Below, in pieces: positions 1-64,000 of a stretch of DNA of 64,000 bases. The notes beneath the pieces were generated by a model. The model made no database searches. It worked only from the letters and a program-made list of their open reading frames with translations, and was not told the DNA's origin. The stretch spans positions 1-64,000 of the forward strand of contig JAKSOF010000005.1 in assembly GCA_024405735.1 (NCBI GenBank), written 5' to 3'. This DNA comes from Victivallaceae bacterium. Its GTDB lineage: Bacteria > Verrucomicrobiota > Lentisphaeria > Victivallales > Victivallaceae. Numbering within the stretch: position 1 is the stretch's first letter; every line of letters begins with the position of its first letter. The position numbers and the translations under genes are program-made.

Positions 1-239
1 ATATAATCAGCCGCTTTAACACGGTCGATTAACAAAAGTTTGAAAAATTCTATGCCAACACCGCTTTTTTCATTGTAGTGGCTTGATAATGACGTCAAGT
101 GGGAGTACATTGAGTCAGAGGTACTGATGGGAGTTCCCCCTATGGTTCCCCCTATTTTTACTTTTACAGTCGGAAAAGGTCGAAAAAAGGACTCTTGATC
201 GAGGGCATAAAAAAAGATCGGTTTGTGCTCAAACCGACC
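1..239 (-). other. Open frame running off the left edge, identity unknown
   Basis: One minus-strand frame is open from the stop at 240-242 to the left edge, about 79 codons. It has no ATG until position 110 and runs through the terminator of the neighbouring tRNA. The translation includes a Gly-Gly-Thr repeat (IGGTIGGTPIS) and a serine-rich stretch. Such sequence can occur in the variable tail of tyrosine integrases beside tRNA genes, but no catalytic motif is visible here. An open stretch of this length also occurs by chance, so coding is not established. Confidence 0.2.
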
Positions 240-240
240 T
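209..240 (-). terminator. Rho-independent terminator of tRNA-Lys
   Basis: A 10-bp stem (216-225 with 230-239, one G-T wobble) with a 4-base loop is followed on the minus strand by a run of seven T. It lies 11 bases past the CCA end of the tRNA. Confidence 0.85.
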
Positions 241-250
241 CAAAAAGCGA

Positions 251-326
251 TGGTGCGCTCGCAGGGACTCGAACCCTGGACCCAATGATTAAGAGTCATT
301 TGCTCTACCGACTGAGCTACGAGCGC
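251..326 (-). tRNA. tRNA-Lys (CTT anticodon)
   Basis: The 76-base minus-strand cloverleaf has a 7-bp acceptor stem (GCGCTCG with CGAGCGC), the D-arm GCTCAGTCGGTAGAGC, anticodon CTT and the T-loop GGTTCGAGTCC. The 3' CCA is encoded at 251-253. It reads lysine AAG codons. It stands alone with its own consensus promoter and terminator. The 3' end of a tRNA is a common attachment site for integrating elements, and the unidentified open frame immediately beyond it could be a trace of one, but no att duplication was found in the window. Confidence 0.97.
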
Positions 327-339
327 TTGATTGTCTTAT

Positions 340-368
340 AATATATTGCCGTTTTTGGTATTTGTCAA
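340..368 (-). promoter_or_regulatory. Sigma-70-type promoter for tRNA-Lys
   Basis: On the minus strand, a perfect -35 TTGACA (363-368) is 17 bp from -10 TATATT (340-345). The -10 lies about 13 bases upstream of the tRNA 5' end. Confidence 0.8.
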
Positions 369-383
369 TACTTTTTTGTGGCT

Positions 384-1154
384 TTATGCAAGCAAAACGC
401 CGTTTTTCCGCAAAAAGTCTTTCAATTCACGAATGTCGATCAGATGGAAGTGAAAAACCGACGCCGCTAAAAGCACGTCCGCGCCCGCTTCCGCCGCCGC
501 GAGAAAATGCTCCATCGTCCCGGCGCCGCCGGAGGCGATCAACGTCACATCCTCCGGACAGACCCGCCGGAGTTCTTTCAGCAGTTTCACGTCGTAACCG
601 TTTTTCGTACCGTCGTCGGCGCGGCTCGTCGGCAGGATCGTTTTGACCCCGCGTTTCACCATCCGCACGGCGAAGTCCAAAACATCGCACCCTGTTGCGG
701 TACGCCCGCCGTCAATGAAAATTTCATAGCCGGAGGGCAGATCGTGATTGACGTCGACGTCGATCGCCAGCACGACGCGCTCCGCGCCGAACTTCGCGAT
801 CAATTCGCTGATAAATTCAGGATCGCGGAATGCGGCGCTGCTGATCGAGACCTGATCCGCACCCGCATTCAAAACGGCTTCCGCCCCCGCCAGATCGGCG
901 ATCCCGCCGCCGACGGTAAACGGCACCGTGCAGACTTTTGCGACTTTTTCGACGACTTCGACGAGCGTACGGCGTTTTTCCACCGTCGCCGTGATGTCGA
1001 GCAACGCCAGGCAATCCGCCCCCGTTTTGCAATACGCTTGCGCGCAGGCGACCGGGTCGCCCGCATCCGCGATGTCGACGAATTTGACACCTTTGACCAC
1101 CCTGCCCTCGCGCATATCGAGGCAGGGCATGATTTTAACCGGACGGCGATTCAT
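384..1154 (-). CDS. hisF: Imidazole glycerol phosphate synthase cyclase subunit HisF
   Basis: HisF takes ammonia from the HisH glutaminase and converts PRFAR into imidazole glycerol phosphate and AICAR, the branch between histidine and purine synthesis in the cytosol. The 256 residues match the family length (about 250-258). The two conserved acid residues of the (beta/alpha)8 barrel are visible: Asp13 in CLD near the N-terminus and the Asp of AID near residue 131. Phosphate-binding glycine turns follow (VGGGI, ASGGAG). The gene is 10 bases behind a reductase gene and shares its promoter. HisH is not in the window and HisA lies 7 kb away in another operon, so histidine genes are scattered here. 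Confidence 0.97.
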   Translation of the reverse strand: MNRRPVKIMPCLDMREGRVVKGVKFVDIADAGDPVACAQAYCKTGADCLALLDITATVEKRRTLVEVVEKVAKVCTVPFTVGGGIADLAGAEAVLNAGADQVSISSAAFRDPEFISELIAKFGAERVVLAIDVDVNHDLPSGYEIFIDGGRTATGCDVLDFAVRMVKRGVKTILPTSRADDGTKNGYDVKLLKELRRVCPEDVTLIASGGAGTMEHFLAAAEAGADVLLAASVFHFHLIDIRELKDFLRKNGVLLA

Positions 1155-1164
1155 CGCAAAACTC

Positions 1165-2325
1165 TTACTTGCGGACCGCAGGCACGTCTTTGATGATGTC
1201 CTGAACCCACTCCACGTTGGGGAAGTGGTCGAGGTAATAACTGACGATCAAAGTCTGCAAGCCCTTGACGCCGTATTCCCAGTCGAGCACCCCGTCGCCG
1301 AGTTCGCGGCGGACGTTGCTCTGGTCGAAAACGATATCCGACGAGAAATAGGGGAAAAGGTCGCCGACGAAACGCTCCATCAAACTGCCGTTTGCCGATT
1401 CGCGTTCTTCCTCCTTGCCGACCGAAAGCCCCGAAAGACGCAACACGCGGCAGACGGTATCCTCGATCTGACGGGTCGTGATCGGGCTGTCGCCGGTGAT
1501 ATGATATGCCTGATTATTGACCGGCTTCTGGAAAAGCGCGGTGATCGCTTCCGCGACATAGTCGATCGGCACGAAATAGACGTGCTCGGAGGGTTCCGCC
1601 GCGAAGTGGATCGACATATCCACCCATTCGCGGGGATCGACCTTCTTTTTGGAGCACTGATGGCTCTTGAGTTTGCCGAGAAATTCAAGCAGACGGTAAA
1701 ACGCCAGCGGCTTGCGGATGCGGCCGTCGGAGCGGCGGCCGGTGACGATGCCGGGGCGGTAGACCGAGAAAGGAATGCCGCTCTGACGCACGAGCATTTC
1801 CGCCTTGAATTTGCTCTCTTCATAGGGGTTGTTGAAGCCGTTGTCGACCGGATGATTCTCCATCGCGGTACCGATGAGTTTGCCGGCGATGTAGGCGGTG
1901 CCGACGTAATGGAATTCCTTGACTTTGAGCAACTGCGCGAGTTTGACGATATTCTGCGTGCCGTTGTAGTTGATGCGGAAAGTCTTGCCGGTCGGGTCCT
2001 TGCCGAGGTTGACGTCGGCGGCGCAATGGAAAACGCTGTCGATGCCGGCGAGCTTGGGATCTTTTGCCATTTCTTCGGGATCGAGGGTCACGACATCGCC
2101 GGAAACCACTTTGACGTGCTCCAGCACCATCGGAGCGGCTTCGGGGATCCCCTCAAAGCGGCATTCGTCCTCGATGATCTCCTTCACGCGGTCTTCGGCG
2201 GTTCTCACCGAATTCCCGCGGGCGAGACAGACGAATTCGTATTCCCCTTTTCTCGCACGCGTCAAACCGACGACGACGGCACTGCCCACCAACCCGGTGA
2301 TACCAGTCAAAAAGACTTTAGTCAT
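1165..2325 (-). CDS. Extended short-chain dehydrogenase/reductase (thioester-reductase-like)
   Basis: This cytosolic NAD(P)-dependent oxidoreductase has 386 residues. The N-terminal Rossmann motif GITGLVG lies at residues 8-14, and the catalytic Tyr-x3-Lys pair is in YEESK near residue 167. The CLARG element after the second strand and the later YRPGIVTGR segment are typical of the NAD-binding-4/thioester-reductase branch (PF07993), whose members reduce acyl thioesters or act as sugar-nucleotide or steroid-type dehydrogenases. The substrate cannot be told from sequence. There is no carrier-protein or adenylation domain, so it is not a full carboxylate reductase. An AAAGGATTC ribosome site precedes the start, and hisF follows after 10 bases. 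Confidence 0.8.
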   Translation of the reverse strand: MTKVFLTGITGLVGSAVVVGLTRARKGEYEFVCLARGNSVRTAEDRVKEIIEDECRFEGIPEAAPMVLEHVKVVSGDVVTLDPEEMAKDPKLAGIDSVFHCAADVNLGKDPTGKTFRINYNGTQNIVKLAQLLKVKEFHYVGTAYIAGKLIGTAMENHPVDNGFNNPYEESKFKAEMLVRQSGIPFSVYRPGIVTGRRSDGRIRKPLAFYRLLEFLGKLKSHQCSKKKVDPREWVDMSIHFAAEPSEHVYFVPIDYVAEAITALFQKPVNNQAYHITGDSPITTRQIEDTVCRVLRLSGLSVGKEEERESANGSLMERFVGDLFPYFSSDIVFDQSNVRRELGDGVLDWEYGVKGLQTLIVSYYLDHFPNVEWVQDIIKDVPAVRK

Positions 2326-2385
2326 AGCTTCTGAATCCTTTTATTGTTTAGAGGTTTCTGCCAACTGATATATGGTCAATGGTTT

Positions 2386-2414
2386 AATATATCATAGGTA
2401 TCAAAGAAAAGCAA
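2386..2414 (-). promoter_or_regulatory. Promoter of the reductase-hisF operon
   Basis: Minus-strand TTGCTT (2409-2414), 17 bp, TATATT (2386-2391), about 60 bases upstream of the reductase start. Confidence 0.65.
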
Positions 2415-2464
2415 ATATTCTTTTCTCTTTCAATGGGAAAGAGACGTTTTCAAGCGGCTTTTTC

Positions 2465-2493
2465 TTGACTTTTTCCTCTTCAAAAGCTATATT
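2465..2493 (+). promoter_or_regulatory. Promoter of the znu operon with overlapping inverted repeat
   Basis: TTGACT (2465-2470), 17 bp, TATATT (2488-2493), about 40 bases before znuA. An 8-bp inverted repeat, ATTTTTAT (2491-2498) and ATAAAAAT (2508-2515), covers the end of the -10 and the expected transcription start. That is where a Zur or other metal repressor would bind. This role is inferred from position and from the genes downstream. Confidence 0.7.
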
Positions 2494-2532
2494 TTTATAA
2501 TTATTGAATAAAAATCACTCAAAGACGGTGTT

Positions 2533-3405
2533 ATGAGATTTCTTTTTTCCGTATTTTTCATCGCTTTTCTTTTACTGACAGGTTGCTCCGAACGCCGTGA
2601 GAGCGTCAAGTCGGTCGCCGTCGGGATCGCTCCCATTGCCGCGCTGACAAGCGAGATCGCGGGGCGGGAATACCGCGTCGTCACATTACTGCCGGAAGGG
2701 AAAAATCCCCACGACTACACGCCGGGGATGCGCGAACTTGCCGCCGCCTCGAAATGCCGGATCTTTTTTACGACGAAACTTCCGTTTGAAGCGCGCCTTG
2801 TCCACGCTTTCCCCGAAACGACGCGCGTCGTCGACATTTCAAGAAATCTGCAACTTCGTCCGCTCGACGTGCCGCATCATCACGATCACGGCGGACACCA
2901 TCACGATCACGAAACGGGCGATCCCCACGTCTGGCTTTCGCTCGACTTCGACATCATCATCACGCAGACGATTTGCGACGAATTATGCGCGGCTTTCCCC
3001 GAGGATGCGGCGCAATTTCAGCGCAACGCCAAAATTTTACAACAGCGGCTTGCCGACAAAAAACGGCAGTTGACGGCAAAACTCGCCCCCTGCCGCGGCA
3101 GGGAATTTTTCGTCTATCACGGCGCATTCGGTTATTTCGCCGACACCTTTCACTTGAAGCAGATCTCCGTCGAAGTCAACGGCAGGGAGAGCGACCCCGC
3201 GCATTTCGCCGAAATCACCGCCAAAATGAAAACGCAAAATCATCCCGTCCTTTTCGTCCAAAAGGAATTTTCCCCGACCATCGCCGACGCGCTCCGGCAG
3301 AATTGCGGTGCGACGCTGGTCGAAGCCGATCCGCTCGGAGCGGACCTTTGGCAACTTTTCGACACGCTCGCCGATGCGGTCGCCCAACCGGAAAAAGCGC
3401 AATGA
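2533..3405 (+). CDS. znuA: Metal ABC transporter substrate-binding lipoprotein, ZnuA-like
   Basis: This is a cluster 9 (ZnuA/TroA) binding protein that captures zinc or manganese and delivers it to the permease. It has 290 residues. A hydrophobic N-terminus ends in a lipobox LLTGC with Cys18 as the lipid anchor. GKNPHDYTP supplies the first metal histidine, and a His/Asp-rich loop follows at about 115-134 (three HH clusters), a hallmark of zinc-specific members. DPHVWL and VYHGAFGYFAD supply further ligands. The stop overlaps the ATPase start in ATGA. With the two genes behind it this forms a complete three-part importer. Zinc is favoured over manganese because of the His-rich loop. Confidence 0.92.
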   Translation: MRFLFSVFFIAFLLLTGCSERRESVKSVAVGIAPIAALTSEIAGREYRVVTLLPEGKNPHDYTPGMRELAAASKCRIFFTTKLPFEARLVHAFPETTRVVDISRNLQLRPLDVPHHHDHGGHHHDHETGDPHVWLSLDFDIIITQTICDELCAAFPEDAAQFQRNAKILQQRLADKKRQLTAKLAPCRGREFFVYHGAFGYFADTFHLKQISVEVNGRESDPAHFAEITAKMKTQNHPVLFVQKEFSPTIADALRQNCGATLVEADPLGADLWQLFDTLADAVAQPEKAQ

Positions 3406-4163
3406 AACAAGACGTCATCATCGCCCTCGACCGTGTGAGTTTCCGCTACGAGGCGACCAGCCCCGTACTGGAAAATGTCACTTTTTCGGTGCAACGCAAT
3501 CAGTCCGGCTGTATCGTCGGACCCAACGGCGGCGGCAAAAGCACACTTTTGAAACTTTTGCTCGGACTTTTGCCGCCGACGTCGGGCGAGATCCGGCTTT
3601 TCGGCAAAGCCCCCCGCGAATCGCGGATCAAAGTCGGTTATATGCCGCAATACCATTTGCTTGACGGCGCATTTCCCGTGACCGTCGCCGAAGTCGTCAA
3701 AATGGGAAGGCTCGGCATTTCCGCCCCCAAAAAAGAAGAAAAAGCATCTCTTGCGCGCGTGATGGAGGAAATGGAAATTTCTTCTCTGGCGCAACGCTCC
3801 TTTGCTTCGCTTTCCGGCGGTCAGCGGCAACGTGTCCTCATCGCCCGCGCGCTGGCGTGCGAGCCGGAATTGCTTTTGCTCGACGAACCGACCGCCAACA
3901 TCGACCCCGGCGCGGAGGAGAAATTCTACACGGTGCTCGACACTTTGCGCAAACGCATGACCGTATTGACCGTGTCGCACGACCTCGGTTTCGTCAACCG
4001 CGAAACTGATCTCATCATCTGCGTCAACAAATTTGTGACGCTTCATCAGGCGGCGGATTTCACGGCGGAAAACGCCAATCAGATCTATCATCACGAAGTC
4101 AGCCTTATTCAGCACGACCACGATTGTTTCTGCCACTGTCAGCACGGGGAGCACCATCGATGA
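3402..4163 (+). CDS. znuC: Metal ABC transporter ATP-binding protein, ZnuC-like
   Basis: The ATPase subunit of the importer has 253 residues. Walker A GPNGGGKST lies near residue 40, the signature LSGGQRQR near 138, Walker B LLLLDEP near 160, and the switch His in TVSHD. The start at 3402 was chosen because it overlaps the znuA stop (ATGA); the frame is open upstream but that part is a shadow of znuA. The C-terminus is unusual, ending in a His/Cys-rich tail (HDHDCFCHCQHGEHH) that could bind zinc, possibly as an internal metal sensor. That is inference, although His-rich tails are known in some zinc transport ATPases. Its stop overlaps the permease start. Confidence 0.93.
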   Translation: MKQDVIIALDRVSFRYEATSPVLENVTFSVQRNQSGCIVGPNGGGKSTLLKLLLGLLPPTSGEIRLFGKAPRESRIKVGYMPQYHLLDGAFPVTVAEVVKMGRLGISAPKKEEKASLARVMEEMEISSLAQRSFASLSGGQRQRVLIARALACEPELLLLDEPTANIDPGAEEKFYTVLDTLRKRMTVLTVSHDLGFVNRETDLIICVNKFVTLHQAADFTAENANQIYHHEVSLIQHDHDCFCHCQHGEHHR

Positions 4164-4990
4164 ATAGTTTCTGCGAACTTTTGAGTTTCGGATTTCTGCG
4201 CAACGCGCTTCTCGTCGGAGTCCTGACCGCCCCCGCGCTCGGCGTGATCGGCACTTTGGTCGTCACCAAGCGCATTTCCTCGCTCGCGGGAGCAAGCGCC
4301 CACGCCGCGCTCGGAGGAATGGGCATCGCGCTTTATCTGGAGCGCGTCTGCCATCTGGCTTTCATCTCGCCGATGCACGGAGCGATTTTCGGCGCCGTCG
4401 GCGCGGCGATGATCGTCGGCATCATTTCCTTGCGCGCCAGGGAGCGCGAAGACACCGTGATCGGCGTCGTCTGGGCGATCGGGATGTCGGCGGGATTGCT
4501 CTTTCTCGCACGCACGCCCGGCTATGTCGACTGGCAGGGATACCTTTTCGGCAACATTCTGCTGATCTCGCAGACGGATTTCCTGTGGATGGGGATACTG
4601 GATTGCGTCATCCTCATCCCCGCGGTGATCTGCTACCGCAGGATCGTCGCGTACTTTTTCGACCCCGAATTCGCGGCGTTGCGGGGCATCAGAGGGTCGG
4701 CGTGCTATCTCTCGATCCTCGCGCTGACCGCGCTGACGATCGTTCTGCTCATCCATCTGGTCGGCATCATCCTCGTCATCGCACTGCTGACGCTTCCGGC
4801 GGCGACCGCCGGATGTTTCGCCCGCCATTTGAATACGATGATGGTCGCGGCGGCGGTCCTCTCGATGCTCTTTGTCGCCGTCGGCGTCGTCGCAAGTTTC
4901 TTTTTGTTGCTGCCGACGGGACCCGTGATCGTCGTCACGGCGGGGATCGCCTATCTCGGTGCGCTGATCTTACGGCACTTTTTGCGCTAA
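4160..4990 (+). CDS. znuB: Metal ABC transporter permease, ZnuB-like
   Basis: The membrane subunit has 276 residues and about seven or eight hydrophobic helices, as in the ABC-3 family (PF00950). The segment around SSLAGASAHAALGGMG near residue 40 is the conserved SlaGda/SHA region of this family, and LLTLPAATA near 215 matches the ALLTLPAA signature. The start at 4160 overlaps the znuC stop in ATGA. The stop overlaps by four bases the stop of the convergent binding-protein gene, so the two operons end tail to tail with no space for a terminator. Confidence 0.93.
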   Translation: MNSFCELLSFGFLRNALLVGVLTAPALGVIGTLVVTKRISSLAGASAHAALGGMGIALYLERVCHLAFISPMHGAIFGAVGAAMIVGIISLRAREREDTVIGVVWAIGMSAGLLFLARTPGYVDWQGYLFGNILLISQTDFLWMGILDCVILIPAVICYRRIVAYFFDPEFAALRGIRGSACYLSILALTALTIVLLIHLVGIILVIALLTLPAATAGCFARHLNTMMVAAAVLSMLFVAVGVVASFFLLLPTGPVIVVTAGIAYLGALILRHFLR

Positions 4991-6762
4991 CGCTTGCGCA
5001 GATCACTCATGGGAAGCGGCGAAAACGTCGCTTTTTTGGCGGTGCGCCGCGCCGGATCGACCGAAATGTACTTGTAGAAGTTGAATGTGAAATCGCCCGG
5101 CACGTAATTTTCCAGCCATTCGTGGCATAAGATCCACGAGATCGGGAATCCCTCCAGGATGCACGGGCATTTTTCCGCGAGATAACGCGCCATTTTTTCG
5201 TACTTCAAGTTTCTTTCCGGCGAATCGGGCATCGGCAGGATCTCCTCGTACATCCGGTCGAAAACGGGATCGGAGTAACCGGTGCGGTTGCAACTGTCGC
5301 GGTTTTTGGAATAAAAAAGCTGAAAGAAATTTTCCGCATCGGGGTAATCTCCGATCCACGACATCCGGAAAAGCTGCATCTGGTGATGACGTATTTTTTC
5401 GTAAAAGCGGGCGATGTTGTTGAGCACCGGCGTCGTCCTGATCCCGATTTTCCAGAAATCGTCGGCGGTGATCTCCCCCAATTGCCGCTGAAGCGTACTG
5501 TTGCCGAAAAAATCCAGCGTCAGCGTGAGATGCTCCCCCGTCGCCGGGTCGATGCCGTCGGGAAATCCGGCGCGGGCGAGATACTTTTTCGCAAGTTCAT
5601 AATCATCGGCAGCAAAGGGATTGCGGTATTCCTTTTCATACCCCCCCGTCCCCGGCGGCAGGATCGTCTGCGCCGCCATCATCTGACCGCTGTAGTGCTC
5701 GCACCGCCGCCGGACGTTGTAGGCAAGGCTCAACGCTTTGCGCAAATCGGGATTCCCGGCAAAAAATTCGTTATGGAAATTAAATCCGACGTAGCGTATC
5801 TCGAAATCCGGTATCCGTATCAAACGGATGCCGCGCGTTTTCAAAACGGGGGAAAGATCCCCTCCCATTGCGAGATCGTTGTTTTCCTGATCGAGCAGAT
5901 TGATGTCGATCTCACCTTGCAAAAACAAAAGCCACGAACTCATCGGCTGGCGCACCTGCCGGATCTCGATGCGGTCGGCAAGCGGCAGCGGACGTTTCCG
6001 GTCGCCGGGAGACTCCGCGCCGGTAAAATATTCCGTCCGGTAATCCCCGTTGCGGACGAGGTCGATCGAATAATTGGGGATCCACTTTTCCAGACGGAAC
6101 GCGCCCGAACCCACCGGATGACGCGCGAAATCGGCACCGTATTTCTCCACCGCGCGGCGCGAAACGACTCCCGTATTGGGCATCGCCAGAAGATAGAGGA
6201 AACGCGGGTCGCTCCGCGTCAGCAAAATGGAAAAATGACGTTCGTCGGTGATTTTGATGCCGGGGAAATCGCGGTCGTAACAGGAAAAGTCCCCCGGCGC
6301 GAGGTTTTGCGTCGCCGCGCGGAATTCGTCGATCCCGACGATCTTGGAGCGGAATATCCAGAAAAGCGGGCTGTGCGTCCGCGCGTCGGCGATCCGCAAA
6401 ACGGCAAAACGCACATCGTATGCCGTGATGCGGCGTTTTTCCCGCGGCAACGGGTCGCCGGGATCGTCGGCAAAATAGAGGTCGTCGCGCAACGTGAAAT
6501 CGTAACGGGTGAAATCGGCGTTGCTTTCCGGCATTTTAGCAAGCATCGCCGGTTTCAAAACATAGGGGCGCGCCAGATAGTCGTACTCCACAAGCGTGTC
6601 AAAAAGCGCGCCGACGAGGTTCCGGCTGGCGAGATCGTCCGCCAGAGCCGGATCGAGCGTTTTGACTTTGCCCCCCGTCGGAGTGCGGATCACGCGCTCT
6701 TCGCCGCCGACCGTCAATGCGATCACGGCAAAAAACGCGGCAAAAAAGCGGCGGAAACTCAT
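4987..6762 (-). CDS. Peptide/oligosaccharide-type ABC transporter substrate-binding protein (SBP_bac_5)
   Basis: This secreted binding protein of the DppA/OppA class (591 residues) would capture a peptide or oligosaccharide for import. The start at 6762 overlaps the rhamnulokinase stop in ATGA and gives a clean signal peptide (MSFRRFFAAFFAVIALTVGG); a further upstream ATG would lie within rhaB. The conserved family parts are visible: TLDPALADDLASRNLVGALFD at the first strand, the DVRFAVLRIAD block near 140, a GSGAFRLEKW motif and a C-terminal YPDAENFFQLFYSKN stretch. No permease or ATPase gene is nearby, so partner subunits must be elsewhere. Its place behind rhamnulokinase hints at a glycan-derived ligand, but this is weak evidence. 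Confidence 0.85.
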   Translation of the reverse strand: MSFRRFFAAFFAVIALTVGGEERVIRTPTGGKVKTLDPALADDLASRNLVGALFDTLVEYDYLARPYVLKPAMLAKMPESNADFTRYDFTLRDDLYFADDPGDPLPREKRRITAYDVRFAVLRIADARTHSPLFWIFRSKIVGIDEFRAATQNLAPGDFSCYDRDFPGIKITDERHFSILLTRSDPRFLYLLAMPNTGVVSRRAVEKYGADFARHPVGSGAFRLEKWIPNYSIDLVRNGDYRTEYFTGAESPGDRKRPLPLADRIEIRQVRQPMSSWLLFLQGEIDINLLDQENNDLAMGGDLSPVLKTRGIRLIRIPDFEIRYVGFNFHNEFFAGNPDLRKALSLAYNVRRRCEHYSGQMMAAQTILPPGTGGYEKEYRNPFAADDYELAKKYLARAGFPDGIDPATGEHLTLTLDFFGNSTLQRQLGEITADDFWKIGIRTTPVLNNIARFYEKIRHHQMQLFRMSWIGDYPDAENFFQLFYSKNRDSCNRTGYSDPVFDRMYEEILPMPDSPERNLKYEKMARYLAEKCPCILEGFPISWILCHEWLENYVPGDFTFNFYKYISVDPARRTAKKATFSPLPMSDLRKR

Positions 6763-8237
6763 TTTGCCGTGACTTCCGCAAAGCGCGCGCGGCAATCGCG
6801 GTAAAGTTTCACCATTTCCGCGCGCGGAGCGTAGTTGACGACTTCAAAGGAGGCGCGCACGATGCGGCGCGCCGCCGCGAGATCATCGACGGCTTTCGCC
6901 GCGATCGCCTGTCCGAGCAGATTGCCGGCCGCCGTCGCTTCGACGGGGCCCGCGATGACGGGCAGATCCATCGCATCGCTCGTCAACTGCATCAGAAGAC
7001 GGTCGCGCGTCCCGCCGCCGACGACGTTGAAAGCGGCGTACCGGACGTTGCGCAACTTGCCGAGCGTTTCAAGTTTCCCGGCGAAGTAGAGCGCGAGCGA
7101 ATCGTAGATCGTGCGCAAAATGTCACCGTCGCTTTCGGGCACGGCTTGTCCGGTGCGGCGGCAGAAATCCTGAATGCGTTTCGGCATATCGCCCGGCGCG
7201 GCAAACGTGGCGTCGTTGGGGTTGACGAAACTCCGGCAGGGCGTTGCCGCAAGCGCCATTTTTTCCATATCGGCAAAGGAAAGATTTTTGCCCGCTTCAT
7301 TCCAGACGCGGCGGGTCTCCTGAAAGAGCCAGCTGCCCATAATGTTGGTCAAAAAGCGGATCTTGCCGTCCAGTCCGCCCTCGTTGGTGAAACTTTCACA
7401 CCGGCAGTTTTCCGAAATTTCCGGTTCGGAGATCTCTGCGCCGAGCAATGCCCACGTCCCGGCGCTCAAGTACGCCCAGTCGCCCGATTCCGGCGCGGGG
7501 ACCGCCGCCACCGCGCTCGCGGTGTCGTGCGACCCGACTTTGAAAATCGGCAGTTTCCGGCAGTTGCATTCCTTGGCGACCTCATCGCTCAAACAGCCGC
7601 CGACCGTACAGGGACGAACGATTTTCGGAAAAATCGAACGCGGCAAATTCAATTCGTCGATCAATTTCCAATGCCAGTCGCGCGTCGCGGGGTCGAGCAA
7701 TTCGGTCGTCGAGCAATGGGTGTACTCCGCCGTGAAATCGCCGCCGAGCGCGAGCGCGAGCGCATCGGGGATCGGCAAAAACACGCTGTTTTCAAAATCT
7801 TCGGGATGCTCCGTCTGATGGGCGACCAGTTGAAAGAGCGTGTTGATCGTCATATGCTGGATCCCGGTCGCCTGATAAAGCGATCGAAGCGTCGTCGACT
7901 GCAACACCTTTTCGGCGGCGGCAAGCGTGCGTTCGTCGCGGTAGTTGTAGGGAAGCCGCTTCATCTCGTGCGTGTCAACGTCAAAGAGCACGTAATCGAC
8001 GCCCCAGGTGTCGATCGCGATGCCTTCGATGTCGGGATCGCTTGCCAACGCTTTTTTGAGTCCCGCTTTCAACTCGGAAACAAGTCGCGGATAATCCCAC
8101 GTGAAAGCGTTGTCCACCTTGACCGGGCCGTTGGGGAAGCGGTGAACTTCGCGCAATTCCAGTTTGCCGTTGTCCAGAGTGCCGATGATGCCGCGCCCGC
8201 TGGAGGCGCCGAGGTCGAATGCGAGAAATTTGTGCAT
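6759..8237 (-). CDS. rhaB: Rhamnulokinase (FGGY carbohydrate kinase)
   Basis: RhaB phosphorylates L-rhamnulose at C1, the second step of rhamnose breakdown. The 492 residues match the family (about 480-490). The N-terminal phosphate-binding loop is LAFDLGASSGRG, followed by IDTWGVDY around residue 75-85. The C-terminal ATPase part contains GSHDTASAVAAVP, YLSAGTWALLG and the late VVGGGTRDRLLMQLTSD, all typical of RhaB. The start at 8237 has an AAAGGAAA ribosome site; the longer frame would run into hisA. Rhamnose isomerase and aldolase are not in the window. It could act on a related ketose (fuculose), which the fucosidase at 54 kb makes conceivable, but the motifs favour rhamnulose. Confidence 0.88.
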   Translation of the reverse strand: MHKFLAFDLGASSGRGIIGTLDNGKLELREVHRFPNGPVKVDNAFTWDYPRLVSELKAGLKKALASDPDIEGIAIDTWGVDYVLFDVDTHEMKRLPYNYRDERTLAAAEKVLQSTTLRSLYQATGIQHMTINTLFQLVAHQTEHPEDFENSVFLPIPDALALALGGDFTAEYTHCSTTELLDPATRDWHWKLIDELNLPRSIFPKIVRPCTVGGCLSDEVAKECNCRKLPIFKVGSHDTASAVAAVPAPESGDWAYLSAGTWALLGAEISEPEISENCRCESFTNEGGLDGKIRFLTNIMGSWLFQETRRVWNEAGKNLSFADMEKMALAATPCRSFVNPNDATFAAPGDMPKRIQDFCRRTGQAVPESDGDILRTIYDSLALYFAGKLETLGKLRNVRYAAFNVVGGGTRDRLLMQLTSDAMDLPVIAGPVEATAAGNLLGQAIAAKAVDDLAAARRIVRASFEVVNYAPRAEMVKLYRDCRARFAEVTAK

Positions 8238-8250
8238 AAGTGATTTTCCT

Positions 8251-9015
8251 TTATGATTGCCTGGTTCGTTCCACAAGAGTGCGATAAGATAATTTGCCGC
8301 CGAAAAGATCGAGCGCGGAGCCGACGGTATAGTGGATGCGTCCCCTTCCGGAAGTTTCGATTTTTTCGATGTCGGCGATACTGCGGATGCCGCCCGCGTA
8401 AACGCAGTCAAGCGGGGAATTCTGTGCGAGAAAGGCGACGAGCGTTTCATCGATCCCGGCACATTTGCCCTCCACGTCGACGGCGTGGATCAGAAATTCG
8501 CAGGCGAAATTTCCGAGTTCCGCGAGCAATTCCGGAGTAAGACTCCAACGGGTGAATTTCTGCCAGCGGTCGGTGACGATCCAATACTTCCCGTCGCGCA
8601 AGCGGCAGGAAAGGTCGAGCACGAGATGCGCTTTGCCGACGGCGCGGAAAATTTCCTGAAGTTTTTCGCGTTTCAATTCGCCGTCGGAAAAGATGAAACT
8701 TGTCACGATCACCTGCGATGCGCCGGCATCGAGAAAGATCCCGGCGTTGTCCGCCGTAATGCCGCCGCCCGCCTGCAATCCGCCGGGATAAGCGCGCAAC
8801 GCAGCAAGCGCGGCGCTCTCATTGCCCTTGCCGAGCATAATGACATGCCCGCCCGTCAAACCGTCGCGGCGGTAAAGTTCCGCATAATATTCCGGCGGAG
8901 AAGCGGCGACGAAATTCGTCGTCACTTCCCCCGTGTCGCGCAAGGTGGAGCCGACGATCTGCTTGACACAGCCGTCGTGCAAGTCGATACAGGGGCGGAA
9001 TTCGGCGCGTTTCAC
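8251..9015 (-). CDS. hisA: ProFAR isomerase HisA, eukaryote-like subfamily
   Basis: This enzyme catalyses the Amadori rearrangement of ProFAR to PRFAR, the substrate of HisF. The N-terminus FRPCIDLHDGCVKQIVG is the pattern of the eukaryotic HIS6 branch and differs from the usual bacterial start (PAIDLKDG). The proximal catalytic Asp is in CIDLHDG, and the second acid is in the HAVDVEG strand near residue 170. Typical turns GGGIT and YAGGIRS bind phosphate. The 254 residues fit. It is translationally coupled to the unknown gene upstream (four-base overlap) and followed after 13 bases by rhaB, so it is separated from the rest of the his genes. Confidence 0.9.
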   Translation of the reverse strand: MKRAEFRPCIDLHDGCVKQIVGSTLRDTGEVTTNFVAASPPEYYAELYRRDGLTGGHVIMLGKGNESAALAALRAYPGGLQAGGGITADNAGIFLDAGASQVIVTSFIFSDGELKREKLQEIFRAVGKAHLVLDLSCRLRDGKYWIVTDRWQKFTRWSLTPELLAELGNFACEFLIHAVDVEGKCAGIDETLVAFLAQNSPLDCVYAGGIRSIADIEKIETSGRGRIHYTVGSALDLFGGKLSYRTLVERTRQS

Positions 9016-10052
9016 CGTATTTCCTCCGTTTCCGGCAGAAGTTCGCGCGGCGGACGGCTCAACACCTCGCCGAGCAACGAATGATCTTTTTCAGCATCCA
9101 GCGTGAAAACGCCACCCGCCTTGCGCAACTCGCGGTTCGCCCAGCGGTAGGAAGCAAGATATTCCTGCATCGGGCTGTGGAGCAACGCGCCGCGCCCTCC
9201 CCGGTCAAGATGCGACGGATCATCGCAAAGCGCCGTCGAAACGCCGCCGAGGAGGAAATCCCCCTGCGTCCGGCGGATGCGGCGGCGCAATTCCCGGCGC
9301 CACGCTCCGGAAAGCGGACACCCGGGGATGGTTTCCGCCTGCGATCGCGGCGCAAACGATTGATCGCTTGCGCTTTTCCACGCGACGAGCGTGTTGAAGC
9401 GCCACGGGCGTTTTTCCGATTCGACGCCCTCGTCGTAACGCAATACCTGGCGAAACAAATGCAATCCCTTTTCGTCGCGGACAAGGGAAAATTCCGCGCT
9501 GACGCCCGTCATCGCGCTTGCGGCGTCGTGCCGCCAGACGTCGAATCCGGTCTGATATTCGACCGACACGCCATCGGAAAAATCGACGCGCAAAAGAAGC
9601 GGCAACTTTTTGCCATGGTAAATTTCCCCCTGCTCCGCCGCTGAAAATTTTTCCGGGCCGTTTTCGCCCAGCAAAAGGAGCGACACCTGACTCCCGTCAC
9701 CCGGAAAAAAAAGTTCCTCCAGCGCGAGATCGCCGACTCTGCCGAAGTGAAGCGCCGCGACGTCGGTCGAAAAATCCAGCGCGCCGTCGCCGCACTCCAA
9801 TGTGCGCTTGACCTCATATTCACAGCCGAAAGGCAATACGCACACCGTGTCGATGCCGCAGAGGAAATTCGCCTCTTCGCGGTGGACGCGGAATTTCTTA
9901 TCCAATGCGCCCAGTTCGGTGAATTTGCCGCAACACACCCTGCCGACGGCAAGGCGTTCAACGCCGTCGACGGCGAGCGAGTAGATATATTTTCCGGTGG
10001 ATTTCGCCGTCAGCGCGAAATTTTTTCCGGCAATGGTATAACTTTTTGCCAC
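9012..10052 (-). CDS. Unknown 346-residue protein in the nitroreductase-hisA operon
   Basis: I do not recognise this protein. It is a soluble, probably beta-rich polypeptide with no signal peptide, membrane segment or nucleotide-binding loop. There are many short alternating hydrophobic strands (YSLAVDGVERLAVG, LDFSTDVAALHFG, LLLRVDFSDGVSVEY) and an Arg-rich stretch near residue 250. This resembles a carbohydrate-mutarotase-like or galactose-binding sandwich, but I see no catalytic pattern to support it. It starts two bases after the nitroreductase stop and its own stop overlaps the hisA start, so it is certainly co-translated. A sugar-related role would fit rhaB downstream; this is inference. 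Confidence 0.75.
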   Translation of the reverse strand: MAKSYTIAGKNFALTAKSTGKYIYSLAVDGVERLAVGRVCCGKFTELGALDKKFRVHREEANFLCGIDTVCVLPFGCEYEVKRTLECGDGALDFSTDVAALHFGRVGDLALEELFFPGDGSQVSLLLLGENGPEKFSAAEQGEIYHGKKLPLLLRVDFSDGVSVEYQTGFDVWRHDAASAMTGVSAEFSLVRDEKGLHLFRQVLRYDEGVESEKRPWRFNTLVAWKSASDQSFAPRSQAETIPGCPLSGAWRRELRRRIRRTQGDFLLGGVSTALCDDPSHLDRGGRGALLHSPMQEYLASYRWANRELRKAGGVFTLDAEKDHSLLGEVLSRPPRELLPETEEIR

Positions 10053-10054
10053 AA

Positions 10055-10564
10055 CTACAGCACTTTCATCATCTCATCGGCGGAAACGCGGGCAAAGGGG
10101 CGCAAATTCCCCGCCGGATGGCCGACGGGAAAAAGCACGTCGACGTACCACGGCGCCTGAACCTGAAGAATTTCGGCGGCGCGCACCGTGTCGAAGGCGG
10201 CGACCCAGCAACTGCCGAGTTTTTCCGCCGTCACGGCGAGCGCGAAATGCTCCGCCGCGATCGCCAGGTCGATCTCGCCGATACTGCGGGAATCGTTTTC
10301 GTTGAGACGCCACGCCGCATCGCGGTTGACGAGCCCCGCGACGACGACGGGCGCATCGAGGATCGACGGCTGTACCGTCACGCTGTGAAGTTGCCGGATC
10401 AACTCGGGATTTTCGATCCAGAGGAAACGGTAAGGCTGACGGTTGCACGCCGACGGCGCGGCGGCGACGCATTGCGCGATGCGCGCACGCGCTTCGGCGG
10501 AAACCGGTTCGGCGGTAAACTGACGCACGCTCCGGCGCGCGGAAATCACATCATAAAAATCCAT
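10055..10564 (-). CDS. Nitroreductase-family flavoprotein
   Basis: This FMN-dependent NAD(P)H oxidoreductase of the nitroreductase fold has 169 residues, a short single-domain form. The first helix and the signature ISARRSVRQF (residues 7-16) with the SACNRQPYRFL loop near residue 40 place the flavin phosphate and isoalloxazine contacts. The C-terminal LFPVGHPAG is the usual second FMN contact. These enzymes reduce nitro compounds, quinones or enones, and the physiological substrate is not predictable. It heads a five-gene operon (to the binding protein at 4987) with an AAAGGAG ribosome site. Confidence 0.88.
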   Translation of the reverse strand: MDFYDVISARRSVRQFTAEPVSAEARARIAQCVAAAPSACNRQPYRFLWIENPELIRQLHSVTVQPSILDAPVVVAGLVNRDAAWRLNENDSRSIGEIDLAIAAEHFALAVTAEKLGSCWVAAFDTVRAAEILQVQAPWYVDVLFPVGHPAGNLRPFARVSADEMMKVL

Positions 10565-10590
10565 CGGAAAACTCCTTTTGCGAATGATCG

Positions 10591-10607
10591 TTTCATCTTT
10601 GATGAAA
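10591..10607. promoter_or_regulatory. 17-bp palindrome, candidate operator of the nitroreductase-hisA-rhaB operon
   Basis: TTTCATC and GATGAAA, 7-bp perfect arms separated by three bases, overlap the -10 box and the expected transcription start of the operon. A dimeric repressor bound here would block initiation. The regulator is not identified. Confidence 0.5.
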
Positions 10608-10634
10608 TCTACTCCGCCAAGCGGGAAAAAGCAA
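10606..10634 (-). promoter_or_regulatory. Promoter of the nitroreductase-hisA-rhaB operon
   Basis: Minus-strand TTGCTT (10629-10634), 17 bp, TAGATT (10606-10611), about 40 bases before the nitroreductase start. Confidence 0.6.
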
Positions 10635-10645
10635 GTGCTTTCCGT

Positions 10646-10687
10646 AAAAAAAGCCGCTTTTTCTCATTTGAAAATGAAAAAAGCGGC
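10646..10687 (-). terminator. Rho-independent terminator of the pts-waaA operon
   Basis: A long stem (GCCGCTTTTT arm with AAAAAGCGGC) is followed on the minus strand by seven T, starting 20 bases after the waaA stop. Confidence 0.9.
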
Positions 10688-10707
10688 ATTGCAGAGAAAA
10701 ACGGTGA

Positions 10708-11997
10708 TTACTTTTCGGCAAGCAAGTTTTCGAGCAAGTTGATCGTCTTGATGGCGGCGCCGCGGTGGACGCCGATCGCGGCGGCGGCTTTTTCGCCCAG
10801 TTCGCGCCGCTTTTCCGGCGAAGAAACGAGCGTGTCAAGCACCCCTGTCAATTCCGCATCTTTTGCCACCGTTGCGACGGCTCCGGCATCCTTCAATATC
10901 TGCAGAATAAAGCGGAAATTGCGCAACACGCTTCCGGTGACGATCGGTTTGCCGAGCAATGCCGGCTCGATCAGGTTGTGCCCCTCGTCCTGTCCGGCAA
11001 GACTTTTGCCCATGATGACGATGTCCGCCGCCGCGAGGAAGCGGAACATTTCCCCCGTCGTATCGGCGATCAGCGCGTCGACCGGCTCTTCCGCGCACGA
11101 AGCATTGCTCCGGCGGACAAAGGAGAGATTGCATTCCGTCAAAATGGCGGCAATGTCGGCGCCGCGCTCCGCGTGCCGCGGCACGATGACAAGTTTCAAG
11201 GAATGATGCCGCTTTTTCAATTCGAGGAAACTGCGGGAAATCAACGCTTCTTCGCCGGGATGGGTGCTCGCCGCCAACAGCACGATGCGTTTTCCGCTGC
11301 CGAAATAGGCGTCGAGGTCGGCGGCTTCGAGATTTTCCGGCGGCGTCTGATCGAATTTCAGATTGCCGCTCACGACGACGTTGGCACGCGGTGCGACCGC
11401 GCGGTAACGCGCGGCGTCGGCTTCGCTTTGCACCGAGATCAGATCAAGCATTTCCAGTATCGGCGCAAAAAATGTGCGCGCCCGGCGGTAGCCGCGCGAC
11501 GAATGGTCGCTCATTCTGCCGTTGACGACGGCGACCGGAATACGTCTCTTGTGCGCCTCGGCGATCATATTGGGCCACAATTCCGTTTCAAAGATCACCA
11601 GCATCGACGGTTGCAACACGTTAAAAGTGCGCCGCACCATCCACCAGAAATCGATCGGGCAGAAGATCACCGCGCAATTTTCCGGAGCCTTGCTCCGTGC
11701 CAGTTCCTGCCCCGTCGTCGTCGTCGTCGAGATGACGAATTTGCGTTCGGGATGGGATTTCCGGTAGCGGTCGATCAGCGAAAGCGCGACGACGCTCTCA
11801 CCGACGCTGACGGCGTGGATCCAGATCGCGCCGTGAAAGGCTTTCAGTTCTTCGATCCGCCGGGGCGTGAATCTGCCGAAACGCTCGGCAAAAGTCTCTT
11901 TCCAGCCGCCGCGGTTGCGGTATTTGCAGAGGACGCCGGGAAGGAAAAAGAGAAAACCCACCGGCATCAGCAAGTTGTATATCAAACGCCAAAACAT
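10708..11997 (-). CDS. waaA: 3-deoxy-D-manno-octulosonic acid (Kdo) transferase
   Basis: WaaA (KdtA, GT30) attaches Kdo to lipid A precursor on the inner face of the cytoplasmic membrane, so it indicates an LPS outer membrane. The 429 residues match the family. An N-terminal hydrophobic anchor (LIYNLLMPVGFLFFLPGVL) precedes GAIWIHAVSVGE with the catalytic Glu, and the STTTTTGQELA and FETELWPNM motifs follow. The C-terminal half has the sugar-nucleotide domain (KSLAGQDEGHNLIEPALLGKP). It is last in the ptsH-ptsI-deoxyribosyltransferase-waaA run, 15 bases after its neighbour and just ahead of a terminator. Whether it adds one or two Kdo residues cannot be read from sequence. Confidence 0.95.
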   Translation of the reverse strand: MFWRLIYNLLMPVGFLFFLPGVLCKYRNRGGWKETFAERFGRFTPRRIEELKAFHGAIWIHAVSVGESVVALSLIDRYRKSHPERKFVISTTTTTGQELARSKAPENCAVIFCPIDFWWMVRRTFNVLQPSMLVIFETELWPNMIAEAHKRRIPVAVVNGRMSDHSSRGYRRARTFFAPILEMLDLISVQSEADAARYRAVAPRANVVVSGNLKFDQTPPENLEAADLDAYFGSGKRIVLLAASTHPGEEALISRSFLELKKRHHSLKLVIVPRHAERGADIAAILTECNLSFVRRSNASCAEEPVDALIADTTGEMFRFLAAADIVIMGKSLAGQDEGHNLIEPALLGKPIVTGSVLRNFRFILQILKDAGAVATVAKDAELTGVLDTLVSSPEKRRELGEKAAAAIGVHRGAAIKTINLLENLLAEK

Positions 11998-12012
11998 CGT
12001 ATTTCCCCCCGG

Positions 12013-12411
12013 TCAATCGGAAAAATGATTTTCAATATAGTTGACCGCCGTTTCGAGATCCGGCAATATCTTGGTGCAGAAACGCGCCATCCACGGACTG
12101 CAATCCGCAAAGGCGAGCGGTGAAAACGCGACGACGAATTTGCCGAGATCGTGCGCCGCATAAAAGACTTCCATACTCGTGCCGATGCTCGGACGGTTGT
12201 AGTTGACCAGCACGATGTCGGCTTCGCGCACGTCGCGCAAATCGAATTCGACGATCTCGTTGGCGCTGTCGACCTGCCGGTCGACGAATTTGCGCCGCAT
12301 CGGGTCAAGCAGCAAAAAACGTCCGGCAAGCCGGGATTTCACCCATTCGCGCCAGTCGCGCGCAACGCCGGGCTGTTCGTCCATGATCGGACCGGAAAGA
12401 TATATTTTCAT
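12013..12411 (-). CDS. Nucleoside 2-deoxyribosyltransferase-like protein
   Basis: This small cytosolic protein (132 residues) has the Rossmann-like fold of nucleoside 2-deoxyribosyltransferases (PF05014). The N-terminal strand and loop MKIYLSGPI, the mid segment READIVLVNYNRPSIGTSMEVFYA with the probable nucleophile Glu of the GTSxE motif, and the KFVVAF strand are all typical. Known members exchange or hydrolyse the base of deoxynucleosides or 5-hydroxymethyl-dCMP (the DNPH1 type). The DPMRRKF segment after the third helix is less usual and specificity is uncertain. It starts 12 bases after ptsI, is followed by waaA, and may simply share the operon. Confidence 0.75.
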   Translation of the reverse strand: MKIYLSGPIMDEQPGVARDWREWVKSRLAGRFLLLDPMRRKFVDRQVDSANEIVEFDLRDVREADIVLVNYNRPSIGTSMEVFYAAHDLGKFVVAFSPLAFADCSPWMARFCTKILPDLETAVNYIENHFSD

Positions 12412-12423
12412 TTTGCCAAATCC

Positions 12424-14190
12424 TTAAAGATCAATTAATTCCGGAGCGTGTTTCTGCAACAACTCCTCGGCGAGTTTCATCGGCTCGTCGTCGTCCGTCG
12501 CCCGGAGCGCCCGTTCGACCAGTTGCTCCGCATCAAACATACTGACGCTCCGGATCGCGCGGCGCACCAGCGGGATCGCCGGAGACGCCATACTCAATTC
12601 CTGGATCCCCATTCCGACGAGCAGCAACGCCGCCGCCGGATCCGCCGCCATCTGCCCGCAGACGGCAACGGGGATCCCCTTGCGCTCGGCGCACTCCACA
12701 CAATGGCGGATCAGCCGCAGAACCGCCGGAGAAGCCGCCCGGTTCAGGTAGGAAACCCTTTCATTGAGACGGTCGATCGCCATCGTGTACTGGACAAGGT
12801 CGTTGGTGCCGATGCTGAAAAAATCGACGTATTCGGCGAGATCTCCGGCGGACAACGCCGCGGCGGGAGTCTCGATCATCGCGCCGAAAAGGACGCGCGA
12901 ACTGAATTCCAGATTCTCCTGCGCCAACTGGTTTTGCACCTGCCGTATCAACTCGCGGCATTCGATCAATTCCTGGACACTGCTGACCATCGGCACCATG
13001 ACGCGCAGATCGCCGGAGACCCCGGCGCGGAAAAGCGCGCGCAACTGGGTCGTAAAAAGATCGCGTCTTTCGTAAAGACAAAGCCGTATCCCGCGCAGTC
13101 CGAGGGCGGGATTGACTTCGGTGAAGCGGTAGACATTGCCGGAAACTTTGTCGGCGCCGATGTCCAACGTGCGGATCGTCACCGGACGCTCCCCCGCGGA
13201 AATCAGCAGTTCGCGGTAGCACTTGTACTGCGCTTCCTCGTCAGGAAGTCCGTTCTGCTCCATAAACATGAATTCGGTACGAAACAGTCCAATGCCGTAG
13301 GCTCCCATTTTGCTCGCCTCGGCGTATTGTCCGGCGGCATCGATGTTGGCGGCAAGTTCCACCTTGAAACCGTCCGTCGTTTCGGGGGTCAATTCCGTTT
13401 CCCTGCCCAATTCGTCGATCAGTTTCCCGGCGGCGGCGGCTTTGAGCCGGTACGCCTCCTCGGTACGCGCATCGGGGTTGACGATCAGCCGCCCCGCGAC
13501 GCCGTCGATGATGACGATGTCGTTGGAACGCAACTTGTCAAAAACTTCGTGCGGCAAACCGGAAACGGCGGGCAGACGCATCGACCGCGCCAGGATCGCG
13601 GCGTGACTGGTCGCACTGCCTGTTTCCACCGCGAAACCGAGTACCTTGGTGCAATCCAACTGGACGGTTTCCGACGGCGTCAAAGCGTCGGCGACGATGA
13701 TCCGGCGGTCGTCAAGACTGGGACGGGCGACCTCTTCCTCGGTCAGATTCGCCATCACGCGTCCCGTGACGTCGCGCAGATCGGCGGCGCGCTCCTGCAA
13801 ATAGGGGTCGGGGATCGCGCTGAAAACGCCGATGAAATGCTCGGTACTGCGGGAAATGGCAAATTCGGCGGAATTTTTTTCCTCGCGGATATGCTTCTCG
13901 ATGTCCGTCAACAGCATACGGTCGTCGAGCAAGAGCAAATGGGCGTCGAAAATCCCCGATTCCTCGGCGGAAAGTTTGGCGCCGAGCGTCGAACGCAACT
14001 CCTGCAACTGTTTGCGGGTGGTTTCCAGTGCGGCATGGAGCCGGCTGATCTCGCTTTCGACTTTTTCCTCGGGGATCGTACTCGCATTGGGCTCGGCGAG
14101 GCGGTTGAGCCGCTGAATGCGCAGAACCCTGCCGATCGCGATCCCGGGAGAGATCGCGATCACTTTGATATTCTGCATCAAAGAACCCAT
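12424..14190 (-). CDS. ptsI: Phosphoenolpyruvate-protein phosphotransferase (PTS enzyme I)
   Basis: Enzyme I autophosphorylates with PEP and passes the phosphate to HPr. The 588 residues are near the usual 570-580. The phospho-histidine site is in GSATSHAAILARS near residue 200, the PEP-binding Arg region in GLFRTEFMFM near 300, and the C-terminal barrel signature in DFFSIGTNDLVQYTMAIDR near 460, ending with the Cys of AVCGQMA. Two in-frame ATGs (14190 and 14178) are both possible starts. It follows ptsH directly. No EIIA, EIIB or EIIC gene is in the window, so the pair may feed a small number of permeases elsewhere or serve mainly in regulation. Confidence 0.96.
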   Translation of the reverse strand: MGSLMQNIKVIAISPGIAIGRVLRIQRLNRLAEPNASTIPEEKVESEISRLHAALETTRKQLQELRSTLGAKLSAEESGIFDAHLLLLDDRMLLTDIEKHIREEKNSAEFAISRSTEHFIGVFSAIPDPYLQERAADLRDVTGRVMANLTEEEVARPSLDDRRIIVADALTPSETVQLDCTKVLGFAVETGSATSHAAILARSMRLPAVSGLPHEVFDKLRSNDIVIIDGVAGRLIVNPDARTEEAYRLKAAAAGKLIDELGRETELTPETTDGFKVELAANIDAAGQYAEASKMGAYGIGLFRTEFMFMEQNGLPDEEAQYKCYRELLISAGERPVTIRTLDIGADKVSGNVYRFTEVNPALGLRGIRLCLYERRDLFTTQLRALFRAGVSGDLRVMVPMVSSVQELIECRELIRQVQNQLAQENLEFSSRVLFGAMIETPAAALSAGDLAEYVDFFSIGTNDLVQYTMAIDRLNERVSYLNRAASPAVLRLIRHCVECAERKGIPVAVCGQMAADPAAALLLVGMGIQELSMASPAIPLVRRAIRSVSMFDAEQLVERALRATDDDEPMKLAEELLQKHAPELIDL

Positions 14191-14211
14191 TGCATCACCA
14201 ACGTCAAATCG

Positions 14212-14496
14212 TTATTCCTGAAAACTTTGCGAAAAAAATTCCGTGATCGCCGCAACGGCTTCCGGCGCGTCTTCGCCCTCAGCGCAAAGGAGCAAATCCG
14301 TGCCCTGCGTCGCCGCCAGCACCAGAAGGGAAAGGATACTGCGGCAATCGGCGGGCTCGTCCGGATCTTCCGGACGGCAAAGCGAGATTTTGGAGCGGTA
14401 CTTGGAAGCCAGTTGCACCAGCATCGCGGCGGGTCGGCCGTGCAATCCCAAAGGACTGGAAACCGTCACTTGTGCATTGCATTTTGTCTGAGCCAT
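14212..14496 (-). CDS. ptsH: Phosphocarrier protein HPr
   Basis: HPr relays phosphate from enzyme I to sugar-specific EIIA proteins. The 94-residue product has the active His in GLHGRPAAM near residue 20 and a serine in CRSILSLLVLAA at the position of the regulatory Ser46 loop. The start at 14496 (MAQTKCN) gives the family length; the frame is open further upstream, but that part covers the promoter leader and hairpin. The segment between the two motifs is longer and more acidic (RPEDPDEPADC) than in E. coli HPr. HPr kinase is not seen here, so serine phosphorylation is only possible, not shown. Confidence 0.93.
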   Translation of the reverse strand: MAQTKCNAQVTVSSPLGLHGRPAAMLVQLASKYRSKISLCRPEDPDEPADCRSILSLLVLAATQGTDLLLCAEGEDAPEAVAAITEFFSQSFQE

Positions 14497-14519
14497 CTTG
14501 AAATCCCGTCGTTTGCAGT

Positions 14520-14547
14520 TAAAAAAGCCGGGGGAACACTTCTCCCG
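14520..14547 (-). terminator. Hairpin and T-run in the ptsH leader
   Basis: A hairpin (CCGGG with CCCGG, one mismatch, then GAA with TTC) is followed on the minus strand by CTTTTTT. It lies between the ptsH promoter and the ptsH start. It could end readthrough from the murF-murE operon or attenuate ptsH transcription. The two cannot be separated by sequence alone. Confidence 0.6.
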
Positions 14548-14558
14548 GTCACTTATAT

Positions 14559-14587
14559 AATATACACTCAAAAACGCTAAAAATCAA
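14559..14587 (-). promoter_or_regulatory. Promoter of the ptsH-ptsI-waaA operon
   Basis: Minus-strand TTGATT (14582-14587), 17 bp, TATATT (14559-14564). The predicted start near 14552 is only about five bases before the leader hairpin. Confidence 0.65.
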
Positions 14588-14691
14588 ACATTTCCCGGAT
14601 TTGAGCGGTTCCGCCGGGGGCGTTTCACGCGGCATTCAAACGGACGGATTTCCCGTTTTCTCCAAAAATGTTTGCGCTTCCGGAGCCGGGA

Positions 14692-16149
14692 TTATTTTTT
14701 CGTCCAATCGCGGATGATCGCGGAATCGCTGAAAGGATGGCGGATATGATCGATTTCCTGATAATTTTCGTGTCCCTTGCCCGCGATGAGGATGAAATCA
14801 CCCTTTTCCGCGATGCCGAGGGCGTATTCGATCGCGGCGCGGCGGTCTGCGATGCGCCGGAAATCAAAATTTTCCGGAATACCGGCAACGATCTCATCCA
14901 GAATGCTTTCGGGATTTTCGGTACGGGGATTGTCGCTGGTGACGACGGCGAAATCGCTGTTTCCGGCGACGACGCGCCCCATTCGCGGGCGTTTGGTGCG
15001 GTCGCGGTCGCCCCCCGCCCCGAAAACCACGATCAACCGTTTGCCGCCGAGCCGACGCAAAATGTCAAGCACGTTTTTCAGCGCATCGTCGGTATGGGCG
15101 TAATCGACAAAGGCAACGGCGCCGTTGGGAAGATCGTACCGCTCCAGCCGCCCCGGCGCCATCACGCAGTTGGCGGCGGCGGCAAGCAAAATCCCGTCGC
15201 CGATGCCGAGCGCGCGCGCCGCAAGCAATGCTCCGGCAAGATTATAAATGTTGTGCAAGCCGATCAGCGGCGTCGATACGGCAAGGCGCGCCGTGCCGGA
15301 CGAAAGGACAAAACGCGAACCGTCGGGACGCAATTCGACGTCGCTGATCCGCCACGCGGCATCGGGGGATCTCCCGAAGGAAAGCGTCGATCGAAGCGCC
15401 GCCAACTCCCGGCAAAGCCGCGCACCATAGGGATCGTCAACGTTGATGACGGCGCATCCATCCGGCACGAGATATTCGGTAAAAAGCCGCTTTTTCGCCG
15501 CAAAATAATTTTCCATATCCTTATGATAATCAAGGTGATCGCCAGTCAGATTGGTAAAAACGGCGACTTTGATCCCAAGGCCCGCCAGACGGCGTTGATC
15601 GAGCGAATGACTGGAAACTTCCATCGCGGCAAAGTCAAGACCGTTTTGCTTCATTTTTTGCAACAGCGAGAAAAATTCTCCGGCGGCGGGCGTCGTCGCA
15701 TTGGCGGCAGTGCGTTCTTTGCCGTCGTCCGTTTCGATTGTGGAAACCATTCCGCAACGGCGGTGCGCCGTCGTCAGAATATGCCGTAAAAAATATGCGG
15801 TGCTCGTTTTCCCGTTCGTCCCCGTAACGCCGATCACATCGAGCGTTTCGTCCGGGAAACCGCAATGCGCCCTCTCCAACCGGGAATACGCCGCCGCCGC
15901 ATCGCGCACCCGGATCATCGTGACACCGGATACGGCCGTTGCGGCGGATTCGCAGAGGATCACCTTTGCGCCCTTTTCTATGGCAACGGGAATGAATTTC
16001 GCGGCATCGACGTTGACGCCGCGAATAGCGGCAAAAAGCGCGCCCGGCGTAACGGTCCGCGAATCGCAACAGATCTTTTCCGGCAACGCGATTTGCGCCG
16101 TTTCGGGATGGACGACGAGATCGCCGAGGAGAGAAAGGATCGTTTTCAA
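14692..16149 (-). CDS. murE: UDP-N-acetylmuramoyl-L-alanyl-D-glutamate--2,6-diaminopimelate ligase
   Basis: MurE adds the third amino acid of the peptidoglycan stem peptide in the cytosol, using ATP. The 485 residues are normal. The ATP loop VIGVTGTNGKTSTAYF lies near residue 105, the UDP-MurNAc contacts TTPAA and EVSSHSLDQ near 150-180, and the C-terminal domain holds DNPRTENP near 400. The DNPR motif is the accepted mark of meso-diaminopimelate rather than lysine specificity, so the cell wall should be of the Gram-negative A1gamma type. The start overlaps the murF stop in ATGA. The gene closes the RAM-lipoprotein-murF-murE operon. Confidence 0.97.
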   Translation of the reverse strand: MKTILSLLGDLVVHPETAQIALPEKICCDSRTVTPGALFAAIRGVNVDAAKFIPVAIEKGAKVILCESAATAVSGVTMIRVRDAAAAYSRLERAHCGFPDETLDVIGVTGTNGKTSTAYFLRHILTTAHRRCGMVSTIETDDGKERTAANATTPAAGEFFSLLQKMKQNGLDFAAMEVSSHSLDQRRLAGLGIKVAVFTNLTGDHLDYHKDMENYFAAKKRLFTEYLVPDGCAVINVDDPYGARLCRELAALRSTLSFGRSPDAAWRISDVELRPDGSRFVLSSGTARLAVSTPLIGLHNIYNLAGALLAARALGIGDGILLAAAANCVMAPGRLERYDLPNGAVAFVDYAHTDDALKNVLDILRRLGGKRLIVVFGAGGDRDRTKRPRMGRVVAGNSDFAVVTSDNPRTENPESILDEIVAGIPENFDFRRIADRRAAIEYALGIAEKGDFILIAGKGHENYQEIDHIRHPFSDSAIIRDWTKK

Positions 16150-17513
16150 CGCGCTTCCTCAGGGATGAGTTTTTCCAGCGCCGTGCCGCGCGACCCCTTT
16201 AAAAAGACGAGATCGCCCGAGTTGAGATACTCTTTCAAAGAAAAACGGACGCTGTCGGCGAAATGGACCGGAGCGGGACTTCCGGCAAATTCCGCGCCGA
16301 CCGTGATGATGCGCGCACGCGGGAAAAGCGTTTTCGCCAACTCCAGCGTTTCGCGGTGGGCATCAACGGAAACGCTTCCCAACTCGCGCATTCCGCCGAG
16401 GACGATCACAAGATGCGCTTCGTCCGGACGGGTCTGGAACAACTGCGTCAATGTCGCTTTCATACTCGCGGGATTGGCGTTGTAAGCATCGTTGAGATAG
16501 GTGATGCCGTCAAGTTGAGTGCGCTTCATCCGCATCCCCGGCAACTGCGTCAGCGGCAACGCTTTGGCAATGACGGAAGCGTCAATGCCGCAACTCCACG
16601 CGGCGGCGGCGGCGGCGGCGGCATTCAACGCCTGATGCGCTCCGCCGAGATGCCACGCGATCTCAAATTTTCCGCCGTCGGGGAAATGCAGACAAAAGCG
16701 GCTTTCCGTCAAATCTCCGCCGAGATATTCCGAATAAAAATCGCAGCTTGCATCGTTTCCGAACCAGATGATTTTTTTATCTTTGCACGCCGCGGCGAGC
16801 ACCTCGCGCTCGGGAGCAAGCGCAGGAAGCACGACCGTCCCGGTTTCCGGCAGTCCGGAAATGATCGACGCCTTTTCCCGGGCGACCCCCGCAAGGTCGA
16901 TCAGTTTTTCCAGATGACACGGCGCGATCGAGTTGACGACCGCGACATCGGGAGTTGCCGTCAAACTCAACGGCGCGATCTCCCCCGGAGAACTTGTCCC
17001 CATTTCGATGACGGCGTAGCGATGACGCTCCGTCAGACGGAAAAGATTTTGCGGCACCCCGATCTGATTATTGGTATTTCCTTCGGTGGCAAGGACTTCC
17101 TCCGGTGTCGAAGCGGCGGTGAAAATCGCGCGGAGCATCTCTTTGACGCTCGTCTTGCCGACGCTTCCCGTGACTCCGGCGACGGTAAGCCGGGGAAATT
17201 TTTTCCGGTAGAGATGCGCCAAACGCTGATAGGCTTTCAGCGTGTCCGGCACGACGAGCCGGGGCAGAACGATCTTTTTGGCATCCTCTTCGCGGTCGGA
17301 AGCGACGCAAAGCGCGGCGGCGCCGTTCTGCGCGGCGTTTTCGAGGAAATCGTGCCCGTCGAAGCGTTCGCCCTTGAGTGCGAGAAAAAGTTTGCCGTGT
17401 CCGTCGGCGCGACTGTCCGTGTAAACGCCGTCGAGCGCAGACGACAGTAAAACGCCGCTCCAGTACCCTGAAACGGCGGTTTCCATCTCTTTGGCGGCAA
17501 GTTGTGTTTTCAT
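16146..17513 (-). CDS. murF: UDP-N-acetylmuramoyl-tripeptide--D-alanyl-D-alanine ligase
   Basis: MurF joins D-Ala-D-Ala to the UDP-MurNAc tripeptide. The 455 residues fit the family. The N-terminal domain contains the YTDSRADGHGKLFLALKGERFDG block typical of MurF, the ATP loop VTGSVGKTSVKEML near residue 105, and NDAYNANPASMKATL near 340 (the conserved DAYNANP). The start at 17513 was chosen because it overlaps the upstream lipoprotein stop (ATGA); an upstream extension would be a shadow of that gene. Its stop overlaps the murE start. The order murF then murE is the reverse of most dcw clusters, and no other division genes are present. Confidence 0.96.
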   Translation of the reverse strand: MKTQLAAKEMETAVSGYWSGVLLSSALDGVYTDSRADGHGKLFLALKGERFDGHDFLENAAQNGAAALCVASDREEDAKKIVLPRLVVPDTLKAYQRLAHLYRKKFPRLTVAGVTGSVGKTSVKEMLRAIFTAASTPEEVLATEGNTNNQIGVPQNLFRLTERHRYAVIEMGTSSPGEIAPLSLTATPDVAVVNSIAPCHLEKLIDLAGVAREKASIISGLPETGTVVLPALAPEREVLAAACKDKKIIWFGNDASCDFYSEYLGGDLTESRFCLHFPDGGKFEIAWHLGGAHQALNAAAAAAAAWSCGIDASVIAKALPLTQLPGMRMKRTQLDGITYLNDAYNANPASMKATLTQLFQTRPDEAHLVIVLGGMRELGSVSVDAHRETLELAKTLFPRARIITVGAEFAGSPAPVHFADSVRFSLKEYLNSGDLVFLKGSRGTALEKLIPEEAR

Positions 17514-18103
17514 CGCTGATTGATGTTGATGATCTGCCGCACCTTGTCCCCTCGGAAAACCAGACGGATGGTCTCTTCGGGAGTGACCCAGTAGATCCAC
17601 GTTTCGTTACGCAGATCGGGAGTGCGGATCGGCGGCGGCGGCCCGTAGGTCAGAATGACCGCGCGCTGATCCATTCCCGGCATCACTTCGCCGCGGCGGA
17701 TGCGCTCGACGACTTCCGGCTGGATCCCCTCGCAAAGCTCCTCGACGCGCTGCGTGGTAAAGGTTTCTTTGACGAAATCGCGCATGGAGCAGATGCGGTA
17801 GCCGTCGTTGAATTTGATCGCATACTGCTTGCCCGCCGCATCGTGGAAGCGGATCTGCTGCAACCAGTAATCCGTCCCGTCGGGAATGATCTCCGTCCCG
17901 ATCGGGATGAATGCCCCTCTTTGGATGTTGAGGCAACTGATGTCCAACGGATCGGTATACCAGATATTGTAGCGGGTATAAAGTTTGTCGCCGGGCCCGA
18001 GCTGAAAAACTTCCGAGAAAACCACGGGATCCGGCATACAACCGGTCAACAAGGCGGCGAATGCCGCCGCCGCGACCGCCAGTTTGATCTTTGACGATTT
18101 CAT
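17510..18103 (-). CDS. Lipoprotein with BamE/SmpA-like C-terminal half
   Basis: The product is a 197-residue lipoprotein: the signal peptide ends in ALLTGC with the lipidated cysteine at residue 22. The C-terminal half (GEVMPGMDQRAVILTYGPPPP, ETWIYWVTPEETIRLVF, VRQIINI) resembles the small alpha/beta fold of SmpA/BamE-type outer-membrane lipoproteins, with the typical pattern of a glycine turn, a helix, a G-P motif and then a W-Y strand and a final strand. That match is by eye and weak. The residues before it (25-110) are not recognised. It is coupled to murF by ATGA, which suggests a cell-envelope role. Confidence 0.8.
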   Translation of the reverse strand: MKSSKIKLAVAAAAFAALLTGCMPDPVVFSEVFQLGPGDKLYTRYNIWYTDPLDISCLNIQRGAFIPIGTEIIPDGTDYWLQQIRFHDAAGKQYAIKFNDGYRICSMRDFVKETFTTQRVEELCEGIQPEVVERIRRGEVMPGMDQRAVILTYGPPPPIRTPDLRNETWIYWVTPEETIRLVFRGDKVRQIININQR

Positions 18104-18121
18104 CTTGCTCCTAACCGACCG

Positions 18122-18391
18122 TCAGATGGCAAAAACCTTTTCCAGGTCGATTTTGGCATACGCGTTGAGAGTAACCAGAGTTTTGGTGTGGATAATGCCG
18201 GAAAGATGCGTCATATCCGTCGCAATGATCTCCGCAAGTTTCGCGTTGTCGCGGACGCGGATCAGCGCGACCAGATCGTATTCTCCCGCCACGGAATAAA
18301 CTTCCGCGACCCCGTCGATCGCCATCAGTCCCTTGACCACGGATTCGATCATCGACCGCTCGACATTCACCAACACGACACCGGTCACCAT
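18122..18391 (-). CDS. Stand-alone RAM-domain protein (Lrp/AsnC ligand-binding type)
   Basis: The 89-residue protein consists only of the alpha-beta sandwich ligand-binding domain (RAM) of Lrp/AsnC regulators, with no helix-turn-helix. The beta-alpha-beta start VTGVVLVNVERSM, the GVAEVYSVAGEYDLVALIRV core with the conserved G-x-YD, and the C-terminal HTKTLVTLNAYAKI strand are typical. Such single-domain proteins bind amino acids as octamers and may modulate full-length Lrp proteins or enzymes. It is the first gene of a transcription unit leading to murF and murE, preceded by AAAGGAG and a strong promoter. The ligand is unknown. Confidence 0.85.
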   Translation of the reverse strand: MVTGVVLVNVERSMIESVVKGLMAIDGVAEVYSVAGEYDLVALIRVRDNAKLAEIIATDMTHLSGIIHTKTLVTLNAYAKIDLEKVFAI

Positions 18392-18425
18392 AAACGCGCA
18401 CTCCTTTGTTAAAAATTGTACTACG

Positions 18426-18446
18426 CCGGGGGAAATTCCCCGCCGG
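18426..18446. promoter_or_regulatory. Hairpin at the predicted transcription start of the RAM-mur operon
   Basis: A GGGGAA/TTCCCC stem extended by CCGG pairing lies a few bases downstream of the -10 box, as in the ptsH leader. It may stabilise the transcript 5' end or be bound by protein. Confidence 0.4.
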
Positions 18447-18450
18447 TCAT

Positions 18451-18479
18451 ATTATAATGGCAAAAACAGAATAGTTCAA
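18451..18479 (-). promoter_or_regulatory. Promoter of the RAM-lipoprotein-murF-murE operon
   Basis: Minus-strand TTGAAC (18474-18479), 17 bp, perfect TATAAT (18451-18456), about 60 bases before the RAM gene. Confidence 0.8.
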
Positions 18480-18499
18480 GCCCCGGGAAACAAGTTTTT

Positions 18500-18997
18500 T
18501 CAATTTTTCCCGTCGGAACGCAACTTTTTGACATCTTCCTCGGCATATTGGATCACCGCGGCGAATTTTTCCGCGTTGGCGGAATTTTCCGCCGCGAGTT
18601 CCTTGTGCGCCTCGGCGACCGTTTCGGCGAGATCAAGTTGCGAAACGGCTTTGCCGGTCGCCGCACCGGGGTTTCCCTGCGTCAGATTTGCCGTTGTGAA
18701 CTTAAAAAGTTTCTGCACGCCGAGCCCGCGCAATGACGCGACGAGATGCTCCGAAGCATTGCACAACTCGACCGTGATCTGCGTGCGGCGCAACGCGACC
18801 GAAAGCATCGTCAGTACGCCCATAAAGGTACTGTCCATCGCCTGACACGCGGAAAGGTCGATTTTGATGCTCCGGATCATTTCCGGCTTGCGCGCGATGT
18901 CGCGCAACGGCACGGCGTACTCGAAATTCGCCCTGCCGGAAACGGTCACTTCAAACGCGCCGTCCCGGTTGGAGATCAAAAGGTCGCCGCTGTTCAT
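18500..18997 (-). CDS. STAS-domain protein, anti-sigma-factor-antagonist type, with C-terminal extension
   Basis: The 165-residue protein has an N-terminal STAS fold (residues about 8-105). The core strand IKIDLSACQAMDSTFMGVLTML matches the phosphorylatable serine region of SpoIIAA-like antagonists, with Ser in MDSTFMG at the expected place. These proteins switch partners with anti-sigma kinases of the RsbW type to control stress or envelope programmes. A further 60 residues follow the domain, Ala/Glu-rich and probably helical, which is unusual for the family. The start at 18997 overlaps the alaS stop in ATGA. No kinase or phosphatase partner is adjacent, so the pathway is open. Confidence 0.82.
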   Translation of the reverse strand: MNSGDLLISNRDGAFEVTVSGRANFEYAVPLRDIARKPEMIRSIKIDLSACQAMDSTFMGVLTMLSVALRRTQITVELCNASEHLVASLRGLGVQKLFKFTTANLTQGNPGAATGKAVSQLDLAETVAEAHKELAAENSANAEKFAAVIQYAEEDVKKLRSDGKN

Positions 18998-20769
18998 TTC
19001 GCCTCCAACACCGCTTTGATGCGGCGGATGCCGCGGCTGGAACTTTCCTCCTTGACGATCCGGAAGTGTCCGAGTTCGCCGGTGCGGTTCGCGTGGGGAC
19101 CGCCGCAAATCTCACAGCTCACATCCCCCATCCGGTAGACTTTGACGCGGTCGTTGTACTTTTCGCTGAAAACCGCCATCGCGCCGGTCGCCTTGGCATC
19201 TTCGAGCGCCATCTCGGTGCAAGTGATCTCCAGATCGCGGCCGATCGCGTCGTTGACGAGTTTTTCGACTTCCTGAAGTTGCTCCGGCGTCATCTTTTCG
19301 GGGTGACAGAAATCGAAACGCAATCTTTCCTGCGTGATGTTGCTACCGCGCTGCTCGACGTGCGTACCGAGCACCTTGCGCAACGCCGCCTGCAGCAAAT
19401 GGGTCGCGCTGTGAAGACGCGCCGTCGCTTCGGAGTGGTCGGCGAGACCGCCCTTGAACTTCTGCTCATTCTGGGCGCGCGACATTTCCTGATGCTTGCG
19501 CGCCGCTTCCTCGTACCCCTTGAGATCGACCTCGAAATTCTGCTCTTTCGCCATTTCGACGGTCAACTCGATCGGGAAACCGTAGGTTTCGTAGAGGTTG
19601 AAGGCGTTTTTACCGGAGATCACCTTGTGCTCGACAAAAGCGGGCACGCGGTCGATCATTTTCTGAAATTCCTTCATCCCGTGATCGAGCGTCGTGTTGA
19701 ATTGCTTTTCCTCGCGCTCCAGCTCCGACGTGATCGTTTCGGCATTGGTGCGCAACTCGCTGTAAAATTCTCCGTACTGGTCGATAACGACCTTGGCGAT
19801 GCGCGCGGTAAAAAGCCCCTGGATGCCGAGTTTGCGTCCCTCGCGGATGGCGCGGCGGATCAGGCGGCGCAGGACGTAAGGCGCGCCGACGCGGCCGGGA
19901 ATCACCCCGTCGCCGATGATGAAGGAAGCCGCGCGCAAGTGGTCGGCGATGATGCGCTCCATCGCGGTGCGCTCATTGGGCGTTTCAACGCCGCGGATCT
20001 TGTCGAGCTCGGCAAAGATGCCGCCGAAAATCTCGGTGTCGTAGCAACTGGCTTTGCCCTGCAACACGGCGGTGATGCGCTCCAGGCCCATCCCCGTATC
20101 GACGTTGCGCTGGGAAAGTTCGACATAAGTGCCGTCCGGTTGACGGTTGAACTGCATAAAGACGTCGTTCCATATCTCGACCCAGCGTTTGTCGGCGGGG
20201 TCGAATTTCTGCGGAGCCGGTTTCGGGCCCGTCCAGTAAAACATTTCGGTATCGGTACCGCAGGGACCGGTCTCGCCGACGGGCCCCCAGAAATTGTCCT
20301 TGCGGCCGAGTTTCGCGATGCGTTCCTCCGGGATGCCGAGCGAATTCCAGAGCTTATACGCCTCCTCGTCCCACGGCGCTTCGGCGTCGCCGCCGAAAAC
20401 CGTCACGGCGAGCATATCGAGCGGGATGCCCAGTTCTTTGGTGAGAAACTCAAAGGAAAACTCGATCGCCTCCTTACGGAAATAATCGCCGAGCGACCAG
20501 TTGCCGAGCATTTCAAAAAAGGTGAGATGCACCGCATCGCCGACTTCGTCGATGTCTCCGGTGCGCACACACTTCTGACAGTCGGTCAGCCGCCGCCCCG
20601 CCGGATGCTTCGCGCCCTGCAGATAGGGCACGAGCGGCTGCATTCCCGCCGTGTTGAAAAGACAGGTCGGGTCGTTCTCCGGGATCAGAGAGGCGCTTTT
20701 GATCTCGGCGTGACCGTGTTTCTTGAAAAAATCGATGTACTTGCGACGCATTTCCGCTGCGGTGATCAT
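18994..20769 (-). CDS. alaS: Alanyl-tRNA synthetase, short form without C-Ala domain
   Basis: AlaRS charges tRNA-Ala. The class II catalytic core is clear (RRKYIDFFKKHGH, DPTCLFNTAGMQP, NVDTGMGLERI), followed by the anticodon-independent recognition part and the editing domain with HSATHLLQAAL and CEICGGPHANRTGELGHF, which hold the zinc ligands for clearing Ser- and Gly-tRNA. The protein stops right after SRGIRRIKAVLEAK, at 591 residues. Most bacterial enzymes have about 875, so the DHHA1/C-Ala domain and the coiled coil used for dimerisation and tRNA elbow contact are missing. The stop is immediately coupled to the STAS gene, so this is a clean gene end and not a frameshift. The start at 20769 has an AGGAG site. 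Confidence 0.93.
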   Translation of the reverse strand: MITAAEMRRKYIDFFKKHGHAEIKSASLIPENDPTCLFNTAGMQPLVPYLQGAKHPAGRRLTDCQKCVRTGDIDEVGDAVHLTFFEMLGNWSLGDYFRKEAIEFSFEFLTKELGIPLDMLAVTVFGGDAEAPWDEEAYKLWNSLGIPEERIAKLGRKDNFWGPVGETGPCGTDTEMFYWTGPKPAPQKFDPADKRWVEIWNDVFMQFNRQPDGTYVELSQRNVDTGMGLERITAVLQGKASCYDTEIFGGIFAELDKIRGVETPNERTAMERIIADHLRAASFIIGDGVIPGRVGAPYVLRRLIRRAIREGRKLGIQGLFTARIAKVVIDQYGEFYSELRTNAETITSELEREEKQFNTTLDHGMKEFQKMIDRVPAFVEHKVISGKNAFNLYETYGFPIELTVEMAKEQNFEVDLKGYEEAARKHQEMSRAQNEQKFKGGLADHSEATARLHSATHLLQAALRKVLGTHVEQRGSNITQERLRFDFCHPEKMTPEQLQEVEKLVNDAIGRDLEITCTEMALEDAKATGAMAVFSEKYNDRVKVYRMGDVSCEICGGPHANRTGELGHFRIVKEESSSRGIRRIKAVLEAK

Positions 20770-20814
20770 CCTGATATTCTCCTGCTGTAGTGTAGTTTCC
20801 AACGTAATTTCCCT

Positions 20815-20843
20815 AATATAATACGCGCGGGGGGAATTTGCAA
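20815..20843 (-). promoter_or_regulatory. Promoter of alaS
   Basis: Minus-strand TTGCAA (20838-20843), 17 bp, TATATT (20815-20820), about 50 bases before alaS. Confidence 0.7.
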
Positions 20844-20887
20844 CCAAAAGAAAGGCAAGTTGCCGCTTTTTCGCTTCCCCTGCCGCC

Positions 20888-21219
20888 TCACTTCACGAAT
20901 TTTTCCACATAGGGACGGATCGCCGTCGCCCAGATCTCGTAACCTTTTGCCGACGGATGGAGCAAGTCCGGCATGATCTCGCGGCTCAACGTGCCGTCTT
21001 TTTCCAATAATTCGCCGGTAATGTCGCAGTAAAAAACATTTACGCCGTCGTCAAGTTTGGCGATCCCGGCGTTGATTTCGGCAATCGGCGCACCGAAAAC
21101 AGGATCGTTTTTCCCCTCCCCCCGCGGAAAAATGCCGAAAAGGAGGATTTTGGCGTCAGGACAAATGCGGCACACAGGACATTGGCGGCAAAAAAGAAAA
21201 CGAACCACAGATTTTTCAT
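20888..21219 (-). pseudogene. Remnant of a secreted SGNH/GDSL acylhydrolase
   Basis: A ribosome site (GGGAGAG) and signal peptide (MKNLWFVFFFAANVLCAAF) start at 21219. After about 20 codons, similarity jumps to a different frame that encodes the C-terminal third of a PAF-acetylhydrolase-like SGNH hydrolase: PDAKILLFGIFPRG, INAGIAKLDDG, then PDLLHPSAKGYEIWA with the catalytic Asp and His. The block with the nucleophile GDS and the oxyanion glycine is absent. The simplest reading is an internal deletion of roughly 130 codons with a frame change, leaving a dead gene. Intact relatives remove acetyl or acyl groups from glycans. It lies just after the polysaccharide glycosyltransferases. Confidence 0.8.
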
Positions 21220-21239
21220 TTTTCTCTCCCGAATCGGTA

Positions 21240-22346
21240 TCAAAGAGATTGGTTTTCAGCAAAAAGCCGGACGAAAGAGGGTCTTTCCCCCTTCCCTGCG
21301 ATCCATCGGTAAAGCGCCGACAGCGATTGCGTTGTTTTGTCCGCCGTGTATTTTTCCCGGACGAGGGCAAGCGCATTTTGTCTGCGTCCGGCGAGCTCCT
21401 CCGGGGGCTGATTCAATGCCCGGTGCATCGCATCGGGAAATTTTTCCAACGGCACGTGCCAGCCGCAACGATATGTCGTCAAATCATTCCACGGCGTATC
21501 GAGCGAAGCGATGACGGGCGTCCCGCAAGCGAGACTTTCCAGAGCGACCAATCCGAAACTTTCAAACGCGCTCGGCAGTACCAACGCTTTCGCCGAGGCG
21601 AGCAGAGCCGTTTTTTCACCTCCCTTGACTTCGCCCGTAAACGAAACATTGGCAAGGTGATTTTGCCGCACGAAATCTTTCAATTTCCTTTCGTAATCAC
21701 AATCACCGCTGCCCGCGATGACAAGTTCCGCCGGAGCGTCCGCCATATCCCGCCACGCCTGTAACAGCAAAAGCGCGTTTTTATATGGGACGAGCCGCCC
21801 GAGGAAAACGATTTTTTGCGTTTTCACTACTTTCGGGACTTCGGGGATTTCAATGCCGTTGGGAATGACGGCGACGGGATTGCGAAAACCGAGCGCACGA
21901 TAGACTTCCGCCTCGCGTTCGCACGAAACGACAACGGCGGAAGCATTTTGCAATAACGCATCAAAACCGAATTTCCGGCAAAGCCGCTTTTTCCACGCCC
22001 CGATCTGCAACGCTTCGGGATAAAGCATCCCGTGCGGAGCAACGAGATAGGGGATTCGTAAACGCCGCGCCGTTTTCGCCGCCGACAATGCGAAATACTG
22101 CCACAAACCGTGAATGAAAATAAGATCGCAATCCTCTTTCCGGAGTGCGTCGGCGCGTTTTTTCCAGTTGCGGGAAAAGCCGAAAGCCGTCAGCCGATCA
22201 TCGGCGACACCGTACTTGCCGCCGCCGGAAAAACTCCATAAGTCGGCGGAAAAATCTTTACCGCCGTTGCGGAGCAACGTGAGCAACGCCGAGGAAACGC
22301 CGTCGTGATCGGGCAGAACTTCCGCCGCGGCATAGAGGATTTTCAT
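21240..22346 (-). CDS. Glycosyltransferase family 4 protein
   Basis: This GT-B retaining glycosyltransferase (368 residues) probably builds a surface polysaccharide at the inner membrane face. The N-terminal domain starts MKILYAAAEVLPDHDGVSSAL, with HGLWQY and APHGMLYPEAL as the acceptor-side loop. The C-terminal domain begins KIVFLGRLVPYKN and carries PSAFESFGLVALESLACGTPVIAS with the EX7E pair near residue 265. The APHGML motif resembles GT4 members that add sugars in capsule and O-antigen clusters. The sugar donor cannot be read. It overlaps the upstream glycosyltransferase by four bases (ATGA). Confidence 0.88.
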   Translation of the reverse strand: MKILYAAAEVLPDHDGVSSALLTLLRNGGKDFSADLWSFSGGGKYGVADDRLTAFGFSRNWKKRADALRKEDCDLIFIHGLWQYFALSAAKTARRLRIPYLVAPHGMLYPEALQIGAWKKRLCRKFGFDALLQNASAVVVSCEREAEVYRALGFRNPVAVIPNGIEIPEVPKVVKTQKIVFLGRLVPYKNALLLLQAWRDMADAPAELVIAGSGDCDYERKLKDFVRQNHLANVSFTGEVKGGEKTALLASAKALVLPSAFESFGLVALESLACGTPVIASLDTPWNDLTTYRCGWHVPLEKFPDAMHRALNQPPEELAGRRQNALALVREKYTADKTTQSLSALYRWIAGKGERPSFVRLFAENQSL

Positions 22347-23542
22347 TTTTCCGCGAACTCCTCAAGCCACTGCGCGACCTCCGTCCGCCGGGAAAAACGG
22401 CGGCGGTAGCAATCCTGCGCCGCACGCTGAAATGTTTCCAGTTTTTCCGGGTGATCGATCAAATCCCGCAAAGTTTCCACCATCGCATCAAGATCAGCCG
22501 TTTGAAAATTCCAGCCGATCTGAAATTGCCTGATCCACGCGCCGAGATCGCTGTCCGCATCTCCGGCAAAGAGCAACGGCCTCCCCGCCGCCAGCGCGCC
22601 GAAAAATTTGGAGGGAAAAACGATCCCGTCCCACGGAGAACGCAAGGAAACCATATGAATATCCGCCGCTTCCAGACGCTTGCTCAACTTTTTTTCGTCG
22701 GCAAAACCTGTGATGCGGATATTGGTATCCTCCGCCGTAACACAGGCTGTCTGCCGCTCAAAACGACTGCCGTTCCCGGCAAAACAAAATGCCGCATCGA
22801 CGCCCTTTGCCCGACACGCTCGAGCCAGGGCGACAAACGGCGCGATGTCGTGTACCGCGCCGACCGTCCCCGAATAAAGGATCGCAAGTTTCGCGTTTCC
22901 GAAAAGTTCTTTACGGCAAGCGGGGTCGGCGGCGTGAACCGTTTCCGGCTCGTAAAGCGCCCACGGCAACAGCGTCCGGCAGCGGCATTGCGCATTGTAT
23001 TTCTGCAGACGGCGGCGCATCGCGGGTCCCAGATCCGCCATCAAATCAACGTACCGCAAAGCGAAATGGACAAAGGGCAACGTCAAAGCGGCAAGCGCAC
23101 GCATCCAAAGCGCGGAGCCGGCGAGGATCGCATCGGGAAAAAGGTCAAAACACCAATGGACAAGTTTCACCTCGGGATTCATCCAGCGCAGAAACGGAAA
23201 CATCATATAGCCGAACTGCGGATCCGTGCCGAGGACGACGGCATCGTAGGAGTGACGGTTTTTCCAAAAGGCGCGCAACCACTTCAATTGCAATACAAAA
23301 GACGAAAAGATCCGCCGGAAGTTGCCGGTCTGCGAAAGATCGGGGCGGAAAAAGCGGCGGATATCGACGTTTTTCCAATTTTCCTGCGGGGGGAGTTCCC
23401 ATTTCTGCCATTTATGACGGTTACTGCAATAAACCGTCACTTTGTGTCCGGCTTTCGCCAAGTCCTCCGCCAGATCGGAAAATAGCCGCGACGAGATCAC
23501 GTCGTCCGGATGAAAGAAATGATAGATCAGCAGTATGCGCAT
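22343..23542 (-). CDS. Glycosyltransferase family 4 protein, WbuB-like
   Basis: The product (399 residues) is a GT-B glycosyltransferase. The N-terminus MRILLIYHFFHPDDVISSRLFSDLAEDLAKAGHKVTVYCS is the pattern of WbuB-type O-antigen and L-fucosamine transferases, followed by HWCFDLFPDAI and a hydrophobic middle (ALAALTLPFVHFALRYV) that may touch the membrane. The donor domain has ILYSGTVGAVHD and SLRSPWDGIVFPSKFFGALAAGRPLLFAG. The start at 23542 follows the acetyltransferase stop by one base; the longer frame would be its shadow. With its neighbours it forms a small exopolysaccharide or O-antigen cluster. Confidence 0.88.
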   Translation of the reverse strand: MRILLIYHFFHPDDVISSRLFSDLAEDLAKAGHKVTVYCSNRHKWQKWELPPQENWKNVDIRRFFRPDLSQTGNFRRIFSSFVLQLKWLRAFWKNRHSYDAVVLGTDPQFGYMMFPFLRWMNPEVKLVHWCFDLFPDAILAGSALWMRALAALTLPFVHFALRYVDLMADLGPAMRRRLQKYNAQCRCRTLLPWALYEPETVHAADPACRKELFGNAKLAILYSGTVGAVHDIAPFVALARACRAKGVDAAFCFAGNGSRFERQTACVTAEDTNIRITGFADEKKLSKRLEAADIHMVSLRSPWDGIVFPSKFFGALAAGRPLLFAGDADSDLGAWIRQFQIGWNFQTADLDAMVETLRDLIDHPEKLETFQRAAQDCYRRRFSRRTEVAQWLEEFAEK

Positions 23543-23543
23543 C

Positions 23544-24218
23544 TCAAACGTCCAGTTTGCGGATGACATGAGCGGGATTTCCCGCCGCGACGACACCGGA
23601 TGGAATGTCCTTTGTCACAACGCTTCCCGCCCCGATGACACTCTTTCGTCCAATGGAAACGCCTTTCAGGATCAGGGTATTCATTCCGATAAAAACATCG
23701 TCGGCAATGGCAATCGGCGCACTTTTTCCGGTCGCGTGAGGGATCGCGCGCGATGCGGCGTCAAGCGGATGAAAATCGGTGTCAACGATCGCCGTATTCG
23801 CCCCGATCTGAACGCGGCTCCCGATCGTAACGGAAGAAAAACTGACGATCGAAACGCCGCTCAAACCGCAATCGTCGCCGATCCTGATATGTCCCGCGCC
23901 GCGCGTCGCAAGATAGACCGGATGACAAATCCCGACGGGATTGGAGATCACCGAGGAGCGGAAAATATTGTTTTTGCCGATCTCAATTTGCCGGGACGCC
24001 GCCATTTCGACACGGGGGATGCCGAAACAGCGCACCAGTCCGCGGCACCGGCAACCCCACAAGCGCAATTTCAAATTGCCGATCACCGTACCGGCGCAAA
24101 GACTCCAAAATTTCAACAGACAAAAAAACGCGCGACTCAAAAAAAAGAACATTTCCGCAATCATCCCCGTCGTTTTTTCATAACACTCTTTTATGTAAAA
24201 TACCCCGCCGACCATCAT
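23544..24218 (-). CDS. Left-handed beta-helix O-acetyltransferase
   Basis: This 224-residue acyltransferase of the hexapeptide-repeat family has a hydrophobic N-terminal segment (IAEMFFFLSRAFFCLLKFWSL) and then stacked hexapeptide repeats (IRIGDD, VTIGSRVQIGANT, IGRKSVIGAGS). The loop with the catalytic His is visible in IVDTDFHPLD, and the tail VTKDIPSGVVAAGNPAHVIR is the standard CoA end. It should acetylate a sugar of the surface polysaccharide made by the two glycosyltransferases behind it. ATGs at 24218, 24215 and 24164 are all possible starts and none has a good ribosome site. Confidence 0.85.
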   Translation of the reverse strand: MMVGGVFYIKECYEKTTGMIAEMFFFLSRAFFCLLKFWSLCAGTVIGNLKLRLWGCRCRGLVRCFGIPRVEMAASRQIEIGKNNIFRSSVISNPVGICHPVYLATRGAGHIRIGDDCGLSGVSIVSFSSVTIGSRVQIGANTAIVDTDFHPLDAASRAIPHATGKSAPIAIADDVFIGMNTLILKGVSIGRKSVIGAGSVVTKDIPSGVVAAGNPAHVIRKLDV

Positions 24219-24272
24219 AAATCAAACGGCGCGGATCGGTAAATTCTCCGCCGGAGCCGGGATTTTCATTAT

Positions 24273-24301
24273 ATTATAGCATTTGTCCGTTTGAAATGCA
24301 A
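24273..24301 (-). promoter_or_regulatory. Promoter of the polysaccharide gene cluster
   Basis: Minus-strand TTGCAT (24296-24301), 17 bp, perfect TATAAT (24273-24278), about 50 bases before the acetyltransferase. Confidence 0.75.
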
Positions 24302-24331
24302 TGCTTTTCCGGCAAAACCGCTTCTTTGAAA

Positions 24332-24359
24332 TTGAAATATCGCAAAAAAATGCTATAGT
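24332..24359 (+). promoter_or_regulatory. Promoter of the phosphatase fusion operon
   Basis: TTGAAA (24332-24337), 16 bp, TATAGT (24354-24359), about 55 bases before the fusion gene. It is divergent from the polysaccharide promoter, only about 30 bases apart. Confidence 0.55.
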
Positions 24360-24413
24360 AAAGCATTCTCGTCAACAAGGAACCGGCATCGTTGTAAAAC
24401 AGGGAGCAACACG

Positions 24414-26807
24414 ATGAAAAAATTATTTTTCTTACTGACCGTCACACTCGTTTGCGCATTTGCCGCCGTCGCGGACAACGCGCCGAAATACGTCTTCCTT
24501 TTCATCGGGGACGGGATGGGCAAACCCCACGTCGATCTGGCGCGGATGAAATTCGGTTTGCTCAACATGGATAAACTCCCCGTCCGCGGCTCGGTGTCAA
24601 CGCTCAACTCCGACGGCAAAACGACCGATTCCGCCGCCTCCGGTACGGCATTCGCCTGCGGCGTCAAGACGAAAAACAGCCGTCTCGGTATCGACGCCGG
24701 CGGCAACCGGATCGATTCCTGCGCGGTACTGGCGAAACAGCAGGGACGCCGCTGCGCCGTGCTGACGACCGTCGGCGTCAACAACGCCACCCCCGCCGCC
24801 TTTTACGCTCACGTGCTGAAACGCAACGAGTCCAAAAAAATCATGGAGCAATACCCCGATTCCAAAATCGACATTCTGGCGGGCTCCGGTATCGACGGGA
24901 TGAAAAAGGATGTCAAGCAAGAGGATTTTCTTTCCGGCAAGGCGTATCAGATGGAGCAATCAGGATCCGCCGTCAAAGTCGATTTCACCGGAAATGAAAT
25001 TCAGGTGATCGCCAAGGATGACGCGCCCTTTTTTGCACTCAAAAGTCTGAAACGCCCGGTTCTGGTCTACTCCCCCGGCGTCGACGACCTCGCCAAATAC
25101 GTCAAAAAGAGCATCGAATTGATGCAGGATTCCCCCGAAGGCTTTTTCATGATGGCGGAAGGCGGTCACATCGACCACGGCGGTCACGGCAACAACGCGC
25201 AATATATGCTTGACGAACTTCGGAAATTCGATCAGGCGATCGGCGTCGCGCTGGATTTTTACGCCAAACATCCCGGCGACACGCTGATCATTGTTTCCGC
25301 CGACCACCACACGGGCGGCTTGAGCCTCTCGGACAAAGTCAATTTGTCCCGGCTTGACGTGACACCCGACACGCTGAAAATCTCGTGCGGGGAAGATGCC
25401 GAAAACGTCATCCTCGAAAAAATGGCGGCGGCGAAACTTGATGTGAACGACAAAGAAAAAGGCGAACTGCATCAGGCGTTTGAAATCAAGGACGTTCGCA
25501 AGCACGGGAACACCATCCGCAACACGGTACTGCACATCATCGCGCGCAATGCCGGGATCGCCTGGTCGACCCGCGGACACACCTCCGATGAAGTCTACCT
25601 TTTCGCGATCGGCAAAGACTCCGCCCAATTCGCCGGAAATCTGAAAAACAGCGACATCGGCGCGAAACTGAAAAAGATGTTCTCCGCCGAAAAGCGGGTC
25701 AAGGCGATGGCGATCTATTATCCGCACTGGCACGTCTATCCGCGCGGCGAAGAATGGTTCGGCAAAAACTGGACCGAGTGGGAATTCGTCAAAACGCAGG
25801 CGCCGCGCTATCCCGGACATCCCGTCCCCATCGAGCCGCTGATGGGTTACTACGACGAATCCAAGCCGGAAAACGTCGAAAAGGAGATCGATCTTGCTTC
25901 CGGTGCCGGGTTGGACATCTTTCTCTACGACTGGTACTGCTACGACGGCGAAGTCATCATGCAGGAAGCACTGGACAACGGCTTTCTCAAGGCGCGCAAC
26001 CGCGACAAAATGAAATTCGCTTTGATGTGGTGCTATCACGACCGCCGCAACCGCTTCCGCGCCGTGCTCGACGATCCCGGTGCGGAGTTGATCATGCGCG
26101 CCGGGACTCCCGATGAATTCCGCAAATGTTTCGACATCGTACTGGAAAAATACCTCGGGCGGAGCGAATACTACTATAAGGACGGGCATCCCTTTTTCTC
26201 GATTTTCAACGCGGTCGAATTCATCGCCAAAATGGGCGGTCCCGAAAAGGTGAAAGCGTTGCTCGACGAAGCCGACGCCAAGGCGGTCAAAAAGGGATTG
26301 CCGACGATCCACTGGAATGCGATGCACATCAAGTCGCCCCACGTCCCGATGCTCAAAGCCGCCGGATTCGACTCCTGCGCGGCATACAATATCACCTGCC
26401 ACGACCTGCCCGATTACAAGGCGCGTTTCAATCGGGGCGAGCAACTTTTTGACTACCGCGAAGTCGCCGACATCCACCGCGTTTTCTGGCAAAGTTTCGA
26501 CCAATGCGGCTTGATGTATCTCCCGACGGTGACCCGCGGCTGGGACTGCTCGGCGCGTTGCCGCAACGAGGAGCCTTTCCCGTGGCGGGCGCAGTTTTAT
26601 CCTTACGTCGGCATCGTCAGAAACAACACGCCGGAACTTTTCAAATCTTTGCTTGCCGACGCCAAAAAGCGCGCCGAAAACGACCCGGCGAAACCGGGCG
26701 TCGTCATCATCAACGCATGGAATGAATACACCGAGGGTTGCTGGCTCGTGCCGGACAAAAACATCGGCGACGCCTCGTTGCAGGCGGTAAAATCCGTTTT
26801 CCGCTGA
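24414..26807 (+). CDS. Fusion: secreted alkaline phosphatase plus GH99/WbsX-like domain
   Basis: A 797-residue secreted protein joins two enzymes in one frame. After a signal peptide (residues 1-20), residues about 25-420 are a PhoA-type alkaline phosphatase with all key parts: metal ligand Asp33 in IGDGMG, nucleophile Ser73 in TDSAASG, HIDHGGH (252-258), ADHHTGG (Asp297, His298) and His389 in RGHTSDE. From about residue 428 a second domain begins (VKAMAIYYPHWH, WFGKNWTEWEFVK) that matches the WbsX-like, GH99-related TIM-barrel family, with its end at WNEYTEGCWLVP. GH99 relatives cut alpha-mannosides. The pair could act on phosphorylated mannan- or N-glycan-type substrates; that function is inferred. 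It is the first gene of an operon with GH1 and a flavoprotein. Confidence 0.88.
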   Translation: MKKLFFLLTVTLVCAFAAVADNAPKYVFLFIGDGMGKPHVDLARMKFGLLNMDKLPVRGSVSTLNSDGKTTDSAASGTAFACGVKTKNSRLGIDAGGNRIDSCAVLAKQQGRRCAVLTTVGVNNATPAAFYAHVLKRNESKKIMEQYPDSKIDILAGSGIDGMKKDVKQEDFLSGKAYQMEQSGSAVKVDFTGNEIQVIAKDDAPFFALKSLKRPVLVYSPGVDDLAKYVKKSIELMQDSPEGFFMMAEGGHIDHGGHGNNAQYMLDELRKFDQAIGVALDFYAKHPGDTLIIVSADHHTGGLSLSDKVNLSRLDVTPDTLKISCGEDAENVILEKMAAAKLDVNDKEKGELHQAFEIKDVRKHGNTIRNTVLHIIARNAGIAWSTRGHTSDEVYLFAIGKDSAQFAGNLKNSDIGAKLKKMFSAEKRVKAMAIYYPHWHVYPRGEEWFGKNWTEWEFVKTQAPRYPGHPVPIEPLMGYYDESKPENVEKEIDLASGAGLDIFLYDWYCYDGEVIMQEALDNGFLKARNRDKMKFALMWCYHDRRNRFRAVLDDPGAELIMRAGTPDEFRKCFDIVLEKYLGRSEYYYKDGHPFFSIFNAVEFIAKMGGPEKVKALLDEADAKAVKKGLPTIHWNAMHIKSPHVPMLKAAGFDSCAAYNITCHDLPDYKARFNRGEQLFDYREVADIHRVFWQSFDQCGLMYLPTVTRGWDCSARCRNEEPFPWRAQFYPYVGIVRNNTPELFKSLLADAKKRAENDPAKPGVVIINAWNEYTEGCWLVPDKNIGDASLQAVKSVFR

Positions 26808-26833
26808 TTTAAAATCTGTAAAGGACTGAAAAA

Positions 26834-28168
26834 ATGTACGCGATGCCGGAAAATTTCATCTGGGGCGCGGCAACGGCGGCATTTCAGGTCGAGGGCGGTC
26901 TGGAATGCGACGGAGCGGGAGAATCCAGCTGGCTGAATTTCTGCCGCGTCAAGGGAAACATCAAAAACGACGACATCCCGACGACGGGGTGCGACCAATA
27001 CCACCTTTACCGCGAGGACGTCGCGCTGATGAAGCGTCTCGGCATCAAGGCGTACCGATTTTCGCTCAACTGGTCGCGCATTTTTCCGCGCGAAAACGTC
27101 CTCAACGAAAAGGGTCTTGCCTATTATCAGAATCTTGTCGACGCTCTGCTTGAAGCGGGCATCGAGCCTTACGTGACGATCTTTCACTGGGACTTGCCGC
27201 AGTACCTTGAGGACGCGGGCGGCTGGCGCAAAAAGGAGACGGCGCAGAAACTCGGCGATTTCGCTTCTTTTATGGCAAAAGCTTTCGGAAACAAAGTGAA
27301 ACATTATTTCACCGTCAACGAGATATCGATGTTCACGGCGGGCGGCTACAACGGCTCCAAACATCCGCCCTGCATCAAACTGCCGGACAAGGATATTTAT
27401 CAAGTCATCCATCACGGCAATCTCGCGCACGGCTACGTCGCGCAGGCGCTCCGCGCCACCGCGCCGCACGCCGAGATCGGCATCGCCAACAATCCCGGCA
27501 TCACCGTTCCCGTGTGGGAAACGCCGGAAAACGTCGAAGCCGCGAAACGCGCCACCCGGTTGGAAAACGCCTGCTGTCATACGGCGATCGAGGAAGGACG
27601 TTATCCCGACGAATTTCTCGAAAAACTCGGCGCGGACGCGCCATGTTTCACCGATGAGGAAATGAAAATCATTGCGACCCCGACCGATTTCACGGGCTTC
27701 AACGTCTATACCGCGCGCTACTGCGTCGCGGACGCCGAAATGCCCGGCGGCTACCGCTTCATCGACCGCGCCGCCGAACATCCCTATATGAATTTGACCT
27801 GGCTCCGGCAGGTGCCGTCCGCGACTTACTACGGGGCGAAATTCATCTATGAATTGTGGGGCAAAACGACTTACGTTTCGGAAAACGGCTGTGCCGCCGA
27901 CGATAAAATCGACGGCAACGGCGAGATCAACGACACGGGGCGTTTGGAATATCTGCGCGGCTATCTCACCTCGTTGCAACGCGCTTGCGCCGAAAAGATT
28001 CCCGTAAAGGGATATTTTTTGTGGAGTCTGCTTGATAATTTCGAGTGGATGCAGGGCTTCGCCCCGCGCTTCGGCATCGTCCACGTCGATTACGCGACGC
28101 GCCAGAGGACGCCGAAACTCAGCGCACGATACTACGCCGCTTGCATCCGGCGCAACGCGGTGCTGTAA
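26834..28168 (+). CDS. Glycoside hydrolase family 1 beta-glycosidase
   Basis: This 444-residue cytosolic TIM-barrel enzyme (no signal peptide) splits beta-glucosides or beta-galactosides. The GH1 N-terminus FIWGAATAAFQVEGG is clear, the acid/base Glu163 is in TVNEIS (usually TxNEP), and the nucleophile Glu350 is in YVSENG. The aglycone region FLWSLLDNFEWMQGF is also typical. It follows the secreted fusion enzyme by 26 bases with an AAGGAC site, so it probably finishes imported sugar fragments. The NEIS variant replaces the family proline and may affect the loop, but both catalytic acids are intact. Confidence 0.93.
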   Translation: MYAMPENFIWGAATAAFQVEGGLECDGAGESSWLNFCRVKGNIKNDDIPTTGCDQYHLYREDVALMKRLGIKAYRFSLNWSRIFPRENVLNEKGLAYYQNLVDALLEAGIEPYVTIFHWDLPQYLEDAGGWRKKETAQKLGDFASFMAKAFGNKVKHYFTVNEISMFTAGGYNGSKHPPCIKLPDKDIYQVIHHGNLAHGYVAQALRATAPHAEIGIANNPGITVPVWETPENVEAAKRATRLENACCHTAIEEGRYPDEFLEKLGADAPCFTDEEMKIIATPTDFTGFNVYTARYCVADAEMPGGYRFIDRAAEHPYMNLTWLRQVPSATYYGAKFIYELWGKTTYVSENGCAADDKIDGNGEINDTGRLEYLRGYLTSLQRACAEKIPVKGYFLWSLLDNFEWMQGFAPRFGIVHVDYATRQRTPKLSARYYAACIRRNAVL

Positions 28169-28179
28169 GGGATTTAAAT

Positions 28180-30864
28180 ATGCCAAACCAGATGCTGACG
28201 CTAAATGGAGTTTGCGGCGCGATTGCCCGTGCGGACGTCGTCGTCATCGGCGGCACCGAAGCGGGGATCGACGCGGCGCTGGCGGCAAAAAATGCCGGAG
28301 CAAGCGTCGTCCTTTTTGAGGCGCGGCACGCGCTCGGAGGCGACACGGCGGGCAAACTGCTCCTGCCCGTCCGGGAAAACAAGGTCGTCGAACCGCTCGT
28401 CATCCGCAAAATGCTCGACCGTAAACTGCTCGACGCCAAAATCGATTTCCGCACCTGGACTTACGTCAAGGAGATCGTCAAGACGGCGGACGGCGCCATT
28501 GCGGGCGTAACGCTCGTCAACCGCTCCGGCGAAAAATTTTTCCCGGCAAAGGCGGTCATCGACGCGACGGAGCGCGCCTATGCGGCAAAAAACGCCGGAA
28601 GCGTTTTCGCCCCCTTCCCCGCCGGAGAATACGAACTCACGCGCTACGTCGTTTCCGGCGAAAAGCCGCAATCCGAAAATATGACGGCGGAAAAAATCGC
28701 TTCGACGGGCATTCACACTTTCAACGGTCCCGTTTACCATCCGGAGATCCGATCCCTTGAGGGATTTCTCTGGAAATGCACTTTCAAACTCCCGATGAAA
28801 GACGGCACACCCTGGAGTTTCGCCCGTATGGAGCAACTCGCGAGGGAGAAAACTTGGACAAATCAGCAGTTTGAAAGCGCCGAAACGTGCGTTTTTGCCG
28901 CGCCCGACAAATTGGTAAAAGACTGTCCCGGCGTTTTCACGGCGGGGCCCCTCGCCTCGCTCTCCCCGTCCGAAGCGGGACGCGCCGCCGCAAAATTCGC
29001 CCGTACCGCCCAAGGCGGCGCACCTAGAGTTCCCGCTGAAATGCCGACGTCGGAAACATTTGACTGCGCCGTCGTCGGCTTGGGGACGGGCGGCGCGCCC
29101 GCTCTCATCTCCGTCGCGCGAAGCGGTCTCAAAGCCGTCGGTTTCGAGTACAGTTACCGCCTCGGCGGCGTTTCGACGGAGGGCGTGATCGGCAACTACT
29201 GGTACGGCAATCTCGTCGGTTTTACTGCGGAGTTGGACAACGCGCTCAAAGCGTCCGGCGGACTCGTCCACTCGCAGATCAAAGAAAACTTTTTCCGTAC
29301 TGAAAGCGTCCGCAAGGGGGCGACGATCGTCCCCGGCTCTTTCGTCTACGGCGTGGAAAAGGAAAATGACCGCATCACCGCGCTCAAAGTAATGCTCGCC
29401 GAGGGCTACCCCGCGCGCATTCCCGTCAAAACGGTCATCGACGCGACCGGAAACTGCGACGTCGCCGTCGCCGCGGGCGAGGAAACGGAATTCATCAACG
29501 CCGACGAACTTTCCTTGCAGGGCGCGACTTTTTCGCGCAAAAAACTCGGTCAAAGTTATCTCAACTTGGACTGGACTTTTGTCAACGACTGCGATGCGGA
29601 CGATCTCTGGTATCTTTCGCTTCGCGGGCGGCTTTCCTATCAGGAAAATGCCGGATTCTGGGATCAGTCGCAAATGATCGACACCAGGGAACGCCGCCGT
29701 CTTCACGGACTTTACCGCGTGACGCCGCAGGATGTATTGCTTGAAAGACGTTATCCCGACATCATCTGCATCACCGCGTCCAACTTCGACACGCACGGTC
29801 AGACGGTCGAGCCGCAATTTCTCATCAAATCGACGGAGCACGACAAACTGATGGTCAATCTGCCCTACCGCGCCATTCTGCCGCGCAAGACCGTCAATCT
29901 GGCGGTGATCGGGCTCGGACTTTCGGCGAGCCGCGACGCGATGCCGATCCTGCGGATGATCGGCGATGTGCAAAATCAGGGGTATGTTTCCGGCAAAGCG
30001 TGCGCACACGCGCTTCAGGAAAACAAGGCACTTAAAGACATCGACATCAAATCTTTACAGCGCGAACTCATCCAAAAGCAGATCCTGCCGGAATGGGTGT
30101 TGCAGGCAAAAGACACGCTGCCGATTTCCGATGAAAAAATGGAGGAAGCGGTCGCTGCGGTCGGTCACGATTATCAGGGACTGGCGGAGGTCTTTTCCGA
30201 CCCCGCGCGCGCACTGCCGCTTCTTGAAAAAGCTTATCGCGCCGCGGAAGGCAAGGAAAAACTCTTTTATGCGCACGTTCTCGGGATGCTCGGTTCCAAT
30301 GCCGGAGAAACAACACTTGTTTCCGCACTGACCGGAGCGGCTTGGGACACGGGCTGGCAATATCGCGGGATGGGACAATTCGGCAGACCCGTCAGCACGA
30401 TCGACAGTTACATCATCGCTCTGGCGAAATCAAGATCCGCCGCCGGATTCGATGCGGTCGCGACATTGGCGAAACAACTGAAAAGCGATGCCGCCTACTC
30501 GCACTACCGCGCGGTGGCGATGTATTTTGAAGCCGTCAACGCCCCGGGAGCCGTGCCGATTCTGGCGAAACTTTTTCAGCTTCCCGGTGTTGCCGGACAC
30601 GCTTTCAGTTGGGCAAAAGACGGCGCGCCGCCGATCAAAGAATACGACATTTACAACTTCAAGTCGGAAAATCAGGCGAAATATCAAAATGCGGCGGGCG
30701 AGTCCGAATTTGAAAGGACGCGCTGTCTCCGGGAATTGACGCTCGCGCGCGCTCTCTACCGTTTAGGCGATTCCGGCGGGATCGCCAAACGCGCACTCGA
30801 AGCCTACGCGCAGGACCCGCGCCGCGCTTACGCGAAACACGCGCAATTAGTTTTGGCAAAATAA
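28180..30864 (+). CDS. FAD-dependent oxidoreductase with two Rossmann modules and helical-repeat tail
   Basis: The 894-residue protein starts at 28180 (AAGGGA site, 11 bases after the GH1 stop). It has two FAD-type dinucleotide folds: ADVVVIGGTEAGIDAAL near residue 18 with an acidic E after the second strand, and CAVVGLGTGGAPALISVA near residue 295 followed by RLGGVSTEG, the GGxxT-type motif of the FAD_oxidored family (PF12831). The middle contains TVIDATGNCDVAVAAG, the usual third FAD contact. The last 200 residues form short helical pairs like HEAT repeats (LLEKAYRAAEGKEKLFYAHVLGMLG). No signal peptide is present. Family members oxidise or reduce sugar-type substrates; the operon with two glycosidases supports this, but the reaction is unknown. 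Confidence 0.82.
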   Translation: MPNQMLTLNGVCGAIARADVVVIGGTEAGIDAALAAKNAGASVVLFEARHALGGDTAGKLLLPVRENKVVEPLVIRKMLDRKLLDAKIDFRTWTYVKEIVKTADGAIAGVTLVNRSGEKFFPAKAVIDATERAYAAKNAGSVFAPFPAGEYELTRYVVSGEKPQSENMTAEKIASTGIHTFNGPVYHPEIRSLEGFLWKCTFKLPMKDGTPWSFARMEQLAREKTWTNQQFESAETCVFAAPDKLVKDCPGVFTAGPLASLSPSEAGRAAAKFARTAQGGAPRVPAEMPTSETFDCAVVGLGTGGAPALISVARSGLKAVGFEYSYRLGGVSTEGVIGNYWYGNLVGFTAELDNALKASGGLVHSQIKENFFRTESVRKGATIVPGSFVYGVEKENDRITALKVMLAEGYPARIPVKTVIDATGNCDVAVAAGEETEFINADELSLQGATFSRKKLGQSYLNLDWTFVNDCDADDLWYLSLRGRLSYQENAGFWDQSQMIDTRERRRLHGLYRVTPQDVLLERRYPDIICITASNFDTHGQTVEPQFLIKSTEHDKLMVNLPYRAILPRKTVNLAVIGLGLSASRDAMPILRMIGDVQNQGYVSGKACAHALQENKALKDIDIKSLQRELIQKQILPEWVLQAKDTLPISDEKMEEAVAAVGHDYQGLAEVFSDPARALPLLEKAYRAAEGKEKLFYAHVLGMLGSNAGETTLVSALTGAAWDTGWQYRGMGQFGRPVSTIDSYIIALAKSRSAAGFDAVATLAKQLKSDAAYSHYRAVAMYFEAVNAPGAVPILAKLFQLPGVAGHAFSWAKDGAPPIKEYDIYNFKSENQAKYQNAAGESEFERTRCLRELTLARALYRLGDSGGIAKRALEAYAQDPRRAYAKHAQLVLAK

Positions 30865-30865
30865 C

Positions 30866-33028
30866 TCAGCCGCCGATTTGGGACAAAACGTATTCGCAGT
30901 TGACGATCTTTTCCCGTAAGTCGTTAAGCGTGTAGTAGTAATGATTGCTCGCTTCAAACCCGATCCGGGAGTCGCGCCGGACGATTTTGTAAAGCGTCAT
31001 CGTCAAATCGATCTCCTCGCAAACGCAATCGCGCATCAAAGCGCGGTCGGCGCGCTCGCGCGCCCCGACGAAAACGATGTGCAAATACGCGCTCCGCAAA
31101 TGGCAGTACGCCGCTGTTGAAACCGTGTCAAGTTCTTCATATTCAGCGCGTTCTGCATCCGTTACATCGGCGGCGCAAGCCTTGAGTTTTTCCAATCCGG
31201 CACGCCACTTTTCCGTCATCAGCCGGAACTGATTTTCCAGTACGTTTTCGGGATAAACGGAGCGCCACGAAGTCAGATCGTCGTAGGGGAAACCGACGAT
31301 CGTCGCACGGTAATGCGTCGGCTCAAGATAAAAGGGCACCATCGGCCCGAAATTCATCGGCGCCTTGTAGATCGTCGCGACGTCAAAGGGAAATTCGGCA
31401 AACGCCCCGCTGAAAATCCGCCATATCCCGCAGATTTTTTCCGCCAGGGCGGGGTGAAATTTTTCCGCTGCCATCTCCTCCGGGCTCTGGCGCAAAAGCG
31501 CGAGATTACCGCCCGGGAAACCGCCGAGAGTCCAACTGAGCATCAGACCGTCCACGCCGATCTCCGCAAGATTTTTCAAGTGCTTTTCGATCAAATACGG
31601 CACAGGGATATACGGTACCGCCGAGAGCTCCCAGGAGTTGTTGATCTGCACTTTGGCGACGGTACGCAAACCCTGTTTTTTGGCAAAAACGAGCATCTCC
31701 GCATTTTCCGGATTCGGTCCGACCTGCGAGATCGAATAGTCGATGATCGAGTTTTCAACGCCGCCGATCAAAAGACGCTTGCCCCATTCGCTGATCGTCG
31801 CGTAGCAGACGTTTTTTGGAAGACGCGCGAGGACTTTCCGCTTGAAATCCTTATCGCCGGTATCGCTGAAACTCCACGCCCAGTCGGAAAAGATCACTTC
31901 CGCCTGCGGAGCGGAGGCGTGGATGCCTTTTTCCATCGCGCCGATGATGCGAAGCAGAAATTCCTCGTCCGGGATCTCCCGGCAATAAGGGCAATCGGCT
32001 TTCTTTCTTCCGTAATTGCAATGGGTCGCATTTTCGCTCATCGCGATCACGTAGACACCGCCCAAAGACGGCACGGCGGCAAACACTTTGCGGCAGGCGT
32101 TTTGCAGCCAGTCGAGAACTTCGGGCGTCCGGGAAATGCAATTGGCCGCACTGCCGCCGACGGGGATCCCTTTCCATTCCGGCTTTTTCAAATAAAATGC
32201 CGCCGGCATCGAACGGGGTTCATTCAAATAAAGATAAAGTTTCATCCCGTACTTTCGGCAGACTTCGGAAACGCGCTTCAACTGACAGAGCCGTTTTTCG
32301 TATCCGGCGGAAAACTCCTCCGCGCCGGGGATCGGCGAAAGCAAATAAAGCACGGCGTGCATCCAAACACCTTTGACGCCCATCGAAGCATACTGCGACA
32401 AAAGATTTTCCGGCACGGGATCAAGTTCATCGGCGTGCAGGAAAATATCACCGCAACTTGCCGCATAGGAGTGGATGTAGTTGAAAGAAAAACGTTCCTT
32501 TCCCCCGACCGGAGTCGGGTGATACGCATCGGCAAAAGCGAATGGCGGCTCGATGTAAGATTGCGTTTCAACGGGGAAACGGCGGCGGATCATTCCGGCG
32601 ATCCGCACCGTTTTTTCCTTTTCGGCGGCGGAAAGTTCCCGGTAAAAACACTTTTCGCAAACGGGTTTCAGATCGCCTAATTTAATGAAACAGAAATCTT
32701 CCTCGCGCAACGTCTGGTAAAGTTTTTCGCAACTCCAGTCAAGAAGCGTTAAAAGTTGCTCGTAATCAAGCAGATGCCAGTTGTGCCGGATCAAGGTGAG
32801 ATAGCCGTGCGTCAGCCATTTTGGATGAACTTGACAATCCACGTCAAGACCGAGTTGCGCGGCGGAATCGATGACTTCCTTTGCCGTACAATGCAAAACT
32901 TGCGCAAGTCTTTCTGCGGGAACCAGACCCCAGTTGCGCCAGATGACCGCCTGAAATTTCGCCGGGAAGTAGGGAATTTCCAACGCCGCGGGCGCACTCC
33001 CTGTCGGCAGATCCGTGATTTTCAGCAT
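30866..33028 (-). CDS. Large unknown protein, probable carbohydrate-active enzyme fold
   Basis: I do not recognise this 720-residue protein with confidence. The first 110 residues are helical (LVPAERLAQVLHCTAKEVIDSAAQLGL resembles a helix-turn-helix). A long central part has the strand-helix rhythm of a TIM barrel: MGVKGVWMHAVLY, YGMKLYLYLNEPRSMP, LGGVYVIAMSENATHCNYG, EVIFSDWAWSF and GVDGLMLSWTLGG. NEP, SENA and SDWAW place acidic residues at strand ends, as in glycosidases. A CPYC pair follows NYGRKKAD. The C-terminal 180 residues are helical. No signal peptide is visible. It faces the FAD oxidoreductase operon with one base between stops. A glycosidase-like role is inferred from fold and context only. 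Confidence 0.72.
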   Translation of the reverse strand: MLKITDLPTGSAPAALEIPYFPAKFQAVIWRNWGLVPAERLAQVLHCTAKEVIDSAAQLGLDVDCQVHPKWLTHGYLTLIRHNWHLLDYEQLLTLLDWSCEKLYQTLREEDFCFIKLGDLKPVCEKCFYRELSAAEKEKTVRIAGMIRRRFPVETQSYIEPPFAFADAYHPTPVGGKERFSFNYIHSYAASCGDIFLHADELDPVPENLLSQYASMGVKGVWMHAVLYLLSPIPGAEEFSAGYEKRLCQLKRVSEVCRKYGMKLYLYLNEPRSMPAAFYLKKPEWKGIPVGGSAANCISRTPEVLDWLQNACRKVFAAVPSLGGVYVIAMSENATHCNYGRKKADCPYCREIPDEEFLLRIIGAMEKGIHASAPQAEVIFSDWAWSFSDTGDKDFKRKVLARLPKNVCYATISEWGKRLLIGGVENSIIDYSISQVGPNPENAEMLVFAKKQGLRTVAKVQINNSWELSAVPYIPVPYLIEKHLKNLAEIGVDGLMLSWTLGGFPGGNLALLRQSPEEMAAEKFHPALAEKICGIWRIFSGAFAEFPFDVATIYKAPMNFGPMVPFYLEPTHYRATIVGFPYDDLTSWRSVYPENVLENQFRLMTEKWRAGLEKLKACAADVTDAERAEYEELDTVSTAAYCHLRSAYLHIVFVGARERADRALMRDCVCEEIDLTMTLYKIVRRDSRIGFEASNHYYYTLNDLREKIVNCEYVLSQIGG

Positions 33029-33058
33029 AAAAAAGCCTCATTTCTTTACCGTTGCTAT

Positions 33059-33086
33059 AAAATAGCATACTCCGCTAAAAAAGCAA
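33059..33086 (-). promoter_or_regulatory. Promoter of the 720-residue unknown gene
   Basis: Minus-strand TTGCTT (33081-33086), 16 bp, TATTTT (33059-33064), about 30 bases before the start. Confidence 0.5.
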
Positions 33087-33206
33087 TCGGCATCCGGCAA
33101 ACGCATTTGATAAACCACTTAGGAGGAGTCTTTGCCAAGGGAAATAAAACCGCAAATTTCTACGGCAGATATGGTGCCATGAGGGCGTACTCCGTTCATT
33201 TCCGAC

Positions 33207-33242
33207 AAAAAAAAGAGGTTGCCGCAGGATCTGCGACAACCT
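33207..33242 (-). terminator. Rho-independent terminator of rpsB-tsf
   Basis: A 12-bp stem (33216-33227 with 33231-33242, one wobble) with a 3-base loop is followed on the minus strand by a T-rich run (33207-33214). Confidence 0.93.
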
Positions 33243-33259
33243 CCTGAAAAGAGACGAAA

Positions 33260-34066
33260 TTAAAGTTCTTCGCCGACTTCCCAACGGACAAAACGCTTGA
33301 TTTTGAGAGCGGGGTTGATCTTGGCGAGGGTCGTCTTGTCATCCTTGAACCAGGGCTGCTGCATCAAACAGACTTCCGAGTAGAAGCGGTTGATTTTTCC
33401 GGCAAGGATCTTTTCGAGCATCGCTTCGGGTTTGCCGGCGAGTTTGGGATCGGCGGCAAGAGCGATTTCCTTTTCCTTGGCGATCACGTCGGCGGGAATG
33501 GCATCGGGCGCGACGTAACGGGGATTGAAAGCGGCGATGTGCATCGCGACGTCGGTGAGGAGAGCGGCATCCGCCTGTCCTTCCGCCTCAACGAGAACGC
33601 TGACGCGGCCGTCCATGTGGTGATAGAAACCGAAACTGTTTCCGGCGCCTTCCCATTTTTCGGCGCGGCGCAACTGCATATTTTCGCCGATGGTGGCAAT
33701 GTGACTGGTCAAAGTTTCCTTGACGGCGTCGTTGAGCTTGGCGGCAATATCGCCGTCACCGTCGACTTTGAGCGCATCGGCGACGATCCCCTTGACGAGA
33801 TCGGTGAATTTGCCGGTCTTGGCGGCGAAGTCCGTTTCGCAGAGCAATTCGATGATCGCGGCCTTGCCGTCGGCGACGGCAGTCCAGACCTTGCCCTGAT
33901 TGGTGCTGCGGCCGGATTTCTTTTCGGCCTTGGCAATACCGGATTTGCGGAGATTCTCGATGGCGAGCTCCATATCGCCGTTGGCGGCGTCGAGCGCGCG
34001 CTTGCAATCCATCATTCCGGCGCCGGTCTTGTCGCGGAGCTCGGAAACCATTTTCGCGGTGATCAT
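33260..34066 (-). CDS. tsf: Elongation factor Ts
   Basis: EF-Ts releases GDP from EF-Tu. The 268-residue product has the N-terminal UBA-like module (VSELRDKTGAGMMDCKRALDAANGDMELAIENLRKSG) and the CETDFAAKTGKF motif that inserts into EF-Tu. The core domain contains GRVSVLVEAEG. It is slightly shorter than the E. coli protein (283), mainly in the second coiled part. It follows rpsB by 26 bases, the universal order, and precedes a strong terminator. Confidence 0.97.
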   Translation of the reverse strand: MITAKMVSELRDKTGAGMMDCKRALDAANGDMELAIENLRKSGIAKAEKKSGRSTNQGKVWTAVADGKAAIIELLCETDFAAKTGKFTDLVKGIVADALKVDGDGDIAAKLNDAVKETLTSHIATIGENMQLRRAEKWEGAGNSFGFYHHMDGRVSVLVEAEGQADAALLTDVAMHIAAFNPRYVAPDAIPADVIAKEKEIALAADPKLAGKPEAMLEKILAGKINRFYSEVCLMQQPWFKDDKTTLAKINPALKIKRFVRWEVGEEL

Positions 34067-34092
34067 AACTATTTACTCCTTAAAAAGTTCAC

Positions 34093-34950
34093 TTATTCCG
34101 CTTTTTCGGCGGCTTTCTTGGCGGGAGCTTTTTTGGCGGCGGGCTTTTTGGCAGCCGGCTTCTTGGCGGGCTTTTCTTCCTCGACCTTGGCGGCTTCTTC
34201 CGCCTTGTCCTGGGCGATCTTCTTGGCGGCCTCGGCGGCATCACGCTCCTCGGTGACGCGCTTCAGATGGATCTCGCGGGCGACCTTGATCGCTTCGCGG
34301 AAAAGTCCGGTGATGATCTCGACAGACTTGACGGCGTCGTCGTTGGCGGCGACGGGGTACTTGACGAGACTGGGATCGCCGTTGGTATCGACGATGGCGA
34401 CGATCGGAATATTGAGCTTGTTGGCTTCGCGGACGGCGTTGATCTCGTTGCAGACGTCAACGACGACGAGGGCGGCGGGGAGCTTTTTCATGGAAGCGAT
34501 GCCGTCGAGGTCGCGGTGAAGTTTCTCAACGCGGCGCTGCAAAGCGGAAATTTCCTTTTTCTTCATGGAATTGACGCTGTCGGAAGCGAGGATCTGGTCG
34601 ATTTCCGCCATTTTGGCGATGCTCTGCCGGATGGTGACGTTGTTGGTGAGGGTGCCGCCGAGCCAGCGTTCGGAAACGGAGAACATCCCGGTTTCTTCGG
34701 CGAGGGCCTTGATGGTATCGCGAAGCTGCCGTTTGGTGCCGACAAAGAGGACGTCGCCGCCGTCGGCGACAACGTGCTGCAGGAAGTTGCAAGCGGCCGC
34801 GATCTGATACATAGTTTTGGTGAGGTCAATGATGGAGATGCCGTTTTTGGCGCCGTAGACATAGGGTTTCATTTTGGGGTTCCAGCGGCGGGTCTGGTGA
34901 CCGAAGTGGCAACCGGCTTCGAGGAGGTCATTGATCGTGATTTTAGCCAT
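34093..34950 (-). CDS. rpsB: 30S ribosomal protein S2 with Lys/Ala/Pro-rich tail
   Basis: S2 is a late-assembling protein of the small subunit. The N-terminus (TINDLLEAGCHFGHQTRRWNPKMKPYVYG) and the SVNSMKKKEISALQRRVEKL and PIVAIVDTNGDPS motifs are standard. After the normal end near residue 235 comes a tail of about 50 residues made of PAKK/AAKK repeats with a Glu-rich part before it. It resembles the tails of histone H1-like bacterial proteins and is probably disordered. The total of 285 residues is longer than the usual 230-260. A promoter lies 100 bases upstream and tsf follows. Confidence 0.97.
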   Translation of the reverse strand: MAKITINDLLEAGCHFGHQTRRWNPKMKPYVYGAKNGISIIDLTKTMYQIAAACNFLQHVVADGGDVLFVGTKRQLRDTIKALAEETGMFSVSERWLGGTLTNNVTIRQSIAKMAEIDQILASDSVNSMKKKEISALQRRVEKLHRDLDGIASMKKLPAALVVVDVCNEINAVREANKLNIPIVAIVDTNGDPSLVKYPVAANDDAVKSVEIITGLFREAIKVAREIHLKRVTEERDAAEAAKKIAQDKAEEAAKVEEEKPAKKPAAKKPAAKKAPAKKAAEKAE

Positions 34951-35050
34951 TTGAACGATTCCTTTTTCTTTGCGGCGCTTATCATGGCAAGACGCCTTTT
35001 TGTTAGGTTGTTGAGCGCGCCGAAACCATTCCAGCGCACGAACATTTTAT

Positions 35051-35079
35051 AATATAGCACGCGCAAGAGAAAAATGCAA
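35051..35079 (-). promoter_or_regulatory. Promoter of rpsB-tsf
   Basis: Minus-strand TTGCAT (35074-35079), 17 bp, TATATT (35051-35056). The leader is about 95 bases, long enough for S2 autoregulation, but I saw no clear known S2 motif. Confidence 0.7.
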
Positions 35080-35097
35080 ATTCGGCAAAAGAGGGGA

Positions 35098-35556
35098 TCA
35101 CTTCTTGCCGCCGTCGCGGAAGGAAAGACGCGCGGCAGTCATCTGTTCACGGACGCCGCCTTTTTCCAGGAACTGCTTTTCCAGCGCGGGGAGCTGCCGC
35201 CGTAATAAAAACATCGTTTGATGGATGAGACAAATCAAGATATTGGCGACAACGGTGTCGGGACGGGTTTCGACAAAAATTTTGTAGGTGTTTTCGTAAT
35301 CGGGATTTTTACGACGGCAAAGATTGCGGACATAGGTTGCTTCGCGGGAATTTTTCTCCCAGACTGCAGTATTGTGCGTAGCGAGATAATCCCGATAATC
35401 CTCCTGTAATTCAGCAAGACTTGCGAGTGCAACGTTGGTTAATTTGATTTCGGTTTCCTTGCTGGTAGCGGAAGCCATTGCACCCTCGACAATATTCTGC
35501 TTGCCGGAGCGGGCGGCTTGGATCATCTGATCGACGGTACGGTCTTTCGGATTCAT
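35098..35556 (-). CDS. Four-helix-bundle (23S rRNA intervening-type) protein, N-terminus unclear
   Basis: The product belongs to the four-helix-bundle suffix family related to proteins encoded in 23S rRNA intervening sequences, whose role is unknown. The motif RTVDQMIQAARSGKQNIVEG and LASLAELQEDYRDYL are diagnostic. The first ATG (35556) gives 152 residues, but the same frame stays open upstream to 35727 and still reads like the family (KPYEKLLSYQRSLVVYLATV). No ATG, GTG or TTG exists in that part. A GTG at 35723 lies in the next frame, and an A6 run (35668-35673) could join the two by slippage or mutation. So the gene is 5'-truncated, frameshifted or initiates unusually. Confidence 0.75.
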   Translation of the reverse strand: MNPKDRTVDQMIQAARSGKQNIVEGAMASATSKETEIKLTNVALASLAELQEDYRDYLATHNTAVWEKNSREATYVRNLCRRKNPDYENTYKIFVETRPDTVVANILICLIHQTMFLLRRQLPALEKQFLEKGGVREQMTAARLSFRDGGKK

Positions 35557-36069
35557 AAAGCGGCGACAGAAACAAACCGTTGCGAGATAAACGACAAGCG
35601 AGCGCTGATAAGAAAGCAGTTTTTCGTAAGGTTTTGCACGAAAGAGAGAGGGTGCCGTTTCAGCTGATTTTTTGAGAGTTGTGAGATTGATGAGAAGAGT
35701 GGGATTTGTGCTCCGCGAACCACGATGTTATAAAATATCACGGATATGCAAAAAAACAAGTCTTGCAAACACAATATTGCGTCCATCATTTTGTTTTTTC
35801 ACTTTCACACTTCCCCAAGCTCCCAAAAGTCCCACAACTCCCATACCGCCGGGGGTATAGAGTTTTTAGGATTGCCATATTCCGCGATCGCATTTGCGCG
35901 GTATCCGGGAGTCTTTTCAACCAACGCCAAGCCCCGCTTTACTGCGCCACTTACTGCGCCAAATTATAACCGCTTGTCATTTGCTTTTCGCGCTTTTTCA
36001 TAATCGGTTTTCCATATAGTCCAAAATCTGATCGTTAAGGAGCATAAATTGTACTCTTACCTACTTGCA
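35557..36069. other. Intergenic region with partial gene remnants
   Basis: Between the four-helix gene and hsdR this stretch holds the upstream in-frame part of the four-helix gene (to 35727), its putative promoter, and a minus-strand frame of about 52 codons (35805-35963) that has no start codon and ends at TGA. The latter encodes GAVSGAVKRG and an EYGNPKNS segment and looks like the cut-off end of a longer protein. CT- and CA-rich text around 35800-35850 is low in complexity. No RNA gene was found. Confidence 0.5.
35732..35759 (-). promoter_or_regulatory. Possible promoter of the four-helix-bundle gene
   Basis: Minus-strand TTGTTT (35754-35759), 16 bp, TATTTT (35732-35737). Confidence 0.4.
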
Positions 36070-39000
36070 TTATTTTTCCTCCATCGCATTGTCGGTCCAC
36101 ATTTCACACTGGCTGATGACGATCTGTAACGCTTCCTCGGCACTTTCCGGCGGATATTTGTATTTTTTCAACAGGCGTTTGACCATCGAACGCATTTTTG
36201 CCCGGGCTGTTTCCTTTTTTTGCCAATCAACCGTGCAGTTATTGCGAAGCATCTCCGTCAGTTCTTTTGTGATTGCTACAAGCTGGTCATTGTCATAAAA
36301 GTCCTTGACTGCCTGCGGTTTGGTCAACGCATCATAAAAAGCGAGCTCCTCGGCAGAAAGTCCGAGCTTGTTGCCGGATGAAGCCGCAGTCGCAATCTCC
36401 TCGGCGATCTTTTTCAACTCCTCGATAACTTCCTCATTGGTCAGCATCCCATTCAAATAAGCGTTCATCACCCGCTGGAGTTTTTCAGAAAACAGCTCGG
36501 ATTTCACCACATTGGTCCGGCGATATACCGAAACCTGCTCGGCGAGCAGTTTTTTCAGTATCTCGATGGCGATGTTCTTTTCCTTCATCTTGGAAATTTC
36601 TTCCAAAAACTTCGGATCGAACAACGAGAATTCCTTTTGCACATCGGCAAAAAGATTTATCACGCCATCGCTTTTGATGCTTTGCTTCAGCAATTCGTTG
36701 ATGCGTTCGTTTATTTCTTTAAGCGAAAAATGCTTGGGGTCGACAGTGATGCGCGTCAACATGGTACGCACCGCCTCGATGAAAGCCGCCTCGTAACGTT
36801 CTTCCTGCGGAACTATACTGCGGCACAGCGACAACGCCTGACGGAGCAGCAGACCTTCCTTGATGAAGAGTTCTTTTTTCTTCTGCTCATTGGGATCGGA
36901 CAGGAAGTTCACGGCCCCGACGATGAGTTGCGAGCGCTGGAGGTCTGACCCCTGCATAAATCCCGAATAATCGAATCTGTGCAGCAGCGCCCGGCAAACT
37001 TCCAGTTTTTCCTGAAACTTCGGCAACGCGGCTTTGCCGATGTCGGTGTCGCCGTAATTTTTTCTGTCGCGCACGGTATAATCGTTCATCGCCTGTTTCA
37101 ACGCGCTGGCGATCCCGACGTAATCCACGACCAATCCGCCTTCCTTATCCTTGAACACGCGGTTCACACGGGCGATGGCCTGCATGAGGTTGTGTCCGGA
37201 CATCGGCTTGTAAACATACATCGTCGCCAGACTCGGCACATCGAATCCGGTCAGCCACATGTCGACGATGATGGCGATTTTGAGAGGATCGTCGTTGTCC
37301 TTGAACTTTACGGCCAGCCGCTCGCGATGAGATTTGTTGCCGACTATGGGGCGCCAATCTTCTGGATCGTCATTGCTGTCGGTCATCACCACGGCGACTT
37401 TTTCGTTCCACGCCGGGCGCAGCTCCAATATCTTGCGAAAGATGCTCATGGCGATGGGGCGGGAATAGGCGACGATCATCGCCTTGCCGGTCAATTCCTG
37501 TGCGCGGAAATTCTCATAGTGCTCGACTATGTCGCGGCAGAGCGCGTCGATGGTCTGCGGTGCGCCGAGGATGCTTTCCATCTGTCCGAGTTCTTTTTTG
37601 CTCTTCTCGATGGCGTAAGGCTCCGCGTTCTGGGCGAGCAGTTCATATTCGGCGTCGATCTTTTTCAGTATTTTCTCGTCGAGATTAAGGTGTACGACCC
37701 GGCTTTCGTAGAACACCGGGCGGGTCGCGCCGTCCTCGACCGCCTGCGTCATGTCGTAGATGTCAATGTAGTCGCCGAAAACTTCGCGGGTGTTGCGGTC
37801 TTTTTGAGAGATCGGCGTACCGGTGAAGCCGATGAAGGTGGCATGGGGGAGGCTGTCGCGGATGAGCCGGGCGGTACCGATGTGGATCTTACCGTCTTTG
37901 TCGATCTTCTCGAAGCCGTACTGTCCGCGGTGCGCCTCGTCCGCCATGACGACGATGTTGCGCCGCTCGGAGAGCGCGGAGCCGGACTCCTCGAACTTCT
38001 GCATGGTGGTAAAAATGATGCCGTTGGCTTCGCGGTCTTTAAGCAGATCCCGGAGATTTTCCCGGCTGGACGCCTGTATCGGCGTTTGACGCAGGAAATC
38101 CTTGCACTTGGAGAACTGCCCGAAAAGCTGGTCGTCGAGGTCGTTGCGGTCGGTGAGCACCACGATGGTCGGGCTCTTCAATTCCCGTTGAAGCAACTGG
38201 GCGAAAAAGACCATCGATAGGGATTTTCCGCTGCCCTGCGTGTGCCAGAAGACGCCGCCGCGACCGTCGGTCTCGGTGGCGCGGACGGTGGAAACGACCG
38301 CTTTGTGGACGGCGTAGTACTGGTGATACCCGGCGAGGATCTTCGCGTCATTTCCGTTGTCGCGGGAAAAGCAGATGAAGTTGCGCAGAATGTCCAATAA
38401 GCGGCGTTTTTCCAGCATCCCCTCGAAGAGGACGTGAAAATCGGCATAGGCGGTGCTCTCGTAGGAACCATCGACGGTTTTCCACTGCATGAAGCGGTCT
38501 TCGCCGGAGGTGATGGTGCCGACGCGGGTTTCCGCCATGTCGCTCATGATGCAAAAGGCGTTATAGATGAAAAACGAAGGGATCTCCCGCATGTAGTTGC
38601 GGAGCTGCCGGTAGGCTTCGGAGGCATCGGTTGCTTCGCGAGAGGGAGATTTTAACTCTACGACGACCAGCGGCAGACCGTTGACGAATATGACCACGTC
38701 GGGGCGTTTTTCGGAGCGTTCGACGAAGGTCCACTGGTTGGCGACGATGAAATTGTTACGGTCGGGGTTTTCATAGTCGATCAGGCGGACGCGGTCGTGT
38801 TTCTGTTCGCCCTCGTGGGTGAATGTGACTTCGATGCCGTTTTGAAGATAATCGGTGAAGGTCGAATTTTTCTGGACCAGGCTGCCGTTTTCGATATTGC
38901 GGAGTTTGAACAGCGTCTCGTCGACCGCCGCCCGCGGCAGTCCGGAGTTGATCGCGATCAGCGCACTTTCCAAAACTGCAGAATACAGCGGATCGCGGTA

Positions 39001-39099
39001 ATCCCGCTCAACTTCCGGCCCATAGACATGAGCATAGCCCAACTGTTCGATCAGCTGGATCACCGCGTTTTCATAATTTGCTTCTGTGTATGGATTCAT
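36070..39099 (-). CDS. hsdR: Type I restriction enzyme R subunit
   Basis: HsdR is the motor and nuclease of a type I restriction-modification complex, cutting unmodified DNA after ATP-driven translocation. The 1009 residues fit. The N-terminal PD-(D/E)XK nuclease is visible in RPDVVIFVNGLPLVVVELKS near residue 135-155. The helicase has Walker A HTQGSGKSLSM near 290, motif II MADEAHRGQYG near 390, TGTPIS, and motif VI QAIARVNRVF near 650. The C-terminal helical part contacts HsdM. Its start overlaps the stop of the OLD-type gene (ATGA), so restriction subunit and OLD protein are co-translated. GC content is host-like, unlike the three genes before it. Confidence 0.96.
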   Translation of the reverse strand: MNPYTEANYENAVIQLIEQLGYAHVYGPEVERDYRDPLYSAVLESALIAINSGLPRAAVDETLFKLRNIENGSLVQKNSTFTDYLQNGIEVTFTHEGEQKHDRVRLIDYENPDRNNFIVANQWTFVERSEKRPDVVIFVNGLPLVVVELKSPSREATDASEAYRQLRNYMREIPSFFIYNAFCIMSDMAETRVGTITSGEDRFMQWKTVDGSYESTAYADFHVLFEGMLEKRRLLDILRNFICFSRDNGNDAKILAGYHQYYAVHKAVVSTVRATETDGRGGVFWHTQGSGKSLSMVFFAQLLQRELKSPTIVVLTDRNDLDDQLFGQFSKCKDFLRQTPIQASSRENLRDLLKDREANGIIFTTMQKFEESGSALSERRNIVVMADEAHRGQYGFEKIDKDGKIHIGTARLIRDSLPHATFIGFTGTPISQKDRNTREVFGDYIDIYDMTQAVEDGATRPVFYESRVVHLNLDEKILKKIDAEYELLAQNAEPYAIEKSKKELGQMESILGAPQTIDALCRDIVEHYENFRAQELTGKAMIVAYSRPIAMSIFRKILELRPAWNEKVAVVMTDSNDDPEDWRPIVGNKSHRERLAVKFKDNDDPLKIAIIVDMWLTGFDVPSLATMYVYKPMSGHNLMQAIARVNRVFKDKEGGLVVDYVGIASALKQAMNDYTVRDRKNYGDTDIGKAALPKFQEKLEVCRALLHRFDYSGFMQGSDLQRSQLIVGAVNFLSDPNEQKKKELFIKEGLLLRQALSLCRSIVPQEERYEAAFIEAVRTMLTRITVDPKHFSLKEINERINELLKQSIKSDGVINLFADVQKEFSLFDPKFLEEISKMKEKNIAIEILKKLLAEQVSVYRRTNVVKSELFSEKLQRVMNAYLNGMLTNEEVIEELKKIAEEIATAASSGNKLGLSAEELAFYDALTKPQAVKDFYDNDQLVAITKELTEMLRNNCTVDWQKKETARAKMRSMVKRLLKKYKYPPESAEEALQIVISQCEMWTDNAMEEK

Positions 39100-40763
39100 T
39101 TGACAAGATTTTCCACTGCTCTACAAAAATCGTTGACTTTGTCAGTGGAGATAGTTCCATTTATATATTTCTCCAACAACAACTGCGGTTTTAAATATTT
39201 GTCTTTCCCATCGACCTTGGGAAGGCCAAGGAAACTTTCAAGATCCTTATTCAAGGAACAGGTTTTACGGGTAAATTCATTTTTGCTAGATTCGATCAAA
39301 TCATTCCACTGTTGCTGATTACTACTTCCGTTGTCTGAATCATAAAGGACAGAATGTGTTATGCCAAGCGCCCCACATAAATTCATAAATTTTGGCATAT
39401 TGAATTTTCCCATGGAATCTAATATATAACAACCAGATGGTATATTTAGTTTATCATCATCAACCAATTTATTAATCAGAACGATCTCACTAGGACCTTC
39501 AACAAAAATGACTTGATCTGCAAAAAATATATTGAGCCTATCTGGGTTAAAAAGAATAAAATACCTCATTAATTCCATTTCTTGGGTATGGAGTTCCGCA
39601 TGGCTGGGAGAGGCTAGGTTGGCTGTAGCGGAAAGATTGCATTGGGAAATCTCATCCCATTTTTCATGAGAAATTTGTCTGTAAACAACTTTCCCTGTAT
39701 CTCGAGACGCTTTTATGAGAGAAAAAATGGCCTGTTCTTTGCGCGAAAGCATAAATGGAGAATGGGATGTGCATATCACCTGAACATTGGGCGCATTAGC
39801 CATTTTTATCAGGGATTTAACCATGTTTTCTTGCTGAACTGGATGCAGAAATGCTTCTGGCTCTTCAAAAAGAATAAGTGTCATTTCGGGCAAAAAAGAT
39901 TCTTTTTCTGTAGTTTTTGTTACTTTGGGTTCAAACTGAGAAGACAGTTCCAACAAAGAATAGATGAAGTGTCGCTGAAATCCAGAGCCAAACACCGACA
40001 CATCTTGTTGAGTCCCTAAGGACAGATCACTAAGCTCAAAACCGACCATGTTTTTTACAATTAAATCAATCGTTGGCGGAGTGATTGTTAAATTAAAGCT
40101 AGTGTTCCAATTGCTCAATTTTTCAGAAAAGCATTGCTCAAAATTAAAAAGAGTATTCTCCTGATTACTTTTTAGCCCTTTTATTTCTCTCGCAAAAATG
40201 TCGACACTGCTCTTGAAATTATCATATGCACTACTGCTTTTGGCGACAGTTGTCATCAGGTTCAGCAAGAGATCGCGAAGCGCAGAGGCCCCTGTCATCT
40301 TGGTATGATCCTCAACTTTACTAACAGCGGGGATGTATATGATACTCCCAAATTTTCCTTGCTGTACTCCCTTCCATCCATAAAATGAAGAAGTACTGAG
40401 TTGATTCGTGTCCGCTAAATATGCATAAATGGTACCATTTTTATAATTCTGATTATTTGTCGCAAAAAACTTTCTAACCTTAAGCTTTTTATCTGGCAAT
40501 ATATATTCTTTTTTCAATCCATCGCAATCATCATCGGTTAGATTAAAAATAATTTCAATCCATGCTTCTTTTTCACTTTTTAATAATACAGATAAATCTT
40601 TGTCTGTAAATTTATAATCCTTTTCATAAAATGCTCTTATCGCATCTATAAATGTCGATTTGCCAGCATTATTAGTCCCAACAAAGATGGAATATGAATT
40701 TAATTTTACCGTTTGTTCTTCAATCCCACGAAAATTATGGATTGTGACCTCTTGGATTTTCAT
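39096..40763 (-). CDS. OLD-family ATPase/Toprim nuclease inside the type I R-M operon
   Basis: The 555-residue protein joins an ABC/SMC-type ATPase to a C-terminal Toprim nuclease, the layout of the OLD (overcoming lysogenization defect) family, to which phage-defence proteins such as GajA belong. Walker A GTNNAGKST is at 29-37, the Q-loop and signature region follow, Walker B LILFEEPEAFLHP is near 295, and the switch region is ICTSHSPFML. The Toprim part has the catalytic Glu in VIFVEGPSE near 420, then DSMGK near 448 and an Asp pair in LYDSDNG near 473. The gene is AT-rich compared with hsdM and hsdR. It overlaps the hsdR start by four bases and follows hsdS. No UvrD-like GajB is adjacent. 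A role as second effector is inferred. Confidence 0.85.
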   Translation of the reverse strand: MKIQEVTIHNFRGIEEQTVKLNSYSIFVGTNNAGKSTFIDAIRAFYEKDYKFTDKDLSVLLKSEKEAWIEIIFNLTDDDCDGLKKEYILPDKKLKVRKFFATNNQNYKNGTIYAYLADTNQLSTSSFYGWKGVQQGKFGSIIYIPAVSKVEDHTKMTGASALRDLLLNLMTTVAKSSSAYDNFKSSVDIFAREIKGLKSNQENTLFNFEQCFSEKLSNWNTSFNLTITPPTIDLIVKNMVGFELSDLSLGTQQDVSVFGSGFQRHFIYSLLELSSQFEPKVTKTTEKESFLPEMTLILFEEPEAFLHPVQQENMVKSLIKMANAPNVQVICTSHSPFMLSRKEQAIFSLIKASRDTGKVVYRQISHEKWDEISQCNLSATANLASPSHAELHTQEMELMRYFILFNPDRLNIFFADQVIFVEGPSEIVLINKLVDDDKLNIPSGCYILDSMGKFNMPKFMNLCGALGITHSVLYDSDNGSSNQQQWNDLIESSKNEFTRKTCSLNKDLESFLGLPKVDGKDKYLKPQLLLEKYINGTISTDKVNDFCRAVENLVK

Positions 40764-40790
40764 AGCATTCTTCCTCCGCTAAATTGCGAT

Positions 40791-42046
40791 TTACACCTCT
40801 ACATCCGACACGTCGATCTCCCCCGACATTAGTTTCGGCAACAAAGTGTCGCGAAGAGATGCAAGTCGAGTTGATTCCTCTATCGTTTGAGACATCTTAC
40901 GATATGTTTGCTCAAAAACTGCGACAATGTTGTCGAGTGACGACCAGTCCTCAGGGAAATAAAAACTGTATTCCGGCAATGCTTTCTTGCTCATGTGTAA
41001 CACGGTCGTCCCATTGACATATCCCAATGCATGAGCTTTGAATTGCGGAGAATTGAGCAAAGAAGCCAAAAGAAATCTGGAGATGCCTGACTTGGGGATA
41101 ACTTTTACCAAATCCATAGACATAATCAGTTTTCTATAGCCTCCTGTAGACAGTATTATTTCTGCATTACCAATAACTTCGGCATTTTGTGTCAAATCCG
41201 TGTGGGCGACTAAAATGTCGAACAAATCAACTTGCTGTTCGGCCTTGAGTTTTTCCGATGGAACAATTTCCTTGAACCCATCCAGCTTAAAACCGCCATT
41301 TCTGTCAAAGTTTTTGATTGTAGCCATCGCGCAATCAGAAGCCTGGAGTTCGTTTCCTTTATACGAATACCCGCCGACGAAATCGGCTATTTGTGACAGA
41401 CGAGTCTTCTGCCATCCTTCAGGGAGTGAACCACCAAACGGCTCGAAATTCACGAACCATGACTTGAAGATGGCCTGCGCCTGTGCCTCCAAATTTTGGT
41501 TTGAATATTTAGTTCGATTTTATTGCTTATAGAGTCAAGAATAGAAATTATTTTTTTCTGCTCCGGAATAGAGGGCAATGGGATTTCTATTGTTTTTAGA
41601 AACGATGACGGTTGTGCAATCGAAGGAACCCCTACTTGACTTACGTTCGCAAGGAGTTTCCCCTGTCCCTCGTGAGAATGCAGATAATAAACAATAAATT
41701 CAGGAAAAACTTTTTCTTTGTCACATCTTAAATAAAATTGGCGTTGCGATAACATGTAATATGGATAATGACAGTGCGCAGGGATCATCGCCACTTGACC
41801 AACATTGCCAGCATGCGTAAAAATAATATCTCCGGGATACACGATAGAATTCTTTAACCGATCCGCGTGTTCTTTCGTGATATAATTAAAAGATTCTTCT
41901 GACAGATAAAAACCTTTTAAGTGCATTCCACTGATTACAGGAACGCCTGATTCTACGAAAGTAGATACCTTAATATTTGAGCCGAATGGTCCCATCGCGA
42001 TTTTGTTAGCAATATCAGATATTTTGCACTGCTTGAAATTATTCAT
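40791..42046 (-). pseudogene. hsdS: Type I specificity subunit HsdS, broken by a frameshift
   Basis: HsdS carries two target-recognition domains and sets the DNA site for methylation and cutting. The first part (42046 to 41450, 198 codons) has the first domain and the central helix start PSIPEQKKIISILDSISNKIELN. The second part, in another frame from about 41500 to 40791, continues with the standard LEAQAQAIFKSWFVNFEPFGG and a second recognition domain ending in TRLASLRDTLLPKLMSGEIDV. Restoring one base in the A4T3 tract at about 41496-41502 would fuse both into one normal protein of about 418 residues. Either the gene is inactive, the tract is phase-variable, or the read has an error. Half-HsdS proteins can sometimes work as dimers. 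Confidence 0.85.
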
Positions 42047-42620
42047 ATTCAGCCCTCATCAGGTCTTTAAAACATGTATATCCTATTGGAGATGGAGGAG
42101 CTGTCTGAAAACCCCATGTTGTGCCACGCTTAATATGTTTCGTTATAGATGTTAAATGTCCTCTTTCGTATAAACAGAGGATGAATATATTTTCCGCGAG
42201 AATTAAATGGTATCCGATCAAATAGCGATATTTATATCTAGGTGCGGTAAACCATGTAAGTTTATCAATATCAGAACTCCAGGAGTTAGCATTATTACTT
42301 TTTTTGACTTCAACCACTATTTTATTGGCAGAGCTTCCTGTTTCTGTGGCTGAGAAGATAAGAATATCAGGATATGTATGTATTTGTCCAGGAATTTCTT
42401 TTGATGTGGTTCCATTTTCGCCATGCGCTTTGTTATATTCGCAGAAAACAGAACATCCAGCAAACGCATTGTATAAACGACAACCTATACGAAAAACCAA
42501 TGCTCTTTCACAAAGATCATCTGCTAATAAGCGATTCTCTTCGTTATAAAATTCACGGATCTTTCCTATAAAAATTCTTTTGAGATCTTCCGCTGATATA
42601 TTTTGATTATTTTCCATCAC
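42039..42620 (-). CDS. PD-(D/E)XK nuclease-like protein inside the type I R-M operon
   Basis: I recognise no named family. The 193-residue protein shows a plausible PD-(D/E)XK core: a helix with Glu and Arg (LCERALVFRIGCRLYN, residues 36-51), then YPDILIFS with Asp85, a short loop, and IVVEVKKS with Glu104 and Lys106. This is the spacing of small restriction-endonuclease folds. The N-terminus has a helical stretch (DLKRIFIGKIREFYNEENR). It overlaps hsdM by four bases and hsdS by eight, so it is an integral part of the operon. Base composition is AT-rich. It could be a nuclease effector, an anti-restriction partner or a regulator. The fold call is mine from motifs. Confidence 0.72.
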   Translation of the reverse strand: MMENNQNISAEDLKRIFIGKIREFYNEENRLLADDLCERALVFRIGCRLYNAFAGCSVFCEYNKAHGENGTTSKEIPGQIHTYPDILIFSATETGSSANKIVVEVKKSNNANSWSSDIDKLTWFTAPRYKYRYLIGYHLILAENIFILCLYERGHLTSITKHIKRGTTWGFQTAPPSPIGYTCFKDLMRAEYE

Positions 42621-44119
42621 TTCACCTCAAAGCCGATGGCTTTCAGATTCTTTTTGATCTGCACTTCGAGATCGTGTGATTGAGCGAAAAGTTCAAAGAG
42701 CTCGCCGGTCAGGCGGTTCATCTTGTCTTCGAAAGGTTCGCCGTCGTCCTGTTGCTCTTCGATGCCGACGTAGCGGCCCGGCGTGAGGATATAATCCTGT
42801 TTGGCGATCTCTTCGGTCGTGACAACTACACAGAAACCTTTTTTATCTTCCAGGGTTCCGGATTCATAGGTGTCGAAGGCTGCCGCGAGTTTAGTGATGT
42901 CTTCGTCGGTCAGCTGGCGCAGTTTCCGCGAAACCATCGACCCCATTTTGCGGGCGTCGATGAAACAGGTTTTTCCCTTCTGCTTTTTGTTTCGATCCAA
43001 AAACCACAACGATACCGGGATCTGAGTGGTGTAGAAAAGCTGCGTCGGCATCGCCACGATGCAGGAAACCAGATCGTCCTCGATGATCTTTCTGCGGATA
43101 TCCCCTTCGCCACCGGATTGTGACGACAACGAACCGTTGGCGAGCACCATGCCGATCTTTCCATTGGGCGCGAGGTGGTAGATCATATGCTGCAGCCATG
43201 CGAAGTTTGCGTTGCCGGCGGGCGGGACTCCGTACTTCCATCGCACGTCGTCACGCAATTTGTCGGCGCCCCAGTCGGAGAGGTTGAACGGCGGATTCGC
43301 CATGATGAAGTCCGCCCTCAGCGTCGGGTGGCAGTCGTCGTAAAAAGTGTCGGCATTATAGCGCCCCAGATCAGCTTCGATGCCCCGGATGGCAAGATTC
43401 ATCTGCGCCATCTTCCAGGTCGTCGGGTTGGAGTCCTGTCCGTACACCGAGATGTCGTTGATGCGCCCAGAGTGCTGCTCCACGAACTTCGCCGACTGCA
43501 CGAACATTCCGCCCGAACCGCAGCAGGGGTCATAAACCCGACCGTGATACGGTTTCAGAAATTCCACCAGTGTCCGCACCACGCACGCCGGGGTGAAGAA
43601 TTCGCCGCCCTTCTTGCCCTCCTGTTCGGCGAACTGCGCAAGGCAGTATTCATAGGTGCGCCCCAGTATGTCGCGGGAATCCCCCTGATTTTTCATCTTG
43701 ATATTGGTGAAGAGATCGACCACGTCACCCAAGCGGCGCTTGTCCAGTTCCGGGCGGGCAAAATTCTTCGGTAAAATCCCTTTGAGCCGGGTGTTCTCTT
43801 TTTCAATCAATAGCATCGCGTCATCAATTATCTTACCGATCTCCGGCGTGTGTGCCGCCTCCGCAATTTTCGCCCAGCGCGCATCTTCCGGCACGAAAAA
43901 CACGTTGCAGGAAGTGTATTCATCACGATCTTCCTCGAAGCCGTCGCCCTCCTTCTTCAATTCCTGATAACGGGCATCGAATTTATCCGAGATATACTTC
44001 AAAAAAATCAAGCCCAAAACGACTTGCTTATACTCCGATGCATCCAAGTTTCCACGTAAGATGCAAGCGGCATCCCAAATCTCTTTCTCAAATCCGATAT
44101 TCGCGGTATTTTCAGACAT
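42617..44119 (-). CDS. hsdM: Type I restriction-modification DNA methyltransferase
   Basis: HsdM is the adenine-N6 methyltransferase subunit. The 500 residues have an N-terminal helical domain (KEIWDAACILRGNLDASEYKQVVLGLIFLKYISDKFD), SAM-binding motif I YDPCCGSGGMF near residue 200 and catalytic motif IV MANPPFNLSDWG near 280. The GGEFFTP motif before motif I is typical. It is the first gene of the operon and has the host-like GC of about 57 percent by count on one 60-base line. The following genes drop to about 38 percent on a similar count. A strong promoter lies upstream. Confidence 0.97.
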   Translation of the reverse strand: MSENTANIGFEKEIWDAACILRGNLDASEYKQVVLGLIFLKYISDKFDARYQELKKEGDGFEEDRDEYTSCNVFFVPEDARWAKIAEAAHTPEIGKIIDDAMLLIEKENTRLKGILPKNFARPELDKRRLGDVVDLFTNIKMKNQGDSRDILGRTYEYCLAQFAEQEGKKGGEFFTPACVVRTLVEFLKPYHGRVYDPCCGSGGMFVQSAKFVEQHSGRINDISVYGQDSNPTTWKMAQMNLAIRGIEADLGRYNADTFYDDCHPTLRADFIMANPPFNLSDWGADKLRDDVRWKYGVPPAGNANFAWLQHMIYHLAPNGKIGMVLANGSLSSQSGGEGDIRRKIIEDDLVSCIVAMPTQLFYTTQIPVSLWFLDRNKKQKGKTCFIDARKMGSMVSRKLRQLTDEDITKLAAAFDTYESGTLEDKKGFCVVVTTEEIAKQDYILTPGRYVGIEEQQDDGEPFEDKMNRLTGELFELFAQSHDLEVQIKKNLKAIGFEVK

Positions 44120-44157
44120 CTTTCAAATTCCTACGCTTCAATCATCTGTTTGTGGAG

Positions 44158-44186
44158 AATATATAATTATTCTCACCTTTTTGCAA
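44158..44186 (-). promoter_or_regulatory. Promoter of the type I R-M operon
   Basis: Minus-strand TTGCAA (44181-44186), 17 bp, TATATT (44158-44163), about 40 bases before hsdM. Confidence 0.7.
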
Positions 44187-44284
44187 CTTAATTTTACCGT
44201 CTAAAACATAAATTTAGAATAAAAAGTGAAGATATTGCTTTTCGTTGTTTTCACTCGTGAAAGGAAATACTTTCGGAATTTGTT

Positions 44285-44312
44285 TTGATTTTTTATGAAA
44301 AACCCGTATATT
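44285..44312 (+). promoter_or_regulatory. Promoter of hydF
   Basis: TTGATT (44285-44290), 16 bp, TATATT (44307-44312). It supports the hydF start at 44333 and not the earlier ATGs, which would lie upstream of or at the transcription start. Confidence 0.6.
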
Positions 44313-44332
44313 ATGAAAAATGCGAGGTGGTT

Positions 44333-45544
44333 ATGGATGGGGTACCGAAATCTTTGCGGTTGCAGATCGCGCTCTTCGGCAGAGCCAATTGCGGCAAGTC
44401 GACGCTGATAAATAAAATTTCCGGTCAGGACGTTTCTATCGTTTCCCCTCAACCCGGTACCACCACCGACGTCGTCGAAAAAACGATGGAACTCCATCCC
44501 CTCGGCCCCGCCGTTTTTCTCGATACCGCCGGATTTGACGATGATTCCCCCCTCGGCGCCCTGCGCATCGAGCGCACCCGCAAAATTTTTCAACGCGCCG
44601 ACGTCGCCATCCTCGTTACTTCTCCCGGCATTTGGGGCGCGTCGGAAAAGGAAATCGTTGTCGCCGCAAAAGAGCACAAAATTCCTATTATCGTCATTAT
44701 CAACAAGTGTGACGAAGTTCCCCCTTCCCCCGATTTCTCAACTCTCATTCGCGCGGAAGGCATTTCGCAGATCATCCCCGTTTCCGCCCTTTATGACAAT
44801 CGCGACGCGATATTATCCGCGCTCAAAGCGGCATTGCTGGAAGTTGTACCCGATGATTTTCTCCAGAATCCGCCGCTGCTCCGCAATTTCATTACCCCCG
44901 GAAGTCTCGTCGTTCTCATCGTACCGATCGACATTCAAGCCCCGCGCGGCAGGTTGATTTTACCGCAAGTTCAGGCGATCCGCGACGCGCTCGACGGGGA
45001 TTCCGCCGTCATTGTCGTCAAGGAATCGCAATATGCCGAAACCCTCAAAAAGCTCAATGTTTCTCCCGATCTCGTCGTCTGCGACTCCCAGGTCGTCGAC
45101 TTCATGGTCGCCAACACGCCCCCGGAAATCCCCTGCACGACTTTTTCCATTCTCCTTGCCGCCGCCAAGGGCGATATTGCAATTCTTGCTTCCGGCGCCG
45201 AAAAGATCGATCAGCTTCAGGACGGCGACAGGATTTTAATTGCCGAAGCTTGCACGCATCACGCCACCTCCGACGACATCGGCCGCGTCAAAATCCCCCG
45301 GCTCATCCGCCAGAAAACCGGAAAAAATTTGGCATTCGACGTTTTTTCCGGTCACGACTTCCCGGAAAATCTCACCGACTACGCTCTCGTCATTCAATGT
45401 GGCGGCTGTATGATCGGTCGCCGCGAGATCCTTTCAAGGCTACAGACCGCACAAAAGTATCACGTCCCCATCACCAACTACGGCATGGCGATTTCCGCTT
45501 GTCGCGGCGTTTTACCGCGCGTAATGAGCGTTTTTAAGAAGTGA
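44333..45544 (+). CDS. hydF: [FeFe]-hydrogenase H-cluster maturation GTPase HydF
   Basis: HydF is the scaffold and GTPase on which HydE and HydG build the 2Fe subcluster of [FeFe]-hydrogenase. The 403 residues match. The GTPase domain has FGRANCGKST, DTAGFDD and NKCDE. The C-terminal cluster-binding domain has the CTHH start and the later CGGCM pair (the CxH...CxxC iron-sulfur ligands). The start at 44333 has a GAGGTGG site. The hydrogenase and HydE/HydG are not in the window. Its presence implies a strictly anaerobic hydrogen metabolism. Codon use differs a little from neighbours, with more pyrimidine-ending codons. Confidence 0.95.
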   Translation: MDGVPKSLRLQIALFGRANCGKSTLINKISGQDVSIVSPQPGTTTDVVEKTMELHPLGPAVFLDTAGFDDDSPLGALRIERTRKIFQRADVAILVTSPGIWGASEKEIVVAAKEHKIPIIVIINKCDEVPPSPDFSTLIRAEGISQIIPVSALYDNRDAILSALKAALLEVVPDDFLQNPPLLRNFITPGSLVVLIVPIDIQAPRGRLILPQVQAIRDALDGDSAVIVVKESQYAETLKKLNVSPDLVVCDSQVVDFMVANTPPEIPCTTFSILLAAAKGDIAILASGAEKIDQLQDGDRILIAEACTHHATSDDIGRVKIPRLIRQKTGKNLAFDVFSGHDFPENLTDYALVIQCGGCMIGRREILSRLQTAQKYHVPITNYGMAISACRGVLPRVMSVFKK

Positions 45545-45560
45545 ATTTGCCGGATGGGAA

Positions 45561-45589
45561 CAAGAGGGCGCTCACGCCGCGCCCTCTTG
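45561..45589. repeat. Inverted repeat after hydF
   Basis: An 11-bp perfect stem with a 7-base loop lies 16 bases past the hydF stop. No T-run follows, so it is at best an imperfect terminator or a 3'-end stabiliser. Confidence 0.6.
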
Positions 45590-45919
45590 ACTCCCCAAGC
45601 GCCCGCCACAGGCGGGAATCTGTACCTGCCGCAGATATTTGCGGACTGATGTTTTGTTCGCGCTCTAAACGAACACCCCCGCAAATCTCCGCGGTCTCGT
45701 CTGTTTGTTACTGCAAACAGGACGGGCGTCCCACGCGGGCTAATGCTACGCTTTACGCTCCGCCCGCCCGACTGCCCGATGTGCACACCTCACACGCCAA
45801 TGTTTCCCTCGTCCTGCCGGACGAAATGAAGAACCGCATACATTTTAATTGCCGTCGGATGCGAGGCGGTTGCCGCCGCCTGTCCTCCAAAGCTCGCAGA
45901 GCGACGGAGGATCACGAAC

Positions 45920-45941
45920 TGCGCAGGAGATTTTAAGGGGG
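45920..45941. repeat. 22-bp direct repeat, copy 1
   Basis: Starts TGCGCAGGAGATTTTAAGGG and is identical to 46092-46113. The two copies bracket the tightest group of mini-hairpins (start to start 172 bases). Confidence 0.85.
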
Positions 45942-46091
45942 CATGGGGGATTTTTAACAAAAAGTAAAAACTACCATACGCGAAGCCGCGAGTACCGGAG
46001 GTGCGAAGCACCGAGGAACGGATGCGCGAAAGCGCGGGGGTTCCCCCGAAAATCGACCGTAGCCGCGAAGCGGGGCGCACCCTCTCACGGG

Positions 46092-46113
46092 TGCGCAGGA
46101 GATTTTAAGGGGG
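46092..46113. repeat. 22-bp direct repeat, copy 2
   Basis: Identical to 45920-45941. It ends one base before the -35 box of the hom promoter, so the repeat element forms the promoter's upstream boundary. Confidence 0.85.
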
Positions 46114-46114
46114 A

Positions 46115-46143
46115 TTGACGCGCGCGCGTTATGGTGCTATATT
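46115..46143 (+). promoter_or_regulatory. Promoter of the hom-ask-proS-nifU-prfB-pfk-fucosidase run
   Basis: TTGACG (46115-46120), 17 bp, TATATT (46138-46143), about 50 bases before hom. No other clear promoter interrupts the next 9 kb. Confidence 0.75.
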
Positions 46144-46195
46144 ATAAGATAAGCAATTCGTATTTTACTGCCTAAATTCAAAGTCAGAGGAAATT

Positions 46196-47482
46196 ATGAA
46201 AGAAATCAAAGTCAGTATCATCGGATTCGGCACCGTCGGCGCCGGCGTCGCGGACATTCTGGTCAAAAACGCCGAATTGATGGCCATTCGCACCGGAGTG
46301 AAGCTCAAGCTCGAAAAAATCGCCGACCTCGACATCGTCCGCGACCGCGGCGTCAAGGTTCCCGAAGGCGTACTCACCACCGACTGCAATCAGGCGATCG
46401 CGGCGGCGGACGTCGTCGTCGAATTGATCGGCGGCACCACGTTTGCCAAAAAGGTCATTCTCGACGCCCTTAATGCCGGAAAAAGCGTCGTCACCGCCAA
46501 CAAGGCGTTGCTTGCGCATCACGGCGCGGAACTTTTTGCCGCGGCGGAAAAAAATCACGTCGATCTCTTTTATGAAGCGAGTGTCGGCGGCGGCATTCCG
46601 ATCCTGAAATCGCTCCGCGAAGGTCTTGCCGCCAACCGCATCGGCCGCATTTGCGGCATTCTCAACGGCACCTGCAATTACATTCTGACCCGCATGGAGC
46701 GCGAGCACGCCGAATTCGACGCCGTTCTCGCCGATGCCCAGAAGCTCGGTTATGCCGAAGCCAATCCGTCGCTCGACATCGACGGTTTCGACACCGCCCA
46801 CAAGACGGCGATCCTCGCTTCGCTCGCCTACGGTCAATGGTTCGCCGCCGATGACGTTCACGTCGAAGGCATCCGCGATCTCGACAGCCGCGACATCGCC
46901 AACGCCGACGAGCTCGGCTACCGCGTGAAGTTGCTCGGCATCATCAAAAACAACAACGGCGCCGTCGAAATGCGCGTACATCCGACGCTCGTCCCCAAAA
47001 AGGCGATGCTCGCCAACATTTCCGATGTTTTCAACGGCGTGATGGTCGAGGGCGACATGGTCGGCCGCACTCTTTTCTACGGTCGCGGCGCGGGGCGCGC
47101 GGCGACGGCGAGCGCGGTGGTCGCCGATCTCGTCGACATCGGCCGCAACATTCTGACCGGCTCCGTCCGCCGTCTCCCCGCATTCACCGAGGGAAAACTT
47201 TTTGACCGGCTCGCTTCGATGGAGGAGATCGTTTCGCGTTATTATCTGCGTTTCACGGTCAGCGACGAACCCGGTGTGGTCGCCAGCGTTTCGCAGATCC
47301 TCGCCTCGCACAAGATCAACCTCGCGAGCGTCATTCAGCCGGAAAACAGCACGAAATGCGCCGAGCTGGTCGTGTTGACGCATCCCGCCAGCGAAAAATC
47401 CGTCACCAAGGCGCTCGACGAGATCAGCGTGTTGCCTTTCAACCTCTCCCCGGTGCGCAAACTCCGCATCGAGGAATTTTAA
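46196..47482 (+). CDS. hom: Homoserine dehydrogenase
   Basis: The enzyme reduces aspartate semialdehyde to homoserine for threonine and methionine synthesis. The 428 residues include the NAD(P) fold IGFGTVGAGVADIL at the start, TANKALLAHHG, the substrate signature YEASVGGGIPILKSL near 125-140 with catalytic Lys, and GILNGTCNYILTRM. A C-terminal ACT domain (RFTVSDEPGVVASVSQILASHKINLASVIQ) suggests feedback control by threonine. It is monofunctional, with aspartate kinase as a separate gene 18 bases downstream. Confidence 0.97.
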   Translation: MKEIKVSIIGFGTVGAGVADILVKNAELMAIRTGVKLKLEKIADLDIVRDRGVKVPEGVLTTDCNQAIAAADVVVELIGGTTFAKKVILDALNAGKSVVTANKALLAHHGAELFAAAEKNHVDLFYEASVGGGIPILKSLREGLAANRIGRICGILNGTCNYILTRMEREHAEFDAVLADAQKLGYAEANPSLDIDGFDTAHKTAILASLAYGQWFAADDVHVEGIRDLDSRDIANADELGYRVKLLGIIKNNNGAVEMRVHPTLVPKKAMLANISDVFNGVMVEGDMVGRTLFYGRGAGRAATASAVVADLVDIGRNILTGSVRRLPAFTEGKLFDRLASMEEIVSRYYLRFTVSDEPGVVASVSQILASHKINLASVIQPENSTKCAELVVLTHPASEKSVTKALDEISVLPFNLSPVRKLRIEEF

Positions 47483-47500
47483 TTTCGGGAAATTCGGACT

Positions 47501-48910
47501 ATGGGAATCCACACCGTAGAAAAAATCGGCGGCACCAGTATGAGCCGCTTCGGCGAACTGCTCGACAACATCTTTATCGGCAAGCGCACGAAGCAGGAAT
47601 TGTACAACCGCATTTTCATCGTTTCCGCCTATGGCGGCGTCACCAATTTACTGCTGGAAAACAAAAAGACCGGCGACCCCGGCATTTACGGGAGTTTCGC
47701 CGCCGGAAACAACCGCGAGTGGCAGGAAAAACTCGATGCGACGACGGCTTTCATGATCGCCCTCAACCGTTCGTTTGAAAAGATCGGGCTCGATCAGGCG
47801 CGCGCCGACGCCTTTGTCAACGAGCGGATGACGGGGATCCGCAACTGTCTGCTCAACTTGATGCAGTTGCGCAGTTTCGGGCACTTCAACAAGGAGAGTT
47901 ATCTCCCCGCCGCCCGCGAACTTTTGAGCAGTGTCGGCGAAGCGCACAGCGCATTCAACTCCGCTTTGATCCTGCAATCGCACGGCGTCAACGCCGTTTT
48001 CGTCGATCTTTCCGGGTGGAAAGATCAGGAGACCGGCACGATGGAGGAAACCATCCGATCCCACCTCAAGGATCTGGATTTTTCCAAGTGCATGCCGATC
48101 GTCACCGGATATGCCAAATGCGCCGGCGGCGTGATGGCGAAATTCGACCGCGGTTACAGCGAGATCACGTTCAGCAAGCTCGCGGTCGTCACCGGGGCGC
48201 GCGAGGGAATCATTCACAAGGAATTCCACCTCTCGACCGGCGACCCCAAACTGATCGGCATCGACAAGGTGCGGCAGATCGGTCATACCAATTTCGACAT
48301 CGCCGATCAGCTTTCGGATATGGCGATGGAAGCGATCCATCCGATGGCGTCCAAGGCGATGGAGCGCAATCACATTCCGATCCGCGTGGACAACGCCTTT
48401 GACCCGGGCAATCCCGGCACGCTGATCTCGGGCGACTACGTTTCGCCGACGCCGCGCGTCGATATGATCTGCGGCCGCAAGGATCTGGTCGCCGTCGAAG
48501 TTTTCGACCCCGAAATGGTCGGCGCGGTCGGTTACGACTACCGTCTGCTCGGCGTTTTCGCGCGGCACAAGGTGGTCTACATCGCCAAAAACACCAACGC
48601 CAACACGATCACGCACTATGTGCCGCAAAAGAGCGCGCATTTGCAGGAAATGATCGACGATCTCGCCGCGGAACTGCCCAGCGCGCACGTCAAGACCTGT
48701 CCGATCGCGATCGTTTCGGTGCTCGGCAGCAATATGAAATTCCCCGGTTTCCTGTCGCGGGCGGCGCAAGCGCTCGCCGGTGTCGGGATCAACATTCTCG
48801 CGCTCGACCAGTCGATGCGCCAGGTCAATATGCAGTTCATCATCGAGCGCGAAAACTTCGATGCGGCGATCAAGGCGCTGCACCGGGAATTCGTCGAGCG
48901 CGAAGCGTAA
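47501..48910 (+). CDS. ask: Aspartate kinase, ectoine-type (Ask_Ect-like) subgroup
   Basis: Aspartate kinase phosphorylates aspartate, the first step to lysine, threonine and methionine. The 469 residues begin HTVEKIGGTSMSRF, the pattern of the aspartokinase branch first noted with ectoine genes, distinct from the KFGGTSV start of standard LysC. The kinase body has IVTGYAKCAGGVMAKFDRGYSE and a C-terminal pair of ACT domains (VGAVGYDYRLLGVFARHKV, CPIAIVSVLGSNMKFPGFLSRAAQAL). No ectoine genes are nearby. Pairing with hom suggests it is the general or threonine-branch enzyme here. Confidence 0.92.
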   Translation: MGIHTVEKIGGTSMSRFGELLDNIFIGKRTKQELYNRIFIVSAYGGVTNLLLENKKTGDPGIYGSFAAGNNREWQEKLDATTAFMIALNRSFEKIGLDQARADAFVNERMTGIRNCLLNLMQLRSFGHFNKESYLPAARELLSSVGEAHSAFNSALILQSHGVNAVFVDLSGWKDQETGTMEETIRSHLKDLDFSKCMPIVTGYAKCAGGVMAKFDRGYSEITFSKLAVVTGAREGIIHKEFHLSTGDPKLIGIDKVRQIGHTNFDIADQLSDMAMEAIHPMASKAMERNHIPIRVDNAFDPGNPGTLISGDYVSPTPRVDMICGRKDLVAVEVFDPEMVGAVGYDYRLLGVFARHKVVYIAKNTNANTITHYVPQKSAHLQEMIDDLAAELPSAHVKTCPIAIVSVLGSNMKFPGFLSRAAQALAGVGINILALDQSMRQVNMQFIIERENFDAAIKALHREFVEREA

Positions 48911-48929
48911 TTTTGAAGGATCTCAGATT

Positions 48930-50663
48930 ATGAAAATGAGTCAAATGGTCGGGCGCCGCCTCAAGGAAGTGCCCAAGGACGCCAAAACAAGAAGTCACCA
49001 GTTTCTGATCCGCGGCGGTTACATCCGTCCGGTTTCGGCGGGGATCTATTCGATCCTGCCGCTTGGCAAGCGCGTCATCGACAAGATCGAAAAGATCATC
49101 CGCGAGGAAATGAATAAGATCGAGGGGCAGGAAATTTTAATGCCGGTCGTCCTCCCCGCCGAATTGTGGCAGGAATCGGGCAGATATGAAACCGTCGGCG
49201 CCGAATTGCTCCGCTTCAGCGACCGCAACGACAAGCCGATGCTGCTTGCGATGACGCACGAGGAGTGTGTCACGGCGCTCGTGCGCACCGAGGTCACAAG
49301 TTACAAGCAGTTGCCGGTGATGCTCTATCAATTGCAGACGAAATACCGCGACGAGGCGCGGCCGCGCGCCGGATTGATCCGCACCCGCGAATTCACGATG
49401 AAAGACGCGTACAGTTTCCACGTCGATCAGGCGGACTTGGAAAAATACTATCTCCGCGCTCACGCCGCGTACGAAAAGATCTTTCACCGCATCGGTCTGG
49501 ACAACGTCTTGAGCATCGAATCCAACTCCGGGATGATGGGCGGCAAAGTTTCGCACGAATTCATGGCGATCTGCGAATGCGGCGAAGACACGATCTTCGC
49601 TTCGCCCGACCGCAGTTACCGCGCCAACCGCGAGATCGCCGTCGCCGCGTGGAAGTTCGACAAAAAGCCGATGCTCCCGCTGGAAAAGGTGCCGACTCCC
49701 CACAGCAAGACGATCGAAGAAGTCGCTCAACTGCTCAACGTCAAACCGGAAGAAACGGCAAAGGCGGTCTTTTATCAGGATCTGCGCGACAATTCGCTGA
49801 TTTTCGCCGTCGTCCGCGGCGATTTTGAAGTCAACGAAACGAAACTTGCCAATTTGCTTCAGGTGCCGGAATTCAAGTTCGCCGACGACGAGGCGATCCT
49901 CGCCGCCGGAGCGGTGCCCGGTTTCGCCGGGCCTTGCGGCATCGACGGCAAAAAAGTCCGGATCGTCCTCGACCGCAGCGCCGCCGAAAGCAGCAATCTG
50001 GTGACCGGCGCCAACGAGGAGGGATTCCACTTCAAAAACTTCAATGCCGAACGCGACCTCGCCGGAGTCGACTACGTCGTCGGCGACATCGTCTGCGTGC
50101 GAGCGGGCGACCCCTGCCCGAAAACGGGCGAACCCCTTGAAATGATGCGCGGCATCGAAGTCGGCAACATTTTTCAGCTCGGCACGAAGTATTCCGACAG
50201 TATGAACTGCAATTATCTTGACCGCGACGGCAAAAGTCATCCGATGGTGATGGGCTGTTACGGCATCGGCGTCGGTCGCGCGATGGCTTCGGTCATCGAA
50301 TTTTCCGCCGACGACTGGGGGCCGATCTGGCCGATGTCGATCTCCCCGTATCAGGTCGAGATCTGCGCGCTCGACCCGCAGAAACCGGGCGTCCGCGAAG
50401 CCGCCGAAAAACTTTATCGGGAGTTGCTCGACCTCGGCGTCGAAGTTCTTTTCGACGACCGCGGCGAAAAAGCGGGCTCGATGTTCAGCGACGCCGATTT
50501 GATCGGAATTCCGTTGCGGTTGATCGTTTCGCCCAAGACGCTCGCGGAAAATCAGGCGGAATACAAGCACCGCGGCAGCAAGGATGCGGCAAAACTTTCT
50601 CTTCAGGAAGCGGCGGAAACCGTCGCCGCCGAAGTGAAGAAAATGCTCGCCAAATATCTCTGA
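48930..50663 (+). CDS. proS: Prolyl-tRNA synthetase (bacterial type with editing domain)
   Basis: ProRS charges tRNA-Pro. The 577 residues are typical of the bacterial form with an inserted YbaK-like editing domain. Class II motif 1 is around RRLKEVPKDAKTRSHQFLIRGGYI, motif 2 in YRDEARPRAGLIRTREFTMKDAYSF, and motif 3 in GCYGIGVGRAM. The editing domain contains KAVFYQDLRDN and the invariant Lys-bearing region. The C-terminal anticodon domain ends with LFDDRGEKAGSMFSDADLIGIPLRL. The start at 48930 has a GAAGGA site; upstream in-frame ATGs lie in the ask gene. Confidence 0.97.
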   Translation: MKMSQMVGRRLKEVPKDAKTRSHQFLIRGGYIRPVSAGIYSILPLGKRVIDKIEKIIREEMNKIEGQEILMPVVLPAELWQESGRYETVGAELLRFSDRNDKPMLLAMTHEECVTALVRTEVTSYKQLPVMLYQLQTKYRDEARPRAGLIRTREFTMKDAYSFHVDQADLEKYYLRAHAAYEKIFHRIGLDNVLSIESNSGMMGGKVSHEFMAICECGEDTIFASPDRSYRANREIAVAAWKFDKKPMLPLEKVPTPHSKTIEEVAQLLNVKPEETAKAVFYQDLRDNSLIFAVVRGDFEVNETKLANLLQVPEFKFADDEAILAAGAVPGFAGPCGIDGKKVRIVLDRSAAESSNLVTGANEEGFHFKNFNAERDLAGVDYVVGDIVCVRAGDPCPKTGEPLEMMRGIEVGNIFQLGTKYSDSMNCNYLDRDGKSHPMVMGCYGIGVGRAMASVIEFSADDWGPIWPMSISPYQVEICALDPQKPGVREAAEKLYRELLDLGVEVLFDDRGEKAGSMFSDADLIGIPLRLIVSPKTLAENQAEYKHRGSKDAAKLSLQEAAETVAAEVKKMLAKYL

Positions 50664-50684
50664 TTCGACAAGGAGAAAAAAGAT

Positions 50685-51281
50685 ATGTGGAACTATTCGG
50701 AAAAAGTGATGGATCACTTTATGAATCCACGCAATATCGGGGAAGTGGAAAATCCCGACGGCACGGGGGAAGTCGGCAACGCCGCCTGCGGCGACGCGCT
50801 GAAACTCACCTTTAAACTGGACAAGGACGGCAAAATCGCCGACGTCAAATTCAAGACTTTCGGCTGTGCGAGCGCGATCGCGTCGAGTTCGATGCTGACC
50901 GAACTCGTCAAGGGCAAAACGCTCGACGAAGCGCAGAAAATCACCAATCAGGACATCGCCGACGCGCTCGGCGGTCTTCCCGAAGCGAAAATGCACTGCT
51001 CCGTGATGGGCATGGAGGCGCTTCAGGCGGCGATCGCCGATTACCGCGGCGAAGCCAATCCCTTTGAAAAGGATTCCGATCACGAGGGCAAGATCGTCTG
51101 TCACTGTTTCGGCGTGACCGACGTCAAGATCCTCAAAGTCGCCAAGGAAAACAATCTCCACCAGGCATCTGAAGTCACCAACTACTGCAAAGCGGGCGGC
51201 GCCTGCGGCAGTTGTCTCGGGACGATTCAGCGTCTGCTCGATGATATGTGGCGTCTGGAGCAAGCCAAGCATGACCATTGA
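50685..51281 (+). CDS. nifU: NifU-type iron-sulfur scaffold (IscU domain plus BFD-like [2Fe-2S] domain)
   Basis: A 198-residue scaffold for iron-sulfur cluster assembly. Residues 1-125 are an IscU/NifU-N domain with the three cluster cysteines (ACGDALKL, FGCASAIASSSM, MHCSVMG). Residues 140-190 form a bacterioferritin-associated-ferredoxin-like [2Fe-2S] domain (VCHCFGVTD, then CKAGGACGSC). The C-terminal Nfu domain of classical NifU is absent. The cysteine desulfurase NifS is not adjacent. It probably supplies clusters for enzymes such as hydrogenase and is not evidence for nitrogen fixation. The stop overlaps prfB. Confidence 0.92.
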   Translation: MWNYSEKVMDHFMNPRNIGEVENPDGTGEVGNAACGDALKLTFKLDKDGKIADVKFKTFGCASAIASSSMLTELVKGKTLDEAQKITNQDIADALGGLPEAKMHCSVMGMEALQAAIADYRGEANPFEKDSDHEGKIVCHCFGVTDVKILKVAKENNLHQASEVTNYCKAGGACGSCLGTIQRLLDDMWRLEQAKHDH

Positions 51282-52368
51282 TGAACTTCACGCCGCGTCG
51301 CACGATCTTGCGCAACGCATCGCGCTGTTGCACGATTTCCTGAAAATCGACGACCGCAAAGCCGAACTTGCCGATTTGGAAAAATCAATGAGCGCGCCCG
51401 ATTTCTGGGATGACAAGGAGTCGGCGCAGAACACGGTCGCGAAACTTTCCGCCTGCCGCAATGTCGTCGAACCTTTTACCAAACTCCAAGGCGAGATCGA
51501 CGACCTCCCGGCGATGGCGGAACTCGCCGCCGACGATCCCGATTTCCTCGAGGAAGCGGGCAACGAGATCGCCGGTTTGCAAAAGCGCCTCGACAAGCTC
51601 GAAGTGATGAGTTTTCTTTCCGGCCGTTTCGACCGCAACAACTTTTACTGCTCGATCCACGCCGGAGCGGGCGGCACCGAAAGCTGCGACTGGGCGAATA
51701 TGCTTTTGCGGATGTACCGCCGTTATTTTGAACGCCGCAACTGGAAAGACGAGATCGTCGATCTCCAGCCGGGTGAAGAAGCGGGCATCAAAAGCGTCAC
51801 GCTCCACGTCACGGGCGAATACGGTTACGGCTACTTCAAAGCCGAGCGCGGCGTCCACCGCCTCGTGCGTATTTCGCCCTTTGACAGCAATGCGCGACGC
51901 CACACGAGTTTTTCGTCGGTCGAAGTCTTTCCCGAAATCGACGACGACATCGACATCGACGTCGACGAGTCGCAGTTGCGCATCGACACCTACCGTTCGA
52001 GCGGAGCGGGCGGTCAGCACGTCAACACGACCGACAGCGCCGTGCGCATCACCCATATCCCGACCGGCATCGTCGTCTGCTGTCAGGCGGAGCGTTCCCA
52101 ACACAAAAACCGTGCGACCGCGATGAAAATGCTCAAGGCGCGCCTCTACGAAGCTGAAATGGAAAAACGCCGTCAGCAGGCGGCGGCGGCGCGCGGCGAA
52201 CAATCGGAAAACGGCTGGGGCAGTCAGATCCGCAGTTACGTTTTACAGCCTTACCAGATGGTCAAGGATCTGCGCACCGATGTCGAAACGAGCGACACCG
52301 CAGGTGTGCTCGACGGCGATCTCGACGCCTTTATCGAGGCTTTCTTAAAGAGCGGTCTTGCCAATTAA
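51271..52368 (+). CDS. prfB: Peptide chain release factor 2, encoded without programmed frameshift
   Basis: RF2 ends translation at UGA and UAA. The 365 residues have the codon-recognition tripeptide SPF in RISPFDSNARRHTSFSS and the catalytic GGQ in SSGAGGQHVNTTDSAVRI. In many bacteria the gene has an in-frame UGA near codon 25 read by a +1 shift. Here the reading frame is continuous through that part (LHDFLKIDDRKAEL), so the classical autoregulation is absent. The start at 51271 overlaps the end of nifU by 11 bases; the frame is open earlier but inside nifU. Confidence 0.96.
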   Translation: MTIDELHAASHDLAQRIALLHDFLKIDDRKAELADLEKSMSAPDFWDDKESAQNTVAKLSACRNVVEPFTKLQGEIDDLPAMAELAADDPDFLEEAGNEIAGLQKRLDKLEVMSFLSGRFDRNNFYCSIHAGAGGTESCDWANMLLRMYRRYFERRNWKDEIVDLQPGEEAGIKSVTLHVTGEYGYGYFKAERGVHRLVRISPFDSNARRHTSFSSVEVFPEIDDDIDIDVDESQLRIDTYRSSGAGGQHVNTTDSAVRITHIPTGIVVCCQAERSQHKNRATAMKMLKARLYEAEMEKRRQQAAAARGEQSENGWGSQIRSYVLQPYQMVKDLRTDVETSDTAGVLDGDLDAFIEAFLKSGLAN

Positions 52369-52390
52369 ACGAAATCAAGGGGGGAATACG

Positions 52391-53671
52391 ATGACGCAAG
52401 CGGATTTTCAGATCGGGAAACTGGGCAAATGCACGTTGACCAATCCGATACGCGATATGTATTTCATCGGTGAAAATGAGCGTGTAAGTTACGAGAGCGA
52501 TCCCGCTGTGATCGCCGCGGACGTCGCGCGCAAAGAGGAGCCGCTTGCCTTTGAACGGGCGGGCGTCCGCAAAAAGATCTTTCACGACCCCGCATGGAGC
52601 AAAGCGGCGATCCTGACGGCGGGCGGACTTTGCCCCGGATTGAACGACGTCATCCGCGCACTCGTACTTTCGCTCAACCGTTACGGAGTCCCCGTCATCT
52701 ACGGCATCCGCTACGGTTATCGCGGTCTCAATCCGGAGCACGGGTTGGAACCGCTATTGCTCACGCCCGATCTCGTCGACGGCATCCACCACGACGGCGG
52801 CACGATCCTCGGCTCGTCGCGCGGCGCGGAGGACCCCCGCGTCCTCGTCGACACGCTGGCGCGGATGAACATCAATCTGCTTTTTTGCATCGGCGGCGAC
52901 GGCACGGCGCGCGGCGCGCACGCGCTCGTCCAGGAGATCAAACGCCGGAAACTTGCGATCAGCGTCGTCGTCATCCCCAAAACGATCGACAACGACATCT
53001 GTTTCATCGACCAGAGTTTCGGTTTCGCGACCGCCGTGCGGACGGCGGAAAGTTTCGTTTCCTGCGCCCACAGCGAAGCCAAAGGCGCCTACAACGGCAT
53101 CGGTATCGTCAAGGTGATGGGGCGCGATTCCGGCTGGATCGCCGCCTTTACCGCGCTCGCCAATCCCTTTGCCAACTACTGTCTGATCCCGGAGGAGAAA
53201 TTTCAACTGGAAAAAGGCGATCACGCGCTTTTGCCGCATTTGCTCCGGCGGTTGGAAAAGAAACATCACGCCGTCATCCTCGTCGCCGAGGGCGCGGGGC
53301 AGGAACTTTTCAAGAAAAAAGTCGTGCGCAAGGACGCTTCCGGCAACATTCTGAAAGACGACATCGGGCTTTTGCTCAAATCGGAGATCGCGCGCTATAT
53401 GAAAAAACACGATACCGACGTGACGATCAAATACATCGACCCCGGCTATACCATCCGCAGTGTCTGCGCCGCCGGAGAAGATGCGGTTTTCTGCACGTTG
53501 CTCGCCAACAACGCCGCCCACGCGGCGATGGCGGGGCGCACCGATATGATCGTCGGTCACTGGGGCGGGGAATTCACGCATGTGCCGATCGCGCTCGCGA
53601 CGAGTTCGCGCAAAAAAGTCCGGCTCGACAGTCCGCTTTGGAGTTGCGTCAAAACCATCGTTTCCTTTTAA
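52391..53671 (+). CDS. pfkA: 6-phosphofructokinase, long plant/trypanosome-like clade
   Basis: PFK phosphorylates fructose 6-phosphate, the control step of glycolysis. The 426-residue form is longer than E. coli PfkA (320). It has the ATP loop LTAGGLCPGLNDVIRAL, GGDGTARGAHAL and PKTIDNDICFIDQSFGF, and the sugar-phosphate residues in MGRDSGWIA. GGDGT is the mark of ATP use, while Lys in PKTIDND is found in PPi-dependent and in plant- or trypanosome-type ATP enzymes. The combination favours the latter, an ATP enzyme, but pyrophosphate use is not excluded. A GGGGGGAA site precedes the start at 52391. The fucosidase starts on the next base after the stop. Confidence 0.92.
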   Translation: MTQADFQIGKLGKCTLTNPIRDMYFIGENERVSYESDPAVIAADVARKEEPLAFERAGVRKKIFHDPAWSKAAILTAGGLCPGLNDVIRALVLSLNRYGVPVIYGIRYGYRGLNPEHGLEPLLLTPDLVDGIHHDGGTILGSSRGAEDPRVLVDTLARMNINLLFCIGGDGTARGAHALVQEIKRRKLAISVVVIPKTIDNDICFIDQSFGFATAVRTAESFVSCAHSEAKGAYNGIGIVKVMGRDSGWIAAFTALANPFANYCLIPEEKFQLEKGDHALLPHLLRRLEKKHHAVILVAEGAGQELFKKKVVRKDASGNILKDDIGLLLKSEIARYMKKHDTDVTIKYIDPGYTIRSVCAAGEDAVFCTLLANNAAHAAMAGRTDMIVGHWGGEFTHVPIALATSSRKKVRLDSPLWSCVKTIVSF

Positions 53672-55420
53672 ATGATGACACCCGACGAACGCTTTGAGCA
53701 ACTCCGGTGCGGGGTTTTCATCCACTGGGGGCTCTACGCCATACCGGGCGGCATTTGGCGGGGAGAAGAAGTTTCCTACATCGGGGAGTGGATCCAATCG
53801 CACTGCCGGATCCCCAATGCCGAATACGCGCAACTTGCCGGGCAATTCGATCCCGCGCTTTTCGATGCTGAAAAGTGGATGAAAATGATTGCCGACGCGG
53901 GATTCCGCTACATCGTCTTTACGGCGAAACATCACGACGGTTTCGCGATGTACAAGAGCAAAGTTTCCCCTTTCAACATCGTCGACGCGACCCCTTTCGG
54001 GCGCGACGTGCTGGCGGAGATTTCCGCCGCCTGTCAAAAATACGGCGTCAAACTCGGCATTTACTACAGCCATTATCTTGACTGGCACGAATTTGACGGC
54101 GGCGATCCGGGACCGCTTTATCCGAAAAATTACCAGGGGATGTCTTGGGGCAACGACTGGGATTTTCCCGATTGCGGAAAAAAAGATTTCGAGTGCTATT
54201 TCGAGGGCAAAGTCCTGCCGCAAATCAGAGAACTCCTCACGAATTACGGCGAAGTCGTCGAATTGTGGTGCGACTGTCCGTTGGACATTGCGCCGAAGTA
54301 CAGCGAAAAACTGCGCGATCTCGTCCGTGAACTGCAACCTGATTGCCGCATCAACAGCCGTATCGGCAACGGTTGCGGCGACTTTCAGAGCCTCGGCGAC
54401 AATCAGGTGATGCGCTGTCGTCAGACCCGCCCTTGCGAATCGCCGATCACCCTCAATCACACGTGGGGATTCAAATACGGCGACGAAGACTGGAAACCGG
54501 CGCAACTGATCGCCGAAAGGATGGTGTTTCTCGCTTCGCGCAACGCCAATTTGCTCGTCAACATCGGGCCGCGCCCGGAGGGGGATTTCCCCGACGGCAC
54601 GGTCAAGATCCTCAAGGAACTCGCCCGATGGCAGCAGACGTTGCCGCCCGATGTCATTTCGGGGAGCGAACCTGGCGTTTTCCCCTCCGGCTTCGACTGG
54701 GGCTGTACGACGACAAGCGGTGACACGCTCAATTTTTTCCTGACGCAGAAACGGGAAAAAATCGAAATTTCCGGCATTTTCAACCGCGTCGTTTCTGCCG
54801 ATGTCCCGTTTGAGCAAAAGGATTCGACGCTGACGCTCCATACCGAAAATATCGCGCAAACGCTATTACCGCTCATTCGCGTGAAACTCGACGGCATTCC
54901 CCGGGTCGCACCGGAACTTTGCCCGCAGGACGGCGTGCTTGCGCTGCCGCCCTCTCTCGGCAGGATCATCGAGGGAGGAAATACCGGAAAATCATCTTCG
55001 ACGCTCGGCGTCGACGGCGTCGCGCTCGACGATACGGGACATATGACGCTTGCCGTTGACGGCACGTTGCGCAATTGGGAAAATCCCGGCGACCGTATCG
55101 TTTGGGATGCGTTTTTTCCGCAGGGCGGGCGTTACCAAATCGAAGTCGTCACCTTTATGGCGTATCACGCGCGCCCGTGGTGCGGGGGGCGCACCGTCGA
55201 GATCCTCCTTGACGGCAAAAGCGTCGCGCAGAAATATCTGACCCCCGACCGGATGCTGGAAAACGGCACACACCCCTCGGCGGCGACCGTATTGGGAGAG
55301 ATCGGAATTCCCTCCGGCGCCAAAGCCGAAATCGCGCTGCGCGTCACAAGCATTGATCGTGCCGAAGTCAAAATGATGAATCTCGTCGAAGTGCGCTTCC
55401 AAAAACAGCGGGATTTTTAA
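53672..55420 (+). CDS. Alpha-L-fucosidase, GH29
   Basis: A 582-residue GH29 enzyme that removes alpha-L-fucose, as from mucin or milk glycans. The N-terminal barrel has FIHWGLYAIPGG, FTAKHHDGFAMY with the subsite His pair, and the nucleophile Asp201 in VELWCDCPLD (commonly LWFDG). RNANLLVNIGPRPEGDFPDG is the usual end of the barrel. A C-terminal beta-sandwich follows (residues about 440-575). No signal peptide is seen, so it should be cytosolic or exported by another path. It sits at the end of a housekeeping run right after pfk, an unusual setting. Two adjacent ATGs (53672 and 53675) are possible starts. Confidence 0.93.
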   Translation: MMTPDERFEQLRCGVFIHWGLYAIPGGIWRGEEVSYIGEWIQSHCRIPNAEYAQLAGQFDPALFDAEKWMKMIADAGFRYIVFTAKHHDGFAMYKSKVSPFNIVDATPFGRDVLAEISAACQKYGVKLGIYYSHYLDWHEFDGGDPGPLYPKNYQGMSWGNDWDFPDCGKKDFECYFEGKVLPQIRELLTNYGEVVELWCDCPLDIAPKYSEKLRDLVRELQPDCRINSRIGNGCGDFQSLGDNQVMRCRQTRPCESPITLNHTWGFKYGDEDWKPAQLIAERMVFLASRNANLLVNIGPRPEGDFPDGTVKILKELARWQQTLPPDVISGSEPGVFPSGFDWGCTTTSGDTLNFFLTQKREKIEISGIFNRVVSADVPFEQKDSTLTLHTENIAQTLLPLIRVKLDGIPRVAPELCPQDGVLALPPSLGRIIEGGNTGKSSSTLGVDGVALDDTGHMTLAVDGTLRNWENPGDRIVWDAFFPQGGRYQIEVVTFMAYHARPWCGGRTVEILLDGKSVAQKYLTPDRMLENGTHPSAATVLGEIGIPSGAKAEIALRVTSIDRAEVKMMNLVEVRFQKQRDF

Positions 55421-55732
55421 GTGCTTCGCACAATTATTTTTTAGAAGCGCGCAACGGCGGTCCCGTAAAAAAAGAATAATTTTCGCATCGGCGGCACGGC
55501 AGTTTGTTTCGGAAAAAATCCGCCGGTTGTAAAGTCTGCTTCATCGCTTTAAACTTTTCCCGTTTTTATAGAATAATTGTGAATAGAGATGGATTTTTGG
55601 GAGATTTCAACATTTATAATTTGAAAATATTTCATTTGCAGTGTACATTAAGAACATACTGAAGTATGTACAGAGAAAAAGAATGTTAGTCGAAACGGAT
55701 GTTGACCTCTCTTCGGCATTTTGAAATAAATT

Positions 55733-55810
<78 letters not shown>

Positions 55811-55992
55811 CTCCCCCACGTTGAAAGGTTGTTCCCGCTTTTTTTGTGATTTTATTATGAAGTCGTCCGGAAGGATCCGCAGATTCCCGTATTTTAGCGG
55901 TCATCCGGTCACACCGATGGCATCACGGCACGGTCCAGGCAGTCCGTATTTTATATGATTTCTGAAAACATTTTTTTATAAGGAGAATTTTT

Positions 55993-57477
55993 ATGGCTGA
56001 TCATGAAAACAACGGCGTTTCGTTAAATGATATTTTTCTGTTTATCAAAAAGCACCCCAAAAAACTTTTTATGCCGGCGGGAATATCATTGATTTTAGTC
56101 CTGCTTTTGATTGCCATCAGTTGGTGTTTACTCCCCAGAAACTCACACTATGGTCAGAAAATAACGATCCTGTTGGAAAACCGGAACAATCAACAGGTCT
56201 ACCCGAGCGGGAAGCCTTTCAGCAATGCCGATTGCCTTTCTCCGCTTGTTCTGCAACAAGTTTATCGGGACAACCACTTGGAAACACGTGTCCCGTTTGA
56301 GCAGTTCTGCGGAATGTTTTATGTGAGCAATGCCGATTTTCAACTTGCCGCCATCAATGCGCTTTTCAGCGAAAAAATGAACAAGAAAAATATCAGCATC
56401 GTGGATATGAACAGACTGGAAAAAGAATACCGGGAACAGATCGCAAAAAACGGCAAGGGACCTTTGGAGCTTTCTTTCTCTCCCGATTTTGCGATCTCAA
56501 AAAGCGAAGCGGCGAAAATTCTCAATTCCATCCCGCAGAGTTGGTATGCCATATATTCCAAATTGGAAGCGCAAAGATTTCCGCAAATGGAAACGAATGC
56601 CTCACTGCAGGAATTTCGCCGGTCTATCGGACAGGGCGGACAGTTGATCCTGCTGGAAAAGAGCAGGATCTTTTGTGAACAGCTGATCCAAATGTGCGAT
56701 CAACTCAATGAAATGTTGCAGGGGCAAAACGTTTCCCTGCCGGATGGCGAGTATCTCGGCGATATCCGCAAACAGTTGCTTTCGTTAAAACGGTATCAAA
56801 TCGATGTTTTTCTCCAATTTGTGCTGAACCATCGCGAGCTTCAGGGAGCCTATGACCAGATTTTCCTGCAAAGCAGATTGAACCAGCTGGAATATGAACT
56901 GACCCGGGTAAATAATAAGCATAAAGGGGTTCTGGATTCCATGCAGATCATCAGTGACACGCAGCCTCATAACAATGTCAGCGATACCAAAGATAAAAAT
57001 TCCTCTCTTACATTGCAAGTGGACAACGGTTTTTTCAATTCTCTGGTAGAGCTGATCCGTCATGATGCGACAAATGAAATGCGGAAAACCTACGCGGAAA
57101 AGTCATTGAAGTATAAAGAAATGATCGCCGAGCTGGAAGCGGAAAAAGAATACTATCAGCAAATGCTGGAAATGCGGAAAAATGAATCTGCGCTCCCGAT
57201 TGACAAACAAAACTTGATATCCCGGGAAAAATTCCAGAAAAATATGCAAGATATGCTGAACGAACTCGAACAGCTGAATACCAAAGTCACGCAATTCCGG
57301 GACTTGATCGTTTCCCAGTATCTGTCGAGCCGTCAGTTTTATGCGGTTGATTCTCCGGTTTCTTTCTCTTCGGAATTATGCTATCCGATGATGCGTATTT
57401 CCCTGGGGATACTGCTGCTTTGGCTTTTGGGCAATCTGGTGTACGGGATCATCTGTTTCCGGCGTCTTGACTGGTGA
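55993..57477 (+). CDS. Wzz-like polysaccharide chain-length regulator or co-polymerase (putative)
   Basis: The 494-residue inner-membrane protein has the layout of polysaccharide co-polymerases: a short cytosolic N-terminus, one membrane helix near 27-48 (LFMPAGISLILVLLLIAISWCLL), a large periplasmic domain rich in coiled coil (EMIAELEAEKEYYQQMLEMRKNE, MLNELEQLNTKVTQF near 350-440) and a final helix near 462-485. There is no C-terminal tyrosine-kinase domain. Sequence identity to known Wzz families is not obvious by eye. An AAGGAGA site precedes the ATG. Phase-variable control by the upstream repeat would fit a surface polysaccharide gene. Confidence 0.7.
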   Translation: MADHENNGVSLNDIFLFIKKHPKKLFMPAGISLILVLLLIAISWCLLPRNSHYGQKITILLENRNNQQVYPSGKPFSNADCLSPLVLQQVYRDNHLETRVPFEQFCGMFYVSNADFQLAAINALFSEKMNKKNISIVDMNRLEKEYREQIAKNGKGPLELSFSPDFAISKSEAAKILNSIPQSWYAIYSKLEAQRFPQMETNASLQEFRRSIGQGGQLILLEKSRIFCEQLIQMCDQLNEMLQGQNVSLPDGEYLGDIRKQLLSLKRYQIDVFLQFVLNHRELQGAYDQIFLQSRLNQLEYELTRVNNKHKGVLDSMQIISDTQPHNNVSDTKDKNSSLTLQVDNGFFNSLVELIRHDATNEMRKTYAEKSLKYKEMIAELEAEKEYYQQMLEMRKNESALPIDKQNLISREKFQKNMQDMLNELEQLNTKVTQFRDLIVSQYLSSRQFYAVDSPVSFSSELCYPMMRISLGILLLWLLGNLVYGIICFRRLDW

Positions 57478-57576
57478 CAGATAGATTTCCAGTATCCCGT
57501 CAAAACACAATCCGACAGCCGCAACGGGAAATGCACATCGTCTGAAAAAGTCGGCGGCATCCGCAGTTACGGCAAC

Positions 57577-57608
57577 AAAAAGGCGTCCGGCTTGAAAAAC
57601 CGGACGCC
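57577..57608 (-). terminator. Rho-independent terminator of the NYN gene
   Basis: A 9-bp perfect stem (57582-57590 with 57600-57608) with a 9-base loop is followed on the minus strand by five T. Confidence 0.85.
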
Positions 57609-57627
57609 GTCAATTTTAAACGGATTT

Positions 57628-58236
57628 TTACACCGTCGTTTTCTTCGGTGCCGTTTTCCGCACCGGAGTTGCCGGATTGCCCGCTTTGGAATCGACAATG
57701 TCTATGAATTTTTTCCATTCGGCCCCCAGTTTTTGCACCGTTCCGAAAACCTGGGCCTGCTGAATATAGGCCTGCGATGCCGAATTATCCCACAGCAAAA
57801 CTTCCAATCCCCAGGACGAAGTTTGAATATCGCTGAAAATAGAAGCGAAATCCTTGTCTCCGGTACATAAAATGATTTGCTTGTCGGCGGTGCTGTTACG
57901 ATTGGTAAAAATCGTCTTGGCAATTTCCCAGCAAAGTTTCTGATCGACGCCCTTTTCGACCGGCTTCGCGGATTTCATATCCGGATATCTCGGCAACGTG
58001 AAAACTTCAAAGCCATTGCGTTGGCAGGAGGCCATTATATTCGACGGCAATTCAGAACCGACGAGGACGATCCGCTTGATCTCTCCTTTTTTCGACAAGA
58101 ACGTTTTAAATTTCGCATAATTGAATTGCGGCTTCTTTCCGGCACACAATGGGATTGCTTTTTTTACGTACTTGTACCCCTGGATAAAAAGAAACGAGTT
58201 GTCGATAAACACATACAGTTCTTTCATTTTCGCCAT
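57628..58236 (-). CDS. NYN-domain (PIN-like) putative ribonuclease
   Basis: The 202-residue cytosolic protein has the NYN/LabA-DUF88 fold, a metal-dependent RNase relative of PIN domains. The acidic residues are in place: Asp12 in YVFIDNSF, Asp in EKGVDQKLCWEI near 100 and the pair in LCTGDKDFASIF near 127. The C-terminal tail (TPVRKTAPKKTTV) is basic and likely disordered. Such proteins take part in RNA turnover, and some sit beside defence systems. No defence gene is adjacent here. It has its own promoter and terminator, so it is a single-gene unit with an AAAGGA site. Confidence 0.87.
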   Translation of the reverse strand: MAKMKELYVFIDNSFLFIQGYKYVKKAIPLCAGKKPQFNYAKFKTFLSKKGEIKRIVLVGSELPSNIMASCQRNGFEVFTLPRYPDMKSAKPVEKGVDQKLCWEIAKTIFTNRNSTADKQIILCTGDKDFASIFSDIQTSSWGLEVLLWDNSASQAYIQQAQVFGTVQKLGAEWKKFIDIVDSKAGNPATPVRKTAPKKTTV

Positions 58237-58279
58237 CCTTTCCTTTCGGTTTTTCAGCCGATCCCCGGCTTGATATTGA

Positions 58280-58308
58280 AATATAGACCGAGGTTTCAGT
58301 CAAATCAA
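58280..58308 (-). promoter_or_regulatory. Promoter of the NYN gene
   Basis: Minus-strand TTGATT (58303-58308), 17 bp, TATATT (58280-58285). Confidence 0.7.
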
Positions 58309-58411
58309 CCGGAAAATCAAAAAAATTTAATTATTTTATTAATTTTAAGTATAAAAGATTTCCATCAAGAGTCGTTTATATGCAGATTTGGCGATACTTG
58401 ATCGTCCACAG

Positions 58412-58440
58412 TTGATTTATCGGGGCAAAAATGTTATATT
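58412..58440 (+). promoter_or_regulatory. Promoter of the GH20 gene
   Basis: TTGATT (58412-58417), 17 bp, TATATT (58435-58440), about 60 bases before the GH20 start. Confidence 0.7.
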
Positions 58441-58502
58441 AAAAATGTAGTTGTCCCGCCCTTCCTGCGGCGTATAGTGTAAAAACATCAAAAGGAGATA
58501 AA

Positions 58503-60008
58503 ATGAAACATTTTTCTTTTTTCGTTTTGTGCTGTCTTGCAGGAATCGCTGCGGCGGCGGATTACCGGGACATCGAGGCGCGGGTGGTTCCCGTACCGCA
58601 AAAGATCGAAGTTGCTTCCCGTGCCGCCACGCCGCTGAAAACGGAGATGGTCTTTCAAATCCAAAGCCCGCTGAAGGCGGAGGAAGTCTCCGCGCTCGTC
58701 ACCGATGATGCGAAACAATACTGGCACATCGCGCCCCAAGTCATCTGTGAAAAAGGCGGCGAAAAAGTTTCCGACGAGGGATATTTGCTCGACACGACAA
58801 AATCGGAGATCGTCATCACGGCATCGTCCTTGTCCGGCGTACGCAACGCGTTGTGCACGATGCGGCAACTCGCCGAGCCGGAACGCGGCGTCGCGAAGGG
58901 ATGCGGTTTCGTCATTCCGCAAGTCAAAATCGACGATTTTCCGCAGATGAAATTCCGCGCGTTTCACTTTATGCTCGCCAACAGGCAGCCGCTCTGGAAA
59001 GCCGAACGCGCGCTCCGGCTCGCCGCCTACTATAAATACAATTATTTCGTCCTCGAATTCTGGGGCAATATCCAGTTCGACCGCCATCCGGAATACGCCT
59101 ACGACGGCGCATATCCTCAATCGGAAATCAAAAAACTTGTCGCGCTCGGCAAAACGCTCGGCATCACGCTGATCCCGCAGTTTCAGATTTTCGGACACGC
59201 CGGTTGCGGCGGTATTAACGGGGGCAAACACGTGCTGTTGGACAAACATCCCGAATACGCGCCGCTTTTTGAACCGAGCGGCTGGACGTGGTGTCTTGCC
59301 AATCCCGCCGCGCGGCAGTATATCGAGGATTGCGCGCTGGAACTTTACGAACTTTTCGACCGTCCGCCCTATTTTCACGTCGGCGGCGACGAAGCGTACA
59401 ATGCGGGAAGTTGCTCCCTCTGCCGCGCCGACGGGAAATACTGGCAAAAGGTCGCGGATCATTTCAACTATTTCCAGAAACTTTTTGCCAAGCGCAACTG
59501 CCGGATCTTGATGTGGCACGATATGCTCGTGCGACGCGACGCTCCCGCGTGGAAAGGTTCGACCGCCAACGGCGATGAAAACTGCGATAAACTTCGCGCC
59601 GCGCTGGATCGCGACATCATCATCTGCTACTGGGAATACCGTTTTGCCGACCATCACTACCGTGCGCCCAAGGACGGCGTGCCGGGATTCCCGATCTTCG
59701 ATTTCCTCCGCAAAGAGGGCTTCGACGTCGTCAATTCCGGCTGGATGTACGACACGACGCCCGCGCTCGGCGAAAAGGCGTTCAAAAACGGCGGTTTGGG
59801 CATCATGCAGACGACGTGGGGACAATTTACCAATTCCGGCAATTATTACACGATGCTCGCCGAGGGAAGCACTTCCGGCTGGAATCCGACGGCGGAATAC
59901 AAACAGGTCATTGACCAGAAAATTTTCACCGTCGACTTGCTCAACAAATGCGTCCGCGACGTCAATTACGATATGAAGATCACCGACGACAGAACCAGTA
60001 CGCTCTGA
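58503..60008 (+). CDS. Secreted GH20 beta-N-acetylhexosaminidase-like enzyme
   Basis: A 501-residue GH20 enzyme for beta-linked GlcNAc or GalNAc. The signal peptide is MKHFSFFVLCCLAGIAAAA. A GH20b-like alpha/beta domain follows (residues 20-150: VPVPQKIEV, GYLLDTT, LCTMRQL), then the catalytic barrel with the DE pair Asp296-Glu297 in HVGGDEAY. FQIFGHAGCGG and the Trp in LMWHDML are further family elements. It is shorter than most GH20 enzymes because the C-terminal part after the barrel is missing. Cysteine pairs near CSLC suggest export. It has an AAAGGAGA site, its own promoter and a terminator, and would act on mucin-type glycans together with the fucosidase. Confidence 0.9.
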   Translation: MKHFSFFVLCCLAGIAAAADYRDIEARVVPVPQKIEVASRAATPLKTEMVFQIQSPLKAEEVSALVTDDAKQYWHIAPQVICEKGGEKVSDEGYLLDTTKSEIVITASSLSGVRNALCTMRQLAEPERGVAKGCGFVIPQVKIDDFPQMKFRAFHFMLANRQPLWKAERALRLAAYYKYNYFVLEFWGNIQFDRHPEYAYDGAYPQSEIKKLVALGKTLGITLIPQFQIFGHAGCGGINGGKHVLLDKHPEYAPLFEPSGWTWCLANPAARQYIEDCALELYELFDRPPYFHVGGDEAYNAGSCSLCRADGKYWQKVADHFNYFQKLFAKRNCRILMWHDMLVRRDAPAWKGSTANGDENCDKLRAALDRDIIICYWEYRFADHHYRAPKDGVPGFPIFDFLRKEGFDVVNSGWMYDTTPALGEKAFKNGGLGIMQTTWGQFTNSGNYYTMLAEGSTSGWNPTAEYKQVIDQKIFTVDLLNKCVRDVNYDMKITDDRTSTL

Positions 60009-60039
60009 AACGCGCACTGCAAAAGGGATCTCGCCGCAC

Positions 60040-60078
60040 AAGCCGTTGCCCCGTGTTTTCGGGGGGAACGGCTTTTTT
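60040..60078 (+). terminator. Rho-independent terminator of the GH20 gene
   Basis: Stem AAGCCGTT with AACGGCTT, inner GCCCCG/CGGGG pairing, then a T-run on the plus strand, 30 bases after the stop. Confidence 0.9.
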
Positions 60079-60091
60079 GTTGCCCTTTGAT

Positions 60092-61495
60092 TTACGGAAG
60101 GACGATCTTTTCGCCCCACATCGGGCAACGGCAGGAAACTTCGATGCCCTGCTTTTTCATCATTTCCATATCGGAATAGGCGGCGCTCCAGTCAATGGGA
60201 CGGTAGATGCCCGGTTTGCAATGCCCCATTTCCAGAAGGTGACTGAACCAGATCTCACGCGGGTAAAGCGACTTCGCCGCTTCGGGGACGGAAAGTCCGA
60301 CACGGGGGTGGAGGATATGGATATCCACCCTGCCCGACGGATGGAGCTGACGATGGTCGCAACTGTCGCCCGTATGATAGATGACGGGAGCGTCATCGGA
60401 GCGTCCGCACTGGATGCGGTAGACGGAAACGAATTTTTTGAACGTCGCATTGTGGTCGCACCGCTCGGAATCAATGGTAACGTCGGAAATCGTAATTTTT
60501 TCCGGCGGTGCCTGATAGCCTTTTGCCGGATAAAAATTGCTGATGACGGGCTTTTTCGCCTTTGCCATCGCCTTGAGAAGCGCAAGATTATAATGATCGT
60601 TATGATTGTGAGTCACTAAAATAAAATCGAGCAGCGGCGCAAGTTCTTCCGCGCGGCGGTGACAGATGTCGATGCCGAAACAGCACGCCGGAGTTTTGAC
60701 GATATAGCCCATATTGTACAAATGCCAGACGACAGCGCCGCGACCGACTTTGGTTTCCGGCACTTCACGCATGATTTTATCGAATGCGCGGTCGTAAAAT
60801 TCGAGAACGGGATAGTGCCGGTAGCATCTTTCCAGATCGGCGGCGGAAAAATGGTGAGGCCGGGTAAATCTCGCGAAATCGGTCGACGTCATCTGATCGA
60901 CGCCGTTGCGGATGATCCTTTCGGCGACGTGGCGGTCGATTTTTCCGACTGCGGCAAAATTTTCCCGCGTCGGCAATTCCTGTTGATACTGCTCCTCGTC
61001 GGCTCCGGCAAAGGCGAAACTATAACGCAATTTTCCGTCGGGAGAGCCGTTGGTACTCCCGAAAAACTTGACGCTCAATACGTTGCGTCCTTTTTTCACC
61101 GCGAGCGGCAGAATATGGGAACCGTTGCCTACCCCGGCGGAAAAAGCGGAAGTGGTACGCTCGTCAAAAATCATTTTGCCATTCAATCCGGCTTGCATAT
61201 AAGAGCAATTGACGCCGCACCGCAAGTACATCGTGCCGTTGGATGGAGCGTTGAATTCGTTGACGAGCAACGCAGGGTTCCCCTCTTTCGTTTCGCGCGA
61301 AAAAATGCCGCCGGGAAGTGAAAGTATTTCTTTTTCCGCTTTTGCAAGCGGCGTAAGATCAACGACATCAAGCGTTTCCCACGTTGAAGAAGGGATTTGG
61401 TAAAAAAACCATTTTTCATTCAGAACAAGCGGCAATGCCTGAAGCGCCGCACCAAAAAACAGGAAAGCGATGCCGAGGATTTTAGGCTTTTTCAT
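60092..61495 (-). CDS. Secreted or membrane-anchored MBL-fold hydrolase with N-terminal sandwich domain
   Basis: The 467-residue protein starts with a signal peptide (MKKPKILGIAFLFFGAALQALP). Residues 25-150 look like a galactose-binding-type beta-sandwich (GTMYLRCGVNCSYMQAGLNGKMIFDE, HILPLAVKKGRNVLSVKFFG). From about 230 a metallo-beta-lactamase fold begins with the metal motif THNHNDH near 300, YHTGDSCDHRQ near 375 and WFSHLLEMGHC near 420, as in UlaG-like lactonases. The expected HxHxDH is thus present in the HNHNDH form. Substrate unknown. Its start overlaps the queH stop in ATGA, so it ends the trkA-HIT-folD-queH operon. Confidence 0.82.
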   Translation of the reverse strand: MKKPKILGIAFLFFGAALQALPLVLNEKWFFYQIPSSTWETLDVVDLTPLAKAEKEILSLPGGIFSRETKEGNPALLVNEFNAPSNGTMYLRCGVNCSYMQAGLNGKMIFDERTTSAFSAGVGNGSHILPLAVKKGRNVLSVKFFGSTNGSPDGKLRYSFAFAGADEEQYQQELPTRENFAAVGKIDRHVAERIIRNGVDQMTSTDFARFTRPHHFSAADLERCYRHYPVLEFYDRAFDKIMREVPETKVGRGAVVWHLYNMGYIVKTPACCFGIDICHRRAEELAPLLDFILVTHNHNDHYNLALLKAMAKAKKPVISNFYPAKGYQAPPEKITISDVTIDSERCDHNATFKKFVSVYRIQCGRSDDAPVIYHTGDSCDHRQLHPSGRVDIHILHPRVGLSVPEAAKSLYPREIWFSHLLEMGHCKPGIYRPIDWSAAYSDMEMMKKQGIEVSCRCPMWGEKIVLP

Positions 61496-62067
61496 TTCAA
61501 CTTTTCCTTGGGTGATTGCTGTTTCTTTCCGGCAAAGGCGGCGACCGCCGCCCGGGAAAATTCACAGCCGCAGAATTTCTGACGGTAGAAGCCGTTTTCG
61601 CGGGCGATCCGGCAACTTACCGTATAATTGCCCCCCTTTTTGAAATCGATCGCTTCAAAGGCGGCGAAATCCTTTGCCGCGTCGAAGATCTGACGGCTGT
61701 TTTTATGGGGGCTCACCGTCAGCGTCGTTGCAAACGTTTCCGCAAGTTCCGCCGCGCGCAATGCGGCGCGGCGCAGACTGAATTCAAAGCATTTACTGCA
61801 CCGTTTCCCGTGCTCCGGCTCCTTTTCCAGTCCGGCAACGGCGGCGAGCCACGCGGCGTGGTCGTAGGGATCGACTTCAAGATCAAGTTGATAGAGTTCG
61901 GCAAGTTTCCTGACCGATTCGAGCCTTTTGTCGAATTCGGCGCGGTCGGCGAGGTTGCTGTTGGAGTAAAAAAGCCGCGCGCGCCGCCCTTCCTGCTGCA
62001 GAGCGGCGACACAGCCGCCGCCGCAGGGAGCACAGCAAATATGCAACAGCAAGGATGCCTTATCCAT
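61492..62067 (-). CDS. queH: Epoxyqueuosine reductase QueH
   Basis: QueH carries out the last step of queuosine synthesis in tRNA in organisms without the B12-dependent QueG. The 191 residues show the cysteine motifs of the DUF208 family: HICCAPCGGGC at the N-terminus, KRCSKCFEFSL near 90 and FCGCEFSR near 165, which hold an iron-sulfur cluster and an iron site. The start shares its first bases with the folD stop (TAATG). Other queuosine genes are not in the window. Confidence 0.95.
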   Translation of the reverse strand: MDKASLLLHICCAPCGGGCVAALQQEGRRARLFYSNSNLADRAEFDKRLESVRKLAELYQLDLEVDPYDHAAWLAAVAGLEKEPEHGKRCSKCFEFSLRRAALRAAELAETFATTLTVSPHKNSRQIFDAAKDFAAFEAIDFKKGGNYTVSCRIARENGFYRQKFCGCEFSRAAVAAFAGKKQQSPKEKLK

Positions 62068-62951
62068 TATTTACAGCGCAAGTTTGCCGCAACGAGCGTA
62101 TTGCGCATCAGCATCGCGATCGTCATCGGACCGACTCCGCCCGGTACCGGCGTGATCGCCCCGGCGACTTCGACGGCTTCGTCGAAATCGACATCGCCGA
62201 CGAGCCGGTTTTTCTGCAATTTCTCATCAAAAATGCGGTTAATGCCGACGTCGATGACGGTCGCGCCTTTTTTCAGCATATCGCCTTTGACGAAACGCGG
62301 TTTGCCGATCGCGGCGATGACGATATCCGCCTGCCGGGTGTAAGTTGCGATGTCGGGCGTCGACGAATGGACGACCGTCACCGTCGCATCGGCTTCCGGA
62401 AGTTTCTGCATCAGAAGCGCCGCCATCGGCTTGCCGACGATGTTGCTGCGGCCGATGACGACGGCGTGCTTGCCCCGGCACGAAATGCCGGAACGGCGCA
62501 AAAGTTCCAGTACGCCGTAAGGAGTACAGGGCATGATCCCCCGTTCCCTGCCGACCAAAAGTTTGCCGACGTTGACTTCGCTGAAGCAATCGACGTCCTT
62601 GTCAGGAGAAATCGCCTGGATCACCCGGTACTCGTCGATCTGGCGCGGCACGGGCGACTGGACGAGCAATCCGTCGACCGCATCGTCGGCATTGAGTTCG
62701 GCAATTTTGTCGAGCAGTGTTTTTTCGTCGGTGTCGGCGTCGAGCGCGATCATTTTGGAAGCGATGCCGAGTTTTTCGCAGGTCGTCACCTTGTTGCGGA
62801 CATAGACCTGCGATGCGGGATCGTCCCCGACGAGGATGACGGCGAGAGCGGGCACCCTGCCGTGCGCGGCGCGGAATTTTTCGACCTCAAGCCGGGTCTC
62901 CTCGTTGATTTTGGCGGCGATCGCCTTGCCGTCGATGATGAATGCAGACAT
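62067..62951 (-). CDS. folD: Methylenetetrahydrofolate dehydrogenase/cyclohydrolase
   Basis: FolD interconverts methylene-, methenyl- and formyl-tetrahydrofolate. The 294 residues fit. The catalytic Tyr-x3-Lys is in QVYVRNKV near residue 50, the substrate loop in GLLVQSPVP near 97, and the NADP fold in VVIGRSNIVGKPMAALL near 160-175. PGGVGPMTIAMLMRNT closes the protein. It sits in a mixed operon between HIT and queH. Confidence 0.97.
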   Translation of the reverse strand: MSAFIIDGKAIAAKINEETRLEVEKFRAAHGRVPALAVILVGDDPASQVYVRNKVTTCEKLGIASKMIALDADTDEKTLLDKIAELNADDAVDGLLVQSPVPRQIDEYRVIQAISPDKDVDCFSEVNVGKLLVGRERGIMPCTPYGVLELLRRSGISCRGKHAVVIGRSNIVGKPMAALLMQKLPEADATVTVVHSSTPDIATYTRQADIVIAAIGKPRFVKGDMLKKGATVIDVGINRIFDEKLQKNRLVGDVDFDEAVEVAGAITPVPGGVGPMTIAMLMRNTLVAANLRCK

Positions 62952-62964
62952 AGAAACTGTTTCC

Positions 62965-63384
62965 TTAATCGATTTTCAGTTTTTCCTGAATGGACTTTGC
63001 CATCTCTTGCATCTGATTTCCGGCATACTTCAACTGCCGCCAGTTCCAGCGGAACGTATCTTCGACGCCGCGCGGGATCACGTGCAAATGAGCGTGCATC
63101 ACCACCTGTCCGGCGGCGGCGCCGTCGGCGAGGTGCAAATTGAATGCGTCGTAAGCGTCAAGCCGCTTCAATGCGACGCCGATGCGGCTGCCGACGCGGA
63201 ACATTCTCCCCGCCGTTTCTTCGGGAATGGTGGCGCTTGATTCGTGATGCTCCTTGGGAATGACCAGCGTATGACCGAAATTGATCGGCCCGAGGTCGAG
63301 AAAGGCGTAGACCAATTCGTCTTCGTAGATTTTGACCGACGGGATCTCCCCCTTGACGATTTTGCAGAAAATACAGTCGCTCAT
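62965..63384 (-). CDS. HIT-family hydrolase (Hint-like)
   Basis: The 139-residue protein of the histidine-triad family hydrolyses nucleoside phosphoramidates or adenylates. The zinc-type N-terminus CIFCKIVKGEIPS and the triad HAHLHVIP near 95-102 are clear. The start at 63384 (MSDCIFC) follows the trkA-like stop by one base; a longer frame is the shadow of that gene. Physiological substrate not known. Confidence 0.94.
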   Translation of the reverse strand: MSDCIFCKIVKGEIPSVKIYEDELVYAFLDLGPINFGHTLVIPKEHHESSATIPEETAGRMFRVGSRIGVALKRLDAYDAFNLHLADGAAAGQVVMHAHLHVIPRGVEDTFRWNWRQLKYAGNQMQEMAKSIQEKLKID

Positions 63385-63385
63385 C

Positions 63386-64000
63386 TTATTTCTCCTTAAA
63401 CAAATCAATGATGGATTTCTGATTGCCGAAAACGGTGAGGATGTCGCCGCGCTCCAAAACGGTGTCGGGACCGGGCTGGATCTCTCCGGCGTCACTCGCT
63501 TTTTGCAGTAAAAGGACGGTCACCGCATATTTGCCGCGCAAATTAAGTTCTTTCAGATTTTTACCGGCGAGTTTTTCCGGCACCGTCACCTCGGCGATCG
63601 CCGAACCTTTGAATTCAAAGATGTCGCTGATGTTGGCGAGCGAAAGACGGCGCGACAAGCGGTGCGCGACGTCGAGGTCGGGCTGGATCACTTCGTCGGC
63701 GCCGAGCCGGTAGAGGATGCGCTCCTGAATGTCGCTCGTCGCCTTGACGAGGATCCGGCGCGCGCCTTCCTGCTTCAGAAGCGTCAGCGCCAAAATCTGT
63801 TTTTCAAAGAAGGAACTCATCCCGAGGATCACGGCGTCGAATTTGCCGACGTTGAGTTCGTGCACCGTTTCCTCGTGGGTCACGTCGGCGATGACGACGT
63901 CGGTCACTTCATCGCGCAACTCCTCAAGGCGCGGCGCGGAAATGTCGCAGATGAGTACCGAATTTCCGGCACGGCTCAATTCCCGGGCAAGTTTACTGCC
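63386..64000 (-). CDS. trkA: TrkA/KtrA-type potassium channel regulatory protein (5' end cut by window)
   Basis: At least 205 codons of an RCK-domain protein that gates a Trk/Ktr potassium transporter in response to nucleotide binding. The frame continues to the right edge (GSKLARELSRAGNSVLICD), so the start and the first Gly-rich strand are outside. RCK_N parts include VVIADVTHEETV and LKQEGARRILVKA. The RCK_C part includes EVTVPEKLAGKNLKELNLRGKY and PDTVLERGDILTVFG. The membrane subunit is not in view; it may lie beyond the edge. Confidence 0.93.
   Translation of the reverse strand, partial: GSKLARELSRAGNSVLICDISAPRLEELRDEVTDVVIADVTHEETVHELNVGKFDAVILGMSSFFEKQILALTLLKQEGARRILVKATSDIQERILYRLGADEVIQPDLDVAHRLSRRLSLANISDIFEFKGSAIAEVTVPEKLAGKNLKELNLRGKYAVTVLLLQKASDAGEIQPGPDTVLERGDILTVFGNQKSIIDLFKEK

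Follow-up and report, generated by a model that had tools for sequence, protein, structure and literature searches.

The locus analysed here raises the question of why two nuclease-like genes are embedded in a type I restriction-modification (R-M) operon, and whether they are functionally tied to it. The operon is located on the minus strand of the window, i.e., the whole analysed stretch of 64,000 nucleotides of a Victivallaceae bacterium (contig JAKSOF010000005.1). As sequence comparisons with relatives suggest, it probably serves as a chassis whose hsdM/hsdS (slot 1) and hsdS/hsdR (slot 2) gaps take up exchangeable genes, including second-line nucleases; many of these genes are of defence type. 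The gene order hsdM, PD-(D/E)XK-like, hsdS, OLD-like, and hsdR, proposed by a sequence-only reading of this DNA, agrees with the coordinates, as do the overlaps of 4 bases between hsdM and the small gene, 8 bases between the small gene and hsdS, and 4 bases between the OLD gene and hsdR.

The hsdM gene (42617..44119, minus strand) encodes a type I methyltransferase subunit of 500 aa with HsdM_N and N6_Mtase matches far above the Pfam cut-offs; its TIGR00497 score, 178 bits, falls short of the 243 required. The hsdR gene (36070..39099, minus strand) encodes a restriction/translocase subunit of 1009 aa with HSDR_N, SWI2_SNF2, and T1RH-like_C over their cut-offs and a TIGR00348 score of 610 bits. 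A motif scan found the catalytic motifs NPPF, DPCCGSGG, TQGSGKS, DEAH, and VVELKSP intact in HsdM/HsdR, which, together with the Pfam and NCBIfam matches, assigns both to a type I R-M system. Compared with G118, the locus carrying the closest HsdM relative, HsdM is 95% identical (dN/dS ~0.09) and HsdR 92% identical (dN/dS ~0.07). With G+C contents of 53.4% (hsdM) and 53.8% (hsdR), both genes are host-like in composition and, as judged against this one relative, are under strong purifying selection.

The small gene in slot 1 (42039..42620, minus strand, 193 aa) has a GTG start, with ATG as the next codon, and a G+C content of 35.2%. Its product matched the PADLOC profile PDLC03986 of the PD-Lambda-3_A family at 2.1e-7 over 107 of 159 positions, a distant match (29 bits) to a profile with no curated cut-off in the library; the same profile matched all 20 rows of the family alignment (of 24 loci, L012, L014, L019, L020, L025, and L031 were left out). 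The PD...EVK spacing noted by the sequence-only reading was located at Pro84-Asp85 and Glu104-Val-Lys106, accompanied by Glu38 and Glu61. Residues E38, E61, P84, D85, and E104 were invariant in the alignment, and K106/K107 occurred at ≥90%. The AF2 model of the protein had a pLDDT of 82.9 and a pTM of 0.81. In a Foldseek search, no structure matched this model at E ≤ 0.001; VIA re-alignment of the Foldseek candidates returned mostly PDB rows of the restriction-endonuclease fold (Z 5.3-7.9) and some unrelated ones, e.g., Rep15. A single-sequence search of PDB chains retrieved nothing credible (best E 0.084), and the top match of the small-family profile among PDB chains was a restriction-endonuclease-like protein (E 0.083). 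The nuclease fold, on which the sequence-only reading had made its proposal depend, is seen in a confident model, although the structural match is middling (best Z 7.9) and Foldseek alone was empty. With the D...(E)xK motif and a restriction-endonuclease-like core, the protein is of the PD-(D/E)XK type, belongs to the PD-Lambda-3_A family, and is a predicted nuclease.

The gene in slot 2 (39096..40763, minus strand, 555 aa, G+C content 36.0%) encodes an OLD-family protein in which an ABC ATPase forms the N-terminal part and an OLD-type Toprim domain, with its catalytic Glu and Asp residues, the C-terminal part. This identification, made before from the sequence alone, is firm on profiles and motifs: PADLOC Old at 8.9e-59, Pfam AAA_15 (PF13175, 109 bits) and OLD-like_TOPRIM (PF20469, 51 bits), both above cut-off, Walker A at residue 29, the Walker B block from residue 296, and Toprim Glu422, Asp475, and Asp477. 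The match to the OLD structure PDB 6p74 (2.1e-10) aligned the Toprim motifs. The ATPase and Toprim layout and the catalytic motifs are shared with the OLD family, including Gabija GajA; however, no UvrD match (GajB-like) was found among the six scanned proteins of the operon. The AriA profile matched at 4.8e-34 (PADLOC), but PARIS comprises AriA and a separate AriB Toprim protein, and here the Toprim domain is fused. Matches to MADS were far under the cut-offs (MAD3, 54 of 420 bits needed; MAD5, 29 of 400). Likewise, none of the six proteins matched AAA_13 (PF13166), as a PrrC-type guard protein would. At E ≤ 1e-20, OLD relatives were present in 1 of 137 genomes of the order, the bacterium's own, so this subfamily does not recur in the order. 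The two relatives on plasmids whose gene contexts were inspected are solitary. Short-pattern scans of viral contigs gave no relatives of the OLD or small family.

In place of the single hsdS gene assumed in the sequence-only reading, two overlapping frames were found, each matching half of a specificity subunit. The first half (41450..42046, minus strand, 198 aa) has one recognition domain (Methylase_S, 53.6 bits) and shares 75% identity with the corresponding half of HsdS in locus L006. The second (40791..41492, minus strand, 233 aa) lies in another frame with a TTG start and also has one recognition domain (PADLOC Specificity_I, 1.2e-31; Pfam Methylase_S, 14.4 bits, below the cut-off of 22). 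Across window positions 40771-41503, it shares 99.7% DNA identity with G118. Both halves have a lower G+C content than hsdM and hsdR. A single frame with two recognition domains was absent from this assembly, the only one examined; thus, a sequencing or assembly error at hsdS is possible. Judged by eye, a canonical minus-one programmed frameshift is unlikely. A short sequence at the midpoint (41487..41501, minus strand), where the G118 identity block begins, is a candidate crossover site. It has one exact copy in the window, which is no evidence by itself because 0.26 copies with ≤2 mismatches are expected by chance. In L038, two copies of this sequence flank the hsdS split, and hsdS is also split in L041 and L042. 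The hsdS frameshift may leave the chassis itself without part or all of its activity.

The cargo of G118 was wholly different, comprising TIR, Fic, recombinase, and FRG genes; between the two loci, the frame genes are conserved and the cargo has been swapped. The cargo nucleases of the window are AT-rich (G+C content of 35-36% vs. 54%). Neither this low G+C content nor the exchange had been recognized in the sequence-only reading. Among 68 complete type I operons of the phylum, extra same-strand frames of at least 80 aa, taken as mechanical ORFs, were found in 60 (slot 1 in 31, slot 2 in 54); with a cut of 150 aa, the numbers were 59, 27, and 53, respectively. Non-R-M genes that vary among relatives are thus found between the hsd genes both in the window vs. 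G118 and across the survey. The 49 frames scanned from slot 1 contained DUF1016/YhcG nuclease, KilA-N, TIR, and Abi_2 domains. In slot 2 (129 of 141 frames scanned), the first 25 of 98 Pfam families included AAA_21, AAA_15, AlbA_2, Fic, RhuM, Abi_C, AAA_13, and FRG. In sequence terms, the small nuclease gene, both hsdS halves, and the OLD gene are of lower G+C content, and relatives carry different genes in place of the cargo. With its two gaps filled differently in relatives, the operon resembles a chassis on which second-line weapons against phages are exchanged.

In such a chassis, all genes may be expressed from one mRNA, with HsdMS(R) as the primary barrier to unmethylated DNA. The OLD protein would be a self-contained sensor-nuclease, its ATPase gating the Toprim nuclease, and would act on phages that escape restriction. 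The small protein would add a second nuclease, from the PD-Lambda-3 family, in which one member causes abortive infection in E. coli. According to passages of the cited sources, PD-lambda-3 is described as PD-(D/E)XK and abortive (PMC10952713, PMC13190303); the likeness of the small protein to it comes from the distant PADLOC profile match, and the gene context differs.

Members of the small nuclease family occur repeatedly in type I operons, in both Lentisphaerota and Actinomycetota, and one adjoins hsdS in a Kaiserbacteria MAG. Type I-linked genes of the family are those of the window, L006, L007, L008, L027, L030 (two copies), and L125, with L032 adjoining hsdS; these counts rest on HsdM, HsdS, and HsdR profiles built here, which could miss very distant forms. 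The full layout hsdM, PD-(D/E)XK, hsdS, OLD-type, and hsdR is repeated in L006, so the lack of recurrence that the sequence-only reading had named as fatal to its proposal does not apply. The majority of the small-family genes found are not in type I loci: neither hsdM nor hsdS is adjacent in 17 of 24 loci or in 7 of 9 places in the phylum. Plasmid-borne relatives are located near BREX, Hachiman, or AbiH genes, and one distant relative was found in phage records with the L015 protein as a query. On the best tree (L012 included; L014, L019, L020, L025, L031, and L064 left out), type I-linked members fall in repeated clusters, with four label changes, and a single type I clade was rejected (AU p 0.004); 16 of 27 forks are open, branches are long, and if only the well-supported branches are kept, no more than two label changes are required.

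The composite system proposed in the sequence-only reading was upheld in part: both proteins are as claimed and lie within a type I operon, but the cargo varies by locus, the plasmid OLD relatives are solitary, and L125 has the small nuclease with no OLD gene inside the operon. On the genes compared, the OLD protein and the small nuclease are not a fixed unit. It is improbable that they form one two-component system straddling hsdS, with the ATPase as a sensor and the small nuclease as an effector. An OLD-type gene occupied slot 2 in all three complete operons of the phylum with the small gene (that of L007 being a 211-aa N-terminal fragment), compared with any OLD/AAA-profile match in 6 of the 65 others (one-sided Fisher p 0.0017, post hoc and on related genomes). 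The AAA_15 gene located two genes ahead of the small gene in L032 and the AAA_15/AAA_21 gene in L027, convergent after hsdR and with Toprim just below the cut-off, also fit such pairing. Elsewhere, the association is inconsistent: like L125, L030 has no OLD gene in the operon, only an AAA_13 gene and a weak OLD-profile match beyond hsdR. Moreover, the OLD proteins of the window and L006 are only ~20% identical and were therefore hardly inherited as a pair with the small protein. No description of this pair in a type I operon was found in the literature, where coverage of subscription papers was thin and bioRxiv preprints were absent.

Embedded genes in type I loci are already known. As passages of the respective sources describe, hsd loci of Campylobacter jejuni carry rlo genes between hsdR and hsdS and mlo genes between hsdS and hsdM, i.e., at the same two positions as in the window; unlike here, these passages mention no PD-Lambda-3-type nuclease or OLD protein (PMC5183652). 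TgvAB, embedded in the type I operon of Vibrio cholerae VPI-2, likewise represents anti-phage-type cargo and acts on phages with modified DNA, but it is a GmrSD-type two-gene system, another kind of nuclease (PMC11411939). In EPEC, DarTG2 lies in the hsdS/hsdR gap, a proposed hotspot in which an RNA-binding protein/AAA ATPase pair also occurs, resembling the window in place and in ATPase cargo; DarTG2, unlike the window cargo, is a toxin-antitoxin effector with a dedicated repressor, RptR (PMC12255303). The ecoprrI type IC locus also encodes a nuclease effector, PrrC, which is an AAA_13-family anticodon nuclease, unlike the window proteins (PMC12707154). Within our survey, YhcG/DUF1016 genes (L047, L075, L088, and L094) are of the same PD-(D/E)XK superfamily and occupy the same slot as the small gene, but their products are larger, two-domain proteins of another Pfam family.

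The PrrC/EcoprrI precedent (PMC12707154) offers another explanation, namely that the R-M complex restrains the extra nucleases and that a phage anti-restriction protein frees them on binding. This is a rather unlikely possibility. The 4-base overlaps on both sides, which lock the small gene in place in 6 of 8 copies measured, and the repeated origin of type I linkage on the tree are in its favour, as is PARIS, which, in the passages available, senses the DNA mimic Ocr with an OLD-type ATPase (PMC12839542). Nevertheless, neither window protein is PrrC-like, and family members outside type I loci need no HsdM/S restraint. The repeated entry beside hsdM and the translational coupling suggest that the small protein gains from co-expression or contact with the methyltransferase. 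It is rather unlikely that it is an accessory nuclease subunit docking on HsdM-HsdS, which would have been recruited independently several times, mostly at the hsdM/hsdS junction because its production is coupled there to that of the methyltransferase, and which would cut DNA or kill the cell when the complex meets DNA uncleavable by HsdR. Ordinary defence-island hitchhiking, in which the locus is decaying, hsdS is broken, and the cargo has no functional tie to R-M, is also rather unlikely. The hsdS frameshift, the solitary plasmid OLD relatives, and the prevalence of small-family genes outside type I loci are consistent with it, as is the finding that, in the window's genome, the relatives of the G118 recombinase are all Xer-like (31-34%). 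Strong purifying selection on hsdM and hsdR, the intact frames and catalytic residues of both nucleases, and the clustered, repeated type I label on the tree argue against it.

Type I operons are commonly counted as plain restriction systems; in the present case, they act as carriers of interchangeable genes in two internal gaps, and a recent cargo exchange can be seen between two congeneric species. Because one small nuclease family has come to lie beside hsdM repeatedly, it can be tested directly whether accessory nucleases cooperate with the methyltransferase or are only carried along beside it.

The type I operon of the window is arranged on the minus strand in the order hsdM, a 193-aa gene (42039-42620), hsdS, a 555-aa OLD-like gene (39096-40763), and hsdR. 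The junction overlaps named in the sequence-only reading were measured as 4, 8, and 4 bases at three junctions. HsdM and HsdR scored well over the Pfam cut-offs with motifs retained. The hsdS, taken for a single gene in that reading, is a broken frame whose frameshift had been missed; it consists of a 198-aa and a 233-aa frame that overlap, and each matches one half of a specificity subunit. Two hsdS half-genes with 4-base overlaps were also present in the relatives L038, L041, and L042. A GTPase gene (44285-45544), HydF-like by eye only, lies directly upstream of hsdM on the opposite strand.

The OLD-type ATPase/Toprim identity proposed earlier agreed with matches to Pfam (AAA_15, 109 bits, cut-off 32; OLD-like_TOPRIM, 51 bits, cut-off 23), the PADLOC Old profile (8.9e-59), and, at 2.1e-10, the OLD protein of known structure 6p74, in an alignment that pairs the glutamate and aspartates of Toprim. 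The Pfam scan found no UvrD match among the six operon proteins; the context of the OLD gene is therefore not Gabija-like. None of the other genomes among 137 carried OLD at E ≤ 1e-20 in the order of the window. OLD relatives (E ≤ 1e-5) occurred in 128 plasmid records, all below 60% identity, and both contexts opened contained solitary genes.

No credible Pfam, NCBIfam, or PHROG family was found for the small protein. Profile search and structure prediction, proposed as checks of its nuclease reading, favored that reading. The PADLOC PD-Lambda-3_A profile matched the protein at 2.1e-7 and all 20 rows of the family alignment (best 3.6e-66), in which E38, V58, E61, N63, P84, D85, E104, D117, and Y133 were invariant and K106 and K107 were conserved in at least 90% of rows. 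Foldseek with the AlphaFold2 model (pLDDT 82.9, pTM 0.81) gave no significant match. VIA-align of the Foldseek candidates returned mostly nucleases, including, among the matches listed, DUF820-type nucleases, DrdV, EcoRV, Hjc, RecU, and an HsdR fragment (Z 5.3-7.9), along with some unrelated proteins; the nuclease matches are middling singly and consistent as a set. PD-lambda-3 is described as an abortive system (PMC13190303) and placed under PD(D/E)XK nuclease (PMC10952713); the term is absent from the main text of its discovery paper (PMC9519451).

The closest HsdM came from the same-genus genome G118, whose HsdM and HsdR are 95% and 92% identical to those of the window (DNA: 93.1% for hsdM, 84.7% for hsdR), with purifying selection on both genes (dN/dS about 0.09 and 0.07, respectively). 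The G118 locus differs in content, comprising TIR, hsdS, Fic, a tyrosine recombinase, a split hsdS, and an FRG-like gene (TIR and recombinase assigned by Pfam). DNA identity reached 99.7% across 733 bases (40771-41503). This stretch spans the second half of hsdS, starting at a short sequence at the midpoint and ending just short of the OLD gene, and we read it as the probable outcome of a recent half-hsdS cassette exchange. The break in the hsdS frame of the window falls at the midpoint (41450-41503), where this block starts. The G+C content was 35.2% for the small gene, 36.0% for OLD, and 38.0 and 44.7% for the hsdS halves, compared with 53.4% for hsdM, 53.8% for hsdR, and 54.5% for the window. 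In G118 (L038, 6342-12491), the recombinase lies between two hsdS genes, one of them split, suggesting shuffling of specificity and cargo; only Xer-like relatives of this recombinase (31-34%) were found in the window's own genome.

Within the order, 4 of 137 genomes, counting that of the window, carry the small gene, in each case directly after hsdM. The layout with both genes, sought in other type I loci, recurs in L006 (hsdM, small gene, hsdS, a 590-aa OLD with AAA_15 and OLD-like_TOPRIM, Fic, and hsdR). L007 contains hsdM, the small gene, a 233-aa gene, hsdS, a 211-aa N-terminal OLD fragment without a Pfam match on its own, FRG, and hsdR; in L008, where hsdM occupies two frames, transposase-like frames (read by eye) follow the small gene. 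One slot-1 (hsdM/hsdS gap) protein of L007 (7332-8033), for which no Pfam match was found, is related to a slot-1 protein of a different operon, L109 (12811-13479).

In GTDB genomes, 24 small-gene loci were found, six of them type I-linked (L006, L007, L008 again, L027, L030, and L032). In L032 the small gene adjoins hsdS, an AAA_15 gene lies two genes upstream, and the contig stops before any hsdM; in L028 it is divergent from hsdM. The other 17 adjoined neither hsdM nor hsdS; in L023, which is among them, an hsdM-hsdS pair precedes the small gene by about 8 kb. L030 has two copies in one operon, one per slot (8315-10390 and 13536-16109), then, after hsdR, an AAA_13 gene, presumably PrrC/RloC-like, and a weak OLD-profile match. 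In L027, an OLD-like gene with Toprim just below the cut-off is convergent after hsdR. Three of 395 genomes in the class of L030 (itself included) matched at four places, three in type I operons; the new one, L125, has no OLD-type gene inside the operon. Across the phylum of the window, the small gene occurred in 8 of 387 genomes at nine places, and hsdM, hsdS, and hsdR were absent from the fetched stretch at seven (exceptions: the window and L008). Overlap measurements, made outside L008, gave 4 bases on both sides of the small gene in L007, L027, both L030 copies, L032, and L125, overlaps of 4 and 8 in the window, and gaps of 11 and 3 in L006.

The phylum survey comprised 84 HsdM-selected loci, 68 with a complete operon. 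Counting same-strand frames of at least 80 aa, slot 1 was occupied in 31, slot 2 (hsdS/hsdR gap) in 54, and either in 60; with a 150-aa cut, these numbers were 27, 53, and 59. The 49 slot-1 proteins scanned (four from incomplete operons included, the window's own left out) matched DUF1016_N (7), YhcG_C (6), KilA-N (4), DUF6680 (3), PDDEXK_3 (1), and TIR_2 (1). YhcG genes were located in L047, L075, L088, and L094, so a PD-(D/E)XK nuclease of another family is not rare there. For slot 2 (129 of 141 proteins scanned), the first 25 of 98 families included AAA_21 (13), AAA_15 (11), AlbA_2 (8), Fic (6), RhuM (5), Abi_C (4), AAA_13 (3), and FRG (2). Three of the 68 operons contain the small gene, and slot 2 of each carries an OLD-type gene, in one case a fragment, compared with any OLD/AAA profile match in 6 of the 65 without it (p 0.0017, post hoc, related genomes); Pfam scans covered four of those six, and none matched the OLD Toprim family.

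On the tree of 30 family members, type I linkage required four changes (3-4 in bootstrap trees), compared with 8.0 on average for shuffled labels (0 of 500 as low). A tree constrained to keep the nine type I-linked rows in one group was rejected (AU p 0.004). Caution is needed, as 16 of the 27 forks were open, several branches were long, and the well-supported branches alone forced only two changes. The window grouped with L006, L007 with L008, and the Actinomycetota rows together, with L032 apart.

Plasmid records matched the small proteins of the window (6) and of L027 (48, five contexts opened). Relatives were accompanied by a TIGR02391 gene close to BREX (brxL) in L132, by TIGR02391 and Hachiman in L133, and by TIGR02391 and a restriction endonuclease in L135; the remaining two lay about 6 kb from an hsdR and, in Xanthomonas, near UvrD-helicase and type III effector genes. 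A rhizobial relative has AbiH two genes on. Known defense or restriction genes were close by in four of these six contexts, and a fifth had the hsdR at some distance. On the enterobacterial plasmids L132, L133, and L135, the relative is followed by the TIGR02391 gene (with an insertion sequence between in L135), possibly a two-gene unit; a restriction endonuclease gene lies alongside in L132 as well as L135.

Genes embedded in type I loci are a published concept (PMC5183652, PMC11411939, PMC12707154, PMC12255303), and the Campylobacter rlo and mlo genes occupy the same two positions as those of the window (PMC5183652). As far as literature searches show, the PD-Lambda-3-type nuclease in the hsdM/hsdS slot and its repeated arrival there are new, as is the swap of one hsdS half between species beside changed cargo. 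The sequence itself shows the families of the two genes, their position, the exchange, the G+C contrast, selection on hsdM and hsdR, and recurrent linkage to type I loci. The small and OLD genes are best regarded as embedded second-line nucleases, for which we infer nuclease activity, defense function, co-expression, and triggering mode.
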